A DNA stretch of 64,000 nt from Liolophura sinensis (taxonomy: Eukaryota > Mollusca > Polyplacophora > Chitonida > Chitonidae): contig NC_088305.1 of the NCBI RefSeq assembly GCF_032854445.1, positions 18,525,717 through 18,589,716 of the forward strand, given 5' to 3'. This document shows positions 1 to 64,000 of the stretch, piece by piece. The translations under genes and the position numbers were made by a program. Every line of letters begins with the position of its first letter. Positions within the stretch are counted from its first letter, which is position 1. Below the pieces are notes generated by a model. The model made no database searches, was not told the origin of the DNA, and saw only the letters and a program-made list of their open reading frames with translations.

Positions 1-197
1 TTGGAAGGATAGGTCTAAATTACGCACCATACATTTTATCATTCATTACCTCGTGGTTTTGTGACATCAAATTAAAAGTAAACATATACAATACCAGTGG
101 AACATAAATATGATGACGTGTATAACAAAATAGCAACTCCAAAACAAAAATTAATTTTCAAGATTTTAATATTAGACTTTAATTAAGCGATGTACTT

Positions 198-348
198 GGG
201 AAAGTCTGCCAGAAACCTGCGGATGGTCGTGGGTTTCTCCCGAGCTCTGCGCGGTTTCCACCCACCATAATGCTGGCCGGCGTCGTATAAGTGAAATATT
301 CTTGAGTACGGCGTAAAACACCAATCAAAAATATAAATAAATAAATAA
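198..348 (+). mobile_element. SINE-A copy (tRNA-headed lophotrochozoan SINE), 3' two-thirds
   Basis: Contains the body blocks ctgcggatggtcgtgggttt, ccaccataatgctggcc, and gtgaaatattcttgagtacg, and ends in an (AAAT)n tail. The tRNA head is missing. Confidence 0.9.
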
Positions 349-544
349 GTGATCGTCATAAGTACTTTCTTCGAAGTTATTTTTACAATAAAATATATAT
401 ACCGAGTTGTTCAATATTTCAACTACATCACGATGCAAATGTCTCAAGGTAGGTGTACATGCACTTGGCCTTCTTGTGGTAGGGCGAGTCCATGCCACCT
501 GAGTGTTGCCACCATTGAAGTATCATGCCGATGACACCAAGCCC

Positions 545-682
545 CAGTTGTTCAAAAGTGTATAAAGACTTAAACCCAGTATTATCTTTAGTCCAGACTA
601 AAGTGTTATTTACTTAATTAAAGAACGAGACTAGTATTAACGTTTAAGCCTGGCCCAGCCTTAATACACTTTTGAACAACTG
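545..682. mobile_element. Short MITE with 22-bp terminal inverted repeats
   Basis: The ends cagttgttcaaaagtgtat and the complementary acacttttgaacaactg mirror each other across 138 bp, with further partial palindromy inside. It is non-coding and non-autonomous. Confidence 0.75.
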
Positions 683-716
683 TCCTCATACATGTCACTT
701 CACCAAGTCACATTAT

Positions 717-886
717 ACTGACACCGGGCCAACCAGTCCTATGTCCTTGGTCTGACCTCTCGGTGCTGAGCGTCAAGCCAGGCAGTAGAAGGTACCATTT
801 TAATGTCTTTGGTATGTATGACTGAGTTTGATCCCAGGTCTTCCACTTTCTGATGAACGCGATGACGATTAGGCCACCGAAGAAGT
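717..886 (-). mobile_element. SINE-B copy with tRNA-like head
   Basis: Minus-strand copy of the second SINE family: accgggccaaccagtcct at one end, ctgagcgtcaagccaggcag in the body, and a B-box-like gtttgatcccagg before ttaggccaccg. Other copies lie at 34580-34972 and 45745-46095. Confidence 0.8.
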
Positions 887-1400
887 CCTATGTCCAGCAT
901 TAGCATCTTGAGCATTTAAGCACTGTTGATTATTCAGTATACACTTATGTGTAAATCTTTATTTACACCCGAATAAATCTATACAATATTACATATACAC
1001 TATATTACATTATAACGCTATATACAAACAACGATAATACTGTTTTCTGATTATAACATATTTTAAAATACTACGACATAAGACTATAACAATAACATTG
1101 TTTTTCGCATGGCATAGTTAGGCACCCCATTGTCTGTTCTAAATATCCCACGTGCTGCTCAGACCTCCCGTTGTATGTCGATGTCTGATGCCACGGGGAA
1201 TTATCCTTACGGATTATGATTCTTAATATCATACTTAAGCGGACAAGAAACAATTGTTTTTTCTGACTTTTTGTTTTTCTTTGTTTCAGTACATTCGTGT
1301 TGACGGTAACATGAAGTCCGGTGGCATACACTGATTAATCACCGTAATAAGGGTTATCTTCTCCTTGTGAAGAGGATTATGAGAGTGTTTATAATAATGA
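887..1400. other. Unique AT-rich intergenic DNA
   Basis: No gene, repeat or clear element recognised. Confidence 0.6.
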
Positions 1401-1500
1401 TGGGGTTTCCTCCCACCATAATACTGGCCCCAGTCGTATAAGTGAAATATTCTTGAGTACGGCGTAAAACACAAATCAAATAAATAAATAAAATAAATAA
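1401..1500 (+). mobile_element. SINE-A 3' fragment
   Basis: Body from ggtttcctcccaccataat through gtataagtgaaatattcttg to an (AAAT)n tail. Confidence 0.88.
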
Positions 1501-4500
1501 TCACGGTGTAACATTAACCAATTCCGCGTGCTAATTAATGTACACATGGGTGCTTTTGCTTTGTTTATTTTGTTTTCTCTTAAACACAACTCGCACAAGA
1601 AAACATCATTCCAACTTGTACCATTTAACATCAAAAAATCTTTAGTCCAAAGGCAATAGTTTTAAGGGAAAATATATTCTTTATTAACACTTGACTTATG
1701 CTTGGGTAGTTGTGCGTTAAATAATTAGGAAAACCTTTTTCACAGCGCATTTTAAGACAACATATGAACTTCAGCCAAACAAATGTTCCAATTACGTATG
1801 CAATCTTATGGCATAAATATTTTGGATCTATGCGATTTCTTTGATATGTTTTAATTAATTACGCTGATTAGAAATCGTCGTTTGTCACACGGTAGTATAT
1901 TTTCGGCAATCGGCCAGCATATGTTTATGTCAGTGTTGTTTGTAAACTCAAGACATTTTCCCACAGTAATATAGATGACCTTGTTTTGACAATATCGTTT
2001 GGGCACAGTAACAACCATGTCTTTGTGGATATAGAACAACGTAAACTACAGATGATCATGGTGAGATTTTTCACGCCTGTGAGAAGACAGACTGCGACGT
2101 GACCAAACCAAATTTGGCCAACGCAGACAGAAGAATTGAGCCGAAGGGAGGCCACCCTGTCATAACTGCTGATTTTTTCCCACGCGTATAAGTGCAATGC
2201 TCAGACCACATCTTGACACGTCTCGAGGAAAGGTTTAACCATCAATTAATCAAAGATCAGCTCATTTTGTTCTTTAATTAAGCCGTTAATTCGTCATCTA
2301 AACACATTCAGACAGAAAAATAGCCCTGCACGTCGTTTATATTCGACCCTCACTAATGCCGTCTTCATGAAGGCAGCTTCAAGTGCCTTTGTTCCCGTTG
2401 TTTCTCCGTGGGCTTTCAGTTTCAAATGAAGAACAATAAGGGAAATAAGGCGGTATTTTATTAAAGTAAACACAAACCTTGTGCTTTTATAAAACAGTGA
2501 CGCAGAGCCTAATTCAGAATATTAAACACAAAATTATTTGGACTATAACAAACTCAAGGCCAAAGGTATAAAATCCGCCATTATACAGACAGGACTACAA
2601 ATATTGTCCATGTATATAGGGCTCCTTTAGGTTTACCCGTCATGTATTCCGGACGAATTATTGGCAGAGCAGTTTACGCTCTGAATTACCTGTACAACAC
2701 AAAGAAAGGATGTATAGCCCAAGGGGTGAATTAGAGAGAACGGAATCAGAGTAATTAGTACAAGTGTTAATTTATTTCTCAGGAAAGATAACCACACGCG
2801 TGTACTTTTACAACACGTCGTCATAAACATAAATACTATTAATTACATCAATTAACGGAAAGTAAGTTTTTTCATGCATATGCTATAGATATTCGAATGG
2901 AATTATCGATTAGAATGTTATACTTATCGTTGAAAAAAATAAACCTCTGCTTGTAAGTATTACTGCTACAAGTAATTTACATAAGTATGTTGTTACACTG
3001 ACTAGAATTTTTCACTGCTATTAATGTTCACATGATCATCACATCACACATCATTTCATGTCATACAGCTCCATGTGTGTTTATTTTATAGTTTTTGTAG
3101 TCGTGATATATTAGTTATGCGCAGTCCTCCGCCTGCAATTATTAACGACTATCCTCTATACATGTGACAGAATAGCTGTCACAGAACGCAGTTTTAATTT
3201 CCATGTTTATAATTAAAACATGTTTATCTATATGATCATAGACCCTAGAAGTGCCAGATATAATCTTCCTTGTTAGCAAACAACAAGGTAATACGTGTAT
3301 GGTACTTGATGCCACGGTGCCATGTTGAACTCTATTGTCTCTTTTGTGCGCTGTATACACTAAACTTATTGTACAAACGATTAAATGCATAAGCTTTCGT
3401 GCTAAGGCTATGCAAGCAGCTTTGATGGGCCATGTCGGAAGCCTAGTTAATGCGCTCAAGGGTGCCAGTTGCCCCCACTGGGCTACTCGTCAAGGCTTTA
3501 ATGCAGTACGTGTCACAAACTCCCTGCCACCAGCGACCAGCTCTTTGTAAACTGATCCATTGCCTGCAGTAGGTCTTGCTACCCGCACAGTCCGTGTAAC
3601 ACACACACAAAATATTTCTTGTTGCTTTTGTTATAGATGAGTTTACCTACGGTGTGTTAGAGGCTATAGAGGGGATTTGGGGCAAAAGATCTATATCAGA
3701 CTAGTCAGAATTCCCGTATTTATGCAGTACAGAACAAACTATTTTAGTAAAATCTGACCCATACCTGTACTATTTATAGTGTTAAAATGATTCTAGAGTT
3801 GGAAAAATTTAAAACGCCACTCGCTTTATGTAAATGTTAGGAGCTTATTTGTACTTAGGTTTGGGTGGGTGCTTTGATTAAAATTGCTTATATCTGTAAG
3901 GGTTGCACGTCGTGTAAATCAAATAAATCAAATAAATATCTGCATGTGTTCCATGAAAGTCGTATAGCAACCGGTGTGGCGTGTAGCATTGTATATATTG
4001 CACGTATATATTGCACATATTTTGCACGCATGTGTGAAGCGGTCTTGTGTAGCAAAGCACATATGACATCCTACGAAAAAAAAGAAACATATTTCAAACA
4101 ATCGAGCTATGTGTATGGCGACTGTCATGGGAAGGTATGGTCAGTTGGATGTGCAACAAATGTCAAACTTTCCATATGTGCACCGCTGCACGGCACGCGT
4201 TGAAGAATAATATCTGATGTCACGCGAGCGATTTCGTCAGTCACATCTGAAACCGATCTCCCACGCGATGCCAGCGCAGTCTGGATCCGCTTGTGACGGT
4301 GTTTTGCCTTAGGGCTGTAAGCCAATGAAATCAAACATGACAGGTGTCGTTATGCTATCCTCGAATTGTTGTTGTTGTTGGCTGTTGCGTATCTAAGTAA
4401 ACTATTAATATGCTTTGCGCATACCGCAAGGATTTACCGCAAGGAGCAGGAAGTGATAAATGGTGTGAAGTGAAAAGGGCAAATGGCTGATTTTTTTTGT

Positions 4501-6584
4501 GAGGGGGCGGGGGCAGAATTCTAAAAACTGTGGAATTATCATCTATTTCAAGGCTAGACATTTTGTGAAAAAGTAATTTTGTCGGAAAAAGTTTTTTGCT
4601 TAAAAATATTATTTTTCATTTAAATCTTACTCACGTATATAATCTGCTCACGTGACCAAATGGAGAGATTGTGGATGGTTTAAAACATGGCGGTAAATGT
4701 TTATTTAAAATAAGCTGTTAGTATCTTGAACCAGTTATATAAAGTACAGACTACCATGGAGGAAACAAGAAAGATAACTATATTCAGTCTTGGCGGAAAC
4801 AAGCAATTTAAAATTACATTACAGCTTGCAAACACTCATTGCATGCTTAACATTGTTGTCATCCACATTCCCACAACATTTAAAATTCGCATTGTTCTAT
4901 CGTTGTAAGACTTTGGAAATGTTGATATTTTAACATTTGCGTTTAAGAGCTTGGTATGATGTCAAACTATGTGAGATTGGGAAAGTTTTGCTCTTGATGA
5001 CTGGATTACAGCTTGAGTATAGAACCAATCCCATTATTATGTGAATATGGTATATTTTATTTGAAGAACAAAGCTAAAATGATCGGTTTTCGTTTCAAAT
5101 AATCTTGACTAACATGTCATTCAGATTCATGCCCTGAAAATTAGTAGGATAGAGTCATTCGTATCTTGGGTGGTATTTAAAAAGTAATCAATCATCACTT
5201 AATGATAACCAATCAATCAACCAACTGCCCACGGCTTAACATATACGGTGTATTATCGAAATCAGTTTGGTGTCCGTTCTATCTGTATCAAACGATGCTG
5301 TAGCAGAATATCTTATTTGGGCATATTCCCAGTATAGATTATTTGCTTCGTTTTAGATAATGATTTTCGTTTTAGGTAATCAACAGGTAAACAATAACAG
5401 CGTGGTAGCATAGCTGCGTGTATCCCCGTGTCCCCTCAGGCTCTATGTCGTGCGTGGCCGTATACACACCTCTGGCCAAGTCAACAGGTCCACGTGCCAG
5501 GCTTTACCCACAATGCTCCGGCGCTTGCCAAAATGTCATGTCTGCAACGTGTAATTTGATGTATTGATCCCTCAAAGGCGATTAAATAGGCTGTGATATA
5601 TTTTAAAACAGGAGATACTTTTGGATTAGGTGATTCAAAATTATCATCGTCATTTTTTTTTAATCAGGAGAGTTAGCAATGTGTAATGTCGAAATGATGA
5701 AATTGTTGTCAATGTAACAAGTAACGGTTTAAAAAAGCATTAAAAGTAAAATGAAAATACGTTTTTTCAAGAATTACAAAACAACAGCAACACCAATAGC
5801 ATGATTCTTAACATCTAAATAATTTGCACCAAATTAACACTTTTATATTTACCACGAGGGTTTTGTTGTCGCCACACGCTTGCTGTGAATCAAACAGATG
5901 CATGGACATATGTTAGATGAAATGCAGTATTCGTCACACCTTTTCACAAAAGCTGAGCGTGCTTAGAGGGTTTGAACCGAAACTTTCTATAATTCGCCCC
6001 CTCAGCTTACGGTCCTTAAGGTACTATTTTTTTGGGGTTTTTTTATTGAATGGATATAGATGACAACAGGTCGTGTTGATAGCAGATTATACAGGGTAAC
6101 ATCTTTATATCCGATTTACTAATTACTCTATTACATGTCAGTCACATACTCTTATTAGTCCGCTCTATAGAGAAAGCATTATTTGCCCAGAAAAAACTTC
6201 GACATTCTTTACTGAAATTGTTCATTAGGAAGGCCAATAAAATGCGTTTGTTAGATATTATTATATACAACAATACCAACAACGGCTTATACAGTCGTTT
6301 TAGGAGTACATGTACAAATTAAACATCGATCTTTATTTACGAACAGTTTTGTCATACTGGTTGGGGTAAAATCTGCCAAAAGACAACTAGTGGGCTTTCC
6401 TGCCAAAAGTGGTTTAGAGTTTGTTTAGATCACAAGATATCACATAGTCGCCTTGTCTGATAACAAAACATTCAAGCCTAGAAGACAGTCAGGCTCTGTA
6501 ATATGTATGGTATGAGTTTAATGGCGGTTTTGTTCAATAGAAAACAATCGGCATATACTTGATACTAAGTCTGTTTAGTTCCCC
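1501..6584. other. Unique AT-rich intergenic DNA
   Basis: Only short, random-looking open frames. There is a GTT-rich patch near 4365 and poly-T runs near 4490, 5655 and 6028. No recognisable gene or transposon. Confidence 0.6.
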
Positions 6585-6960
6585 GCGTTCCCACGCCAAA
6601 CCACACGGATCTAATTGGAATCTTTGATCCGAATGATCTCCTTTGTTTTTTAGCAAACAACTGCTGATCTTGCTTTACGACAGAGCATTCATTAGCAATC
6701 AGTCAAGTGATGCTTTCCACAAACACTTAACAGCTGAATTGGCACCTTGGTCGGCCGTTCTTGCAGTGTTGTTTTAGTCCAGTTGTAATTAAAGGAGTTT
6801 CAGTGACTTTTCGCACCTCGTTCTCCACATGATGGTAACAGAGCCATGTTCGCTGCTGGGCTCAGGAGAATAACAACCATCAGTATTTCCCACGCATGTA
6901 CAACCGATGGGAACTACAATGTCATCGCTACGAACACTGGCATTTGCTTTCCGTTATAAA
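6585..6960. promoter_or_regulatory. Candidate cis-regulatory block upstream of copy A
   Basis: Repeat-free, higher-complexity sequence with two TTCCCACG sites (6588-6595 and 6887-6894), which fit the CSL/Su(H) consensus. It also holds a CTTTGTT Fox/TCF-like site, a CAACTG E-box and several TAATT/ATTA homeodomain cores. Regulatory status is inference from motif density only. Confidence 0.25.
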
Positions 6961-9359
6961 CTCTCTCAAATTTCACATTTCAAATCTACAAATCGCCAAG
7001 ATATATGGCTGAAACATTCCAGACTTGACATCAGGCAATTAAAGCCCCATATTGTTCTTTAATACCACTGCATTTTACTTTATATATATTATATATACGT
7101 TATACCCACCGAAGTTTGCCTTTGTTTCATTTCATAAACAATTTGTTAGTACGGCATAAAACTATTATAATACGTACAAATAAATAGATATAATGGTCTG
7201 ATACAGTTCTGAAATGTTCGAAATTAATTCATATGCCAGAACAAAGTTCAAATTATAAACAGTTAAAACAGCTTTAAATAAGTTTGGACTGATGACCTTT
7301 AGGTGTACATATTGAAAGCACATGCATAATACGGCAACTTATTCTTACCAGGTGAAATTGAAAACAGCAGTTATGTAAAATTAATTTTACTTAAATATAA
7401 ATATTAATGCATCATTATTTAAATCTATTCGGATTTGTTTTCTTACCAATTTATTATTTCTATAATTATATTGCTTGCATTTAGATTAAAAGCGCTACAT
7501 CTCGTACGATTCTACAAATAATATAAATGTGATAGTCTAGAAGTGAGTGTGAAGAGGGAGAGCCAGTGGAGTAAATATTAACATTCGTATATACCTTTCT
7601 TGGCATTTTTAACAAAAGAGTGTGGCTTTCTAGGACTCCTTGTCGTGCGAATGTCTTACTTTCTGTAGGTTTTATAAGGGAGCGTGGCAGGGATATTTTT
7701 AAATGCGAACCGTTTCCTAAAGAAATGTGCAATTTTTCTCCGAGTGATGCGGGGCGCAAAACTTGTTGATCATACATCACTGTGAGAGGCAAGAGTAAAC
7801 AGGTGTCAATTACTCTAGATATGCATATCTTTCAATAGAACATTTCTGACAATTCGCTCGTTTTTATTTCATTCTCCCTTGGCATTTGTCCTGGCCGTTT
7901 AAATGTCTCTGTTATATTATTTTGTGTTTTTTGCCGTTATTGTTCTCTTCGGGATCGGGATATCGATCGACCGTGCCGAGACTGTCACGCTGTCAGCCAT
8001 GTTGTTTAGACTGTGGTGTCAATCGATATCCCACAGCGAGTCCACTGGCTGCGCGCGCGCGTGGGAAACTGAATGTTTGACTGGTGGCCATGCCCACAGT
8101 CTCGTCCAGCCACGCGTGACTTCTGTGGTGAAAACGATACTAATTGCACTACTTACATAACAATAACTGTGTCGTCTTTGCTGTCTCACAAAGTAACCCA
8201 ATTAACCCTGTTTCAGAAAAGACTTTTAATTGTTTTGTGTTAAAGTGTAGTTTTACACTAAATAGTGAAAAAGTGTCAATAGTAACTACAGTCTTATCTC
8301 CTTAATTATTCAGGTTAATGATTTTTAATGGTAGACTACCTGTTGATTGTTTCACTTACGCGACGGTCATCTGATATATGGAAACACTGAGGAAATACAG
8401 AGGAAATTTATTATAAGATTTTAGGCTAACACCTTTGAAGTGTTGCGACCTTTGCCGACTTCACCAGGCCGGATTTAACTTAAGTCAAACTAAGAAATGT
8501 TTATTTTTCTTAACACGTTAATTTACACGTAGGCAAACTTAAACAAGTGTTAGTTCAAAATTTGAAATCACTGGCCCGTTAGCGGTGTATTGTATCGAGG
8601 TTTTAAATCTGACTTTAAATTTGAAAATCATGTTCATGCATGGAGTTATTTGTGTTTTTTTTTTCTTATATAAATCGACACCAAAATATATGGTTTTTAA
8701 GGCCACTAAAATATACGCACACACCCGCCCACTTGCAATAGCGAGTATCCTGGTTGTGGGTGTTTGTTTTCGACAAATGTTGACAAGAGCTCAGTCATTG
8801 GCCCTACCTCATTTTTTGTTAACGATAGACTCAACAACTGTTTTGAAAAAGCAGCACTTTTGTTTTTCATTCGGCAAGCAGTGTAGGCAGTTCTAGTGAA
8901 TAACGGTACATAAACTGTTCTATCCAAAACCATGTATATGGTACGTACCAATTTTCTGTGTAGAATTAAAGTCGCATAATAACTTTATTTGGTCCCAAAA
9001 ACATCTTATAAATTAGGGATGGGTGGAAATATTTACAATTGTGATGTTTTGTTGGTTAGATCTGATTGCTGTACAAATGTACCAAATGCCTTCTTGTCTT
9101 TGTTCTACTAAATTTACTTCGGTAATCTCGCACAAAACTGCATACACAATAAAATATTGACATTCTGTCATCATAGTAAGAAGAAGGCGTATTCGACGGG
9201 CGGGTCACTGGGTACTATATGACGTAACCCAATACCCGCTAACTGCAGCGCAATATTGCAACTGAAACGACGGAATTTGTGGACTATGCCCATCTTTATT
9301 TTGCTAAAATTTCGACAAATATGACACTAGAAAACAGATGCACTGAGATAACTTCGTGA
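6961..9359. other. Unique intergenic DNA
   Basis: AT-rich at 7080-7500. A short CG run lies near 8050. A CSL-like gtgggaa occurs near 8062. No gene or repeat family recognised. Confidence 0.55.
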
Positions 9360-9533
9360 CACCCAGGGGAGGTACCGTTGCCAGCCGTGCTATCTGACCC
9401 GTCCTCTGACGTACCGGCCGTCTTCCCACCTCCCACCATCTGCGACGACCGCCCGGTGGTAACCATTGTCCAGGTCCCCCACTCCTGCTCTCCCTGGACC
9501 GCGCAACGCCCGTTGAAATGTGACGCTGCCTAA
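9360..9533 (+). other. GC-rich island with open frames, possible coding remnant
   Basis: In an AT-rich setting this stretch is markedly GC-rich. On + it encodes about 57 codons, Pro-rich and ending DAA before a TAA at 9531-9533, and the minus strand is open too. I recognise no family. It could be the C-terminal end of a decayed transposon or retrogene, or a promoter-like CpG patch. It abuts the 146-bp array. Confidence 0.25.
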
Positions 9534-9971
9534 ACAACAGCCACTGTATTTTGTATCCAAACAAACTGAAAACAAACAGAGTGGGCCATTTTTACGTGAG
9601 CCAAAAACGTCTAAATATTTTTCCAACTTTGTGGGCGATGTTATTGTCATTTAGATGTCTCTTCATCACAATGATTCAAACAACAGCCACTGTGTTTTGT
9701 ATCCAAACAAACTGAAAACAAACAGAGTGGGCCATTTTTACGTGAGCCAAAAACGTCTAAATATTTTTCCAACTTTGTGGGCGATGTTATTGTCATTTAG
9801 ATGTCTCTTCATCACAATGATTCAAACAACAGCCACTGTGTTTTGTATCCAAACAAACTGAAAACAAACAGAGTGGGCCATTTTACGTGAGCCAAAAACG
9901 TCTAAATATTTTTCCAACTTTGTGGGCGATGTTACTGTCATTTAGATGTCTCTTCATCACAATGATTCAAA
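9532..9971 (+). repeat. Tandem array, three copies of a 146-bp unit
   Basis: Units start at 9532, 9678 and 9824. Unit 3 lacks one T in its ccattttt run. Units are otherwise nearly identical, suggesting recent expansion. The period is not a multiple of three, so open frames across it are incidental. Confidence 0.95.
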
Positions 9972-11818
9972 GTGTCCGAAAAATTTGAATGGTGCTACTT
10001 TTTGACATCGCTCTGGCGTCTATGTCGACCACCCTTTGAATTAACCTGTCTGCTAGGTTACATGTAATGGGATCATTGTAAAAAATAACGGTTTCTGTGT
10101 GTGAGCCACTGGAATTCAAACGGGGCACAGCATGACCTCGCTCACGACCTCATGCATGCGTTCCAGAAGCACAATCCCTACCAATTCCATGGGCAAAAAA
10201 GACAAAAAAAATTTGCTAAGAGTATTATATACGTCTTATTATATGTCGCAATAGCTGTGAAATAAATAACATTCATTCAAATAGAGATACTTGACATGTC
10301 TCCTATATTGGGTAGGTATTATGTGAACGGATTAAATATACATGCCATGATAGTTATGTTTAAAATACAAAGTCATACAGTTGTCATTCTGGATTAGACC
10401 ATAGTTGAGGCCACAAAGTAGATCCGCTGATCGAAAAAGAATTACTCAGCTGTTCCGATGTATGATGACCGAAACACGTTATAGACGTTCTACAGGACAA
10501 ACTGAATCTGTAATCCCAATTGTTTACAAGGCATGTGGTAATCTACAATCCTCGTTGATCAGAAATATGTATCTCCGTTGCGATTTTAATTGCAACTGTT
10601 CATATATCAAACTTGGCGATTTTATCCTGTGCAATGCATATACAGCCCCTATATTTTTCAAAGGGGTTCCGAATACAAGACTCAAGCAAGGATAACAATT
10701 TTGTGGAAGCGATAAAACCAGTGGGGGTTCGAATATCACAAGCAGTTAAATCACCATATGCATGATTTTCGCCGGCACAGTGCTGTAGTTGTAAGAGTGA
10801 AATAAAATGGGCGTTGGAATGATATAACTGTATGTCATAAACAAGTCTCAACAGCTGACATGCAAAAACACTCGAAATGTATCGCTTTGAGAATGACGTG
10901 CAATATATAGCGATGAGAAATAATACTCTGCGCCGGTGTGGTTTTTCCTATTTTATGCTTCAAATGCTTAACCAGTCCTTAATCAGCAATAAACTCCCCT
11001 ATTAATGTGTCTGAGCTGCAAACCGATCCATGAATCAGTAAATAAACTAATTACGCAAAGGTTTAATGATGCCGTTCTTGATATTGACGTTTTCTTTTTC
11101 CGTACGATATAATGGAGTCACACTTTTTCCTTAGAAGACAAATTGCATTGAGGAGCATTTAAAGTAAAATATGAAATATTACCAAAGCGTTTTTGGTAAT
11201 TTATTCTCTTTAAGCGATGAAGCGGTCTCGTAAAACACCTGTTCTTTTCAAACACAGTTAGGTAAAATTATCTCTGTTTACTTTCGTTTGATTGGTAATC
11301 GTTCATTAATTGCAGGTGAAAGGGAAAACAACACTTGAATTATTAATAAATGAAAGGTTTCAAAAAAGTACTCATTTGTTGATAATCGGTTTGAATAGAA
11401 GTGCTTTTATAAGACAATATACAACAAAGCATTCCCCCACTTACCTAATTGATTATAGCATTGCCGCGGCTAGGTTGCAACAATCCGACGAAAGCTGGGT
11501 GAGTGGGAGAGATTGTGCGGCCCTGCAGGGGGGGCAGGTAGAGGACATCTGCAGTGGTCTTCTAGTCCGCGGCGTTTTTTCATCTTTCCTTTCTTTCCAG
11601 AGTTTGTTTTTACAGCCATAACGTCTTGAGACAGATGAACAGGTGGATGAAATTGTAGACAGACACCAGCTGCATGAGAAAAACGAGAACACGGAAAAGA
11701 AAAGACAAAAATCCCATGTTGCCCACGTAGGTGTAGCAGAATAAAAGACCAGTGACTAGGAAATCTTCACAACGCTCTTTTTTATGGTGCAATGTTATTC
11801 AAAGATCAGTCGATAAGT
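9972..11818. other. Unique intergenic DNA
   Basis: No supported gene. A G-rich run (11529-11536) and a stretch with a splice-donor-like GGGTGAGT near 11498 were noted but have no partner signals. Confidence 0.55.
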
Positions 11819-11969
11819 GATACCATAATAAGAAATTTAAAAAGAAGCAAATGCAGATAACATAAACAACAGAAGGAGAGATACATTGTCTTAATATTCA
11901 TTTTATTTGATTGATTGATTGATAGATTGATTGATTTTTTTTCATTGAACTGTAACGTTGTAGCCTACA
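11819..11969 (+). repeat. 151-bp direct repeat, left copy
   Basis: Identical by eye to 13058-13208. It contains a ttgattgattgattgatag stretch and ends in gcctaca. Together the two copies bound the 1.09-kb composite insert 11970-13057. There is no TG...CA end and no target-site duplication outside, so these are not convincing LTRs. Confidence 0.9.
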
Positions 11970-12089
11970 GATACAAAACACAGTGGCTGTTGTTTGAATC
12001 ATTGTGATGAAGAGACATCTAAATGACAATAACATCGCCCACAAAGTTGGAAAAATATTTAGACGTTTTTGGCTCACGTAAAAATGGCC
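11970..12089 (-). repeat. Inverted single unit of the 146-bp repeat
   Basis: This is the reverse complement of most of one unit of the array at 9532-9971, joined directly to the left inverted arm at 12090. It carries the acacagtgg variant found in units 2 and 3, not the acagtgg-preceded-by-t variant of unit 1. Confidence 0.88.
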
Positions 12090-13001
12090 AATCAATTGGT
12101 CAATGAAATAACATTAAAATGAATTTGTGAGTTTATCAATCCGCATGAGCGCAAATCAATCAAACCGTCCAATCCTTCTATTCTTTACTCAGTCAACAGG
12201 TGGGTATAATGGTAGTGAAATGAGTCGATCGGTGCATCAGTCACCATAACTGCATGCAAATCAACCAAACCAAGCAATCATCCTAATATGTACAAAACCT
12301 ACAAGTTAAATAGCTGTAAATAAACCAGTCCGTAAACCAGTGCATCAGTCCGCATGTACGCAAATCTAAAGCACACAATAATTCTGTCATTTACTAAACT
12401 AACTGGTCAGAAGATAAGGTATACCAAATCTTCTTTCCTGGAAACACGTGAAAGGCAATAAGAAACTGAGACAAGTCGAAAACTTTCATTCGAAGAAGCT
12501 TTTTATAAATAATAATAACCAAACTGTACAAAATTTCACATACAAGTGGCCCTACAAGTTAAATAGCTGTAAATAAACCAGTCCGTAAACCAGTGCATCA
12601 GTCCGCATGTACGCAAATCTAAAGCACACAATAATTCTGTCATTTACTAAACTAACTGGTCAGAAGATAAGGTATACCAAATCTTCTTTCCTGGAAACAC
12701 GTGAAAGGCAATAAGAAACTGAGACAAGTCGAAAACTTTCATTCGAAGAAGCTTTTTATAAATAATAATAACCAAACTGTACAAAATTTCACATAATAAA
12801 TATACAAACTCTTTGTCATAAAGTCTCAGTATATACTTTGTACAAAATTATAGTCTTTATATACAGATACATGCATTGCTACTTGTAAGGCTTGCTTGAT
12901 AAAAACATGTAAATTCTTAACAAATCTCTCACATAAATCATTTCACCGGATATCGGTTATACAAGTGTGCATAATGACGCTACGTTCAGACAAACACATA
13001 A
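12090..13001 (-). repeat. Left arm (912 bp) of the inverted repeat, with internal 244-bp duplication
   Basis: This is the inverted copy of 15815-16474. Within it 12298-12541 is repeated at 12551-12794 (period 253) with a 9-base junction acaagtggc. Removing one unit leaves 659 bases, equal to the right arm. Read on the + strand it is antisense to the copy A 3' region. Confidence 0.93.
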
Positions 13002-13057
13002 CAGAGATACAAACACATAACAGAGATACCTGTGTTGTGTACCAAACACAACACAGA

Positions 13058-13208
13058 GATACCATAATAAGAAATTTAAAAAGAAGCAAATGCAGATAAC
13101 ATAAACAACAGAAGGAGAGATACATTGTCTTAATATTCATTTTATTTGATTGATTGATTGATAGATTGATTGATTTTTTTTCATTGAACTGTAACGTTGT
13201 AGCCTACA
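13058..13208 (+). repeat. 151-bp direct repeat, right copy
   Basis: Identical by eye to 11819-11969. Immediately after it, cacttatacggcggtggc resembles SINE-A body sequence. The original uninterrupted locus therefore probably continued from gcctaca into a SINE remnant here. Confidence 0.9.
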
Positions 13209-14248
13209 TTTGTTTCACTTATACGGCGGTGGCAACGCTTATGTACAGCAACACTCGAACTGTCTCAGTAGAAACTGACAAACTGTTGCCATAGTGTCAG
13301 CTACCCTAAAGCGATTTTCTTGATCTGTTCACCTATTCTTGCTATTGTTGTTAATAAGTAAATAAACAAAAACACGATTTGTTTATCTCTCCAATTTGCC
13401 ACCATAAAAAAATTTACAGCATATACATTATCATTGGCTACAAACATATCAAAGCATGCGCACTGAGAGAGCAACAAAGGCGTGAATGTTTGCGATATTA
13501 CAGATCGCATTTTAAATGAGATATGTTCTTTAAACCAAGGATAATACGTAACAGTAGACACACCTTGAATGTGTACGGGTGTATTTCTAGTATTGTAACT
13601 TCTGTAAGTATATAAATATATACAGATATACATGACCAGAATGATGTTTTGAAACACTGGGGTGTAGTGAGAGGGTAACGTATTTTCTTTTTTTGTGTGC
13701 TGTTCCCCTGCGATTTATCAACAACAGATATAGCGGATACTGATCTTGGATGAAATTTGATATTCGGCTATTCGTAGCTACACTTGGGATTGCGTGATGT
13801 TTACTTTGAAAGATTCAATGTTTTTTTTACTGTAATTGAATACCAGGGGTTTGTGTAGGAGAAGAGTTTGCTGAGCATGTCGATCGGACCAGGATAAGAA
13901 CTACAGTGTTGCGAACCCTTGAACTGGAGGAGTTCGCAAGACCGAGACTTCCAATAAAACTCTCACCTCACAAGGCGCATATTGTCTCGAGTATTATACC
14001 CTGAAATAACGATGAAAGCCGATTTCTATTTGATTGTAATAGGCCAGGACGTATTGCTGCCAGTATCGAGTGACACTAGCTATGACAGCGAGTGAGGGTT
14101 CGGTGTACACGCTAAATTAGCCGGCCATAGTCCCGCTAGAGATCCAGTCATGCGAAACCGTCCCAGAGTTGGAGGGGGGAAATGCAGCCACTCGTTGACG
14201 AGTTGTCGTTTGTTGCTTTTCGGCTCCCGGGGAGCTAGGTTTGTGGGC
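13209..14248. other. Upstream region of bHLH copy A
   Basis: Starts with a SINE-A-like remnant (13209-13235), then unique sequence. GC content and E-box density rise after about 14100 toward the promoter candidates. No separate gene seen. Confidence 0.55.
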
Positions 14249-14284
14249 GGGGCACGTGTCAGTCAACTGGTTGTCGCGTGCCCC
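14249..14284. promoter_or_regulatory. Inverted repeat with E-boxes upstream of copy A
   Basis: GGGGCACG (14249-14256) is mirrored by CGTGCCCC (14277-14284), giving an 8-bp stem around a 20-base centre. The block contains CACGTG and CAACTG E-boxes and lies about 115 bases upstream of the P1 TATA box. It could be a bHLH-bound or autoregulatory site; this is inference. Confidence 0.35.
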
Positions 14285-14367
14285 GTCCAGCCCTCACCCC
14301 ACCGCTCGATTAGAAAGCGTACGGCAAGCAGGGCATCACGTGACAGCGGTTATCTGCGTCCTGCTGC

Positions 14368-14403
14368 TATAAAAGTTTGTAGTTGGTGCAATGTCTGCAT
14401 TCA
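14368..14403 (+). promoter_or_regulatory. Candidate distal core promoter (P1) of bHLH copy A
   Basis: A perfect TATAAAAG at 14368-14375 places a start at about A14399, in GCATTC, a partial initiator match. A consensus 5' splice site AAG|GTGAGT follows at 14456-14464, defining a possible 60-base non-coding first exon (14399-14458) with no ATG. Acceptors before the CDS are weak (for example after TTGTCAG at 14684), so splicing is uncertain. A GC box and two CACGTG E-boxes (14253 and 14339) lie within 150 bases upstream. Confidence 0.5.
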
Positions 14404-14651
14404 CGGCTTAGGCTTCCTTGCTCAGCCCTCACCTGTGCATTGAGAGTACCTCACTAAGGTGAGTCCTCATTCCGAACTCCACTTACCTCGATTTCCCTTG
14501 AACCGTAACCGTTAAAAGAGGTTGGTGTTGGATTACGGACATTGACTAACCCCCGTACACTTGATGAGGACCCCGCGCCCTGGGAGCCCAGCGAGATCAA
14601 CAGGTGGGATCGTCACTAACCAATCGGTGTTGATCGCGAGGCTGTGGTGCA

Positions 14652-14687
14652 GATAAAAGCAACTGATCGACCAGGAATTGTCAGTTC
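14652..14687 (+). promoter_or_regulatory. Candidate proximal core promoter (P2) of bHLH copy A
   Basis: A TATA-like GATAAAAG (14652-14659) lies exactly 31 bases upstream of the A of a TCAGTTC initiator (A at 14683). This gives an 84-base 5' UTR. A CCAAT box at 14620-14624 sits about 60 bases upstream of that start. An E-box CAGGTG lies at 14601-14606. A GGATG similar to a downstream promoter element starts at +29, one base off the usual position. Confidence 0.55.
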
Positions 14688-14712
14688 GATCTTGTCTGAT
14701 CATCGCAAGTGG

Positions 14713-14736
14713 ATGAAAGGTGACCAAATTTTGTAA
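14713..14736 (+). CDS. Seven-codon upstream ORF (uORF) before copy A
   Basis: An ATG at 14713 opens a 7-codon frame (MKGDQIL) ending at the TAA 14734-14736, 30 bases before and in the same frame as the main start. The base at -3 is T, a weak context, so leaky scanning to the main ATG is expected. It would lie in the 5' UTR made from P2. It may tune translation, but such short uORFs also arise by chance. Confidence 0.3.
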   Translation: MKGDQIL

Positions 14737-14766
14737 CTGGACTTTAAACTTAACATCTCGTCCATA

Positions 14767-15651
14767 ATGAGCAACGAAGATATGTCTATGGCTCCGGCCG
14801 GTTGGTCTAGCGATGTTTTCACGAACTACGATGACTTACAGCTAGGCGGTTTCGATTTGGACCTTGGATTTCAGGAAGGTATACCGGATGTATTTCACGA
14901 CACTGTCCCCAACCTAGCAGTGGACTTTCACACGTACCCGCCCTCCCATGAGTCTGTAGACCTGATGACTTTGTCGTCAGCTGCAGCCTCAGACCTTTGC
15001 GATATCAGCCATTCTCACGCCAGTTCTATTAGTCCATTCCAAGACAGCAGCGTTTCCAGCGTACCGAGTTCATCGTCAAGTCCCGTGCAGTTTGAATCGT
15101 GGCCACTGGACAGCAGTCCTGTCAACGTCTTACCGCAGGGCTACCAACATCCCCAGTTTTATGAGACGAACTTCGTAAACGGTAGAAAGCGACGGGCTTG
15201 CGACGAACCGTGCCGGTTACCCCAGATGCCCGGCAATGTTGCTGTGCAAGCTGTTAACTTTCCCGTCTTTTCTACCGATGTCGCCAGTAAACCTAAGCGG
15301 AAAAGGGTCCAAAACGCACGCCAGAGGAAAGCAGCGAATGTACGGGAGAGAAAAAGGATGTTTCACCTCAACGAAGCCTTCGACAGCTTGAAAACCAAAG
15401 TACCCACCTTCAACTACGAGAAACGTCTGTCGAGAATCGAAACGCTTCGGCTGGCGATGACTTACATTTCCTTCATGTCGGACCTACTAGCAGGCAAGAA
15501 ACCCAGCGAGATCTCGTTGAAGCCCGACGGCATGCTCAGCTCTGACAATTCCTTCACACTGGAAGACTTAGAAAACCTGAAACAATCTATTGCATCTTCG
15601 TACAATTCCGATGGCACGGAAAGTTCCGAATGTGGCTCGTCCAGTTCTTGA
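14767..15651 (+). CDS. FERD3L: Fer3/FERD3L-type bHLH transcription factor, copy A (294 aa, single exon)
   Basis: Seen: the basic region lies at residues about 184-199 ([12 protein letters not shown] core), helix 1 at about 199-212, a loop with the signature [19 protein letters not shown], and helix 2 to about residue 241. The E and R residues of the ERxR motif that contact E-boxes are present. The loop/helix-2 string [14 protein letters not shown] is what I associate with Fer3/FERD3L; PTF1A/Fer1 instead carry YEKRLSKVDTLRLA. A basic cluster KPKRKR (175-180) could serve as a nuclear localisation signal. Residues 21-43 are acidic and hydrophobic, resembling an activation domain; 80-120 and the C-terminus are Ser-rich. 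Known of the family: nuclear E-box binding as a heterodimer with E proteins, acting in neural progenitors. The start is the first ATG after an in-frame TAA at 14734-14736, with A at -3. The whole domain sits in one exon. Helix 1 carries H where canonical members have N (MFHLNEAF), so this copy looks the more derived of the two. Confidence 0.92.
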
Positions 15652-16474
15652 TGATCACGTGAGCACGTAGTTGGTTTAAGCATCATAAGTGCATCAAAGA
15701 CATTTACTGTTTTTATACACAACACATTCAGTCATAAAGCTTTGAACGTCGCCTCAGGCGAAATTATTCTCTCGTTTTTGTGTCAAGTATTATGCAAATT
15801 TAGTCATCGCACATTTATGTGTTTGTCTGAACGTAGCGTCATTATGCACACTTGTATAACCGATATCCGGTGAAATGATTTATGTGAGAGATTTGTTAAG
15901 AATTTACATGTTTTTATCAAGCAAGCCTTACAAGTAGCAATGCATGTATCTGTATATAAAGACTATAATTTTGTACAAAGTATATACTGAGACTTTATGA
16001 CAAAGAGTTTGTATATTTATTATGTGAAATTTTGTACAGTTTGGTTATTATTATTTATAAAAAGCTTCTTCGAATGAAAGTTTTCGACTTGTCTCAGTTT
16101 CTTATTGCCTTTCACGTGTTTCCAGGAAAGAAGATTTGGTATACCTTATCTTCTGACCAGTTAGTTTAGTAAATGACAGAATTATTGTGTGCTTTAGATT
16201 TGCGTACATGCGGACTGATGCACTGGTTTACGGACTGGTTTATTTACAGCTATTTAACTTATAGGTTTTGTACATATTAGGATGATTGCTTGGTTTGGTT
16301 GATTTGCATGCAGTTATGGTGACTGATGCACCGATCGACTCATTTCACTACCATTATACCCACCTGTTGACTGAGTAAAGAATAGAAGGATTGGACGGTT
16401 TGATTGATTTGCGCTCATGCGGATTGATAAACTCACAAATTCATTTTAATGTTATTTCATTGACCAGTTGATTG
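15652..16474 (+). other. Presumed 3' UTR/downstream flank of copy A, containing the right inverted-repeat arm
   Basis: There is no clear AATAAA in the first 800 bases after the stop; an ATTAAA occurs near 16539. The segment 15815-16474 is AT-rich and is repeated, inverted and almost identical, at 12090-13001 upstream of the gene. If the transcript extends past 15815, its 3' UTR includes the arm. Confidence 0.5.
15815..16474 (+). repeat. Right arm (660 bp) of the inverted repeat flanking bHLH copy A
   Basis: By eye, the reverse complement matches 12090-13001 almost base for base, apart from a 253-bp internal duplication in the other arm. Mismatches I found are single bases, for example at the TTATAGG/CTACAAG position and near the outer end. 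The arms are separated by about 2.8 kb (13002-15814) containing the gene. Confidence 0.93.
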
Positions 16475-16672
16475 AGCAAATATCAGAATGACATGATGGT
16501 TGATATGCACACCCTCAGACTGATAAAATTATCAGCTCATATTAAATGTTTCTTGAAGAGCCGCCCAGGTTTTCAAGCTTTCGTGATTGGCAATTTGAAC
16601 GACCGCATTTCAGCGGTTGTGTGTGGACATTTGCTAACTATAACATACACTGTCGTCGCTAATCTGGTTTTG

Positions 16673-16673
<1 letters not shown>

Positions 16674-16722
<49 letters not shown>
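16674..16722. repeat. (TA)n microsatellite
   Basis: About 49 bases of uninterrupted TA dinucleotides, 200 bases past the right inverted arm. Confidence 0.98.
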
Positions 16723-16726
<4 letters not shown>

Positions 16727-17118
16727 GGCCTAATCATGCACTGATTTTATTGCCATTTTTTTTTTAACTTTTGTGACTTGTCGGTTTATGAATCTTCCTA
16801 TAGTAAAATCGATAGATAAGAAAAAATTTGCGAAAATTCGAGGAACAGATCCTAACTTGCGTAACCTTCAGCCAAAAAGTTAGACTTGTTAGTTTTTTTG
16901 TCTGTTTGTTCCACTGTAAAAGACAACAAAGCGGAAAAAACTGGATACAGCCTATACGGTCTGTATGTGACCCGTTTGTCTCTTTCGTTTAATGGTGATA
17001 TGACTTTGTCCCCTTTCCAAAGGACTTCTCTGATGCACACACGCATTTGCACGTAGCACGGGACCACGTGGCACAATTTTGTATATGGGAAAGATCTCCA
17101 GAAGTTTGTCCATTCAGC
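16723..17118. other. Unique intergenic DNA
   Basis: Nothing recognised. Confidence 0.55.
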
Positions 17119-17167
17119 CTATTAAGCACGACGTTAAACCCCAAGCACTCATTCACCCACTCACTCC
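17119..17167 (+). mobile_element. V-type SINE 3' end
   Basis: cacgacgttaaaccccaag followed by a cactcattcacccactcac tail, the 3' end typical of this second SINE tail class. Related fragments lie at 18785-18955 and 34373-34415. Confidence 0.75.
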
Positions 17168-17229
17168 ATTCACCCTATCTATCTTTTGGGATGTTTAAAG
17201 AAAGTTCGCATTGAGCCTATTCAACTAAG

Positions 17230-17362
17230 TATATTTATTTACTTATTTATTTATTTCATCGGTGTTTTACGCTGTACTCAAGAATATTTCATTTATACGA
17301 CGGCGGACGGAGGAAACCGGGCAAAGCCCGGGAGCAACCCACGACCACGATTCTATCAGCAC
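17230..17362 (-). mobile_element. SINE-A copy
   Basis: (ATTT)n tail, then tcggtgttttacgctgtact, cttgagtg-complement body, and gaaaccgggcaaagcccgg. Confidence 0.9.
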
Positions 17363-18279
17363 CTGAAACATTAAATTTCACCCCCATCAGACAACATTCT
17401 CCTATTGTCACTGGACAGCAGCGATCACGTGAAGACGTGTATATTCACATTTCTTGCAGTCGATACCATGTGTCTGTTGACCAGGTTATCTCCCTTGGTT
17501 TCAGTGTGATAACAGTGCCATTAAGTAATAAAATAAATCGGATTCGTGTTTGGAACAAGAGAAAAAATATTGCTTGTCGTTTATCTGTCTTGCAACACCT
17601 ACATTTGCACGTTTAGAATTTCGAATTTGTATCCGGCATATTTGAAAACTCTGAAATGATATCAATGTACCAGGAACAAATACTGCTATACCACGCTTAT
17701 CAGCTTATTGTATTGGGATGACTTGAGTTGGATTTGAAGCTATTGTCAAATTGCATGATCTACAACTATATAGTCCCAATGGCCAGCCTGGTTCAAATTT
17801 ACATTTAAGACTTCCATAACTCCGGTTTCGGCATTTAAGAGCTCCACGTGTATGCTGAGAATAAACGTGACCAAGCTGTGTATTATAAACATGGACGCCA
17901 TATCGTATATATATGTGTGTAGAAAAAAAACGATTAATTAACCCAAATAAATTTTTGCCAGTCCCAGGAACATTCAGGTAGTCTTACTCTTTTCTTTGTT
18001 ATATACTGACATTTTATTCAGTATACATGCACAGATTTATCCTGGCGGAAGGGGATGTGGCCAAGTGCTTTTAAGGGTTGGCGTCTTTCGCTAGAACACT
18101 CGGCGTGGGTGTGCACACCTGACCTCGGCCAAGCAGCCTGCGGATTAACTCGCTCCCAATATTCGTAAAATCCTAGTGACATTATTGAAAACGAGCGATT
18201 ATTCCTGTACGGCCATTGATGAATACATGTTGTCTTTCATCAGTATGGCGTGCATATCCATGCTTCACACGTGGAAAGA
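17363..18279. other. Mostly unique DNA, with a possible decayed tRNA-type SINE head
   Basis: 18040-18140 has a gatgtggccaagtgct A-box-like start. It has no clear B box, so I do not call it as an element. Confidence 0.4.
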
Positions 18280-18402
18280 GGGCCAGTAACTTGCGCAAGG
18301 TCGATGGTTTGCCCCCAGGCACTCTGGATTCCTCCAGAATAAAAACTGACTGCCGTCGTATAAGACAAAAGTTCTTGAGGATATGGTGTCAAAGTAAATA
18401 AA
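18280..18402 (+). mobile_element. Diverged SINE copy
   Basis: Blocks gcgcaaggtcgatggttt, actgactgccgtcgtata and a degenerate AAAT tail; same subfamily as 35530-35682. Confidence 0.7.
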
Positions 18403-18621
18403 TGCATTGGATAGGTTTGCAGGCATTGCCTTTTCCAATCACAACTTCGTTCCTATCGGCCAGTTAAAATTTTACCTGTAAGCACATGTAACTTAACGCA
18501 TCGATGAAGGTATGGTAGCCGTATAGCCCCTTCTCGTTAATTGCCGAAGGCTAAGTACTTGCATATTAACGTGGCATTACAGTGGGTACTCCAGTTTCGA
18601 CGTTATGAATACATGTAATAA

Positions 18622-18668
18622 TACTTTGGGTTTTCAGTTATATGACGACGAGGAGTCATTATTGACGT
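18622..18668 (-). mobile_element. V-type SINE fragment
   Basis: tatatgacgacgaggagtca corresponds to the conserved 3' block of the V-type SINE on the minus strand. Confidence 0.5.
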
Positions 18669-18784
18669 TACAGCGTCAAGGTGATGCATAAATTTGCTTA
18701 CTATGTTCTCAATAAAGTCTTGGCGTTCTGCATTAAGGGGATAGTGCGTTGACCGCTTGACCCAGTATCAGTACAATGGTGGGG

Positions 18785-18955
18785 ACGCTTTCTTGCCTTC
18801 GGTAAGGCGTCTCAGTGAAGCAGCACTAGAGCGGTGGAAATCCGTCCTGCAACAAGGAGGCACATTGTATGCATTCTAAGGCCACCTTCGTCGCCAATTG
18901 AGTGAAAAATTACGACAGTTAAGTAAGACGTTAAACCCCATGCACTCAATCTCTC
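18785..18955 (+). mobile_element. V-type SINE copy
   Basis: Blocks ggtaaggcgtctcagtgaag, cctgcaacaaggaggcac and aagacgttaaaccccatgc, then a CTCT/CACTC-like tail. Confidence 0.75.
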
Positions 18956-20140
18956 TCAATAAAGTCTCTCACTATATACTTTGAAAACAACAACAACAAA
19001 ACAGGGAACTTATGAGGTCAAACAAATATACGAGGGATCAAATATTTGTAATTTTTGTTGTTATATCACTTATACCATTAATAAAATCGATTACCAACTT
19101 CGTGGTCCTGGGGCCTTCTGGGTCTTATCTATGTACACAGAATGTTGGCCCCGAGATGAAGCCGCAGACCAGATCAAGCCATCCAAGTTTGATCCATGCA
19201 TAGGCTGCTCGCAGCTTTTCGTCTTTTTTGTCTCTTTCAATAAAGAGGCGATAAATCAAATTTCGTTTATTTCTGTTTGCGTCCTAAATCTTGTACAAGT
19301 CGAAAGCATAAAAGTTTTCTAAATGAGACAAAACTTTTGTCGCTGGACCAGAAATTTGCGACGGCTGAAAATTGTAGACAGTTGTCGTGGGATAAGAAGA
19401 AAACGTGAAAAGCAACCACCTGATATAATTAACATCTTGAATGTGACTTTTTCTGATATTGTCGCCCATCTAGCACTCCTATAGCGTGGACTTGTGTGAA
19501 GACACGTGCCGAATCTCTCATTTTTTTTCAAAGATAAATCTGGGGATCTCTCTTTTGGCAGGACCGCCTTTCAAATAACAAAAATGAGTTCTTTTTGGGG
19601 CATCTGAAGCTTAGAGATTCGGCGAAGCGCGGTGAATTTGAGAGTCAATGGGGCTCAAGTTTTGACCATTCGGTGTATCAATGGGTGGCACAATTGTCCC
19701 CTCCCTTGCACTCGTGTTTAACCCCCACTCTTTTATCTGGCTCTTTGTGCGATCAAGTATGGCCTATGATGGCGTCGAGTAAAAAGAAATTCACAAAAAA
19801 ATGCGCAATCTGCAAAGGTGTCTTTTGCTGCACGGTTACATTTAGATGGACAGCTTTCCCTCGGTCTTTGTCCAGACGTCAGTGGACTGTCTTTGTGTTG
19901 TAAAGAGTTCGTGGATATTGTATGCATGCAGAGTCATCCAGAATGCAGCAAAATGACATTAGGTACATCAGCACATCATTCGGGCGAGGATCTTTTTCAA
20001 ATATGTGGCGATAAAATACAGGGAGAAATGTTAACACACTGTGATTGGTCCTCTGACGGATTTTTTTGCACCTTATTATGTAAATGTTTAAATTAAGAAA
20101 ACATTTCGCCACAAGGGTGTTCCAGCACTTTAATATTTGA
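18956..20140. other. Unique intergenic DNA
   Basis: Several short overlapping open frames (up to about 113 codons) with no recognisable domain. Confidence 0.55.
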
Positions 20141-20262
20141 CTGGTATACTCAAGAATATATCACTTATACGACGGCTGACAGCATTATTATGGAAGCAAA
20201 CTGGACAGAGCATGAGGGAAACCCGCGACCATCTGCTGGTTGCTGGTAGACGCTAAGTAACT
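20141..20262 (-). mobile_element. SINE-A copy
   Basis: Starts within actcaagaatatatcac and runs to gaccatctgctggttgctgg. The tail is missing. Confidence 0.85.
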
Positions 20263-21975
20263 GATATTCTACAGATGTGATATGCAATTTTCATCCAGTC
20301 GTATACAGTTGCGGCTTGCAGAGAAGCATGCATCGTTTTCTGTTATAGCCTTATTTGTCTACTACTGTAGTGTCTTTTGGATGCGTGCACACCAGAAAGT
20401 GTGACGCGCCCTACAAGAAAGAACAAATGACTACAGGTCATTGAACCGCTTTGTTAAAGGAGGAAACGGGTTTTATCAGTTCCCCGTTGAAAGAACTATT
20501 ACGTTCTTCTCCCCATAGCCCAGTACAGTACATGTACATGACTATACAGGCTTATACCCTTCATATTCCACGAAAATAGTCATTTATAGTCGTGTATCAC
20601 CAGAGGCCGTATACGAATCATCGGGTATGGCAGCGATATACCCGGTGCTGATATGAACAACGTTTATAAACTGCTATCGAGCTACCTCTATGCATTGGCA
20701 TACTGATATGTTACTGCATGGTGTGCATTTCCACTCGTGACGTAAACAACTATAAATATGAACGCCATACTAAGGAAGTGGTCTTAAAAAAACGATTCCA
20801 AAAATCGGGTGTATCGTCGACAGTTTATTGTCTCATCTAGCAACCCTCAATTTATTTATAATTTGGTGAATGATCTCAACACTATATGCATCCTAAATCT
20901 AATAAAGTATAAATCTAAACTATGCTGTTTTCAATAAATTATACTTATACTCTGAACGCGTATATTCTGTGTGTTATATACACAGCGTGTTTTAAGGTCG
21001 GTGTTACTGTCACTCCCGATATATGTCGGTTTATTTCTCTGACTTTATCATAACTGGCCGTATCGTGTTGGGATTACACGAAGTAGTTTAAGCTTGACAT
21101 TTTCATAAAGCCCTTTTTCATAAAGAATACTCATACAATCTCAGAAGGCACAAACACCTATAACACATAAAAGATTGAAAGATGTGGGTGTTTTTATATA
21201 TGTAAGTCGTAGATGAAATGTAGCCTTTACGTCCCCTGAAACATTAATTATATTCAAAACGCATCGCCTTGCCAGGGTTTGGTATAGCACGAAGGCGTGC
21301 TTACACTGAATAATATGAGAATGTATTGCTATAGAAGTGGGTTTGGTGAATTTTAATACTTTTGATATAGTTTGATGGACCACAGTTGTCAAAAATCGTC
21401 CGGAAGATCCACAAAGCCTGTACAATTCTGCTCGCGTGTGCAATGAACTTTGATCTATCTGCGGTCAAAACACCTGGCAAATTAAGGATGCAAGTGAATA
21501 AATATTTGAAGTCAGGTACGTCTTCATTCATGGGCCAAGCCAGCAGTGAATAGATGGCCACCACGTTATGGCACAAACATCCTGTACAAATAGAGAAGAG
21601 GTTTGAAAAGCCAAAAGTGAAAATTATCCTCAATGAATGTTAACGTCGAAGTTGCTCTCGAAAACACCTAACCACATTCCTTTCAACGCTGTGTGAAAGG
21701 AGTCCATCATGAGGCATTGTCGAAAACTGGGACGTTTTCACTTAACCTGATTCCCTGACAAGACGCGGGGGTTCCGCATGATTAGACTGCATTATAACGC
21801 GCTCAGGTAAATTTTAAGGACACCTTTACCAAAGTATATAAAGTTAGCAGTTGTTCATAAAACGTCACTGACAAAAAACCATTGCGGTCGGTACCAGGTA
21901 TCAGAGTAATTAATTCTGCGGACATATATGTTACATGGCTAAAATGACTTTGATTTAATCGAATGCCTTTGTTTA
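20263..21975. other. Unique intergenic DNA
   Basis: No gene or repeat family recognised. Confidence 0.55.
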
Positions 21976-22245
21976 AGTAACTCTGCACCAGCAACGTCTA
22001 ATAAATGGACATTTACACCACGGCATTTTTTATCTTCCCTGATTCTGCTTAAGCCATGGTACTAGGGGGTATGTCATTTTATACTGTTTAAGCGTTTATA
22101 TGAACAGTTAGAATAAAATCCTAGCTGAGGTAAACTATCAATAGAGGCCGTATTTCACCGGCTATATGTGTGATCATTTGCCAGCTATCACAGTGTCGTC
22201 GCTGCTCTGTTGTTTCCCTTCACGCTGGACGTCTTTAATTATATT
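21976..22245 (+). repeat. Family-C interspersed repeat (unclassified, about 250 bp)
   Basis: Shares, in order, cca-gcaacgtctaataaat, attctgcttaagccatggt, aataaaatcctagctgagg, gaggccgtatttc and tttgccagctatcac with copies at 38125, 40255 and, inverted, 52598 and 56965. No tRNA boxes or clear terminal repeats seen; probably a non-autonomous DNA element or SINE. Confidence 0.7.
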
Positions 22246-23694
22246 TCTAGAAAGTGTCATATTTATCTTAAGGTCGATTTATGCCTTACTCAAAATACTT
22301 CACTTTTGGCATTCTGATGGGAAGAAACCGCGGCCGGGGAGGTCCACGATGAAAATGGTTTATTGTAGATCAATACTGTACCTTGGCCATCCCTGATTTC
22401 TTTAGCCACACGTACTACATGGGCCATAATTTCATGATGAGGACTGTAAGTTACACACCGGGCTTGCGCTCCGGTTTTCCATCACGCATAACCATGCATG
22501 ACCGCCATGTATGAAAGGTGAATGTGCCAGACTCTTGAGTATAAGGTGTTTAAACAGGAATTAATAAACCATAACTAACCAATATGTATTATTACACATT
22601 TACAAGTCTGCAATTAACATTTAGTCATATGATTAAAATATGAATTTTAAATCCCTCCAAATTTGCCTTAAAAGTCAATCTAAGACTTTGATGACACAGA
22701 GCATCGTCGTTTTGCGCTTACTATGTTACAGCTATGCTAATAGTCATGATGCGTTACAGATGGAACAAAACTTATTCTACAAACAGACGAATATCACAGT
22801 TTACTATACTTTCAATTTTTTCGGTTAATATGCAGGTCATAACTCACGCTACCGGTATGTAAAACTAAATTTTACAATACGTCGAGTACATTTTTTCTGC
22901 TATACGGCATTGCCCTGCCATTGTGTTTCTCCAGTGGTATATAATGTATCTAAATCTTGTTGTTTTTTTTTTTTTTTGCCTCTGTATCCCCAAAAAGGGC
23001 GATTATTCGTTAACTGTCACAAACGACACAGGTTAAGAAGTTAGCTTTCAAATATGTTCAGAAGACTTCCATTGTGTTACATCCGGTGAATTTTTCTGCA
23101 TTTGAGCTCACACTCTTCAGAATTAAGTCATATTGCGGGGTTTGAATTTTAAATTACACGTGTTTTTTGTCCGTCTGTCCGCCAGTGTAGGTGTCCTCTT
23201 CCTTCAAATTTTTATTCAGTATTTAAAGAAGTCAAATACCTGACCACAAAACTCAAACCCAGATGTGACACGTGCGCAGAGAATACATCAATGGTAAATG
23301 TAGGACGTAACATATGTAGAAAAGGTTCTTCAGCATTTGCTTTCAAGTCCATCGTATGCAGTCCAGTATACTGAGAATAGGTGAAGTGTCCTGTAGAATA
23401 CCCTCGGCCAGATACTTAAGATGCGGCAAAACTTTGACGGCATCTGCTCGCAATAACACATGAAGACACGGTAAACGTACAGACAACAACTCCTCGATGT
23501 CACAAGACTGAAAAAATTGATAAGTACGACATAAAACCACAAGCATACATACCCATATGCACTATCCCATGCATTTAGTTGCATATATGATTGTTCTTTA
23601 AGGTTACGCTGAATAATAATAACGTTCAGGTTTCTGAGAATGGGTAGTATGTCACAATTGATGGGCAGTATGCTAGCCCAGCACAATGACGAAG
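22246..23694. other. Unique intergenic DNA
   Basis: Includes a T-run near 22960. No gene recognised. Confidence 0.55.
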
Positions 23695-23845
23695 AAGCGT
23701 CTCACCATGCAGTGCGGTCGCTGTGAGTTCAAGTCCAGATTCATGCGTAAATCACCAGTCAAATAATCCACGGTTTGGCAGCAACCTGCGGATAGTCGTG
23801 GGCTTCTGTCAGATTTTATCCTGTTCCCTCCGACCATAATGCATG
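23695..23845 (+). mobile_element. SINE-A copy with internal promoter B box
   Basis: ctgtgagttcaagtccag fits a pol III B box, followed by gcaacctgcggatagtcgtg and the accataatgc block. The 3' tail is lost. Confidence 0.82.
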
Positions 23846-24141
23846 TGATTAATTCCGCAATAAAAAATAACTGCATTGTACAGATATTATAAGATGCAAC
23901 ATTAATCATTAAAATGATACGGAATAAACAAAAATTGAAGCCTTATATATAATTGTTATACTCAATTACTCACATTCTGCGCTATTTTGACTTTCTTGAA
24001 AATGTACTTGATTTCCATGAATACATTGTGTATGAGTAAGTATGCTGGATAACGATAACGTAACTCCTATAAATTATTCTACTTCGGATCGACTACGGAT
24101 TAAATAGTGGTTCGATAACCTCCTCAAATACACTATGATAA

Positions 24142-24300
24142 ATTTAATTATTTGATTGACGTTTTACGCCGCACTCAAGAATATTTCACTTACACGGCGG
24201 CATTCGGCAGTATTGTGACAGGAAACCGGCCAGATTCCGGGGGAAACCCACGACCATCCGCTTGTTGTTGACAGACCTTCCCATGTAAGGCCAGAGCATT
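24142..24300 (-). mobile_element. SINE-A copy
   Basis: tttgattgacgttttacgcc, cactcaagaatatttcactt, and a cccacgaccatccgcttg block. Confidence 0.9.
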
Positions 24301-24359
24301 AGAACAAACTACTCATAGAATGTATTAAATGTGTATATCCTGTCCTACAATATCTTCAG

Positions 24360-24485
24360 ATGGCAGGTTCTCGTCGTGTTGCAGGTTCTCGTGGTGTTGC
24401 AGGTTCTCGTGGTGATGCAGGTTCTCGTGGTGTTGCAGGTTCTCGTGGTGTGCCATACGTTGCATCATCTTGTGGCATTTGTTAG
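24360..24485 (+). CDS. Minisatellite-borne small ORF of five AGSRGV repeats (41 aa)
   Basis: An 18-bp unit (gcaggttctcgtggtgtt) occurs five times in tandem (24363-24452). An ATG at 24360 is directly in frame, giving a hexapeptide repeat A-G-S-R-G-V with one R and one D variant, then the non-repeat tail PYVASSCGIC and a TAG at 24483. The 18-bp period is a multiple of three, so the open frame may be incidental. There is no signal peptide, promoter or known homolog that I can see. Best read as a short minisatellite with a possible micro-ORF. Confidence 0.25.
   Translation: MAGSRRVAGSRGVAGSRGDAGSRGVAGSRGVPYVASSCGIC
24363..24454 (+). repeat. 18-bp minisatellite, five copies
   Basis: Units of gcaggttctcgtggtgtt with single-base changes in units 1 and 3. 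Confidence 0.95.
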
Positions 24486-24559
24486 ACCCTGAATGTTATC
24501 TCTTTACATCTTATGCATTGTTTTCATCGGAGTTTTGTGACCTACATTATAATAAACCT

Positions 24560-24725
24560 TCATTTTTTTTTCTTTTCCAAATTCTGCTTGAGCAATGACG
24601 CTGAGAGCCTTTCGTGTTTCTATACTAGTTAGTCAATTGCATGAATGGGTGGGATAAAACTCTAACTGACGTAAACTGACAAGAGGCCGGATTTCATCTG
24701 TGTTACCATTTACATTGTGCAACTT
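24560..24725 (+). repeat. Diverged family-C repeat
   Basis: attctgcttgagcaatg and aaaactctaactgacgtaaa plus gaggccggatttcatctg match the family-C order. Confidence 0.55.
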
Positions 24726-24738
24726 ATATTAGATCTAT

Positions 24739-24812
24739 TTATTCTTGAGTGCGGCGTAAAACACCAGTCAAATAAAAAAATAAATAAATAAATAAATAAA
24801 TAAATAAATACT
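24739..24812 (+). mobile_element. SINE-A 3' end with long (AAAT)n tail
   Basis: tattcttgagtgcggcgtaa followed by about 45 bases of tail. Confidence 0.88.
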
Positions 24813-24999
24813 TATATTACATCGTTCTTACTAATCTGACTTTGTTTTCATGAGCCGCCGGGTAGTATACGTTAAATTATAACCAATTAAATATACACCC
24901 GCATGCATTATGAATTCTGTTACATTGCGAACATGGAACGCCCAGTATGACTAACGATTAGTATATGTCCGTTATATAGGAGGTTTAGATAAATGAACT

Positions 25000-25088
25000 G
25001 CTTGCCTGAAGTGACCGTTATATCCATGTAAATTATATTGGTTGTTTGCCTGAAGTGACCGTAATATCAGCGTGAATTATATTGGTTG
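25000..25088 (+). repeat. Two-copy 44-bp tandem repeat
   Basis: gcctgaagtgaccgt...attatattggttgt occurs twice in succession with a few differences. Confidence 0.85.
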
Positions 25089-25239
25089 TGAGATTAACAG
25101 TGTCAATGCCTTCATTCTTAAGCATACACAAAAGCTGCATGACACAGTCTTTTAATTTAAGGCTGACAAAATAGAAATTGATTAAAGACGATATTGTCTT
25201 TTCTTCTGATTTATTAACATCGGCCGAATAAACTGTCTG

Positions 25240-26220
25240 AGATGCCGTCATTGTGTTCTCTTTGTGTCGCCCACAGCTGGAGCAGATTGATAGCTAATTG
25301 AGATCCCTTCCTATGGTTTGTTCTCTTGTCCACTTCTCCGCTCACCACTATTATTGCACTGCCAACATATCGCCTGCCAAATGATGTCTTCCTTTCCCAA
25401 AGAGCAGGGGCATTTCTATGGCCACGCGTCCACAGCCCGGCCAATGACGGAAAAAGAAAGCCTGTATCCATTCTATAAACACTCAGAGCAGGACATATGA
25501 AGCACTACTTCTCCCAGCGAAATGGCCCATAATGGGTTGACACTTGCGCTTCCAGTCGCAGATTTCAAAGTCTCCTCTTCCTTTGTGATTCGGTATAAGA
25601 TTATACCGTCTTTTCACTCACGTCCGATATTCATATTGAATGTATCAACATTAAATCAGAAGAAGGAATAGAAAGACGAGATCATTGGATGAGACGCACA
25701 GCGGTTGGACCTGACGCTCGTGGGCTGTCTATAGAAGTGATACAGTCTTTTTTTTATAAAACCTCCACAACAGCATATTGAATCTGATGTCATCGACGTC
25801 CGCTGATATCAAAAAAGGCTTTAATGAATCCGGCAGTCGCTAAATTATTCGGTTATCTTTAAAAAGCGTTTATTACAGTTTGAGTGGCTCGATCTGTAGG
25901 AAAACACGGCTGAGATTGACCCGTCTAATTAGGGAAAACGAGTTGATTAATTTAGGCTCGTGCCCGACCGTAACCTCCATGCTCGCGGAAACAATCGATT
26001 TCCGGTCCTCGATAGCCGTTTATTTTCTGCTCTCTATTGAGATACGTTCTCTTCACCCCCACCCACTTGCCCCGCTCCCCACATACTTGAGCCGTCCTTA
26101 CGCACATTTGCACAGTCCACCGGTTAATTTGCCGACAAACGGATGGTTAGTCTCAGTTATTACTTCCTTTGACACAAAACCCAGACTTGACGACCCGCTT
26201 CATGGGCACGTCTTATACTA
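25240..26220. promoter_or_regulatory. Candidate regulatory block (repeat-free)
   Basis: About 1 kb of mixed-composition, repeat-free sequence with several TAATT/ATTA cores (for example gttgattaatttagg near 25945), tccattggatg-like motifs and a pyrimidine-rich stretch near 26050. Its texture differs from the AT-rich flanks. No coding frame is convincing. Conservation cannot be judged from this sequence alone. Confidence 0.22.
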
Positions 26221-26586
26221 GACCCAGCCGAAGCAAACATTGCAGACTCCAAGTACCTGCACGTGCAAGTTCAAACCAGTTAGAATCTCGTCTTCAACAA
26301 AATACTGTATAATTGGAAAATCTGACGCATGAAATCTTTGTTGGAGCATTTTTTTTTTTTTTTTTAAAATACGGTCAAACGGTCATCGTGCTTGAGCTAA
26401 ATACTCTTCAGACGATACGAACAACTACTGCATAGTGAGTAAAACCAAAGAAGCGACAACGGTTTTGTCTATGTAGTTAGCAACACACGTGACTCCTGAA
26501 ATAGACTTTTGCTCAAACTGAGTACATGAATAAATGCATCAACTTAGATACCCTCTAACACCTTTGATTAAGATGAATTATAAGTT

Positions 26587-26765
26587 TTATCTATTTATGT
26601 ATTTTATTGATGTTTTACGCCGTACTCAAGAATATTTCACTTATACGACGGCGGCCAGCATTATGGTGGGAGGAAACCGAGCAGAGCCAGGGGGAAACCC
26701 ACGAACATCCGCAGGCTGCTGACAGACCTTCCCACTTAATGCCGGAGAGGAAGCCAGCATGAAAT
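26587..26765 (-). mobile_element. SINE-A copy
   Basis: ttttacgccgtactcaagaa, acgacggcggccagcattat, and gaggaagccagcatga at the end; the tRNA head is truncated. A family-C fragment (tttattagacctcactggtc) follows at about 26800-26835. Confidence 0.92.
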
Positions 26766-26835
26766 TATAAGTTTTTAAATACAGACATAGTAATGGCAAT
26801 TTATTAGACCTCACTGGTCTACAGAATTACTCATA

Positions 26836-29495
26836 ATGTTGTTTTGTCACATTTAACGAAAATAACACGAAAACAATACACACGGACAAGGCTTTGCGCA
26901 TACTTGTAGTCCATCAACAAGGGCTCTGGTTTATGTAGTTATACGATATATCCAACGCACTACAGCAATGCGAGCTCTTTTAAATCATTATCGGGATTTG
27001 CATGTCATTTCACGACAATATCCCCGTCGTGTCCTGCTGTGTGCAATAAACGTCGTCATGTTTGATGTATCGTTATATACAGGTATATATGATTTACTGT
27101 TATTTCCAAACGGATACTAATAATATAGCTGTACATGTTAAAAAAACAGCACATTGCACATTTGGGAAGGTTTGTGGAAAGCTTTATAGGTACAGGGGCC
27201 AAAATAAGCAGCAGTGTCTTAAAGAATATCAATTCACTTAAGTGCAACTACATGTACTGAATTGAACAGAAGGTCTGTGTTTGTTTCCTATGCACTGGTA
27301 CCTATACTTTCGAAATCGTCTATATGCATAGTTTCTGCAGTAGTTGGACCTTAGGTTTTAGCTTCAGACCATTACTGTGAAAACCAACGATTATTCGTCG
27401 GGAATAAGACCTAAGAAAAACTTCTTGCTAAGTTATCTTTCCATTATAATTTTTTTTTCTTGTACAATCCCCAAATGAGCAAAAAATACAACTACACAAT
27501 ACCCAGATTGTGAGGTGAATATTTTGTGTGTGTGTACACATATATTGAATAAGAATTTTATACGTTCCTTGCAGGCACATTTTGATGTTCGTGGCCACTT
27601 TAATGTATTTTTCACGTGTATAATATCAAATATATGCAATCTTACAAAAAAATACATTAAAATGATTTTTAATCAGAATATTATGGTTTTAATGTAACTT
27701 TTGATTCCATCGGTTTCTTTTTGAAGAAATTTTTTTTCGAACCAAAATATTTTCACTAAAGAATGTGTGCAAAATGACATGTAATTCACTGGTGCTGGTG
27801 TCAGTTCTACGGACGCCCCACTCTTCCCTTATCCTATTTTCAAACTTCAGTGTGGTTGGAATCCTGAATAGATTGAAAAAAAACACCAACTTTCCCAGGA
27901 CCTTCTAAGATTTACAGGCACACATCTTGTGGTAAGAACTTCAAATAGCTCCTCACTCCACCTGAAGACAGTGACTGAATACAACGATGACGCAACGGGG
28001 CGGTACTTTTGTCATAAGCTTGGGTCACACAACACAGTCAAACTCGTAGACTTTAGCACGGATTAGCTCGCCGGTTATAAATTCTCTCCACTTGAAGAGA
28101 TCAACAGGTACGGTCATCAAACCCTCCTTATAATTGTGTTTCAACTTAATTGTTTGCCTATCACCTGGGTTTTCTCTTTTTTCTTCTAAAAGTAAGAAGA
28201 TTCCTGCTCCGCCCTGTAACTGGTTTCAAGCGCTCAAGGACCTTTGCTTTTGTCGCCTCGATATACAGTCGATATTGTCCGGGAACATTTTAAGTGCCGA
28301 TCTTTTGAAGAGACGGAATTAGGCGGGGAAGACAGCGTTAAGCGTAGGACAAAGCAGCGATAGATTACACATGCGCAAATCGTTCATGTGGGTCCAAGAC
28401 TTGAGTTTTGATTTGCGCAAGACCTCCGGTGGCGGTTTGTGTTGAACGTTCTTTTGGAAATTGGTTTTACGATCGATTGCTGACTCGCTACGTCCATTTT
28501 GGTTAGCGTTTTGATTTAGGAATGTATGTTTTGAAGCCTAGATCCGAACTGAATAGTGCTGGGGCACTGATTGGGTAATAATTCCTACCAGACATTGTCT
28601 GTTGTTTATACACTGTAAATTTCTGCACTGTAACTTAAAATATATTTTATGCATCGGATAGAACTGAAAACCTTTTTGTCCCCTTCCCCTCTACCACATG
28701 GCGATTACCAAGAAAAATAAATGCTAAGACCGCACTGCAGCAACAACAGCTCAAAAAATGGTGGTTATTGCGGGATGATATCTGTATAAAGATCTTGCAT
28801 GGTACCGCGCGAGAGTTTGGAGATGTGTATTTTAGGGGTTGGAACTCACAAACTGTCTGGTCCTCGGAATAAGCGTGCATATACATGACAGCATTTCTCC
28901 CTTTCATAAAGAAAACTTTATTATGGCAACCATGACGAAGTGCTGAATCTGTACCAGCCCATGTGGCTGCAGTCCACAATTAAATCCTCATTTACTTACA
29001 TGTTAACGTTTGTCCTCAAAGCATTGTCCCTAAATCTGCGAGCCATGAACTCTTCGGGCTTGATAACCATCGTCCCCTAAGACAACTCCATCCAAACTTT
29101 TGATAGAGGTTGACACATGACATTTTTCACAAACAGCTGATAGGGGTCAATCTTACTCAGGTAGACAGAGGCCGGTGAATCAGGACTTTTCACTACTTTT
29201 GCCTAGTGTGCATCCGCCTCCATTTCGTGAAAAACATTAAAATTTAAACCAAGATTGAAACTTTGAAGCCTGCTCTGTAAAATTTAACAAGCAGAAAAAT
29301 TGAAAAAGGACAATCCAATGGACCAAAAGAGAATATATCTAAAATACCAGTGAATCGCATTCGTAATCCATGCAGCCGGAAGCATTAATTGTGGACTGCA
29401 GTCTTTTGATAGGAATCCAGTATGGCTGACTGGTTATTGTTTTGATAGAATGATGACGTTACGCACTGAAAATTACGTGACTAGGACACAGCAAT
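26836..29495. other. Unique intergenic DNA
   Basis: AT-rich at 27400-27900. The 28080-28530 part is more mixed and repeat-free. No gene recognised. Confidence 0.5.
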
Positions 29496-29505
29496 AGGTA
29501 CAGCC

Positions 29506-29543
29506 TATATAAGCGCCATTAACACTGAGCTTCTCCACATTTG
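29506..29543 (+). promoter_or_regulatory. Unassigned TATA + initiator core promoter
   Basis: TATATAAG at 29506-29513 lies exactly 31 bases upstream of A29537 in CCACATT, a full match to the YYANWYY initiator. It is followed by a consensus donor (next entry). The geometry matches the copy A promoters. Confidence 0.45.
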
Positions 29544-29603
29544 CTTGTGTGTTTTTTTTCTCAATTTTACTTAAGGTCATGGAACTATAGAGGATGTCAT
29601 AAG
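29537..29603 (+). ncRNA. Putative non-coding first exon (67 nt) with consensus 5' splice site
   Basis: From the predicted start A29537 to AAG|GTAAGA (GT at 29604-29605). The two ATGs inside reach stops within four codons, so the exon would be untranslated. It could be a remote first exon of bHLH copy B, with TTTATTTACAG ending at 48640 as a possible acceptor, or the start of a long non-coding RNA. Both options are inference. Confidence 0.3.
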
Positions 29604-29605
29604 GT

Positions 29606-32600
29606 AAGAATGGCGCATAATGTCAAAACAGACATTTGTATGCCAGTCATCAATATTAAAGTACTGTCCGGAAGTAAAAATTTTGGACGAAATCATGAAA
29701 AGAGAAGCAAACTACAGTTTTCAGCGAGGATGGAACAACACAACGAATGCCATATAGAACGCTATAACTCTGTAACGCTATATAGTTTATTTATGAATGT
29801 GCGGATCTCGGTTGCGCTTTGACTGCTTATATATCTAACGTCTGATATCATGGCAACTTTCACAAAACTCCGTACGAAATTTTTCAGGCCTTGTTTAGGT
29901 TATAGTGCCACATGGCGACGTTATTTACACGATAATTTGCAAAAAATTGATTTACGAAGTTTTTTGAAAATGAGCCCTGGTCCGTAAAGCCTGTCCCACA
30001 AGCCACACATTTGACTGCATTTGAGTCAGTGACAAATCAGTACACGTATTTACAGGTACAATTTTTAATGGTCTTACTTCTGGAGCGTGTGTCTTCTGTC
30101 CCTTCTTTAAAGTTGAACTCATTGAGGCGTTACCTTTGTTCATCAACCACGGCCTCTATCATGCTGGCATTTATTGTGGTATTTTATCATGACTCTAGAC
30201 AGACCTATATACACTGTTAGTTGCACGCGACCTAATCTCGTTTTCATCTTTACGCTTTTTGCGTTCCATCTTAACACCCAGTTTTATGAGATCATTCATC
30301 TATATGTCAGCGCTGAACAATAATCAAATAAATAAATAAATCTTGGTGTCAAAAATATTCATAACAAAATTAAATGGGGAAAACGGTATACGTCTTGTGG
30401 ATCAGATTTCAAACGGTGGCGTTAATTTTGCTGATTTTTTTTTAAAAAGCAGATAAATTATATGATCTTAAATATAACTAAAGGCCTGATTTCTTCGTGA
30501 ACTGCGATCACGGCCTTGTAGTGTCAGACAGACAGGGTCAAGGATAGGTAAATTGCCAAAACCTTTTGTTATTTATAGCTTCGCGCAAATGAACACCTGA
30601 GTCTTGCAGATTTCTCGATAACCTTCCGATCTCTGCGGATGAATTCGCCATTACGAAAACGGTGATTCGTCTTACACGTACCCGAAAAGTTTTGTAAAAG
30701 TTGTTTGTCGGAGTATCATTTGTAACCCACATTGTAATCTTCAAAAATAATGCTACCTTTAACCTCACAAGGTGTTACAAATGCCTCACGAGGTTTTACA
30801 AAAGCCTCACGAGGTGCAATGTTTATCTCCGAGCTGTGTCCGACTCGGTCCGACTTCATCGCCCCATAAATCTCGCAACATAAATCTCCCCCATAAATCT
30901 CGCCATTACATATATGAACTTGGAGCGCCCGCCTCGAAGTGGAAAGATCCCTACTTCAGTGGCGCAGCATTTGCTGGCATGGACACGCCCTGCCACAATG
31001 ACCTAGTTCCTTTCGTCTTCCTACATAATATTTTTGTGAACATGACTCTCTCTAGTGTGACCGTTTGCGAAGGTAAAACACCGCTAGTCTTCCACCACTC
31101 CCTCCATCCACAAAACTCATTCCCAGCATTACAAGTATAGATTACACCATCACATCACGTTAAGTAACTACAGTATATTTCTTTAATACAGTCGCTTGTA
31201 TTCAGTTGCCTGTAAAATCAGTCATGCTTTCTACCAAAATTGACTTTATCCAGTGATACGTAACAACACAAGCTTTACACATGGGTATGTTCGGAGTTCA
31301 TATTCTTTGACAGAAAACAAAAAGTTAGAACACATTTCTAAGTCATAATGTTAAACTACATAAGCTCAGATTGGAAACTCCGTAATATACAGGTTCAACA
31401 TATCAAAGAGTAGAGCTTGAAGTGTCATTCACGAAAGGCAAACTGGGTAGCGTAATTGACTGATTTTACAGACATCTGAATACAGGCGCCTGGATAAAAG
31501 AAACAGACTATAACAAGTTTATGAGATCAATAAACTCGTTGAAAAAATGCCAATACATACAAAACTGATATACGAATAAGTTATTATTATAAGTGATACA
31601 TTTGGTGTAAATTTCAAACAGTAACAGGCTACAGGGGATTTGACTAAAATATTGTCGCCTTTCTTGATCTTACTATAACTCACGCCTTGAACGAGCAAAT
31701 AGACAGTAATGTCCCGAGAGGCGCTAAGAGGGAGTGGAAGGCATGGGATTAAGACTGTGCTAATCTCATTTGCTGGTGGCGCCTTTAATTCAGCACAGTG
31801 TGCTGAGATTACACTGTTCATTGTCGCGCAATAGGTCAGGTGTCAATGTGTCCTTATTTCAGGTGATGTTGACAATAGTTGCACACCGACATTCGGTTTT
31901 TAAACATGTTGAATTCATTGAAGGGCGGGGTAAGAGTTATAGATGCGATTAACAAAGGAGCTCGAGAAACTTAGCAAACAATTCTATGTGAAGAATTGAC
32001 CTGGACGCCCCAGGCATTTTGGGAACGCAATCAAGCTTTAATCAATTGATTCCGTAACAGTGCGAACGTAAGTATACACACCTAATGGCGAAGTACCGCT
32101 CATTTTAGCAGGGCATCATTCCTACATCTTAATTCCCTCTAAATTCTTCTGTCGATATGCGTCATAAGAAAAGATACACAGTTTCATTAAAGCCGTTTAA
32201 AGACATGTTGCTAAGATACATGATTTTCCGAGAAAAAATAATAGGCTTGCAACATAATATATACTCTTACGTAAACAGTTTAATGACAGTTTCCGGCCTT
32301 GTTTAAATACATTTTTTAGATTCAACCGTTGCCGGGAAGACAAAATGGTTAACTATAAGAATTAATTCCTCGTGACATTTTAACTTAGATCATAAGGAAA
32401 AGGCAATTTTAGACAAACAGTAGTGACAAATAGTTGTTTTAATACAATGCTCTTTTGCTTTGCGAAGATTATCGCCAACTTCTTTTTTTTTCAAAGCTTA
32501 GAATTTTCGATATCGATTTTCTTCGGGGTCATATGAAATGTGTACATTCATGTCACATTGTGATATTGTGACCTCTCCAGTCCTTCTCTTCAGCATTCAT

Positions 32601-33119
32601 ATAGACAGTATCAGAATGTGAAGTCACGTAAATGATGGCTGGCTGTCGCACTAGCAGTATAGGGCAATAGGATACAATTTTTGTACAGTGATGGTGCCGG
32701 GAATCTGAATAGATGGCTTAATATCTCTTAAAACTAGCACGTGGTGCATGGTGCAATGAATAGGTGACGTAATAATGTGAAAATCTGGCATGAAAGATTG
32801 TCACGCTGACCATTTGATGACACAAAGATTTGCCATGCCATTTTGGTGCGGACGGTCTGTCGCTTTCTGATTGTTTCAACCTCGAAGAGTTAAGTAAGGC
32901 GTCTATCTACATGTTTCTCTAAGCTGTGTTCATTCCCCCATCCCGGCAACTGAACTTATCCCTTCTCCCTTGTGGCGATATCATTTAGCACGAATTAAAT
33001 ATATTTTAAGAGTATTCCGACTGTGCACTTTAGCTGAAATATCACCGACGTGGCGTTAAGTAATTAACAGTCGGATTCATTCAAGAACTCGCTGCGGTCA
33101 TGATGTCTCAATTGACGGA
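29606..33119. other. Unique intergenic DNA
   Basis: No supported gene. Small repeats at 30768-30902 are listed separately. Confidence 0.5.
30768..30902 (+). repeat. Two short degenerate tandem repeats
   Basis: About three copies of a roughly 21-bp unit around gcctcacgaggtttta, then three copies of a cataaatctcgc-type unit. Confidence 0.75.
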
Positions 33120-33122
33120 TGA

Positions 33123-33152
33123 TGTATATATTTATTTATTTATTTATTTATT
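33123..33152. repeat. (ATTT)n microsatellite
   Basis: Probably an orphan SINE-A tail. Confidence 0.9.
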
Positions 33153-33257
33153 AATGTTAATGCCAATCCCAATGTAATGAGTTTGGTATAATGAAAATAA
33201 ATAAAGACTGTACTATTAAAGCTGGCTATAAACTTCACTCACATGATGAACACTGTG

Positions 33258-33490
33258 TTTTATTTATTTATTTCTGTATTTATTTATGTGATTGGTTTCA
33301 TAGGACATATTCAAGAATATTTCACTTATATAACAACAGCGGACAGCATTATGGTGGGAGACAACCGTGCAGACCCCGGGGGAAGCCCGCGACCATCAGA
33401 CCTTCCCACGTCCGCAGGAGAGGACGCCAGCATAGGGTGGACTTGAACTCCCAGCGACCGCACTGGTGAGAGCACTGGCCTGATACTTGA
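33258..33490 (-). mobile_element. SINE-A copy, nearly full body with B-box region
   Basis: (ATTT)n tail, gacatattcaagaatatttc, agcattatggtgggagacaa, and ggacttgaactcccagcg, the complement of the B box. Confidence 0.92.
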
Positions 33491-34372
33491 ACTCATCAGC
33501 TCTATTATGCAGACACGTCAGTAACAAAGTCCAATCTTCTTTTAACACCCATACAAAAATCAGATACACATACACTGGCTATTTTGCAAATTTTTGCATT
33601 TATTTGGAAAACAACATACTGCACTTCGCAAAATCCCATCAATACATCCGTCATATGTGAAGTCGATAAAATGAGCGGTTGTGGAGAAAGTTGAAGGACA
33701 CAGACAAAAAATACGTCCATACACTGTGACAACTTCTTCAGTGGATGTATACGCTCGTCAGACGATAACGCAGCAACCTGCTTTTCTTGAATTGATTGAG
33801 TCGTTTCATTTTCCAGCTGGCGGCTATCCAGTTTCTACATCTGGCACTGTAAGCTGTGTCTATATGTTGGGGAGCACATGGCATTAATCCTGGATGTCAT
33901 CTTTTAGATCGCTTTGCGAATCGAAGAATGGGAGACTCGCTCTGGATCGGTGAGGTAGAAGCAACCCTGGTGAGCCGTCACAAAAGCAGCTGATGGATTC
34001 AAACACGCCAAAGATTAATTTTAAATCTTAAATGGTATAAAAAGATCATCCTGCTCAGATGTCTGTGCACAGCCGTTATGCTCTGTTTGCGTAAACAAAA
34101 CCAAACGAGAAACGATGGGATTGTATAGACGTTATCGTCAAATGTTCTTCGGTGTATATGAAATTCTATCAAAACTCACGCAGAGTGCGAGTGATCTTTA
34201 CCTTTGACAGGACATATATAAAGAAATAAAACGAATAGCAACTTCTACCGTTTTTTCTTTCTTTCTTTTTAAAGTTGAAGTGAAAGAAGGCTAACAAATA
34301 AAGAAAGGTCTATTCGACGGAAAAAAGAAAATTGTGTTTTTTTTTTTCACATTTTCATTTATTTTTTATTAG

Positions 34373-34415
34373 AGTGAGTGAGTGAGTGCCTGGGGTTTAA
34401 CGTCGAGCTCGACTT
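34373..34415 (-). mobile_element. V-type SINE 3' end
   Basis: gagtgagtgagtgagtgcct followed by ggggtttaacgtcg. Confidence 0.8.
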
Positions 34416-34579
34416 TTTATTAGATGTTTGGTATAAAATGAATTCAGATGACTCCATTCTGTGATGGGCTTTATGAACCATGGAACGGGTGTTTTGGGTA
34501 CTCTGACGTCATAAGAAGTTTTTCCTAAACTAAACATAGATTTAATTTGGGAGGGGGCTCTTCTTATTCATAAGTGAAC

Positions 34580-34972
34580 CGCTACGGCGGAATTGTGGTT
34601 AAAGCTTTCACCTTGAAGAGGGGGGATTAGTGATCAAACCCAGGGTAATACCAAAGACATTAAACATGGCACCTGTTGCTGCCTGGCTTGGCGCTCACCA
34701 GCAAACAGGACTGGTTTACCCCGGTGTCAGTATAATATTTAGGGTCGTGTCTTCGGCATGATATTTTAGTGACTCGCCCTGCCACAAGACTTTATTTATT
34801 TTATTGATTGGTGTTTTACGTCACACTCAATAATATTTCACTCATACAAAGGCGGCCAGCATTAGGATGGGAGGAAACCAGGCTAAGCCGGGGGGAAACT
34901 GTCACAAGAGGACACCACATATACACGCAAACACCGAATGACTCCTTGCCGAAATATTACTGAAAAACTGTA
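34580..34972 (+). mobile_element. SINE-B copy interrupted by a SINE-A insertion
   Basis: tRNA-like head (gaattgtggttaaagc, gtgatcaaacccaggg), then tgttgctgcctggcttggc, ggactggtttaccccggtg and cttcggcatgatattttag. The element breaks at 34789 and resumes at 34903 with cacaagaggacaccac. Confidence 0.88.
34790..34902 (-). mobile_element. SINE-A copy inserted into SINE-B, with a 7-bp target-site duplication
   Basis: Tail tttatttattttattgatt to ggggggaaact. CACAAGA occurs at both boundaries (34783-34789 and 34903-34909). Confidence 0.85.
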
Positions 34973-35529
34973 CAAAAAAGTAATACCTAAATTACAAGCA
35001 TAAAATAATGATAAAAATATATACACGAGAGGATTTGTACGCAAAATTTTCAGTTGAATCTAGCTTAATTATTATTTTTTTCCATTAGCTTTAAGAACAG
35101 CTTAAAGATTTCTTCATATCTCCCAATTCGTATTCGCGATTGTTCATTAATCAGCTCAATCTTTGTCTGCACTATCCATCTGTTCGTCGATCATTCAGTT
35201 TCGGACCGTCTGTCTGTCTATCGGTCGGACATTCAGCTGGTCAACTGTCGGACATTCTGCCTTTTAACACGGGCTATTCATTCAACTCGCTTTTTTTCAT
35301 GACGTTATCGGAGGTATGGGATAATTCAGGGTAATTCATTAGCACAGACAGATGGCTCAACAAAATCTAAATCACAGCTTTTAACAGGAGACGTACAATC
35401 ACTATTCCAGCGAGCGCTTTCACGACAATTATTAAGAGTACTAATTATGGCACTGCTCGTTTAGACTATAAAATGCTCCTTGAACATCACTTGTCTCCTA
35501 CCAAGTGTACATGTATTTGTATGCCACAC

Positions 35530-35682
35530 CTGAGAGAATTCTTAAGTAATCTGCCCAAGGTCGGTGGTTTACTTTGACCCGTAAAGGTGGCCAGCATGGT
35601 GTATGTGAAAGAAAAACATATATGACTGGCTTTAAGCAACGACTAAATGAATACATAAATAAATAATATAAGAAAAGAACCT
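35530..35682 (+). mobile_element. Diverged SINE copy
   Basis: cccaaggtcggtggtttact, ggtggccagcatggtgtat and an AAAT tail; same subfamily as 18280-18402. Confidence 0.65.
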
Positions 35683-36094
35683 GCGACTCTCACCTTTGAA
35701 CGGTCATTTTTATCCATGTGCAAAATCACCTCCAATGTTCAATAATTTCAAAATCTGAAACTCTCGGTCTTGCATTTGATAGCTCAAATGCTGACGGAAG
35801 AGAGTCAAATTGACTCTCTATAATGTATTTCATCGGCGATTTCTCGCATTCTGTAGCTGCACTTAAAAACAGGTTTTTCACAAATTATGGCAAGATGTAT
35901 GTCTTAATACGAATTATTTAGGCTTATGAGGGATGGAAACCTATCATGAGGGACGTCTGCAAAAATTCAATAACGATGGCCACCAATACAACCCAGGCCT
36001 CAGTCTGACTAGGATGTTCACAATGTCCGGAAAATGTCACTGGTTGGCTTTTGATATTACTCTCGTGTGGGTATCAACCAGTGTTACAAGAAAA

Positions 36095-36885
36095 CTACGT
36101 GACAAATGTAACAGCTAGTGTACAAACACGTGTTGAATTACGAATGGAACAGTTAATGGGCAAATACATGTTTAATTACAAATGGAACAGTCAATGTACA
36201 AATACGTGTTTAATTACGAATGGAACAGCCAATGTGCAAATACGTGTTTAATTACGAATAGAACAGCCAAAGTGCAAATATATGTTTAATTACGAATGGA
36301 ACAGCCAATGTGCAAGTACGTGTTTAATTACAAATGGAACAGCCAATGTGCAAGTACATGTTTAATTACAAATGGAACAGCCAATGTGCAAATGCGTGTT
36401 TAATTTAAAAAAAGCAGCCAATGTGCAAATATGTTCTTAATTACGAATAGAACACCAAATGTGCAAGTACGTGTTTAATTACGAAAGGAACAGCCAATGT
36501 GTAAGTTCGTGTTTAACTACGAATGGAACAGCCAATGTGCAAATACGTATTTAATTACCTGTGTTTGAATTTGTGTTTAATTACGAATGGAACAGCCAAT
36601 GTGTAAATATATGTTTATTTACGAATGGAACAGCCAATGTGTAAATATATGTTTAATTACGAATGGAGCAGCCAATGTGTAAATGTATGTTTAATTACGA
36701 ATGGAACAGCCAATGTGCAAATATGTGTTTAATTACGAATGGAACAGCCAACGTGCAAATACGAGTTTAATTACGAATAAAACAGCTTATGTTTAAATAG
36801 GTGTTTAATTACGAATGGAGCAGCCAGTGTGCAATTATATGTTTAATTAAGAATGGAACAGCTAATGTGCGAATACATGTTCAAC
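36095..36885 (+). repeat. 38-bp minisatellite array, about 20 copies
   Basis: The unit begins tttaattacgaatggaacag and continues ccaatgtgcaaatacgtg. Period 38 was confirmed from unit starts 36208 and 36246. Point variation is modest throughout, with a shortened unit near 36560. Confidence 0.95.
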
Positions 36886-37930
36886 TACGTTAGAGTACTG
36901 GTGGTTTTAAAAAGCTTCCAGAAGTAGCCCTTCATTCTTTCAGCGGTTACCCATCGTACTCCCCCACCCACACGTTTCAAACACTTGTTACGTTCCCAAA
37001 CAAAGCGTTTATCGCTGCCGCATGTAAAAGCTAGTAATTATTTTCTAGGGAATAACGGAACAATTATATTACCAGAATGAAGGGAATAACAGTGCGTATA
37101 ACGCGAGGCGGGGAGCGGAGTAGGGTTAGGGGGCTGCCGGGCGGAGTTTGATCAAACACGAATTCAATGCGATTTTTGTTTGAGCGCCGTTCTGTCGAAT
37201 GAAGTGGTAACGGGGGCCATTAGCTTGTATGTAACACCAGTTCTATATCTCCTTCATGCTACCCCACCAACGCCTACGCTCTCTGACCTACCGCCCTCAT
37301 CTTGGCGACAGGTGAGGGTCCTAGCTCAGTCTCGGATCTGGATAGTGACGGTCCCAGACAATGTTTCACATGTGTCTCGAGATCGCTGTCACCTTACCTA
37401 CACGACCCTCAGTTTTTATTATTTGTATTGCACAACGGCGCACGAGAGAAAACAACGCGTTTGCTTACAGCTGCGTTATGGTTACAATAGCCATTTCTCA
37501 CCTGTGAAGCAAAAGCTAGCTCAAGTTGTCTGGTCGCTATACAACCTGCCAAACAATGCACCCTTGGCTCGATTCCTCTGATTTAAATGGATACACAATC
37601 GCTTCTGATAGGCTGGAGTGAGAAAGAGACAAGTCCAGGCGATGCATAGCCTAAGCTAAATTTTAAGTATGACTGATTTATTCAAGCGTGACCAAAGCTA
37701 CAGAAGATAATCCAGGAAACCTTAAGTCCACCGCCAGCCAATCAATGTCGACTCTGTATCTCTTTAACTCACGTGGGGAAATCTTTGTTTAACAGACAGA
37801 TAATTCATATTTTTATCTTAGTGTTTGCCAAAAGTGATAATTAATTCGTTTCTCATATAATCTAAATCTGATTATCATCAAATCAAGTCGGGCCGGAAAT
37901 GTCATCGTCCGGTCATGATGAGAAGAGAGA
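36886..37930. other. Unique intergenic DNA between arrays
   Basis: More GC-rich at 37090-37400. A 133-codon open frame (37180-37581) has no recognisable domain and is not called. Confidence 0.5.
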
Positions 37931-37996
37931 ATAATTTATTTATTTATTTATTTATTTATGATGTTTGTTGTTTAACGCCATACTCTTAACGGAATG
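37931..37996 (-). mobile_element. SINE 3' end with (ATTT)n tail
   Basis: taatttatttatttattta, then gttgtttaacgccatactct. C-rich sequence follows at 37998-38020. Confidence 0.7.
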
Positions 37997-38124
37997 ACCC
38001 TCCCCCCACCCCCCCACCCGCGGTACCTTATCCGCATTCAAATAAGGCTTTATAGCATTATGGATCGCCTTAGCCCGTTTCTGGTCCCTTCCCATTTTTA
38101 GCATGTTATATTGTTTGAGTAATG

Positions 38125-38300
38125 TGACTCAATATTTTGAGTAAATCTAGATCAAAGAATTCTATAAATTGTTGTTAAAATCACTGCATATTTTTAAGGG
38201 GTTAACAGTTGAACAGTTAGAATAAAACCCTAACGGAGGTAAATTGACCACAGGCCGGATTCCTCTGTTATGTGTGGCAATTTGCAAACTAACAGATGTA
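38125..38300 (+). repeat. Family-C repeat with internal deletion
   Basis: aaaatcactgcatatttt, gaacagttagaataaaaccc and caggccggattcctctgt; the gcttaagccatggt block is absent. Confidence 0.65.
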
Positions 38301-38917
38301 CTATAGTCAGTAGATTTACTCTCCGTGCTGTAGTCTTTCTTATTCTGTTGCCCTGTTTCGTCCCCACTGCACCCAACTCCAAGTTTGTCCAAACGATTCC
38401 AAGGGACTGTATATGTATCACACAGAACGGTTAAATGTCGACGAAAATACACTGTGGAATGTAATTTCTTTTTTCCCATGTACGATGCTTAAAACTTGAG
38501 CTCGAGTGTTAAAAACAGTCAACTCTGTTTACAAAGTCGCTTAGAGCCTAGTCGCAAATCTAAGCCCACATTTTGCCCGTTGTCTTTTACACGTTTAGAT
38601 CCTTAATACAATGTGGACCTACTCCTCAACAGGTTTAGTTCTTCAACGTATTCCTAAACACATCTCTTGATTCGCTCGGGGCGAAAACATGTTTGGACGC
38701 TAATTAGACGTCGAAGGGAATGATTATTTATAAAATGATTATACGTCTCCATTCACCTGTTCATCAATCCATACATTCATTCATTTGTTTTTTAAATTTT
38801 CTCGTTTTTCTTTTCTTAAGTCGTCTTTTGTTCGTTCGATCGCACTTTATTTATTTTCTCTGACGCATTTATCCAGATAAATATTCGGTAATTAAGTCAA
38901 TATTTCTAACAGTTTAT

Positions 38918-40160
38918 AGTCAGCCAGTCCGTCAGTCAGACAGGCAATCAGTGTGCTAGTTAGCCTGTATGTCAGTCCGTCAGTCAGACAGGAAATCACT
39001 CCTAGTCAGCGTGTAAGTCAGTCTGTCAGTCTGTCAGGTAATCAATCCCAGTTAGTATATAAACAGTCCGTCAGTCAGACAGGCAGTCAGTGTGTTAGTT
39101 AGCCTGTAAGTTAGTCGGTCAATCAGGCAGGCAATCAGTGTGCTGGTCAGTCTATCAATCGTCAGTCAGTCAGACAGGCAATCAGTGTGCTAATTAACCT
39201 GTATGTCAGTCCGTCAGTCAGACAGGAAATCACTCCTAGTCAGCGTGTAAGTCAGTCTGTCAGTCTGTCAGGTAATCAATCCCAGTTAGTATATAAACAG
39301 TCCGTCAGTCAGACAGGCAGTCAGTGTGTTAGTTAGCCTGTATGTCAGTCCGTCAGTCAGACAGGAAATCACACCTAGTCAGCGTGTAAGTCAGTCTGTC
39401 AGTCTGTCAGGTAATCAATCCCAGTTAGTATATAAATAGTCCGTCAATCAGACAGGCAATCAGTGTGCTAGTTAACCTGTATGTCAGTCCGTCAGTTAGA
39501 CAGGAAATCACACCTAGTCAGCGTGTAAGTCAGTCTGTCAGTCTGTCAGGTAATCAATCCCAGTTAGTATATAAACAGTCCGTCAGTCAGACAGGCAGTC
39601 AGTGTGTTAGTTAGCCTGTATGTCAGTCCGTCAGTCAGGCAGGAAATCACTCCTAGTCAGCGTGTAAGTCAGTCTGTCAGTCTGTCAGATAATCAATCCC
39701 AGTTAGTATATAAACAGTCGGTCAATCAGACAGGCAGTCAGTGTGCTAGTTAACCTGTATGTCAGTCCGTCAGTCAGACAGGCAGTCAGTGTACTGGTCA
39801 GTCTGTCAATCTGTCCGTCAGTCATGCAAGCAATCAGTGTGCTAGTTAGCCTGTAAATCAGTCCGTCATTCAGACAGGCAATCAGTGTGCTGGTCAGTCA
39901 GGCAATCACTCCATCAGTCAGGCAGTCAGTCAGTGTGCTAGTCAGTCTGTAAATCAGACCGTCAGTGAGGCAAGCAATCAGTGTGCTATTCAGTCTGTAT
40001 ATCAGTCCGCCAGTCAGGCAGGCAATCGGTGTACGTGTCAACGTGTAAGTCAGTCCGTCAGTCATAGAGAGCAATTAGTGTGCCAGTCAGCCTGTATGTC
40101 AGTTAGGCAGGCAATCAATGTGCGAGCCAGCCAATCAGTAGGTCAGCCAGTAAGTGAATC
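38918..40160 (+). repeat. GTCA-rich satellite with 139-bp higher-order repeat
   Basis: Monomers of roughly 46 bp on the theme gtccgtcagtcagacaggca. In the middle, three monomer types form a higher-order unit of 139 bp: the marker ggaaatcac recurs at 39225, 39364, 39503 and 39642. The flanks of the array are simpler monomers with decaying similarity. Confidence 0.92.
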
Positions 40161-40254
40161 AGTGATGACTTAATTCATCCAAGCAATTATCAGTGTGAGA
40201 GTGAAACGGTTTGTCACTGTACACAGTATGCTAAATAAGATGATAGCACAGCAT

Positions 40255-40520
40255 TTTGAGTAATTTTACACCAGTGACATCTAATAAATTGCAGTTAATA
40301 TCACTGCATGTTTTTTACCTAATTCTGCTTAAGCCATGGTTCTAGAGGGCGTGTAATTTGCTACTACTTATGCATTTACATGAACATTTAAAATAAAACC
40401 CTAACCGAGGTAAACTGAGAAGAGGCCTTATTTCGCAGGTTACCAGTGACCATTTGCCAGCTGTCATACTTTCGTCGCTGATCTGTTTTCTCTCACTGCT
40501 ATACGTCGTAATTGCATTGT
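40255..40520 (+). repeat. Family-C repeat
   Basis: ccagtgacatctaataaatt, taattctgcttaagccatgg, aataaaaccctaaccgagg and catttgccagctgtcatac in family order. Confidence 0.72.
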
Positions 40521-40856
40521 CTATAGCAATCAATTATTTTTGGGGGCTTCCCAAAACACCGTTCAACACAAACCACCAAAGAAGTATGACACAGTATATG
40601 GAGTATACGAAATTAGACTGGATTCATACAAGAGGAAGAAGTAAATAATTTTCGATTATTACGTGACGCAAAGAATGTCCTTGGCAAATGATTTACCATC
40701 TAAATCAAATCCTATTTTATACAGTTCATAGTTAATCAAAATGTGTGTTGCAATTTTTCATATATCCGACGTGGCGATCTTATTCCACACTGTGGATATA
40801 CGAATCCCAGCTCGGTCTTAAGCGGATTAAGACACAAGTATGAGCCGATATTAAAT

Positions 40857-41460
40857 AAGAGATTCTGTGTTTTCCATATTGAGAGATTCTGTGTTTTCCA
40901 TATTAAGAGATTCTGTGTTTTCCATATTTAGAGAAATTCTGTGTTTTCCATATTGAGAGATTCTGTATTAAGAGATTCTGTGTTTTCCATGTTGAGAGAT
41001 TCTGTGTTTTCCATATTGAAATATTCTGTGTTTTCCATATTGAGAGATTCTGTATTGAGAGATTCTGTGTTTTCCATATTGAGAGATTCTGTATTGAGAG
41101 ATTCTGTGTTTTCCATATTGAGAGATTCTGTATTGAGAGATTCTGTGTTTTCCATATTGAGAGATTCTGTATTGAGAGATTCTGTGTTTTCCATATTGAG
41201 AGATTCTGTGTTTTCCATATTGAGAGATTCTGTGTTTTTCCATATTGAGAAATTCTGTGTTTTCCATATTGAAATATTCTGTGTTTTCCATATTGAGAGA
41301 TTCTGTATTGAGAGATTCTGTGTTTTCCATGTTGAGAGATTCTGTGTTTTCCATATTGAAATATTCTGTGTTGTCCATATTGGAAGATTCTGTATTGAGA
41401 GATTCTGTGTTTTCCATATTGAGAGTCTCTGTGTTTTCCATATTGAGAGATTCTGTGTTA
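40857..41460. repeat. 24/15-bp minisatellite, open on both strands
   Basis: Units gagattctgtgttttccata-ttga (24 bp) alternate in part with a 15-bp short form gagattctgtattga, giving 39-bp pairs. Both lengths are multiples of three, so long frames are open on + (FSILRDSV repeats, to 187 codons) and - (NMENTESL repeats, to 157 codons). A 7-base spacer change near 40928 and an extra T near 41236 shift the frame inside the array, which argues against a protein. Confidence 0.95.
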
Positions 41461-41759
41461 TGCCTATTTACTTAAAGAACAATGTATTCATTGTTAAATT
41501 ATAACAGATTCATTCATATTTGTTAGTTAGATAGACATCATGCATTTTACTGTATTGTAGTTTGGTATATGTAGAAATACACTTTCGGAAGTACAAAACA
41601 AAATAATAATTTTGATGTCAATATTCACGTTTTTCTGATAAGAAATTAAGCAGAGTACTAGTGTATAAAGAGGGAAGAATTATAATTTGTCAAGTGTTAA
41701 AAATCATTTAACAATCAGACAAGATACGAGCCTGACACCTTTCAACAGGCCACAATTTG
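41461..41759. other. Unique intergenic DNA
   Basis: Nothing recognised. Confidence 0.55.
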
Positions 41760-42210
41760 CGTTGTTCTTCGCAAATAAGGAAAAGTTGACTTGATTATTT
41801 TGCCAGAAAAGCTCTTTAATTACCGAGTGAAGAAATCGGTAAATGAGCAGGGCGACTCCATAACTTGGTGAAAAAATTTCCCACGAGTGTTAACCGCCCT
41901 TCGCTTCTGAGAAGACATCAATTCCAGTGATTTGGACTAGAATCCCTATGTTATCTAATGTACTATATCGTATTACAGCTTAAGGTCCTTACACTCCACC
42001 CCTCGGGCAGTTTCCCAGGTCAGCGTTTATCTTCTTTAAGCACCTCACTTATCGGGACAATGGGTGTTTTGATTAACACCTTGACCGTGTTACGCGGTCC
42101 GTTCACGGACGTGTTAACAAGTGGCTAATAGCCTATTCCCTAAGGCCAAGTGCCCTCACAGAATCCCGTGCTTGGTCTAACGGGATCTGAACGAGTAGAA
42201 AAACAGAGCA
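41760..42210. promoter_or_regulatory. Candidate regulatory block
   Basis: Repeat-free, mixed-composition sequence with tttgattaacacc, a TTCCCACG CSL-like site near 41878, tttaattaccgag and a ttaacaagtgg E-box-like motif. Regulatory status is inference. Confidence 0.2.
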
Positions 42211-44700
42211 CGATCTGAACTATCACATTGACATACGTGTATCCGGACGCAATAATTTTATCGGCTGGATTTGTTTAATTGATATCATTAACTGCTGTGT
42301 GTAGTGCACAAACAGGCGGTGGCTTCAAAGGAATGCCTTTAAATCACCTGTAATTTAAGAAGAAACCAATTACGTAGTAAAGTTGACGGTGGGAAAAGTA
42401 ACTACGTAACCTTATTCAAGCCTCCACGAGTCTGTGAGATAAAGATCCATGACTGGATTTTCCTTCTCCCCTCAGAAGTTGAGAAATCTTATAACACGTT
42501 TTTTTTTTCGTGATATGCTGAAATTTAAGGCGCAGCTGCATTTCCGTTTATTTGTGTTTTTGTATCTTTAGCAAATACATTTGTTCAATTCCCGTTTAAA
42601 GGATTAGCCTCATTAACTGTCGACTCAAAAAAGAGGGCAAGGCGTTCAGTGGCAGGGTATTTTAGCAATCACGTGTTAATCAGCAGTCTTTGTCTGTATG
42701 CTTGTTTCGATGGACTTTCACTTTCACATGTCTTTAAGTTGACAGTAAATAATTTTCAAAGGGAAAATATATGCTCTACGCCCGACATATACTTTGCAAA
42801 GCACATATTTGCCCCAAGAATTACTCATTTGTCTTATCTGCCATTTAACAGCATTTTACTTGGTGACAGAGAGTAAAACGTACATATATTTTTGTCTTTT
42901 TTGTTTTTTACATATTTACAACGTGTTTTCAGTAAACTAACTCCTACACTATAGTTGCATACATTTTGACTATCACGTTTCGTTTTGAAAACATTTAATT
43001 ATTAGAAGAATTAGAAAGTACATGTATATGAATATACAACGAATAACACGTGATGCACCAGTTCAACATAAACAGTCCAGGTTTGATGTGAAGAGGCAGT
43101 CAAATAAAACAGGTTTCATCACCTCCATATCTACACAAATAGTCTTATACTTTGTTAGAAACACGATCTTAACCTCAATGGTGTTTCACTTGTGCCTTGT
43201 TCCCATTTTGCATATGTACATTAAATGTCGAAAACATTCATCATAATTATTTTTTTTATTAATGCTTACATTACATGACTATTAAATTTTATAAATACAT
43301 GTCACATATTTTGAAAAAGATAGGTAGTTAAATAATTCAAAACTTTTTAGTATATTTTTTATGGTCAGAAGTTGCGATGTTCTCATTATAAACTTCTTTG
43401 TTAAATGCAGATACTTTACACATGGCGATATAATGCATGGGTACCATTTCTTTCATATTTTAAATTTATTTAAATATTTATTCAATTTTTTATTGGTGTT
43501 TTATGCCGTAATCAAGAATATTAATATTTATTTAAATATATATTTTCTCTGTGTGTTTCTTATTACAAAATTCATATTACAAACTTTTCATTATAATTGA
43601 TTACATTGTAATTATTTCTAATGTAAAGTAATATATTTTAAGTCTAAGACCTAAGCATTAGTAGTGTACATGTGCGCATGACACATTAACTGTTCAAGTA
43701 AATGCTAAAACACTAGCAAATTGTACCGTCAAATAGCACGACAGCTTAGCATTGGGCTATATACACAACCATGCCGTGTGTTATGTGCACTATATTAGAC
43801 GTCGCTTCTCCAGAATTACTCAAAATACTCAAATTATTGCCGTCATACTGAATATACTGGTACATTAAAACAATACAAAGAAACCAGTCCTCCGAGATGC
43901 TCAGCCTTCCAGCAGAATTACGTTTTATTCGGGAATACGGTATACAAGTCGAAGGGCACAGAGAGTAAAATCAAAGTAACGGCGACCGTTGAAATACAGT
44001 CTCTTATCATTTTACTTCTGTTGCGATTTTGTAAGAGCCTTGCATGGACAGGTGGACATACGGATTAATAAGTTCACAAATTGCCGGTAATGGATTTTAT
44101 TTCAGAACCCGGCGCCGTATAGATCTCAATAGCTTGTTTTTATTTCCTCTAGAGCAGCTTTTACGCCCCAAAGAGAAAGCTGGTATCCTTTTTTTAGTTT
44201 TATATATTATGTTACATATTAAGAAATAAAAAAAACAAGCGTTTGTAGTATCATTTAAACTGGGCGGCAACCCCGCACTCGATGTACCAGTGATTGGGAG
44301 TCGTGTCTTGTTCGACCAACCCACGTCCTGCATCCCCAATCAAAATTAATATGAAGACGGCTGTATGATACTCATTGGTTGACCAACTTCCTTTAAATAC
44401 AAATTAGGGCCGAAATAAAATTTACCTTTAATAACTGAGCTCCTCTAAGCGGATCCTTTATGGCAGTATATGGTTTATGCGTGTGTACATATATCCCATA
44501 ATACATTTACACAATCAACAATGTCCAGGTGTTTTTCTTTCTTTTCTTTTTTCATTTATGAGATGTTTCTTATCGCTTGAACAATTTTAGTATACCCAAT
44601 GCTTCATGTCGCCTCTGAAGTCGCAGGGCTATTTTATTAGATTTCTATGGTGTGTGATGCTTTAATCTATCTGCACGTGGCGTCTGATCACTAATCTTAA
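42211..44700. other. Unique, very AT-rich intergenic DNA
   Basis: Includes a SINE-A scrap at 43485-43520 (tattggtgttttatgccgta). No gene recognised. Confidence 0.5.
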
Positions 44701-44706
44701 TCCATG

Positions 44707-44745
44707 TATAAATATAGCCTGTTGCAGCCTGAGCGCAAGCCGCTG
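44707..44745 (+). promoter_or_regulatory. Possible TATA promoter upstream of copy B
   Basis: TATAAATA at 44707-44714 is followed by a GC-rich segment (44730-44760). There is no good initiator 31 bases downstream and no strong splice donor nearby. It lies 4.2 kb before bHLH copy B. Confidence 0.22.
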
Positions 44746-44759
44746 TGTGCGCCGGGGAG

Positions 44760-45320
44760 AGTATAGTTGTACAGAGTCTCCGTCTACGATACAACGTTAG
44801 CACACGTCACTGTGTGCCCCGATACAAAGCAAGTTGCAAGACTGTTGTTACAGTAACGTTTTGCATCCACATGAAAAGGCATCCTGACTTTCCTCCTTAA
44901 ACATTTTCAAATCATATTGCAAAATGCGATATTAATGGAAAATATGCCCAGCTCTTTGCAGCGTTGTAAAAACTGCGTCACTTAACTTTGTACATACGTG
45001 TTAATCACGCTGCACTATCACTCAGTGCCTAATATATCGCTGATTCTTTTGAAGGCGTATCACTTTGACTGGTAATTAATTTAACATTATAACTACAGTG
45101 GAGAAAGACATTGGCTGATGTTGTGTGTCTATAGAATATACATGATTACGTACCTATAACATCTATGATGAAAATTAAATGATTTGTCGTTACTTTTCTT
45201 TATTCCTTTCTCTTTCATTCATTTTCATTTTCATGAAGAATTTTTCAAAACTGTTTAAAGACATCACCACATCGTGCTGGGCTTCATCTCACAGGCTGGC
45301 GCATCCAACATGCGTAACAT
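44760..45320. other. Unique intergenic DNA
   Basis: Nothing recognised. Confidence 0.5.
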
Positions 45321-45324
45321 TTAC

Positions 45325-45740
45325 TTATTTGATTGGTGTCTTACAGCATACTCTTAATATTTCGTATTAATATATCATGAAGTACTATAATATTTCACTC
45401 ATACGACGGCAGGCAGCATTATGATGCGAGGAAATCGGTCGCAGGGATCGAGCTTGAGTTGTACTTGAACTACAATGACCGTTGGCGTCTTACGCCATAC
45501 TTCACAATATTTCACTTATACGATGGCAGCCTTGGGCTGGGGAAAACCCTTCACCATCTGCAGGTTGCTGCAAAACCTTCACAAGTACGTCGCAAGGAAA
45601 AGAGTTTGAGCTGTACTTGAACTGCCAGTGACCACATCGGTGAGTTGGTGTCTTACGCCGCACTCAAGAATATTTTACTTATATGGCGTTGGGCAGCATT
45701 ATGATGCAAGAAAACCATGCTACAAGGCTATCCATGCATT
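45325..45740 (-). mobile_element. Head-to-tail trimer of truncated SINE-A copies
   Basis: Three successive minus-strand bodies begin near 45329, 45481 and 45646, each with a gtgtcttac/gcgtcttacgcc start and an atttcact/attttactt block. The first two end in a tacttgaact-type B-box complement. None keeps its (ATTT)n tail except at the outer edge. Confidence 0.82.
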
Positions 45741-45744
45741 ATAC

Positions 45745-46095
45745 AATCAAATCTGCAATGTGGGGTTGAATTCTGGTCCAACGTATAGACTTCATTTCAA
45801 ACCCGGGTCGTGTCATACCAAAGAACAAAATGGTGCTTGTGGTTGCGAACTGAGTCGTTAGAGAAAGGAAACAGGACTGGTTGGCCGGATGTCCGTGTAG
45901 TGTGACTGCTTGGGGTATCACATGGTATCTTCGGCATGATATACATGTACTTCAGTGACGGCAGCACCTTGACGGCATGAATTCACCCTGCCACAAGAAG
46001 ACTCAGATATATTACTCAGATATACACCGAATCACTCCTCGTACGTCATATGACTGAAAACAATTTTTAAGTAGGACGTAAAACCCCGAGTATAC
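45745..46095 (+). mobile_element. SINE-B copy with V-type 3' end
   Basis: caaacccgggtcgtgtcata, ggactggttggccggatgt, tcttcggcatgatatacatg, and a 3' block tcatatgactgaaaac with ggacgtaaaaccccgag. Confidence 0.82.
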
Positions 46096-46124
46096 ATTGA
46101 AACATGCAAAGTAATAGAACAATC

Positions 46125-46275
46125 CAAAAAGAACTGAAATAAGTAACCAGGTATAACAATATGATAGTCAGTGCAGCGAGAATAAAACCAAAACAGCGAC
46201 GACAGCGTTATAATTGGCAAATGGCCACAAGTAAAAGCTGAAATTCAGCATCTTGACAATTTATTATTTTTTCTT
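46125..46275 (-). repeat. Family-C repeat (inverted, diverged)
   Basis: gagaataaaaccaaaacagc, gacgacagcgttataattgg and caaatggccac match the complement of the family-C 3' half. Confidence 0.55.
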
Positions 46276-46294
46276 GTAAAATCTCTCTCCGGTC

Positions 46295-46470
46295 GTTAGT
46301 TGGGGAGCCCGCCAGGAACACGCAGATGGCCGTGGGTGTCATCGGGCTTTGCCAGGTTTTCGCCCACCATAAAGCTGGCAGCCGTCGTATTAGAGTGTTG
46401 TGTAAAAATCAATCCAATAAAAAAATAAAAAAATAAATAAACATATAAACAAACAAATAAATAAATGAAT
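46295..46470 (+). mobile_element. SINE-A copy
   Basis: ggaacacgcagatggccgtg, ttcgcccaccataaagctgg and an imperfect AAAT tail. Confidence 0.85.
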
Positions 46471-47194
46471 AAAACAAGTCTAAAACCATTGTGTGTAGTT
46501 CACATTTTAGTCAAATGTGTAACAGAAATAAACTGTTGCCATTTGAATTATGTATTGACTGAACTGCTGTTTACGCCACAGGCTGTCACATATGATCACG
46601 TGCTTGGTTGACCAGAACAAAGATGGCTGAAATTACGTACAGACTAGGACGATCTTGTCAGGCGAGGACATCAAGCTGGTCTAACTACACATACAGTCAT
46701 AGTTGGTCCATATTTTATTACTCTTATTGATCTTTTCCACAGTCTGGTAATTTTACTGACTGTGTACTTACTCTATATCGCGCCTCGTGCCATGGCATCA
46801 CCATACGTAATATCATGCGACACACTCGGTAAGCATAAATACAGCCCTTCTTTGATAGAGACTGTCGTAGGTTTTCAGGTTGCAAGTTTAAAAAGTACGG
46901 TGTAGTCTTTACTAAAACCCCAAACCTGTTACCTCCGGATCTGCTATATTATGAAGGTGGAATCTCAATTATTTATTTGTTTTATATTCATATCTATCAA
47001 AGCAAATTTGAACGAATTCCTCCTACAAGCATTCCTCACTCTGAATTATAATATCTATACCTCATTCCAGGTCTTGTTTTTTCTACCACCATCAAACATT
47101 GCTCAGTCTGGTCATGCATGTAAAAAGTCTTACTTAAAAAAAACATTATTAGAGTTTAGAGTTCGAACTCTTTTATAACTAAAGGTAAAAATAA
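46471..47194. other. Unique intergenic DNA
   Basis: Nothing recognised. Confidence 0.5.
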
Positions 47195-47202
47195 TTCTAT
47201 AT

Positions 47203-47261
<59 letters not shown>

Positions 47262-47455
47262 TTTTTTTATTTATTCATTTATTTATTTATTTATCTATTT
47301 ATTTATTTATTTATTTATTTGATTGGTGTTTTACGCCGTACTCAAGAATATTTCACTTTATACGACGTTTACCAGCATTATAGTGGGAGGAAACCGGACA
47401 GTGACCGGGGGAAACCCACGACCATGCGCAGGTTTCTGGCAGACCTTCCCACAAT
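47195..47455 (-). mobile_element. SINE-A copy with very long (ATTT)n tail
   Basis: About 120 bases of tail, then gattggtgttttacgccgta and the body to tctggcagaccttcccac. Confidence 0.95.
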
Positions 47456-48974
47456 AATCCTATACTGATCCACCGTAGTCTCTCATACATGATAGGCAAC
47501 CCTTTTTTTTTCACTTTGCTACATTTACCATAACATGGTCGTCAGGAAAGGAGTAGACGTACGATGGGCAAAATTGAGAACTAATGGTTGGTGAACTTAA
47601 GAAATTCGTGAAGGCATGTGATGTCGTTTGTGAGAAAGGTAATCGGTAAATCAATGTCAACAAAAGTTGCATAATATTTTTGACACGTCACATATTTCAT
47701 AAGACTATTCTTTAAACCTTGGGAGAGAAAAGTTTCGAATACGAACCTCCCCTATCGCATGTCCTTCTGCATGTTTACCTTTTGCTTTGAATAAAACAAA
47801 TGGTATTCAATCTGGCAGCCTGTTGGCTTTTAATAATTCCTGCAAAACGGTCCTCGTCCGGGAGAGAAAATGAATGTTTTAAACACATCTGTTCGCTATG
47901 GCCTAATCAAAATGTTAAAACGTATAGGGTATAAGAAGGGAATATACGAGAGTATATAGGCATTTCTGATTTTTCAGCTGCATGAAGAAAAACGTTCTTA
48001 CGACAAAATGAACTGTTTTATTAAAACAAAGCCTTTGGGAAAAACTATGTATATACAAGTGAAACATCTATGGATAGAAAGAATTAGTTCTGATCTAATA
48101 AATTTGTTTCAACCAATTAAACCACATTCATTTTGATAGATTTTGTGCAATCGAGAATCATACATACATATTGCACTCTTGGATAATTCGATTTTTTTTT
48201 TCGATTTTCAGCGAGAGAGTTTCAGTTTAGTTTGTACATATGCATGTAAAAGTAGATTTAATTTTAATGGCTCAAGATAACCTCATGGTGAAAAATAACG
48301 GTAAATATCGCGGCGTGTTACCACGAGTAGCTGGTAACATGTGTGAGTCAAACACGTGACTGTATGGTGGAAGATATAGGAGAAAAAGTATTGACAATGA
48401 TTTCCCACTGAGTCTATACTTAGTTAAGCATATTCATACAATACGCAGAGAAATGAAAAAGGACGATAGTATATGAATCGCATTTTGCGACCTAACGCAA
48501 GAGTGATCCGACTGCATAATTCCCAATCTGTGACCTCTAAACTCTCGAGCTGATGCACTATAGGTTGTGAAAAATCCAGATTACAGGGCCCAACTGAATC
48601 TGTGATCAGCGTGGCATCAGATGTGACGTGTTTATTTACAGTCAATCGACATTTCGAAAAGATGAACGCATGTCCCTTTTCAATTATCTGCTTGTTTTTA
48701 TAGATTGAAATCTTGTACAATCTGTTCCAGAACAATAGCTCGAAGGACGAGTGCTTCGAGGCGCAATCTGGAGCAGAACAGGCTGGTGTCCAGAGAGTAA
48801 CGAAGTATCTCTATAACTACTGCCTACAAGCTGATACCCGGAATATTTCCTAGACCACGCCTTGTTCAGAGGACAAGCAATAACCATTTCAGTACAGGTT
48901 TATTAAAACCTTATAACTGACAATCCTGAAGTCTCACGTCGGCGTTCGCCGCCGCCAAGGAAAACTGTACGGAG
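47456..48974. other. Upstream region of bHLH copy B
   Basis: AT-rich with a CAGATG E-box near 48617 and a possible acceptor TTTATTTACAG ending at 48640. No strong TATA plus initiator pair was found just before the CDS. A GC-rich patch (48935-48960) immediately precedes the start. Confidence 0.45.
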
Positions 48975-49604
48975 ATGTCTTACCATACAGAGGCTGCGTT
49001 AAGCATGAAGACCACTGACGGTATGATGCCGGACAACGAAGGTGGAGCGTACGGTTACAGTCTATCTTACCCGTCCCAGTACGGATCCAAATATCACCGT
49101 TACGGTCTCGAACCCACGACTTCGGAACACTACAATTACCCGTCGGCCGTTCAGGGAATGACCCCATCCGAGTTGATGCCGGGATATACGTACCCCATGT
49201 CTTTCGCATCCATGCCGCATTTCCCCAGCGCCTTGTCCCCTGGGATGGACCGCTACACCTTGGGCCCCAATGGTAAGCCCAAGAGAAGACGGGTGCAGAC
49301 TGTGGCGCAAAGAAGAGCAGCGAATATCAGGGAGAGACGACGAATGTTCAACTTGAACTCGGCATTTGATTCTCTACGAGGTAAGGTCCCAACTTTCGCC
49401 TACGAGAAGAGACTGTCCAGGATTGAAACTCTTCGCCTGGCCATTACTTACATTGCCTTCATGGCAGATCTCGTTAAGGGCAAAGAACCAGACAAGATAA
49501 AATTACACAAACTGAAAACAGTGGCTTTGGACGATGGGAAATATTCGGACGATGAGCACTCCATGGATGATTCCTTAGATAAAGACCCAGATGTGTCTCC
49601 TTAA
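48975..49604 (+). CDS. FERD3L: Fer3/FERD3L-type bHLH transcription factor, copy B (209 aa, single exon)
   Basis: Seen: bHLH domain at residues about 111-168, with basic core [12 protein letters not shown], helix 1 starting [11 protein letters not shown], loop [16 protein letters not shown] and helix 2 [14 protein letters not shown]. This matches the Fer3/FERD3L signature more closely than copy A. A basic stretch KPKRRR (101-106) precedes the domain in the same place as in copy A. The N-terminus is Tyr/Pro/Gly/Met-rich (residues 24-93). The C-terminus is acidic ([15 protein letters not shown]). After helix 2 both proteins have a GK-x-P segment ([10 protein letters not shown] here, [10 protein letters not shown] in copy A), so the shared homology extends beyond the bHLH. 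The chosen ATG follows an in-frame TGA at 48927-48929 and has G at -3. Expected role, from the family: nuclear E-box-binding factor in neural progenitors, working with class I bHLH partners. I infer B is the conserved copy and A the diverging duplicate; a tree would decide. Confidence 0.94.
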
Positions 49605-50456
49605 AAAGTTCACAGCTTATTTCTGACATCGAAAACAAAATATTACATACAAGTTCGAGAAAACTATTTTCGGGACTTTGTCGTGAGAGACAACAACAGT
49701 TTTCAGTGATCGGGAGAAGTGCAGTGAGAGGGCTAAACACAGTGGGATTGTGTCATATGTGAAATATTATGTGAAGTTTAAAGTGTTTAATATTATAACT
49801 TGTGCAAAAATTCGTCACTTGTATTTAACATTGGAAGTAGGAGCTGAGACGTGCGAGATGAAATCTTGAAAGTTGGGCGTCGAGGCCGGAAATGTGCAAT
49901 GCCATCTTATTTATACTAAATGTATGTATATATCTTTATTTCATAAATTCTATTTTTATTTCCATTGACATTGTGCTTTGATAGTGCCGATTTTCAACTG
50001 AAAATGAGCTACGAATTACTGAACATTGTATGTATTTATTATTTATTTGCATGCAGAGGTCTCGAGATAAGTAAATCACACGAGAGTGTTATAAACGATA
50101 AATACTTTTTTCTTTGTGTTCTTTTCTCGTAAGAAATATTCTACGCAGTCTATGTACATACTGGTTTTCTTTCGTGTTGGATATTCACTGCAAACAGGAA
50201 AACGCCACCGCGAGTTCCTTAGCAGGTATTATTAGTGAAACATTTCAGCATAAACTGCATGGGGGTTTCTGTTATAAACTGGTTAACAATTTTTTCAGGT
50301 GTTTGTTTAATCGTATATTTTGTTCAAATTTATCACACCATAACGCCGAGGCACGATCGTTCAAAGAAATTAAATTAAAGTGTGTTAAAAAGATCACAGA
50401 TGCTGCAAAATATTTTTTCATCAAAAAGCTTTAAAGTAATTAGGAAATCAAATAAA
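49605..50456 (+). other. Presumed 3' UTR of copy B
   Basis: AT-rich with an AU-rich cluster near 50030-50048 (tatttattatttatttgc), which in mRNAs can promote turnover. The first clear poly(A) signal is AATAAA at 50451-50456. Confidence 0.45.
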
Positions 50457-50665
50457 TCCTCAAAAAACTATAATATTTCAACATAAATTGATGATTCCAT
50501 CTTATAATATCTATTGCAACGTCTGTTACAAATATATTCCGGCTCCTTCAGCATTAAGTTGACGGAAAAATGAAGTTGTGTATTTTTTAGGAAATGAAAC
50601 AAAATATTTATTATACTTCGAACCGTTGTCACCTATAGACTGAAGCTGCATCACATTCATTGCTG

Positions 50666-50870
50666 CAGAGGGTATCTGTGGCCGAGTGGTTAGCTCGCTG
50701 TCACAACACAATGACCTAAGAGCCTCTCACTAATGCGTTCGCTGTGAGTTTAAATCCGGCTGATGCTGATTTCCTCTCTTGTCATATTTACGTTGAAAGA
50801 TCTGTCAGCAACCAGCGGATGGTTGTGGGTTTATCCTTGGTAGCCATTTAGTATAAGACTAAACTTATGT
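50666..50870 (+). mobile_element. SINE-A copy with intact tRNA-like head
   Basis: A box tggccgagtgg at 50679-50689 and B-box region gtgagtttaaatccgg at 50743-50758, followed by the diverged body agcaaccagcggatggttgt. The A box resembles tRNA-Leu/Ser, supporting a tRNA origin of the family. Confidence 0.85.
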
Positions 50871-51189
50871 CTTCAGAACAAAACACTCCATTTCTGTTTT
50901 TTTTTTCTATTTTAACACATTTTATTTTTATTTTAGCAAGCCTGCTTATTGGTAACATCTGTGATCGAGGCGCTGGGGGAATGTAAATTATACTTCTGTA
51001 ACCGTGGAGACCCCCCCCCTTCCCACAAACCTCCCCTCAACGTGCATACACTTAAATACCCGACCCCTGTACCATATGTTCTCGTAATGCTATGGTTTAT
51101 TCATTCATTCGTCAACTCATACTGACCATGCAGGGCCCATTTACAGATTTGATATACCAATAAACAAAATTTGACTTATTTATTTATTT

Positions 51190-51290
51190 TTTGGTCTGAC
51201 ACTTAAAATATTGCTCTCCGTGTCATAAATATCGCATGGAGTATATACAAAACCCCACGACCATCCGCAGGCTGTTGCAGGCCTTCTGAC
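51190..51290 (-). mobile_element. Diverged SINE-A fragment
   Basis: Only the block ccccacgaccatccgcaggc is well preserved. Confidence 0.6.
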
Positions 51291-51714
51291 GTAGGTAACA
51301 TATGTCCAAGCTAATATGCATGTATTTCAAAATGTACATTCGTTTGGTTGCGATAGGCTTTATGAAAGAGAAATTCCACCATTTTACCGTTGTAAGACTA
51401 TATTTGAAATACTTTCTCACCTTAAAAGAAGTGGCTCTAATATGACTAATCTAGATAGGGAAAAGACAAAATGTTAATCTTAACTGTTTCCGAATATACG
51501 ATTTCTGGAGAAGAGTGTTTACCACAAAATAAAGGTTTAACTAAATGAACACAATGTAACACTTTTACAAGTGTCAGTAAACGATCAGGAATGAGTCTCT
51601 GCATATACTTGTGTGCGAAAAACAATATACCGAACTGAGTCACTCTATTCTCCACGTTTGTAATTTTTTCAGATGACATTTTAAAAAGCCATGAAATCAC
51701 TGCTATAATTTGTC

Positions 51715-51850
51715 TAATTGTTTATTTGATCGTTGTTTCAACGCCATATTCAGTTAATTCTCACTTACAAGATGGCAGTCAATTTTACAGCCGGTGGAGT
51801 ACATGTTCGGGACAAACCACCGACCATTGGCAAGTTACTAGTAATCTTTT
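51715..51850 (-). mobile_element. SINE-A' subfamily copy
   Basis: Shares with 55960-56115 a variant body (cagtcaattttacagccggt, gacaaaccaccgaccattgg) distinct from the main SINE-A. Confidence 0.65.
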
Positions 51851-51960
51851 CCACCTTTGACGCACAGGTATTTTGAGCACAATATTGTTGGATGAAAAGT
51901 GGTTCTTACCGGAGTCGAACACTTATTGTCACCATGGGGTCGTGGAAATAGAGTTAAAAC

Positions 51961-52431
51961 TACACTGAGAGAAAACTTTAGGTCAATTGAGCTAATTCAT
52001 CTACGAAAACCGAGTTCATATGACCTGGCCCCAGAGTCACAAAGCAATCTTAGACTACTAAAGTCAGACTTAGTCTCAACTTGTGGTATAATTTCTGAGC
52101 TAATTTTTTTAGCTTAAGGGATGTAAGTGTAGGACGAATCTAAGTATTAAAATAACAATTTCTAAGGTAAGCTACAATTGCATAACAGTAAACGCTTTTG
52201 AAGTTAAGTCTAAGTCTGAATTAAGTCTAAGACAGTTTCATGATCCTGGGGCCAGGTCAGTTGAGTCATGAAACTCGTCTGATTATACTGGTAACTCACT
52301 TGGATAGCCGGAATACTCACAGGACTCTTTCACGACTAAACTAATCTGGTGGCTCACTTTTCTGAGTTGAACTATCTCGATTGCATAACTCAGATTTTGA
52401 TTCAGTTGACCCAGACTTTTCTCTCAGTGTA
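51961..52431. mobile_element. TA-flanked MITE carrying a nested MITE
   Basis: Outer ends tacactgagagaaaac and the complementary ttttctctcagtgta mirror each other for about 35 bases with few mismatches. The element is bounded by TA, as for Tc1/mariner-type insertions. Confidence 0.8.
52020..52260. mobile_element. Inner palindromic MITE
   Basis: Ends tgacctggccccagagtcac and the complementary cctggggccaggtca. Inside, cttagact/aagtctaag motifs repeat symmetrically, so a single strand would fold into a long hairpin. Confidence 0.8.
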
Positions 52432-52597
52432 TAAATATTTCAACACTGGCACTTTTCCCGTGCAAAACGATAAATACCTCACGCGAGCGTTATGATAGTG
52501 ACTAAAATTTTAATAAGGAAGAAATGGGCGTAAATCAAAATATTAAGATAGTGTTTCACTCCAACCTTCACAATATGAAAGACTACAGATTAACCGA

Positions 52598-52785
52598 TTA
52601 AAACCATACAGAGCAGCGACAACAGTCTGATAGTTTGCATATGGTCAGACGTATCGGGTGGAATCAGTTAGGGTTTAACCTGCCGACCAATAGCACCATT
52701 GCTTAAGCAGAATTAGGGAAACGGCACAGTGATGTTAACTGCTATTTATTAGATCTCACCGGTCTAGAATTTCTTACTGTTAAAA
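52598..52785 (-). repeat. Family-C repeat (inverted)
   Basis: gagcagcgacaacagtctga, gcttaagcagaattaggg and tattagatctcaccggtct, the complement of the family-C order. Confidence 0.65.
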
Positions 52786-53724
52786 TTAGGTTAACAGCTA
52801 CAGAGTCGCCACCCACAAGAAACCATCTTTGGCATTCTGGACAAGGGGGATCGACAAGCTCTGATCGATGTTCGTTCTCTTGAAATTGGTTAAATGTTGG
52901 ATTAACTTTGACTGGCCAAGGGGGTTTGGTCTGAGAAGCTACTCTTACTTCTCCGGTCGTCAATTATAAATGGTTATCAGTAGTCTTTGTCGATGCTTGA
53001 TTCGGCAGGGAACATTGCCAATGGAAACCCAGTGGGTCCGACCTTTGTACACCCTTTTGTTCCGGTCAGCAACACGTCAAAGCTTCAGTACTGATCTTCT
53101 TTTGCTCTTTAAACAAAAAGGTTCTGTAGCACTACAGCAAAAGAGCAGAGTGTTTTAACACAACTTGGAACCGGGCTGTGTATAGGTGAAAAAAACTATT
53201 CTTTATCTGTTGGGATAAATGTTAAAAACAAGCGTTTGAAATGCTAGGTGTCCTCGTATGTTACATACACAATGAAATCATGTGACGAAATGACGTCATA
53301 AAATCATGTTACCGTTATACTAAGACGGGGTGATGTTACTGAGAAAGTTATAAAGACTTCAAACATTGTTGTTTTTTTTTGGGTAGCATCATAAGTGAAA
53401 TAAGCACATATCTGTATTAGTTTTGATGCCAAAACATAAACTGATGTCAATATAAAAACATCAGTTAAAAAAGAAAAAAATGACCGCTATCGTATAGGTA
53501 AAAACTGCTTGACCGAGGCGTTAATCCATCAATCAATAAATACAAATAAAGAAGGTAGGTCTCCGTCAAAATATGTAATACAATGTGCTAACGATCAAAA
53601 AGTCCTAGATATACTCATGCAAAACATGCGCATCCATAACAAAAGTAAGGGTCACACAGTTATCCGGTGACAAACATGGAAAACAGATGTTGCTAGCGTC
53701 GCCTGACCGACGTGCATGTATAAT
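52786..53724. other. Unique intergenic DNA
   Basis: Nothing recognised. Confidence 0.5.
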
Positions 53725-53832
53725 AATAATGATGATGATGCTGATGCTGATGATGATGATGAGGAGGAGCAGGAGGAGGAGGAGGGTAACAAAAACAACA
53801 ACAAAAACAACAACAACAACAATAATAATAAT
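53725..53832 (+). repeat. Compound trinucleotide microsatellite
   Basis: (ATG)n with CTG interruptions, then (GAG/AGG)n, then (AAC)n and (AAT)n in succession. Confidence 0.95.
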
Positions 53833-55109
53833 ACAACTTCAAATCAGACTTTCAGTCCATAGAAAGAGGGTGATAATTTAGGGTAAGCGTTAGAAGAGCA
53901 AGAGCAATTCCTTGAATAATTATGGAATTGTAAACAGAACATCACGCCATTTATTACGCACTGTGATACATGTGATTTCCACAGATGTTTATAGTCATAA
54001 TAACTGAATTTTAAAACAGTTTGGTTCAGCTCGTACAGTACATCGTTTTCCGCGCTAACGCTGCAGTGTTTCTGTACTATACCTGTAAGTCTCCAGTCAG
54101 CACCCGTATGTAAGCAAATGTCAGAAAATAGCACATATATGACATTAGACTTTAAAGGTGGAAATGAGTTTTGAGAGTTCGTCATTTAATGTGTTGGATG
54201 TGACACTCAACGCTTCCCCCGCTACAAACTTTTAAGTAATGCTATATTCATAAATAAGGACGACCAGCATTATAATTTCTCATCAAACGAATATTTTCGA
54301 AATTGAAGTATTTGTACCTCCCCCCCCCCCCGATCCATAAACTAACAGACAAACAGCAAAACCATTCTGAAGATAGTCCACAACCCTTTCTATATCAAAG
54401 ACCGTTATACCATGCAAATTAGCCTGCATCTGGTTCTATGCACTACACTTGCCCGATACATGTGGAAAATTATAGCTTACAATTTTAGCGTATTGAGATG
54501 AACAGATATGATGGAGTTAAAATAAAATATAGTATTCATGATCGGTATCAGCAATTTATCGATTTAAACTAGTGGCTAGTGTTTCTTCTTTCTTTATTTT
54601 GCATTTTGAAAGCCTTTAACACTACTGAATACCCGTTCACGTGTTCATGTAAATTTCACACGAGCCGCAAACTGGCATGACAGGTAATTTACCAACACCT
54701 GTGGCTTCCCTGTAGTCTGAAAACTGCATTTTCGACTTTACCTGTAGCGGCTAATCTAGACAGCGCTGCAACAGCTGTGCAGATAATTCTGCAATGCCCT
54801 TAATCAATTGTCGGCCATAATATGACGGTGTTTTTGCTAGGATCGATCGTCCTAAGAGAAGATATGCCTATATTTTAAGTTAAAGCTCGATAAACGCTTC
54901 GAAATATCCGTAACATACGACGCTATAAATCAAATTGCCTTATCAACATCTGCGCATGCGCTGTTTGGCGGTGCACAGTCATACCCTACGAAGTATTCCC
55001 AAATTTCGGGCCATATACACATTTGTAATCACAAAGTTTTAGAAGTGGCATTAAATATTTAAATAGAGCCTTATTTTATACTGAGCGCAAAAGTCACACA
55101 GCGTGGACA
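53833..55109. other. Unique intergenic DNA
   Basis: A C-run lies near 54320. No gene recognised. Confidence 0.5.
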
Positions 55110-55342
55110 TATTAAAAATAACCTGTTAATTTTAACGGAAAGTCTGTTGTCTGAGTAACGCCAGAATGCACAATGTATTCTGTGTTTATTAGATAATACT
55201 GTGTCATATTCACCATAATATCATAAACCTAGGATAATCTTTATGATAAATTAATGGAATATGTGTGTTATAGTTAACGGAATAAAACAGAATATAGTTT
55301 AGCATTAACAGACTTTCTGCTGAATTTAACGTTATTTTTGAG
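55110..55342. mobile_element. MITE family E, copy 1 (diverged)
   Basis: acctgttaattttaacggaa with tctgttgtctgagtaacgcc at one end, mirrored by acagactttctgctgaattt at the other. Confidence 0.7.
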
Positions 55343-55570
55343 AGAAGCAAATTAAATAGTTTAACTACTCTCTACCTAGTATGTGCCTTACATCCGTACG
55401 GCATCGCGTTGTGGTCATTGGTGAGAGAGAATCCAGTCAAATATAAGTTATAGAACAAAGGTATCGTCAAATCATGGTATGATGACACCAAATAAGCTGA
55501 TTTATATTGCTACCAGGTGTTTATACATCGGAGGTGAGGATTGAATTGTATCTGCCAATTCTGCTTGAAC

Positions 55571-55814
55571 TACACTCAAAAAATTAATCTGTTAACAGTC
55601 TGTTATCGGAGTGATGCTAGAATACATTCAGTTCTTGCAGTAGATTATTCTGTTAAATATGACACACATATTCTGTTAATTCACCATTCTATTAGACGAA
55701 CGGGATATTATGTTGAATGTGACACAATATTGTGTTATAATAACAGAATAATTTCTAGTATCACTCAGACAACTAACTTTCTGTTAAATTTAACAGATTA
55801 CTATTTTGAGTGTA
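55571..55814. mobile_element. MITE family E, copy 2 (best preserved)
   Basis: Ends tacactcaaaaaattaatct and ctattttgagtgta; about 55 bases of imperfect terminal inverted repeat include gtgatgctagaat against tctagtatcactc. TA-bounded, 244 bp. Confidence 0.82.
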
Positions 55815-55959
55815 AATTAGGCATAATGTGTAATAAATACATGAATATGATGACGACAGAGATCTCATTTATAAGTTTATTTCATTTTCTTTACCAAATA
55901 ACAAAAGAAAGCAAAAACTTTAGAAAATAGAAAATATTAAATGATATTTAACTCGGTCT

Positions 55960-56115
55960 TTTAAATTTGATTAATGTTTAACGCTACACTTATTTTTAAA
56001 TCACTTGTACGATGTCGATCAGTTTTATGAGTGGAGGAAATATTTGTGCCCGGGGTAAACCACCTACCATTGGTACGTCACTGACGAACCTTCCAGCATG
56101 TCAACTGCGGATACA
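55960..56115 (-). mobile_element. SINE-A' subfamily copy
   Basis: ttgattaatgtttaacgct, gatcagttttatgagtggag and cccggggtaaaccacc. Confidence 0.7.
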
Positions 56116-56182
56116 TACATCACATATTGGCGGACGACAAATGGTCTTCAACGAGCACACTTGCGTCATCCACCAATGTGCT

Positions 56183-56459
56183 TACACTCATAATCTTATC
56201 TGTTAATTTTAACAGAAAGTCTGAGTGATGTTACCTGAGTGATGTTAAAATGTAGTCTGCTGTTGTAACAGGTTATTCTGTTAAAGTAACAGACATATTC
56301 TACGAATTAAACATACATATTGTATTAGGCTAACAATAATGTTCAATCTGATTATGCTGAGTATTATGCTATAATAACAGAATACATTTCAGCATCACTC
56401 AAACAACAGACTTTCAGTTAAAATTAACAGATTAATTTTTTGAGCGTGAACAGTCTCGG
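56183..56459. mobile_element. MITE family E, copy 3
   Basis: tacactcataatcttatctg at the left, mirrored by acagattaattttttgagcg at the right; the internal gagtgatgtta motif is duplicated. Confidence 0.78.
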
Positions 56460-56964
56460 ACATGCAGTGTTAGTATGCATATGCCATAAGCATCTTCTAA
56501 TTCTTTGTAATTTCAAACAAAAAAACTTAACCTGTTGGCAATTGTGAGATTATCGGCAATTCAAGAGGTGCTGGAATTTACATCAAATCTTGTTGTAAAC
56601 CACGGTCTGAGTGACAGAATTTCTGACTTTCACTCGAACTTTTTTATTTTCTTGTATTCTCACAACCCATCTCTGTTCGTACTTTGCTCTACAACCACAA
56701 TTCGGATGATCGTGGGTTACCCCCTGTTTTTGATGTGTGTAAGATTTCGCATTTTCTCTCGCATTAGATTCTCCACGTGTGGTTTCTCAAATAATGGCAA
56801 TAATTATCTAGCATTTTCAACACGTTTATAAGAATACTTGTACACATCGCTGAACATGTTCTTAGATAATTTATTTATTATTTTAACCTCATATTTTCAC
56901 CCAACTGAATCTAATTTGTTAATAAATTAATAATGTTGCTGTTTTTTTTTTAATCGAGTGGTGT
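56460..56964. other. Unique intergenic DNA
   Basis: Nothing recognised. Confidence 0.5.
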
Positions 56965-57210
56965 CCGAGTAGCAGCGACGACAGTGTGATAGTTTGCAAA
57001 TAATCACACGTAATCAATGAAACACTGCTCTTGTCAACTTTCCTCTTAAAGTTTTATTCTTAATGTTCATGTAAATGCCAAAAATGTGGCAACTTTTTAC
57101 ACGCTGTTTATATACATAACTTAAGCAGAATTAGGTCAACAAAATGCAGCGATGTTAAATACAGTTTGTTAAAGTTTACTGGCCTTGAATTTTTCAAAAT
57201 GCTTTCATCA
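56965..57210 (-). repeat. Family-C repeat (inverted)
   Basis: gcagcgacgacagtgtgata, aaagttttattcttaatgtt and cttaagcagaattagg. A + fragment of the same family (gccagctatcacactcaggt) lies at about 57378-57430. Confidence 0.65.
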
Positions 57211-57839
57211 TATCATTAATAAACGTTTATCATTAAAACTGTACATATGGACCAGGCCTCGACATTCCTCCCCCACCAGCTGAATCCTGGTTTTTACAGG
57301 TGTATCATACAGAAGAGGGTAAAAGCATTCTTTTGGAACTCTAAGGAAAACACGAGATGCAGGTACATTCCCAGCCTTTGCCAGCTATCACACTCAGGTC
57401 GCTGCTTTGGTTTTCCTCTCTATGATTTACGTGTTAATTATATTGTATTCCTGAAGAAACAAGGATTCTGCTGGTGGACTAAGCATCCACGAGGCTCGCG
57501 GCCACTTTTCAAAGCACCATACGTGATTTTTTATCGTACATTTGTAGTACAACTTCCTCTTTTAAAGTCTTAGATGTGACTCGACCGATAAAAATGGAGA
57601 AATTTTTTTCCTCAACATGTGTGTTCGTGCTAAGTGCGAATTATATTTCACACCAAAAAAAAAAATTTTAATATCTTTATAATTAATCGTTATTCTATTT
57701 ACGGACGTTGATGTTAATTTTACAACGGCCTGGCATAAACGGTTTTAGTATCCACAATTCACAATGACACACAGAACGGAACAATCTTAAGGGAGTAAAT
57801 AAAACCAGCATGTCAATAATTCTATTGGTATTTGGGTGT
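57211..57839. other. Unique intergenic DNA
   Basis: Nothing further recognised. Confidence 0.45.
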
Positions 57840-58440
57840 TCCCGATGGGGTTAGGGACAATTTAGCTTCCTTGCAGGCCTGCTGTGACTGATTGACCTTG
57901 AATGGCTAAATGGTGTAATATCCACTAACAAGCTAGACAGAACCAGGTAACATATGTCACGGTGAATAGTTTCTGCTCCGAATTATACAGCCCTGAATTG
58001 GGAGAGTGCATCAGGCGGAGTACTGGTGAAAGATGTTCCCAGGACGCCAGAGTATGCTTCCCGCTGAGCCCTTGTGTAGTGTCAGTTAGTACTGGAGCTA
58101 ATCTTATCAATGACTATAAACATATTCAAAGTACGCTTCGGCCAAGGCGGAGTGGTGTCAGCTTGTACCGCTATTTCAACAACACATCCTTCTGATCGAT
58201 AATTTACACACATTTAGCTGATTACTTCCCAATTTCTTTTGGCGCCTCTGTTTAGAGACGAGAACAAGACGGCTTGAAAGGAAAAGCCTGTGAGGATTTG
58301 ATGGGAGTTGGGGTGGGGGAGGGAAATATAACGGATCATCATTGAATGCAGCCCTTCAAACGAATAATGATTATGCTAATGAAGTGTCTCGGCGAATAGG
58401 GGGAGCTGTGTGAGATGTACCCCGTAAGAAGTCTTGCAAG
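57840..58440. promoter_or_regulatory. Candidate regulatory block
   Basis: Repeat-free, mixed composition, with a palindromic homeodomain site TAATGATTA (58365-58373) overlapping an octamer-like ATGCTAAT (58373-58380), plus a G-rich run near 58305-58322. Confidence 0.22.
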
Positions 58441-58561
58441 TGTGACCAGCTGGTTTTTAAACAGAGAACGTTGCTTTGAAGTAAAAGATGGCTGTCTTTT
58501 ACTTTCAGTGGATCCAGATTACCGTGTGAATCTCAGTAGATCTTGGATAGAAAGCATACCC

Positions 58562-58792
58562 TATTTATTTATTTGATTGGTATTTTACGCCGAAATCAAG
58601 AATACTTCACGTATACGACGGTGGCAAGCAATGTGGTGGGAAGAATCCGCGGGGTTGTTGACAGATCTTTACGCTTACGACCGAAGAGGCAGCCAACATA
58701 AACTGGACTTTAACTCACGAATACTGATGGGGCGCCCCTGATTTACTTTGCGGCGCGAGCTGGCTAACCACTCAGCCATGGGGGTGTCTGCA
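58562..58792 (-). mobile_element. SINE-A copy, near full length including tRNA head
   Basis: Tail tatttatttatttgattgg, body cgtatacgacggtggcaagc, gactttaactcacg (B-box complement) and gctggctaaccactcagcca (A-box complement). Confidence 0.9.
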
Positions 58793-59302
58793 GTCTATTT
58801 AATGCACGAATGTAAAGCTTAGATATTTCTGTCGCAAAACTGACTCCAAAAAATTCGGTTGAAAGAATAAAATCTGAAGTAACAAACGCAAATACGCAAA
58901 ATCTGCGACATCCCGCAAGATTTGGTGTTCAGCCCACGCGTTAAGTGAATGCGCCATGTCAATAATTAGGATGTTAAAAGTTTGAAGTAGGCCCATCTTT
59001 ACAGAAAGGGTGTCCCAAAAAAATTTGGCCGGCGGATGGATATACCGACTGACAGCTGGACAGAACGACGTAAAACACCGTTTGACCTGGAGCTAAAAAT
59101 TCTGAATTTACACAGAAAGAAAAACAAGAGGAAGTCGTGGAGTTACTTCTCAGATGTTCAGTTGGTGTGAACAGGAGATCCTTCAATGACGTCATGTCCA
59201 CTACCACGTGATATAAACAGTGACATGAACTCCCAAACTAATATAAAAGGCTACATAGAGCATGGAGTTAGGATTTTCTAATTGTACATGTAAATGCTGA
59301 AA
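58793..59302. other. Unique intergenic DNA
   Basis: Nothing recognised. Confidence 0.5.
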
Positions 59303-59418
59303 CAGTACCAAATGATACGCCCCCTTGGTACCATGGCTAACCGTACCAAATGACACGCCCCTTAGTGCCATGGCACACCGTACCAAATGACACGCCCCCT
59401 GGTACCATGGTAAACCAT
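59303..59418 (+). repeat. 38-bp tandem repeat, three copies
   Basis: gtaccaaatgacacgccccc plus ttggtaccatgg recurs at 59305, 59343 and 59380. Confidence 0.92.
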
Positions 59419-59858
59419 GGCAAAATAGAGTATTGAAGTTAATTGCAACATACTCGATGTCACTGGTCCTTAATTGCTCAAAATGTTGCATTCTCGAACA
59501 GTCGAATTATTTTAAATATACAGCTTAGGATAGCTTAGGAAATGTTTGTTATGTCTTTTTTCTTTTTAAATATCAACTTCAGTGTTCAATACTTTAAAAG
59601 AGTAGTGGACTCGCTCTTGCTGTTCATGGTTTTTTCTATCTTTTAAGGTCGTTTACTCTGGGGTAGTCCTTTATGTCATCTAACGTGCGTTGAAAACCTC
59701 TTATGTACCTCCAATATTTAGTGCAATGTGCCAATGTTCACCAATATTCACCAGTAGCTCGCAAAAACTGGATGTGTTCCGCTTTCGTCCACACTTAGAA
59801 CTGATTTCCATCATAGAGGTTAATCAGAGTTGAGTATGGTGCTATCCAACATATAATA

Positions 59859-59889
<31 letters not shown>

Positions 59890-60324
59890 ATTTCAAAAGA
59901 ATGTACGGGCACACTGGAATCAAGGCATACGCTCATGAGAAGATCAGAAGTTATATTTTAAATTTTAACATGCCGTATCAAGTATTTCAATATATTTTGA
60001 TCAGCTTGATTTGATCAAGTAAAAGTATTTCCATAGTTTAAAGTCCCATCAGCAGTAATTCAACAATATCTCGGCGATAATTGATAAAATGTTCATTCTG
60101 AATTCACCTGTAAAAAGTCTAAATGCTGTGTTCTTGTTCAAGCCGTTAGTTTAACGATGGTATTAACACAATGCACTGTTTAAAGATCAGAGAAAACTCA
60201 TACTGTAGAGCATTCAGATTTGCTCTCTAAAAATGTGTTGTATATTCGATACAAAACCCGAGGGTTGCAAAACATCCTCCAAATACGAAAGTAATTATAC
60301 AGGTATCTGGTATTGCTAAGAGGT
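59419..60324. other. Unique DNA with an (AAAT)n run
   Basis: An AAAT microsatellite lies at 59860-59892. No gene recognised. Confidence 0.5.
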
Positions 60325-60440
60325 AAAAGCATTAAATTATCAAATTACATTTTAAATTACACCCTCAAAGAAGAGAAAAGAAACCGCAGAGCTGAATTGA
60401 CGGAGTCACTGTGACATGACTGTCTGGGCTGGTCGCGTTA
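60325..60440 (+). repeat. Diverged copy of part of the 62.3-kb duplicated unit
   Basis: attaaattatcaaattacat, aaattacaccctcaaagaag and gacggagtcactgtgacatg correspond to 62765-62870. Confidence 0.75.
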
Positions 60441-61284
60441 CCCCACTGAAGCTTTACAAAAAGGGTGCACTACGGGAAGAGAGTGGAGGGAGGGACGGGG
60501 AAGTGGTGAATGGGGTGGTGGCTGGGTAGGGCGGCATTGTTGGCTTAATAGATAGCTGATGCATGGATGTTGTAGATCAACAGAAAACATATTTTAAGGC
60601 CTTTTAATGCTTTTTTTATTTTTTTTTTTTACATTTTTTCATTAAAATGCATTAAGCCAGTTACCGGTGCAATGCTCTCCTTCTGGGCAAGAAACTCACC
60701 TCCGACATCCAAAAACTGGTAACCGTTTAACCCAGAATACGGCGAAACATGCATTCTGCCTGAAATAAAATTGATTTATTGTGCTATGATAAATCTTAAG
60801 ACGAAACAAAGGCAAAAAATACACTGTTGACCACAGACTCTCTTCTGTCTTCCTCTCTGGGTTGTATTTTTCAGCTATTGAAGTAATTACATTTCTTCTT
60901 GTATCGTTCCTGAATAAAAGGGGAAACCATGAATAATCTGACAAGCTATACAATACGACTGATATTGTTTATCTTACATGTAAGAACAGTTGTTGATTTT
61001 TCAATACCCACGCGTTTAAAATCCTCATTTGTGATTGCTATAAATGCTATATACGTTACGGCGATCTGTTCGGCGAAACCCTCCAGAACACACAACAAAA
61101 GGTTTTGTCGCTCTAAAAGCAGCAGTAAAAGCTGAAACTTGAAATGAATGTGATACCACGATTGCGCTACCAAACTGATTTTAACACGAACATGGCCATT
61201 TATAATACACAATACGTTGGGTGAAGTCGGTGGCACCGGATGTGATACCTGATGTGACACGTGGTGGGTTTATATAATGCTGTT
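60441..61284. other. Unique intergenic DNA
   Basis: A purine-rich stretch (60478-60538) and a T-run (60610-60640). No gene recognised. Confidence 0.5.
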
Positions 61285-61560
61285 GATAATTTATTTGATT
61301 TATTGGATTGGTTTTTACCCCGTAACACTAAAGAATGATTCACTTATACGACGGCGGCCAGCATTATGGTGGGAGAAAACCGGGCAGAGCCCGGGGGAAA
61401 TCCATGACCATCTGCAGGTTGCCGGAAGATCTTCCCACTTACGTCAGGAGAGAAAGCCAGCCTGATCAGCACAAATGGACCACACTGTTCAGGGGATCCT
61501 GGGTCATTTTGTCGAGCTGGCACGCTAACCACATTGGCCAAGTCCCCCCCCCTATCCCCA
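61285..61560 (-). mobile_element. SINE-A copy
   Basis: tttattggattggtttttac, acgacggcggccagcattat, gggcagagcccgggggaaat, ending near ctggcacgctaaccacattg (A-box complement). Confidence 0.92.
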
Positions 61561-62340
61561 CCTCGGCGGAAAATAACAGGAGAATAAGGCAAAATGCCCG
61601 AAGACAAACCAAAAAAAATGAAAAGGGTATATATTTAAAACTTGTTGGTTATCCGGTATAATTCCTGACATTTATTGATCGTGTTCAATATGTATTTTGT
61701 ACAGCGTGTTGCGTGCTCCTGTCCGTTGTACAAAGTTTTTAATCTGATCACTGAACTTTGTTGATCTAACATATAAGCATAACCTTTTTTGTGCACCCCA
61801 GAGACACCTTAGAAGGTTACTCTTAGCATTTTGTAAAGAGTTATTGGTGCGAGACCTCTAAAATGGTTTAGTTTACATCTGTACACTAAACAAATCTGTG
61901 CTAAACCACGGATAGATTATGCGTCAGCTGAAAGAGCACGCGCCCATCGTTTTTGAGAAGGCTTTTGATTGGCTGGCAAAGTTCCTATTTTATTATGTAG
62001 TCAAACGACAAAGAACGACAGAACTCTTGCCTGTAGGATTAGTAAAATAAAGTGAACATAAAACAGTCACGTAACAATACGCACACGCAAGGAAGGATCT
62101 GGACGATACGATATAACACATGGTTTAATATGTGTAAGCTATGAGCAATATCGATTTAGTGAGGATTGTCGTATATAACGAACTGGAACTGGAAAGTTCA
62201 TTAAAAAAGAAAGTTTTCTTTTGGTATCGCTGTACAAAATTCAGCTCATATCAATGCACATACGGCTTTTTTTGTTTTGTTTTGCTTTTTTGTTTTTTTT
62301 CGGTCTCAGTGATAATCCCGGAGGAGAGTATAGCTTACCG
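61561..62340. other. Unique intergenic DNA
   Basis: Nothing recognised. Confidence 0.5.
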
Positions 62341-62878
62341 GTATTAAAGTAAGTGATATCTGTGTTTTGTTTGTCACAAAGTTGCGCTTGACGAGAGTTC
62401 ACCTCATGGTCCCACAACATTGTTGGCCGCCGTCGTATATGATGAGCGAATGAATGCTTGGGGTTTTACGCCGTACTTAGCAATTTCTCGGTCATATGAC
62501 AACAAGGGGTCATTAAGGTTGTTTACCTAAACTGTGTCTTCTTGTGGCTGTGGCATATGTAAGTAAAATAGTCTTAATGGAGAACAGCGTAAAACATTCA
62601 TCAAACAAATAAAAACAGATCTTTTATCAGTTGTTTGTTGTCCATATCCTTGTGCTATATACGTCTGAATTGTTGGCACTCTCCTGGACTATAAAGAGCA
62701 AAAAGCACTGACTGAACCTATCCCGCACCTGACAGAAACATCACTTAATATACACAAAAAACACCTAAAAGTATTAAATTATCAAATCATGTTTTAAATT
62801 ACACCCAAAGAATAGAAAAGAAACCGCCAAGTAGAAATAACGGAGTCGCTGGGACATGACTGCGAGTTTAGATTACCC
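62341..62878 (+). repeat. 538-bp tandem duplication, unit 1
   Basis: Starts gtattaaagtaagtgatatc. Contains a minus-strand V-type SINE block (gaatgcttggggttttacgc, 62454-62475). Nearly identical to unit 2 at 62879. Confidence 0.93.
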
Positions 62879-63286
62879 GTATTAAAGTAAGTGATATCTG
62901 TGTTTTGTTTGTCACAAAGTTGCGCTTGACGAGAGTTCACCTCATGGTCCCACAACATTGTTGGCCGCCATCGTATATGATGAGCGAATGAATGCTTGGG
63001 GTTTTACGCCGTACTTAGCAATTTCTCGGTCATATGACAACAAGGGGTCATTAAGGATGTTTACCTAAACTGTGTCTTCTTGTGGCTGTGGCATATGTAA
63101 GTAAAATAGTCTTAATTGAGAACAGCGTAAAACACGCATCAAACAAATAAAAACAGATCTTTTATCAGTTGTTTGTTGTCCATATCCTTGTGCTATATAC
63201 GTCTGAATTATTGGCACTGTCCAGGACCATAAAGAGAAAAAAGCACTGACTGAACCTATTCCGCACCTGACACAAATATCACCTAA
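62879..63286 (+). repeat. 538-bp tandem duplication, unit 2 (truncated by a MITE)
   Basis: Follows unit 1 directly and stays about 97% similar by eye until the MITE at 63287. Confidence 0.92.
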
Positions 63287-63544
63287 TACACTCAAAAAAC
63301 ATTCGTGGTGTATGAACACAAATTTGTGTTCTTTCCAACAAAATTTGTTGTGTCATATTTGAACAACTCTATTTTGTGTTGAATTAACACAGATGTCTTA
63401 TTTGTGTTTTATTGTTTTGTGACACTAAAATGTGTACTTCATATTTACTGACCACATGCTTGTGTTGAGGTAGCACATTTCTGTGTTGAATGAAACAAAA
63501 CAAGTTGTTGTGTTAGATTTCAACACAAGTGTTTTTTGTGTGTA
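63287..63544. mobile_element. MITE family F with TA ends
   Basis: Left end tacactcaaaaaacattcg, right end gtgttttttgtgtgta; internal aacacaa/ttgtgtt motifs are symmetrical. 258 bp, non-coding. Confidence 0.75.
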
Positions 63545-64000
63545 CATTGACTCTTGATCATTTACACCTAACGTACACACATCTGAATTGTTGTAATCAG
63601 TTACCTTCAAATTAAACCCTAAAATTGCAGAAATAATATCATCTAACATTCTATAATACCCCTCCTATCATGTTCTATAGTCTTGAAAAACAAAGCAAAA
63701 AGAAATGGTCAAGATATGTTTAAAATTGATTTGACGATGCAAAGGTTATTCCTTATATTCGATCCTGTATCAGACGCTTAACGGTTTTATCCTTACCACG
63801 GCACAAGTGTAAGAGGATAGGCACAAATATGTTGCTACAGTGACTATTCATAGAAAATGGTCTTTAATTTCCAGTATATCTGAAAGCATTGGTTTTCTTT
63901 TTAACATTATTCTTGGTGAAATGTTTGACTTGCCACCTCACTGGAAGTTCAGCAATATTACTCCGCGCTTATGCAGTCACCCATAATTGACATGTATGCG
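63545..64000. other. Unique intergenic DNA
   Basis: Nothing recognised. Confidence 0.5.

Follow-up and report, generated by a model that had tools for sequence, protein, structure and literature searches.

A patchwork of inverted local copies upstream of a bHLH gene in Liolophura sinensis looks like the scar of an error-prone DNA repair event

Introduction

How does a gene come to lie between two long, nearly identical and mutually inverted stretches of non-coding DNA? The question is raised by a 64,000-nt stretch of the Liolophura sinensis genome (NCBI RefSeq GCF_032854445.1, NC_088305.1, 18,525,717-18,589,716, forward strand; hereafter the window), in which an initial annotation had described a bHLH gene enclosed by paired inverted arms. 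Here, we analyze the structure of this locus, using searches that cover the 609-Mb assembly. Upstream of the gene lies a 1,239-bp composite insertion (positions 11970-13208 of the window), a patchwork that includes backwards copies of neighboring DNA and looks like the scar of a single, fairly recent, error-prone repair event rather than a structure centered on the gene.

Results

The left arm (12089-13001) reproduces 15815-16474 as its reverse complement. The inner ends of the arms are 2813 nt apart, and the loop between them holds the bHLH gene (Table 1). The near identity of the inverted non-coding arms, their coordinates (correct to within 1 bp) and the 2.8-kb gene-containing loop had all been noted in the initial annotation, and all are borne out. 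The arms differ at T 12096 versus C 16467 and at C 12302 and C 12555 versus T 16261; since the latter two share C against one donor T, there are 2 independent differences in 660 bp. Judged by this count, the arms are probably recent, which agrees with one half of the earlier suggestion of a very recent event or ongoing gene conversion; a single copying event would be enough, and conversion appears unnecessary. Within the 14-kb region, exact inverted matches reach 446 bases, whereas no inverted run exceeded 20 in 30 first-order Markov simulations. The arms are of unequal length (912 bp on the left versus 660 bp on the right) because 245 bp are present twice in the left arm, as 2 units (12298-12542 and 12551-12795) that are identical to each other and separated by 8 nt. 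The left arm is, in addition, joined to an inverted 120-bp copy of a tandem array located at 9.6-9.8 kb.

The polarity of the copying can be read from the right arm. An old degenerate repeat (16156-16343 / 16362-16540; E 1.7e-6; score 25 versus a maximum of 13 in 100 simulations) runs across its outer end, and the right arm is therefore the uninterrupted original. The insertion left the bHLH gene undisturbed, position 13208 being 1558 bp before the ATG. The gene itself has not moved, and the lasting consequence of the insertion is that it now sits between inverted repeats. No second (allelic) copy of 13209-15700 was found in the assembly, and neither Rfam matches nor tRNAs were detected in the 64-kb window.

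Table 1. Features of the locus, in window coordinates.
Feature	Position	Strand	Description
Tandem array, source of piece 1	9532..9971	+	146-bp unit, 3 copies
Flanking direct repeat, left copy	11816..11969	+	154 bp; ends 3' of a (TTGA)n microsatellite
Insert piece 1	11970..12089	-	Inverted copy (120 bp, 100% identity) of part of the 146-bp tandem array; donor 9584-9703 or 9730-9849
Insert piece 2, pass 1	12089..12542	-	Inverted copy of 16021-16474 (454 bp, 99.56% identity); shares 1 bp (12089) with piece 1
8-nt filler between passes	12543..12550	.	Longest local match overlapping the filler, 9 bp
Insert piece 3, pass 2	12551..13001	-	Inverted copy of 15815-16265 (451 bp, 99.78% identity); template overlap with pass 1, 245 bp
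Longer filler	13002..13057	.	53-56 nt, depending on the chosen start of the flanking repeat
Flanking direct repeat, right copy	13055..13208	+	Exact from 13058; unique upstream sequence of the gene resumes after it
bHLH gene	14767..15651	+	Intact, 294 aa, single-exon ORF; found at full length once in the assembly
Source of the inverted copies, original copy	15815..16474	+	3' flank of the bHLH gene, possibly 3' UTR

The inserted DNA consists of copies of recognizable donors that are still in place: a piece of the array, then two overlapping passes of the 3' flank, that is, several donors, one of them used repeatedly. The three sources together span 6.9 kb, and divergence is low in all pieces (0 in 120, 2 in 660 and 0 in 151). 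Beyond 9532-9971 and the insertion, the tandem array was not found in the genome, and we therefore rejected the idea that the 120-bp piece derives from a dispersed satellite. A genome search with the arm sequence scored both of its 2 candidates and gave 3 matches, none of them outside this locus, although the lack of a match elsewhere does not prove rarity. A retrocopy of the 3' UTR was also rejected, because the joints show array sequence and filler where poly(A) would be expected, and because the array piece lies 6 kb from the transcript.

The outer junctions overlap by 0 bp (11969/11970) and 1 bp (12089). The 2-5 bp microhomology at switch points that marks MMBIR is absent from these outer junctions, and the inner switches carry filler. 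The longer filler contains the repeats expected of snap-back and slippage in SD-MMEJ, namely, a perfect 11-bp hairpin (stem 13030-13040 / 13046-13056), a 21-bp direct repeat (12990-13010 / 13009-13029) and an 11-bp direct repeat (13020-13030 / 13053-13063); its fold has a z-score of -5.65, with 0 of 200 shuffles being equally stable. Searches for donors of the fillers yielded longest matches of 9 bp (8-nt filler) and 11 bp (longer filler), which is near chance. Two more specific readings were dropped. The 8-nt filler could give a third reading of donor base 16261, through the 7-bp repeat TACAAGT, but a 9-bp match elsewhere in the donor explains the filler equally well. Part of the longer filler could have been copied from 15716-15726, but an 11-bp match at 28027-28037 is just as long.

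The two copies of the 154-bp flanking repeat show one mismatch and are exact over 151 bp. Among the genome matches listed, only the copies at 11816 and 13055 are full length, the other 38 being confined to query positions 77-136, the microsatellite part. Removal of the 1,239-bp insertion leaves a clean empty site, the two possible joins giving the same 761-bp stretch except for one base. The same sequence thus borders the insert on both sides of a clean empty site, as in a tandem duplication with an insert in its junction.

A second locus with an inverted copy, 8 nt and a partial re-copy turned up in 1 of 20 sampled 10-kb stretches. At this site (C1, approximately 72.998-73.003 Mb), a 1.6-kb inverted copy at 99.1% identity is followed by 8 nt and a 225-bp second pass of the same template. 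Alignment of the arms over 1,623 positions shows 12 substitutions and 3 gaps, and one base is carried by copy 1 alone, being missing from both copy 2 and the source. No flanking direct repeat longer than 8 bp was found there. The 1.6-kb segment partly resembles old dispersed repeats: the 40 candidates scored, out of 1920, gave at least 63 more partial matches at 68-88%. One such structure per 200 kb corresponds to about 77 to 17,000 genome-wide (Poisson 95% limits). A 438-bp tandem repeat at 62.3-63.3 kb of the window was examined as a possible earlier example of such an event and set aside, since a partial tandem duplication of the ordinary sort accounts for it.

Discussion

Collectively, these features make it likely that a break or stalled fork was mended by template-switching synthesis and end joining of a Pol-theta/MMBIR-like kind. 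The lesion would have arisen near 11.8-12.0 kb, in the germ line of the animal's ancestry. Its free 3' end may first have been extended on the tandem array at 9.6-9.8 kb and then on the 3' flank of the bHLH gene; it would next have fallen off, acquired a few filler bases and re-copied the same flank from a point 245 bp back. Synthesis on itself or on the partner end could then have produced the hairpin and short repeats, before a last join to sequence that starts 154 bp behind the place from which copying had set out. The product would be a tandem duplication of 154 bp whose junction holds 1.09 kb of templated insert. It was probably made in a single event, in a living germ line, by end joining of the polymerase theta type or replication of the MMBIR type, and presumably has no function of its own. 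This is the best explanation in a comparison within one assembly.

A library or assembly error that entered the consensus, such as an amplification chimera made by a strand-displacing polymerase, is unlikely. MDA chimeras are described as mostly inverted, local and intramolecular (more than 85% of 475 were inverted; PMC1855051), and a similar structure in 1 of 20 random stretches is also expected of a library-wide artifact. However, more than 70% of the chimera junctions reported in that source have 2-21 nt of complementarity, compared with 0-1 bp at the outer junctions here; one molecule would need to switch at least 3 times and go back to its original strand, and would then have to reach consensus depth; and copies and sources carry post-copy substitutions, for example, the base confined to copy 1 and the diverged arms at the second locus. 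Misassembly of two alleles set side by side, which the initial annotation regarded as the main alternative, is highly improbable. Although the identity of the arms is high and the gene region is single-copy in the assembly, so that one haplotype was collapsed or removed, alleles placed end to end predict a direct repeat of long allelic sequence including the gene, whereas here the 3' flank alone is repeated, in inverted orientation, and its copy is fused to an inverted 120-bp array piece from a third place 6 kb away and bordered by the 154-bp repeat. An allelic insertion that is real in one haplotype would be the proposed repair product itself, not an artifact.

An origin in separate steps (an inverted duplication, a later 253-bp tandem duplication and a flank duplication) is quite unlikely: a later tandem duplication would give identical 245-bp units, as found, but all pieces are similarly low in divergence and the second locus also has a partial second pass 8 nt away, a feature more readily explained by the copying itself. 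Scarcely credible is an inverted-repeat (foldback or TIR-like) mobile element carrying the gene, or a functional arm device, such as an invertible switch or a source of dsRNA. The gene is indeed flanked by two long near-identical inverted arms, and antisense to the 3' flank would result if the left arm were transcribed through; dsRNA formation and cruciform-driven inversion, raised as possible consequences in the initial annotation, are speculative. Yet no target duplication abuts the outer arm ends (the longest shared stretch in the 40-bp flanks is 6 bp), the 154-bp repeat lies around the left arm but not the right, genome searches did not find the arm elsewhere, and the arms measure 912 and 660 bp. 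A gene-carrying inverted-repeat element is contradicted by these observations. The two arms do not appear to form a pair built around the gene, as first described: the left arm is part of the 1,239-bp composite with its own flanking repeat, and the right arm is old sequence.

The repair reading can be compared with several known systems. As in TMEJ/SD-MMEJ, the insert is a patchwork from nearby DNA, the filler has short direct and inverted repeats and a hairpin, and there is little outer overlap (PMC8654963, PMC7407515, PMC11292364). Filler with a hairpin and repeated short motifs is the SD-MMEJ pattern given in reviews (PMC7407515), and Pol theta is reported to produce such filler by stem-loop extension (PMC11292364). 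The genome has a POLQ candidate, with POLQ_helical and DNA_pol_A matches on the same strand of C1 within 31 kb. Outer junctions with 0-1 bp overlap are what end joining predicts. Unlike the described TMEJ inserts, most of which comprise tens of bases derived from the flanks of the break, the pieces here are 120-454 bp long and come from 2-4.5 kb away; TMEJ work counted flanking templates within 250 bp (PMC5730883). Insert pieces of 0.45 kb, far longer than the inserts usually described, count against Pol theta. MMBIR fits the size better but usually involves 2-5 bp of microhomology, which the outer junctions lack. MMBIR/FoSTeS shares with the present case several switches, the kilobase scale, inverted local templates and a return close to the starting point that leaves a small duplication (PMC5120786, PMC7407515), and differs from it in the outer overlaps (0-1 bp here versus 2-5 bp) and in extent, the whole event here being just 1.24 kb. 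Because the outer junctions have 0 and 1 bp of overlap, we assign the event to template switching broadly rather than to MMBIR.

Staggered-break tandem duplications, such as rice patch-mediated repair (Vaughn and Bennetzen 2014, as summarised in PMC7407515) and paired-nick fill-in, likewise duplicate a flank around local filler (PMC7407515, PMC8355091, PMC5730883), although the 154-bp duplication exceeds the 43-50 bp overhangs tested in PMC8355091 and the insert is about 1.1 kb. Double insertions in yeast rad27 and RPA mutants also place two fragments of one donor locus at a break with NHEJ-type end joints (PMC11724301). Those fragments are mutually inverted (in rad27, in 15 of 23 complex events), whereas both passes here have the same orientation, an arrangement called very rare in that source. 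In the open-licence literature, we recognized no reports of local inverted insertions of this type from molluscs or other invertebrates.

The copying process may recur in the genome, because the second locus turned up in 1 of 20 sampled stretches. We tentatively raise the possibility, more doubtful than not, that the germ line often mends breaks by backward copying of 0.5-2 kb of neighboring DNA, usually with a partial second pass, and that many genes have come to be enclosed by inverted arms in this way. If so, near-identical inverted arms would be raw material for inversions and antisense transcripts. At the present locus, a strange gene enclosure becomes a readable repair scar, in which the order, direction and donor of each piece can be followed. 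If such scars recur genome-wide, neither selection nor a mobile element is needed to explain the inverted repeats that flank genes in this lineage, and a repair mode known mainly from cancer, mutants and edited cells would be open to study as standing germ-line variation in an animal.

Near-identical inverted copies beside the bHLH gene

The inverted repeat around the bHLH gene (ORF 14767–15651) is real and far beyond chance expectation: its longest exact match is 446 bases, and none of 30 first-order Markov simulations run on this 14-kb region yielded a match longer than 20. The near identity of the non-coding copies reported in the initial annotation is borne out, with the two arm pairs being 99.56% and 99.78% identical and the 660-bp source differing from its copies at two independent positions, one of which (16261) disagrees with both left copies. 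The picture of a gene enclosed by paired arms is not supported: the left arm is a composite rather than a simple arm. Removal of 1,239 bp from this locus restores continuous sequence, with two alternative excisions of that length giving the same 761-bp sequence but for one base. Overlaps at the insertion's outer joints are 0 and 1 bp long.

Components of the composite insertion and other repeats in the window
Feature	Position	Relationship
154-bp block, left copy	11816–11969
120-bp piece		Identical to the reverse complement of 9584–9703 or 9730–9849; donor, three-copy 146-bp tandem array
454-bp piece	12089–12542	Reverse complement of 16021–16474; adjoins the 120-bp piece
8-nt filler	12543–12550	Between the 454-bp and 451-bp pieces
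451-bp piece	12551–13001	Reverse complement of 15815–16265; 245 bp of the 454-bp piece present again
Longer filler, 53–56 nt	from 13002	Between the 451-bp piece and the right 154-bp block
154-bp block, right copy	13055–13208	Identical to the left copy from the fourth base on
Dispersed repeat copies	193–348, 1404–1500, 20147–20251, 24142–24296, 26586–26762, 33259–33397, 34791–34899, 47299–47452, 58562–58649, 61287–61465	
Large minisatellite arrays (three)	36105–36889, 38925–39891, 40858–41459	Periods ~38, 139/278 and 24/39 bp

The window occupies C11:18,525,717–18,589,716 of the assembly (609 Mb, 632 contigs). In this assembly, where match counts are lower bounds and absence of matches is no proof of rarity, the 660-bp source had at least three matches (itself and the two left copies) and the 146-bp array at least two (itself and the inserted 120 bp), with no others found for either. 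Both copies of the 154-bp block were matched, and 38 other matches among those listed covered its microsatellite part only. The assembly search found no second copy of the gene region (13209–15700), which matched only itself. Elsewhere in the window, 62326–63301 holds a 438-bp direct repeat (95.7%) with copies 100 bp apart, the spacer being ~85% like 60324–60422, and the dispersed repeats (~90–180 bp, both strands) are 78–91% alike.

Direction of copying

The right side is old and continuous and the left side is its copy, because a degenerate repeat with a ~206-bp period (16156–16343 versus 16362–16540, 60.5%, E 1.7e-6; raw score 25, with none of 100 simulations scoring above 13) runs across the right arm's outer end at 16474, and also because the flanking duplication brackets the left arm. 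The gene itself has not moved. Its 294-codon frame is intact. The product, presumably Fer3-like by name, has a single Pfam HLH domain (E 1.7e-18); among solved structures, it is similar to the bHLH domains of NeuroD1 and Twist. The right arm may lie within the 3' UTR, although the stretch after the stop codon (15651–17300) contained no AATAAA, only variant hexamers and an ATTAAA at 16541, outside the arm. The window holds another such bHLH gene 34 kb downstream (49236–49553; 71.8% over 78 aa), contig C10 has a cluster of six more relatives spanning 47 kb (21.002–21.049 Mb), and seven weaker ones stand in a row on contig C13 near 29.6 Mb.

A similar locus on another contig

In a control sample of 20 evenly spaced 10-kb stretches of contig C1 (200,000 bases), one of nine repeat pairs (≥100 bp, ≥95% identity) was inverted. 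Extended by 3 kb of adjacent sequence, this second locus, C1:72,998,323–73,003,067, proved to be a 1.62-kb pair (L038 1323–2944 with L036 1447–3067, both stretches of C1) with arms 99.08% identical (12 substitutions, 3 gaps). After the left copy come 8 nt and then a 225-bp second pass that matches the source exactly. Copy 1 alone carries a base change that copy 2 and the source lack, which fits ageing after the event. The case is similar but not identical, because no flanking repeat longer than 8 bp was found, unlike at the first locus, and some of its sequence resembles old dispersed repeats; it had at least 66 matches, 63 of them partial at 68–88% identity (40 of 1920 candidates scored). One locus per 200 kb corresponds to ~77 to 17,000 genome-wide (Poisson), too wide a range to claim abundance. 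Another C1 stretch, L034, carries a 1.6-kb direct repeat (3788–5390 and 8399–10000, 95.8%).

Origin of the insertion

The features of the first locus probably record template-switching synthesis that ended in end joining, with Pol theta as a candidate polymerase. Each feature has a described counterpart in reviews or experiments: patchwork inserts arise by iterative Pol theta rounds (PMC8654963), Pol theta extends stem-loops (PMC11292364), SD-MMEJ involves hairpin and direct-repeat motifs and MMBIR multiple template switches (PMC7407515), staggered breaks give duplications (PMC8355091, PMC5730883), and insertions are local inverted and distant in yeast (PMC11724301) and complex in people (PMC5120786). 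Folded as single-stranded DNA, 12985–13070 forms one perfect 11-bp hairpin (−11.7 kcal/mol; shuffle mean −3.2 kcal/mol, z −5.65, equal stability in 0 of 200 shuffles), around which the motif ACAGAGATAC is repeated (21-bp repeat, 12990–13010/13009–13029; 11-bp repeat, 13020–13030/13053–13063). Sequence matching found no donor for either filler. Three POLQ_helical and six DNA_pol_A matches on the C1 plus strand (55.65–55.68 Mb) point to a candidate POLQ gene; on contig C6, separate POLQ_helical (near 53.23 Mb) and DNA_pol_A (near 76.29 Mb) matches would suit HELQ and POLN or POLG, respectively.

A chimera from DNA amplification, or another library or assembly error, might also produce such a structure: MDA chimeras are mostly local and inverted (PMC1855051), and the second locus could itself reflect an artefact that affects the whole library. 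We nevertheless regard this origin as unlikely, given that the copies carry substitutions and junction complementarity is nearly absent.

As a measure of the insertion's age, the differences between its duplicated sequences (2 in 660 bp, 0 in 120 and 0 in 151) amount to 0.2% divergence over 931 bp (Poisson limits 0.03–0.78%). Ordinary diversity in marine invertebrates is of the order of 1%; should Liolophura sinensis be ordinary in this respect, one would expect such an insertion to remain polymorphic.
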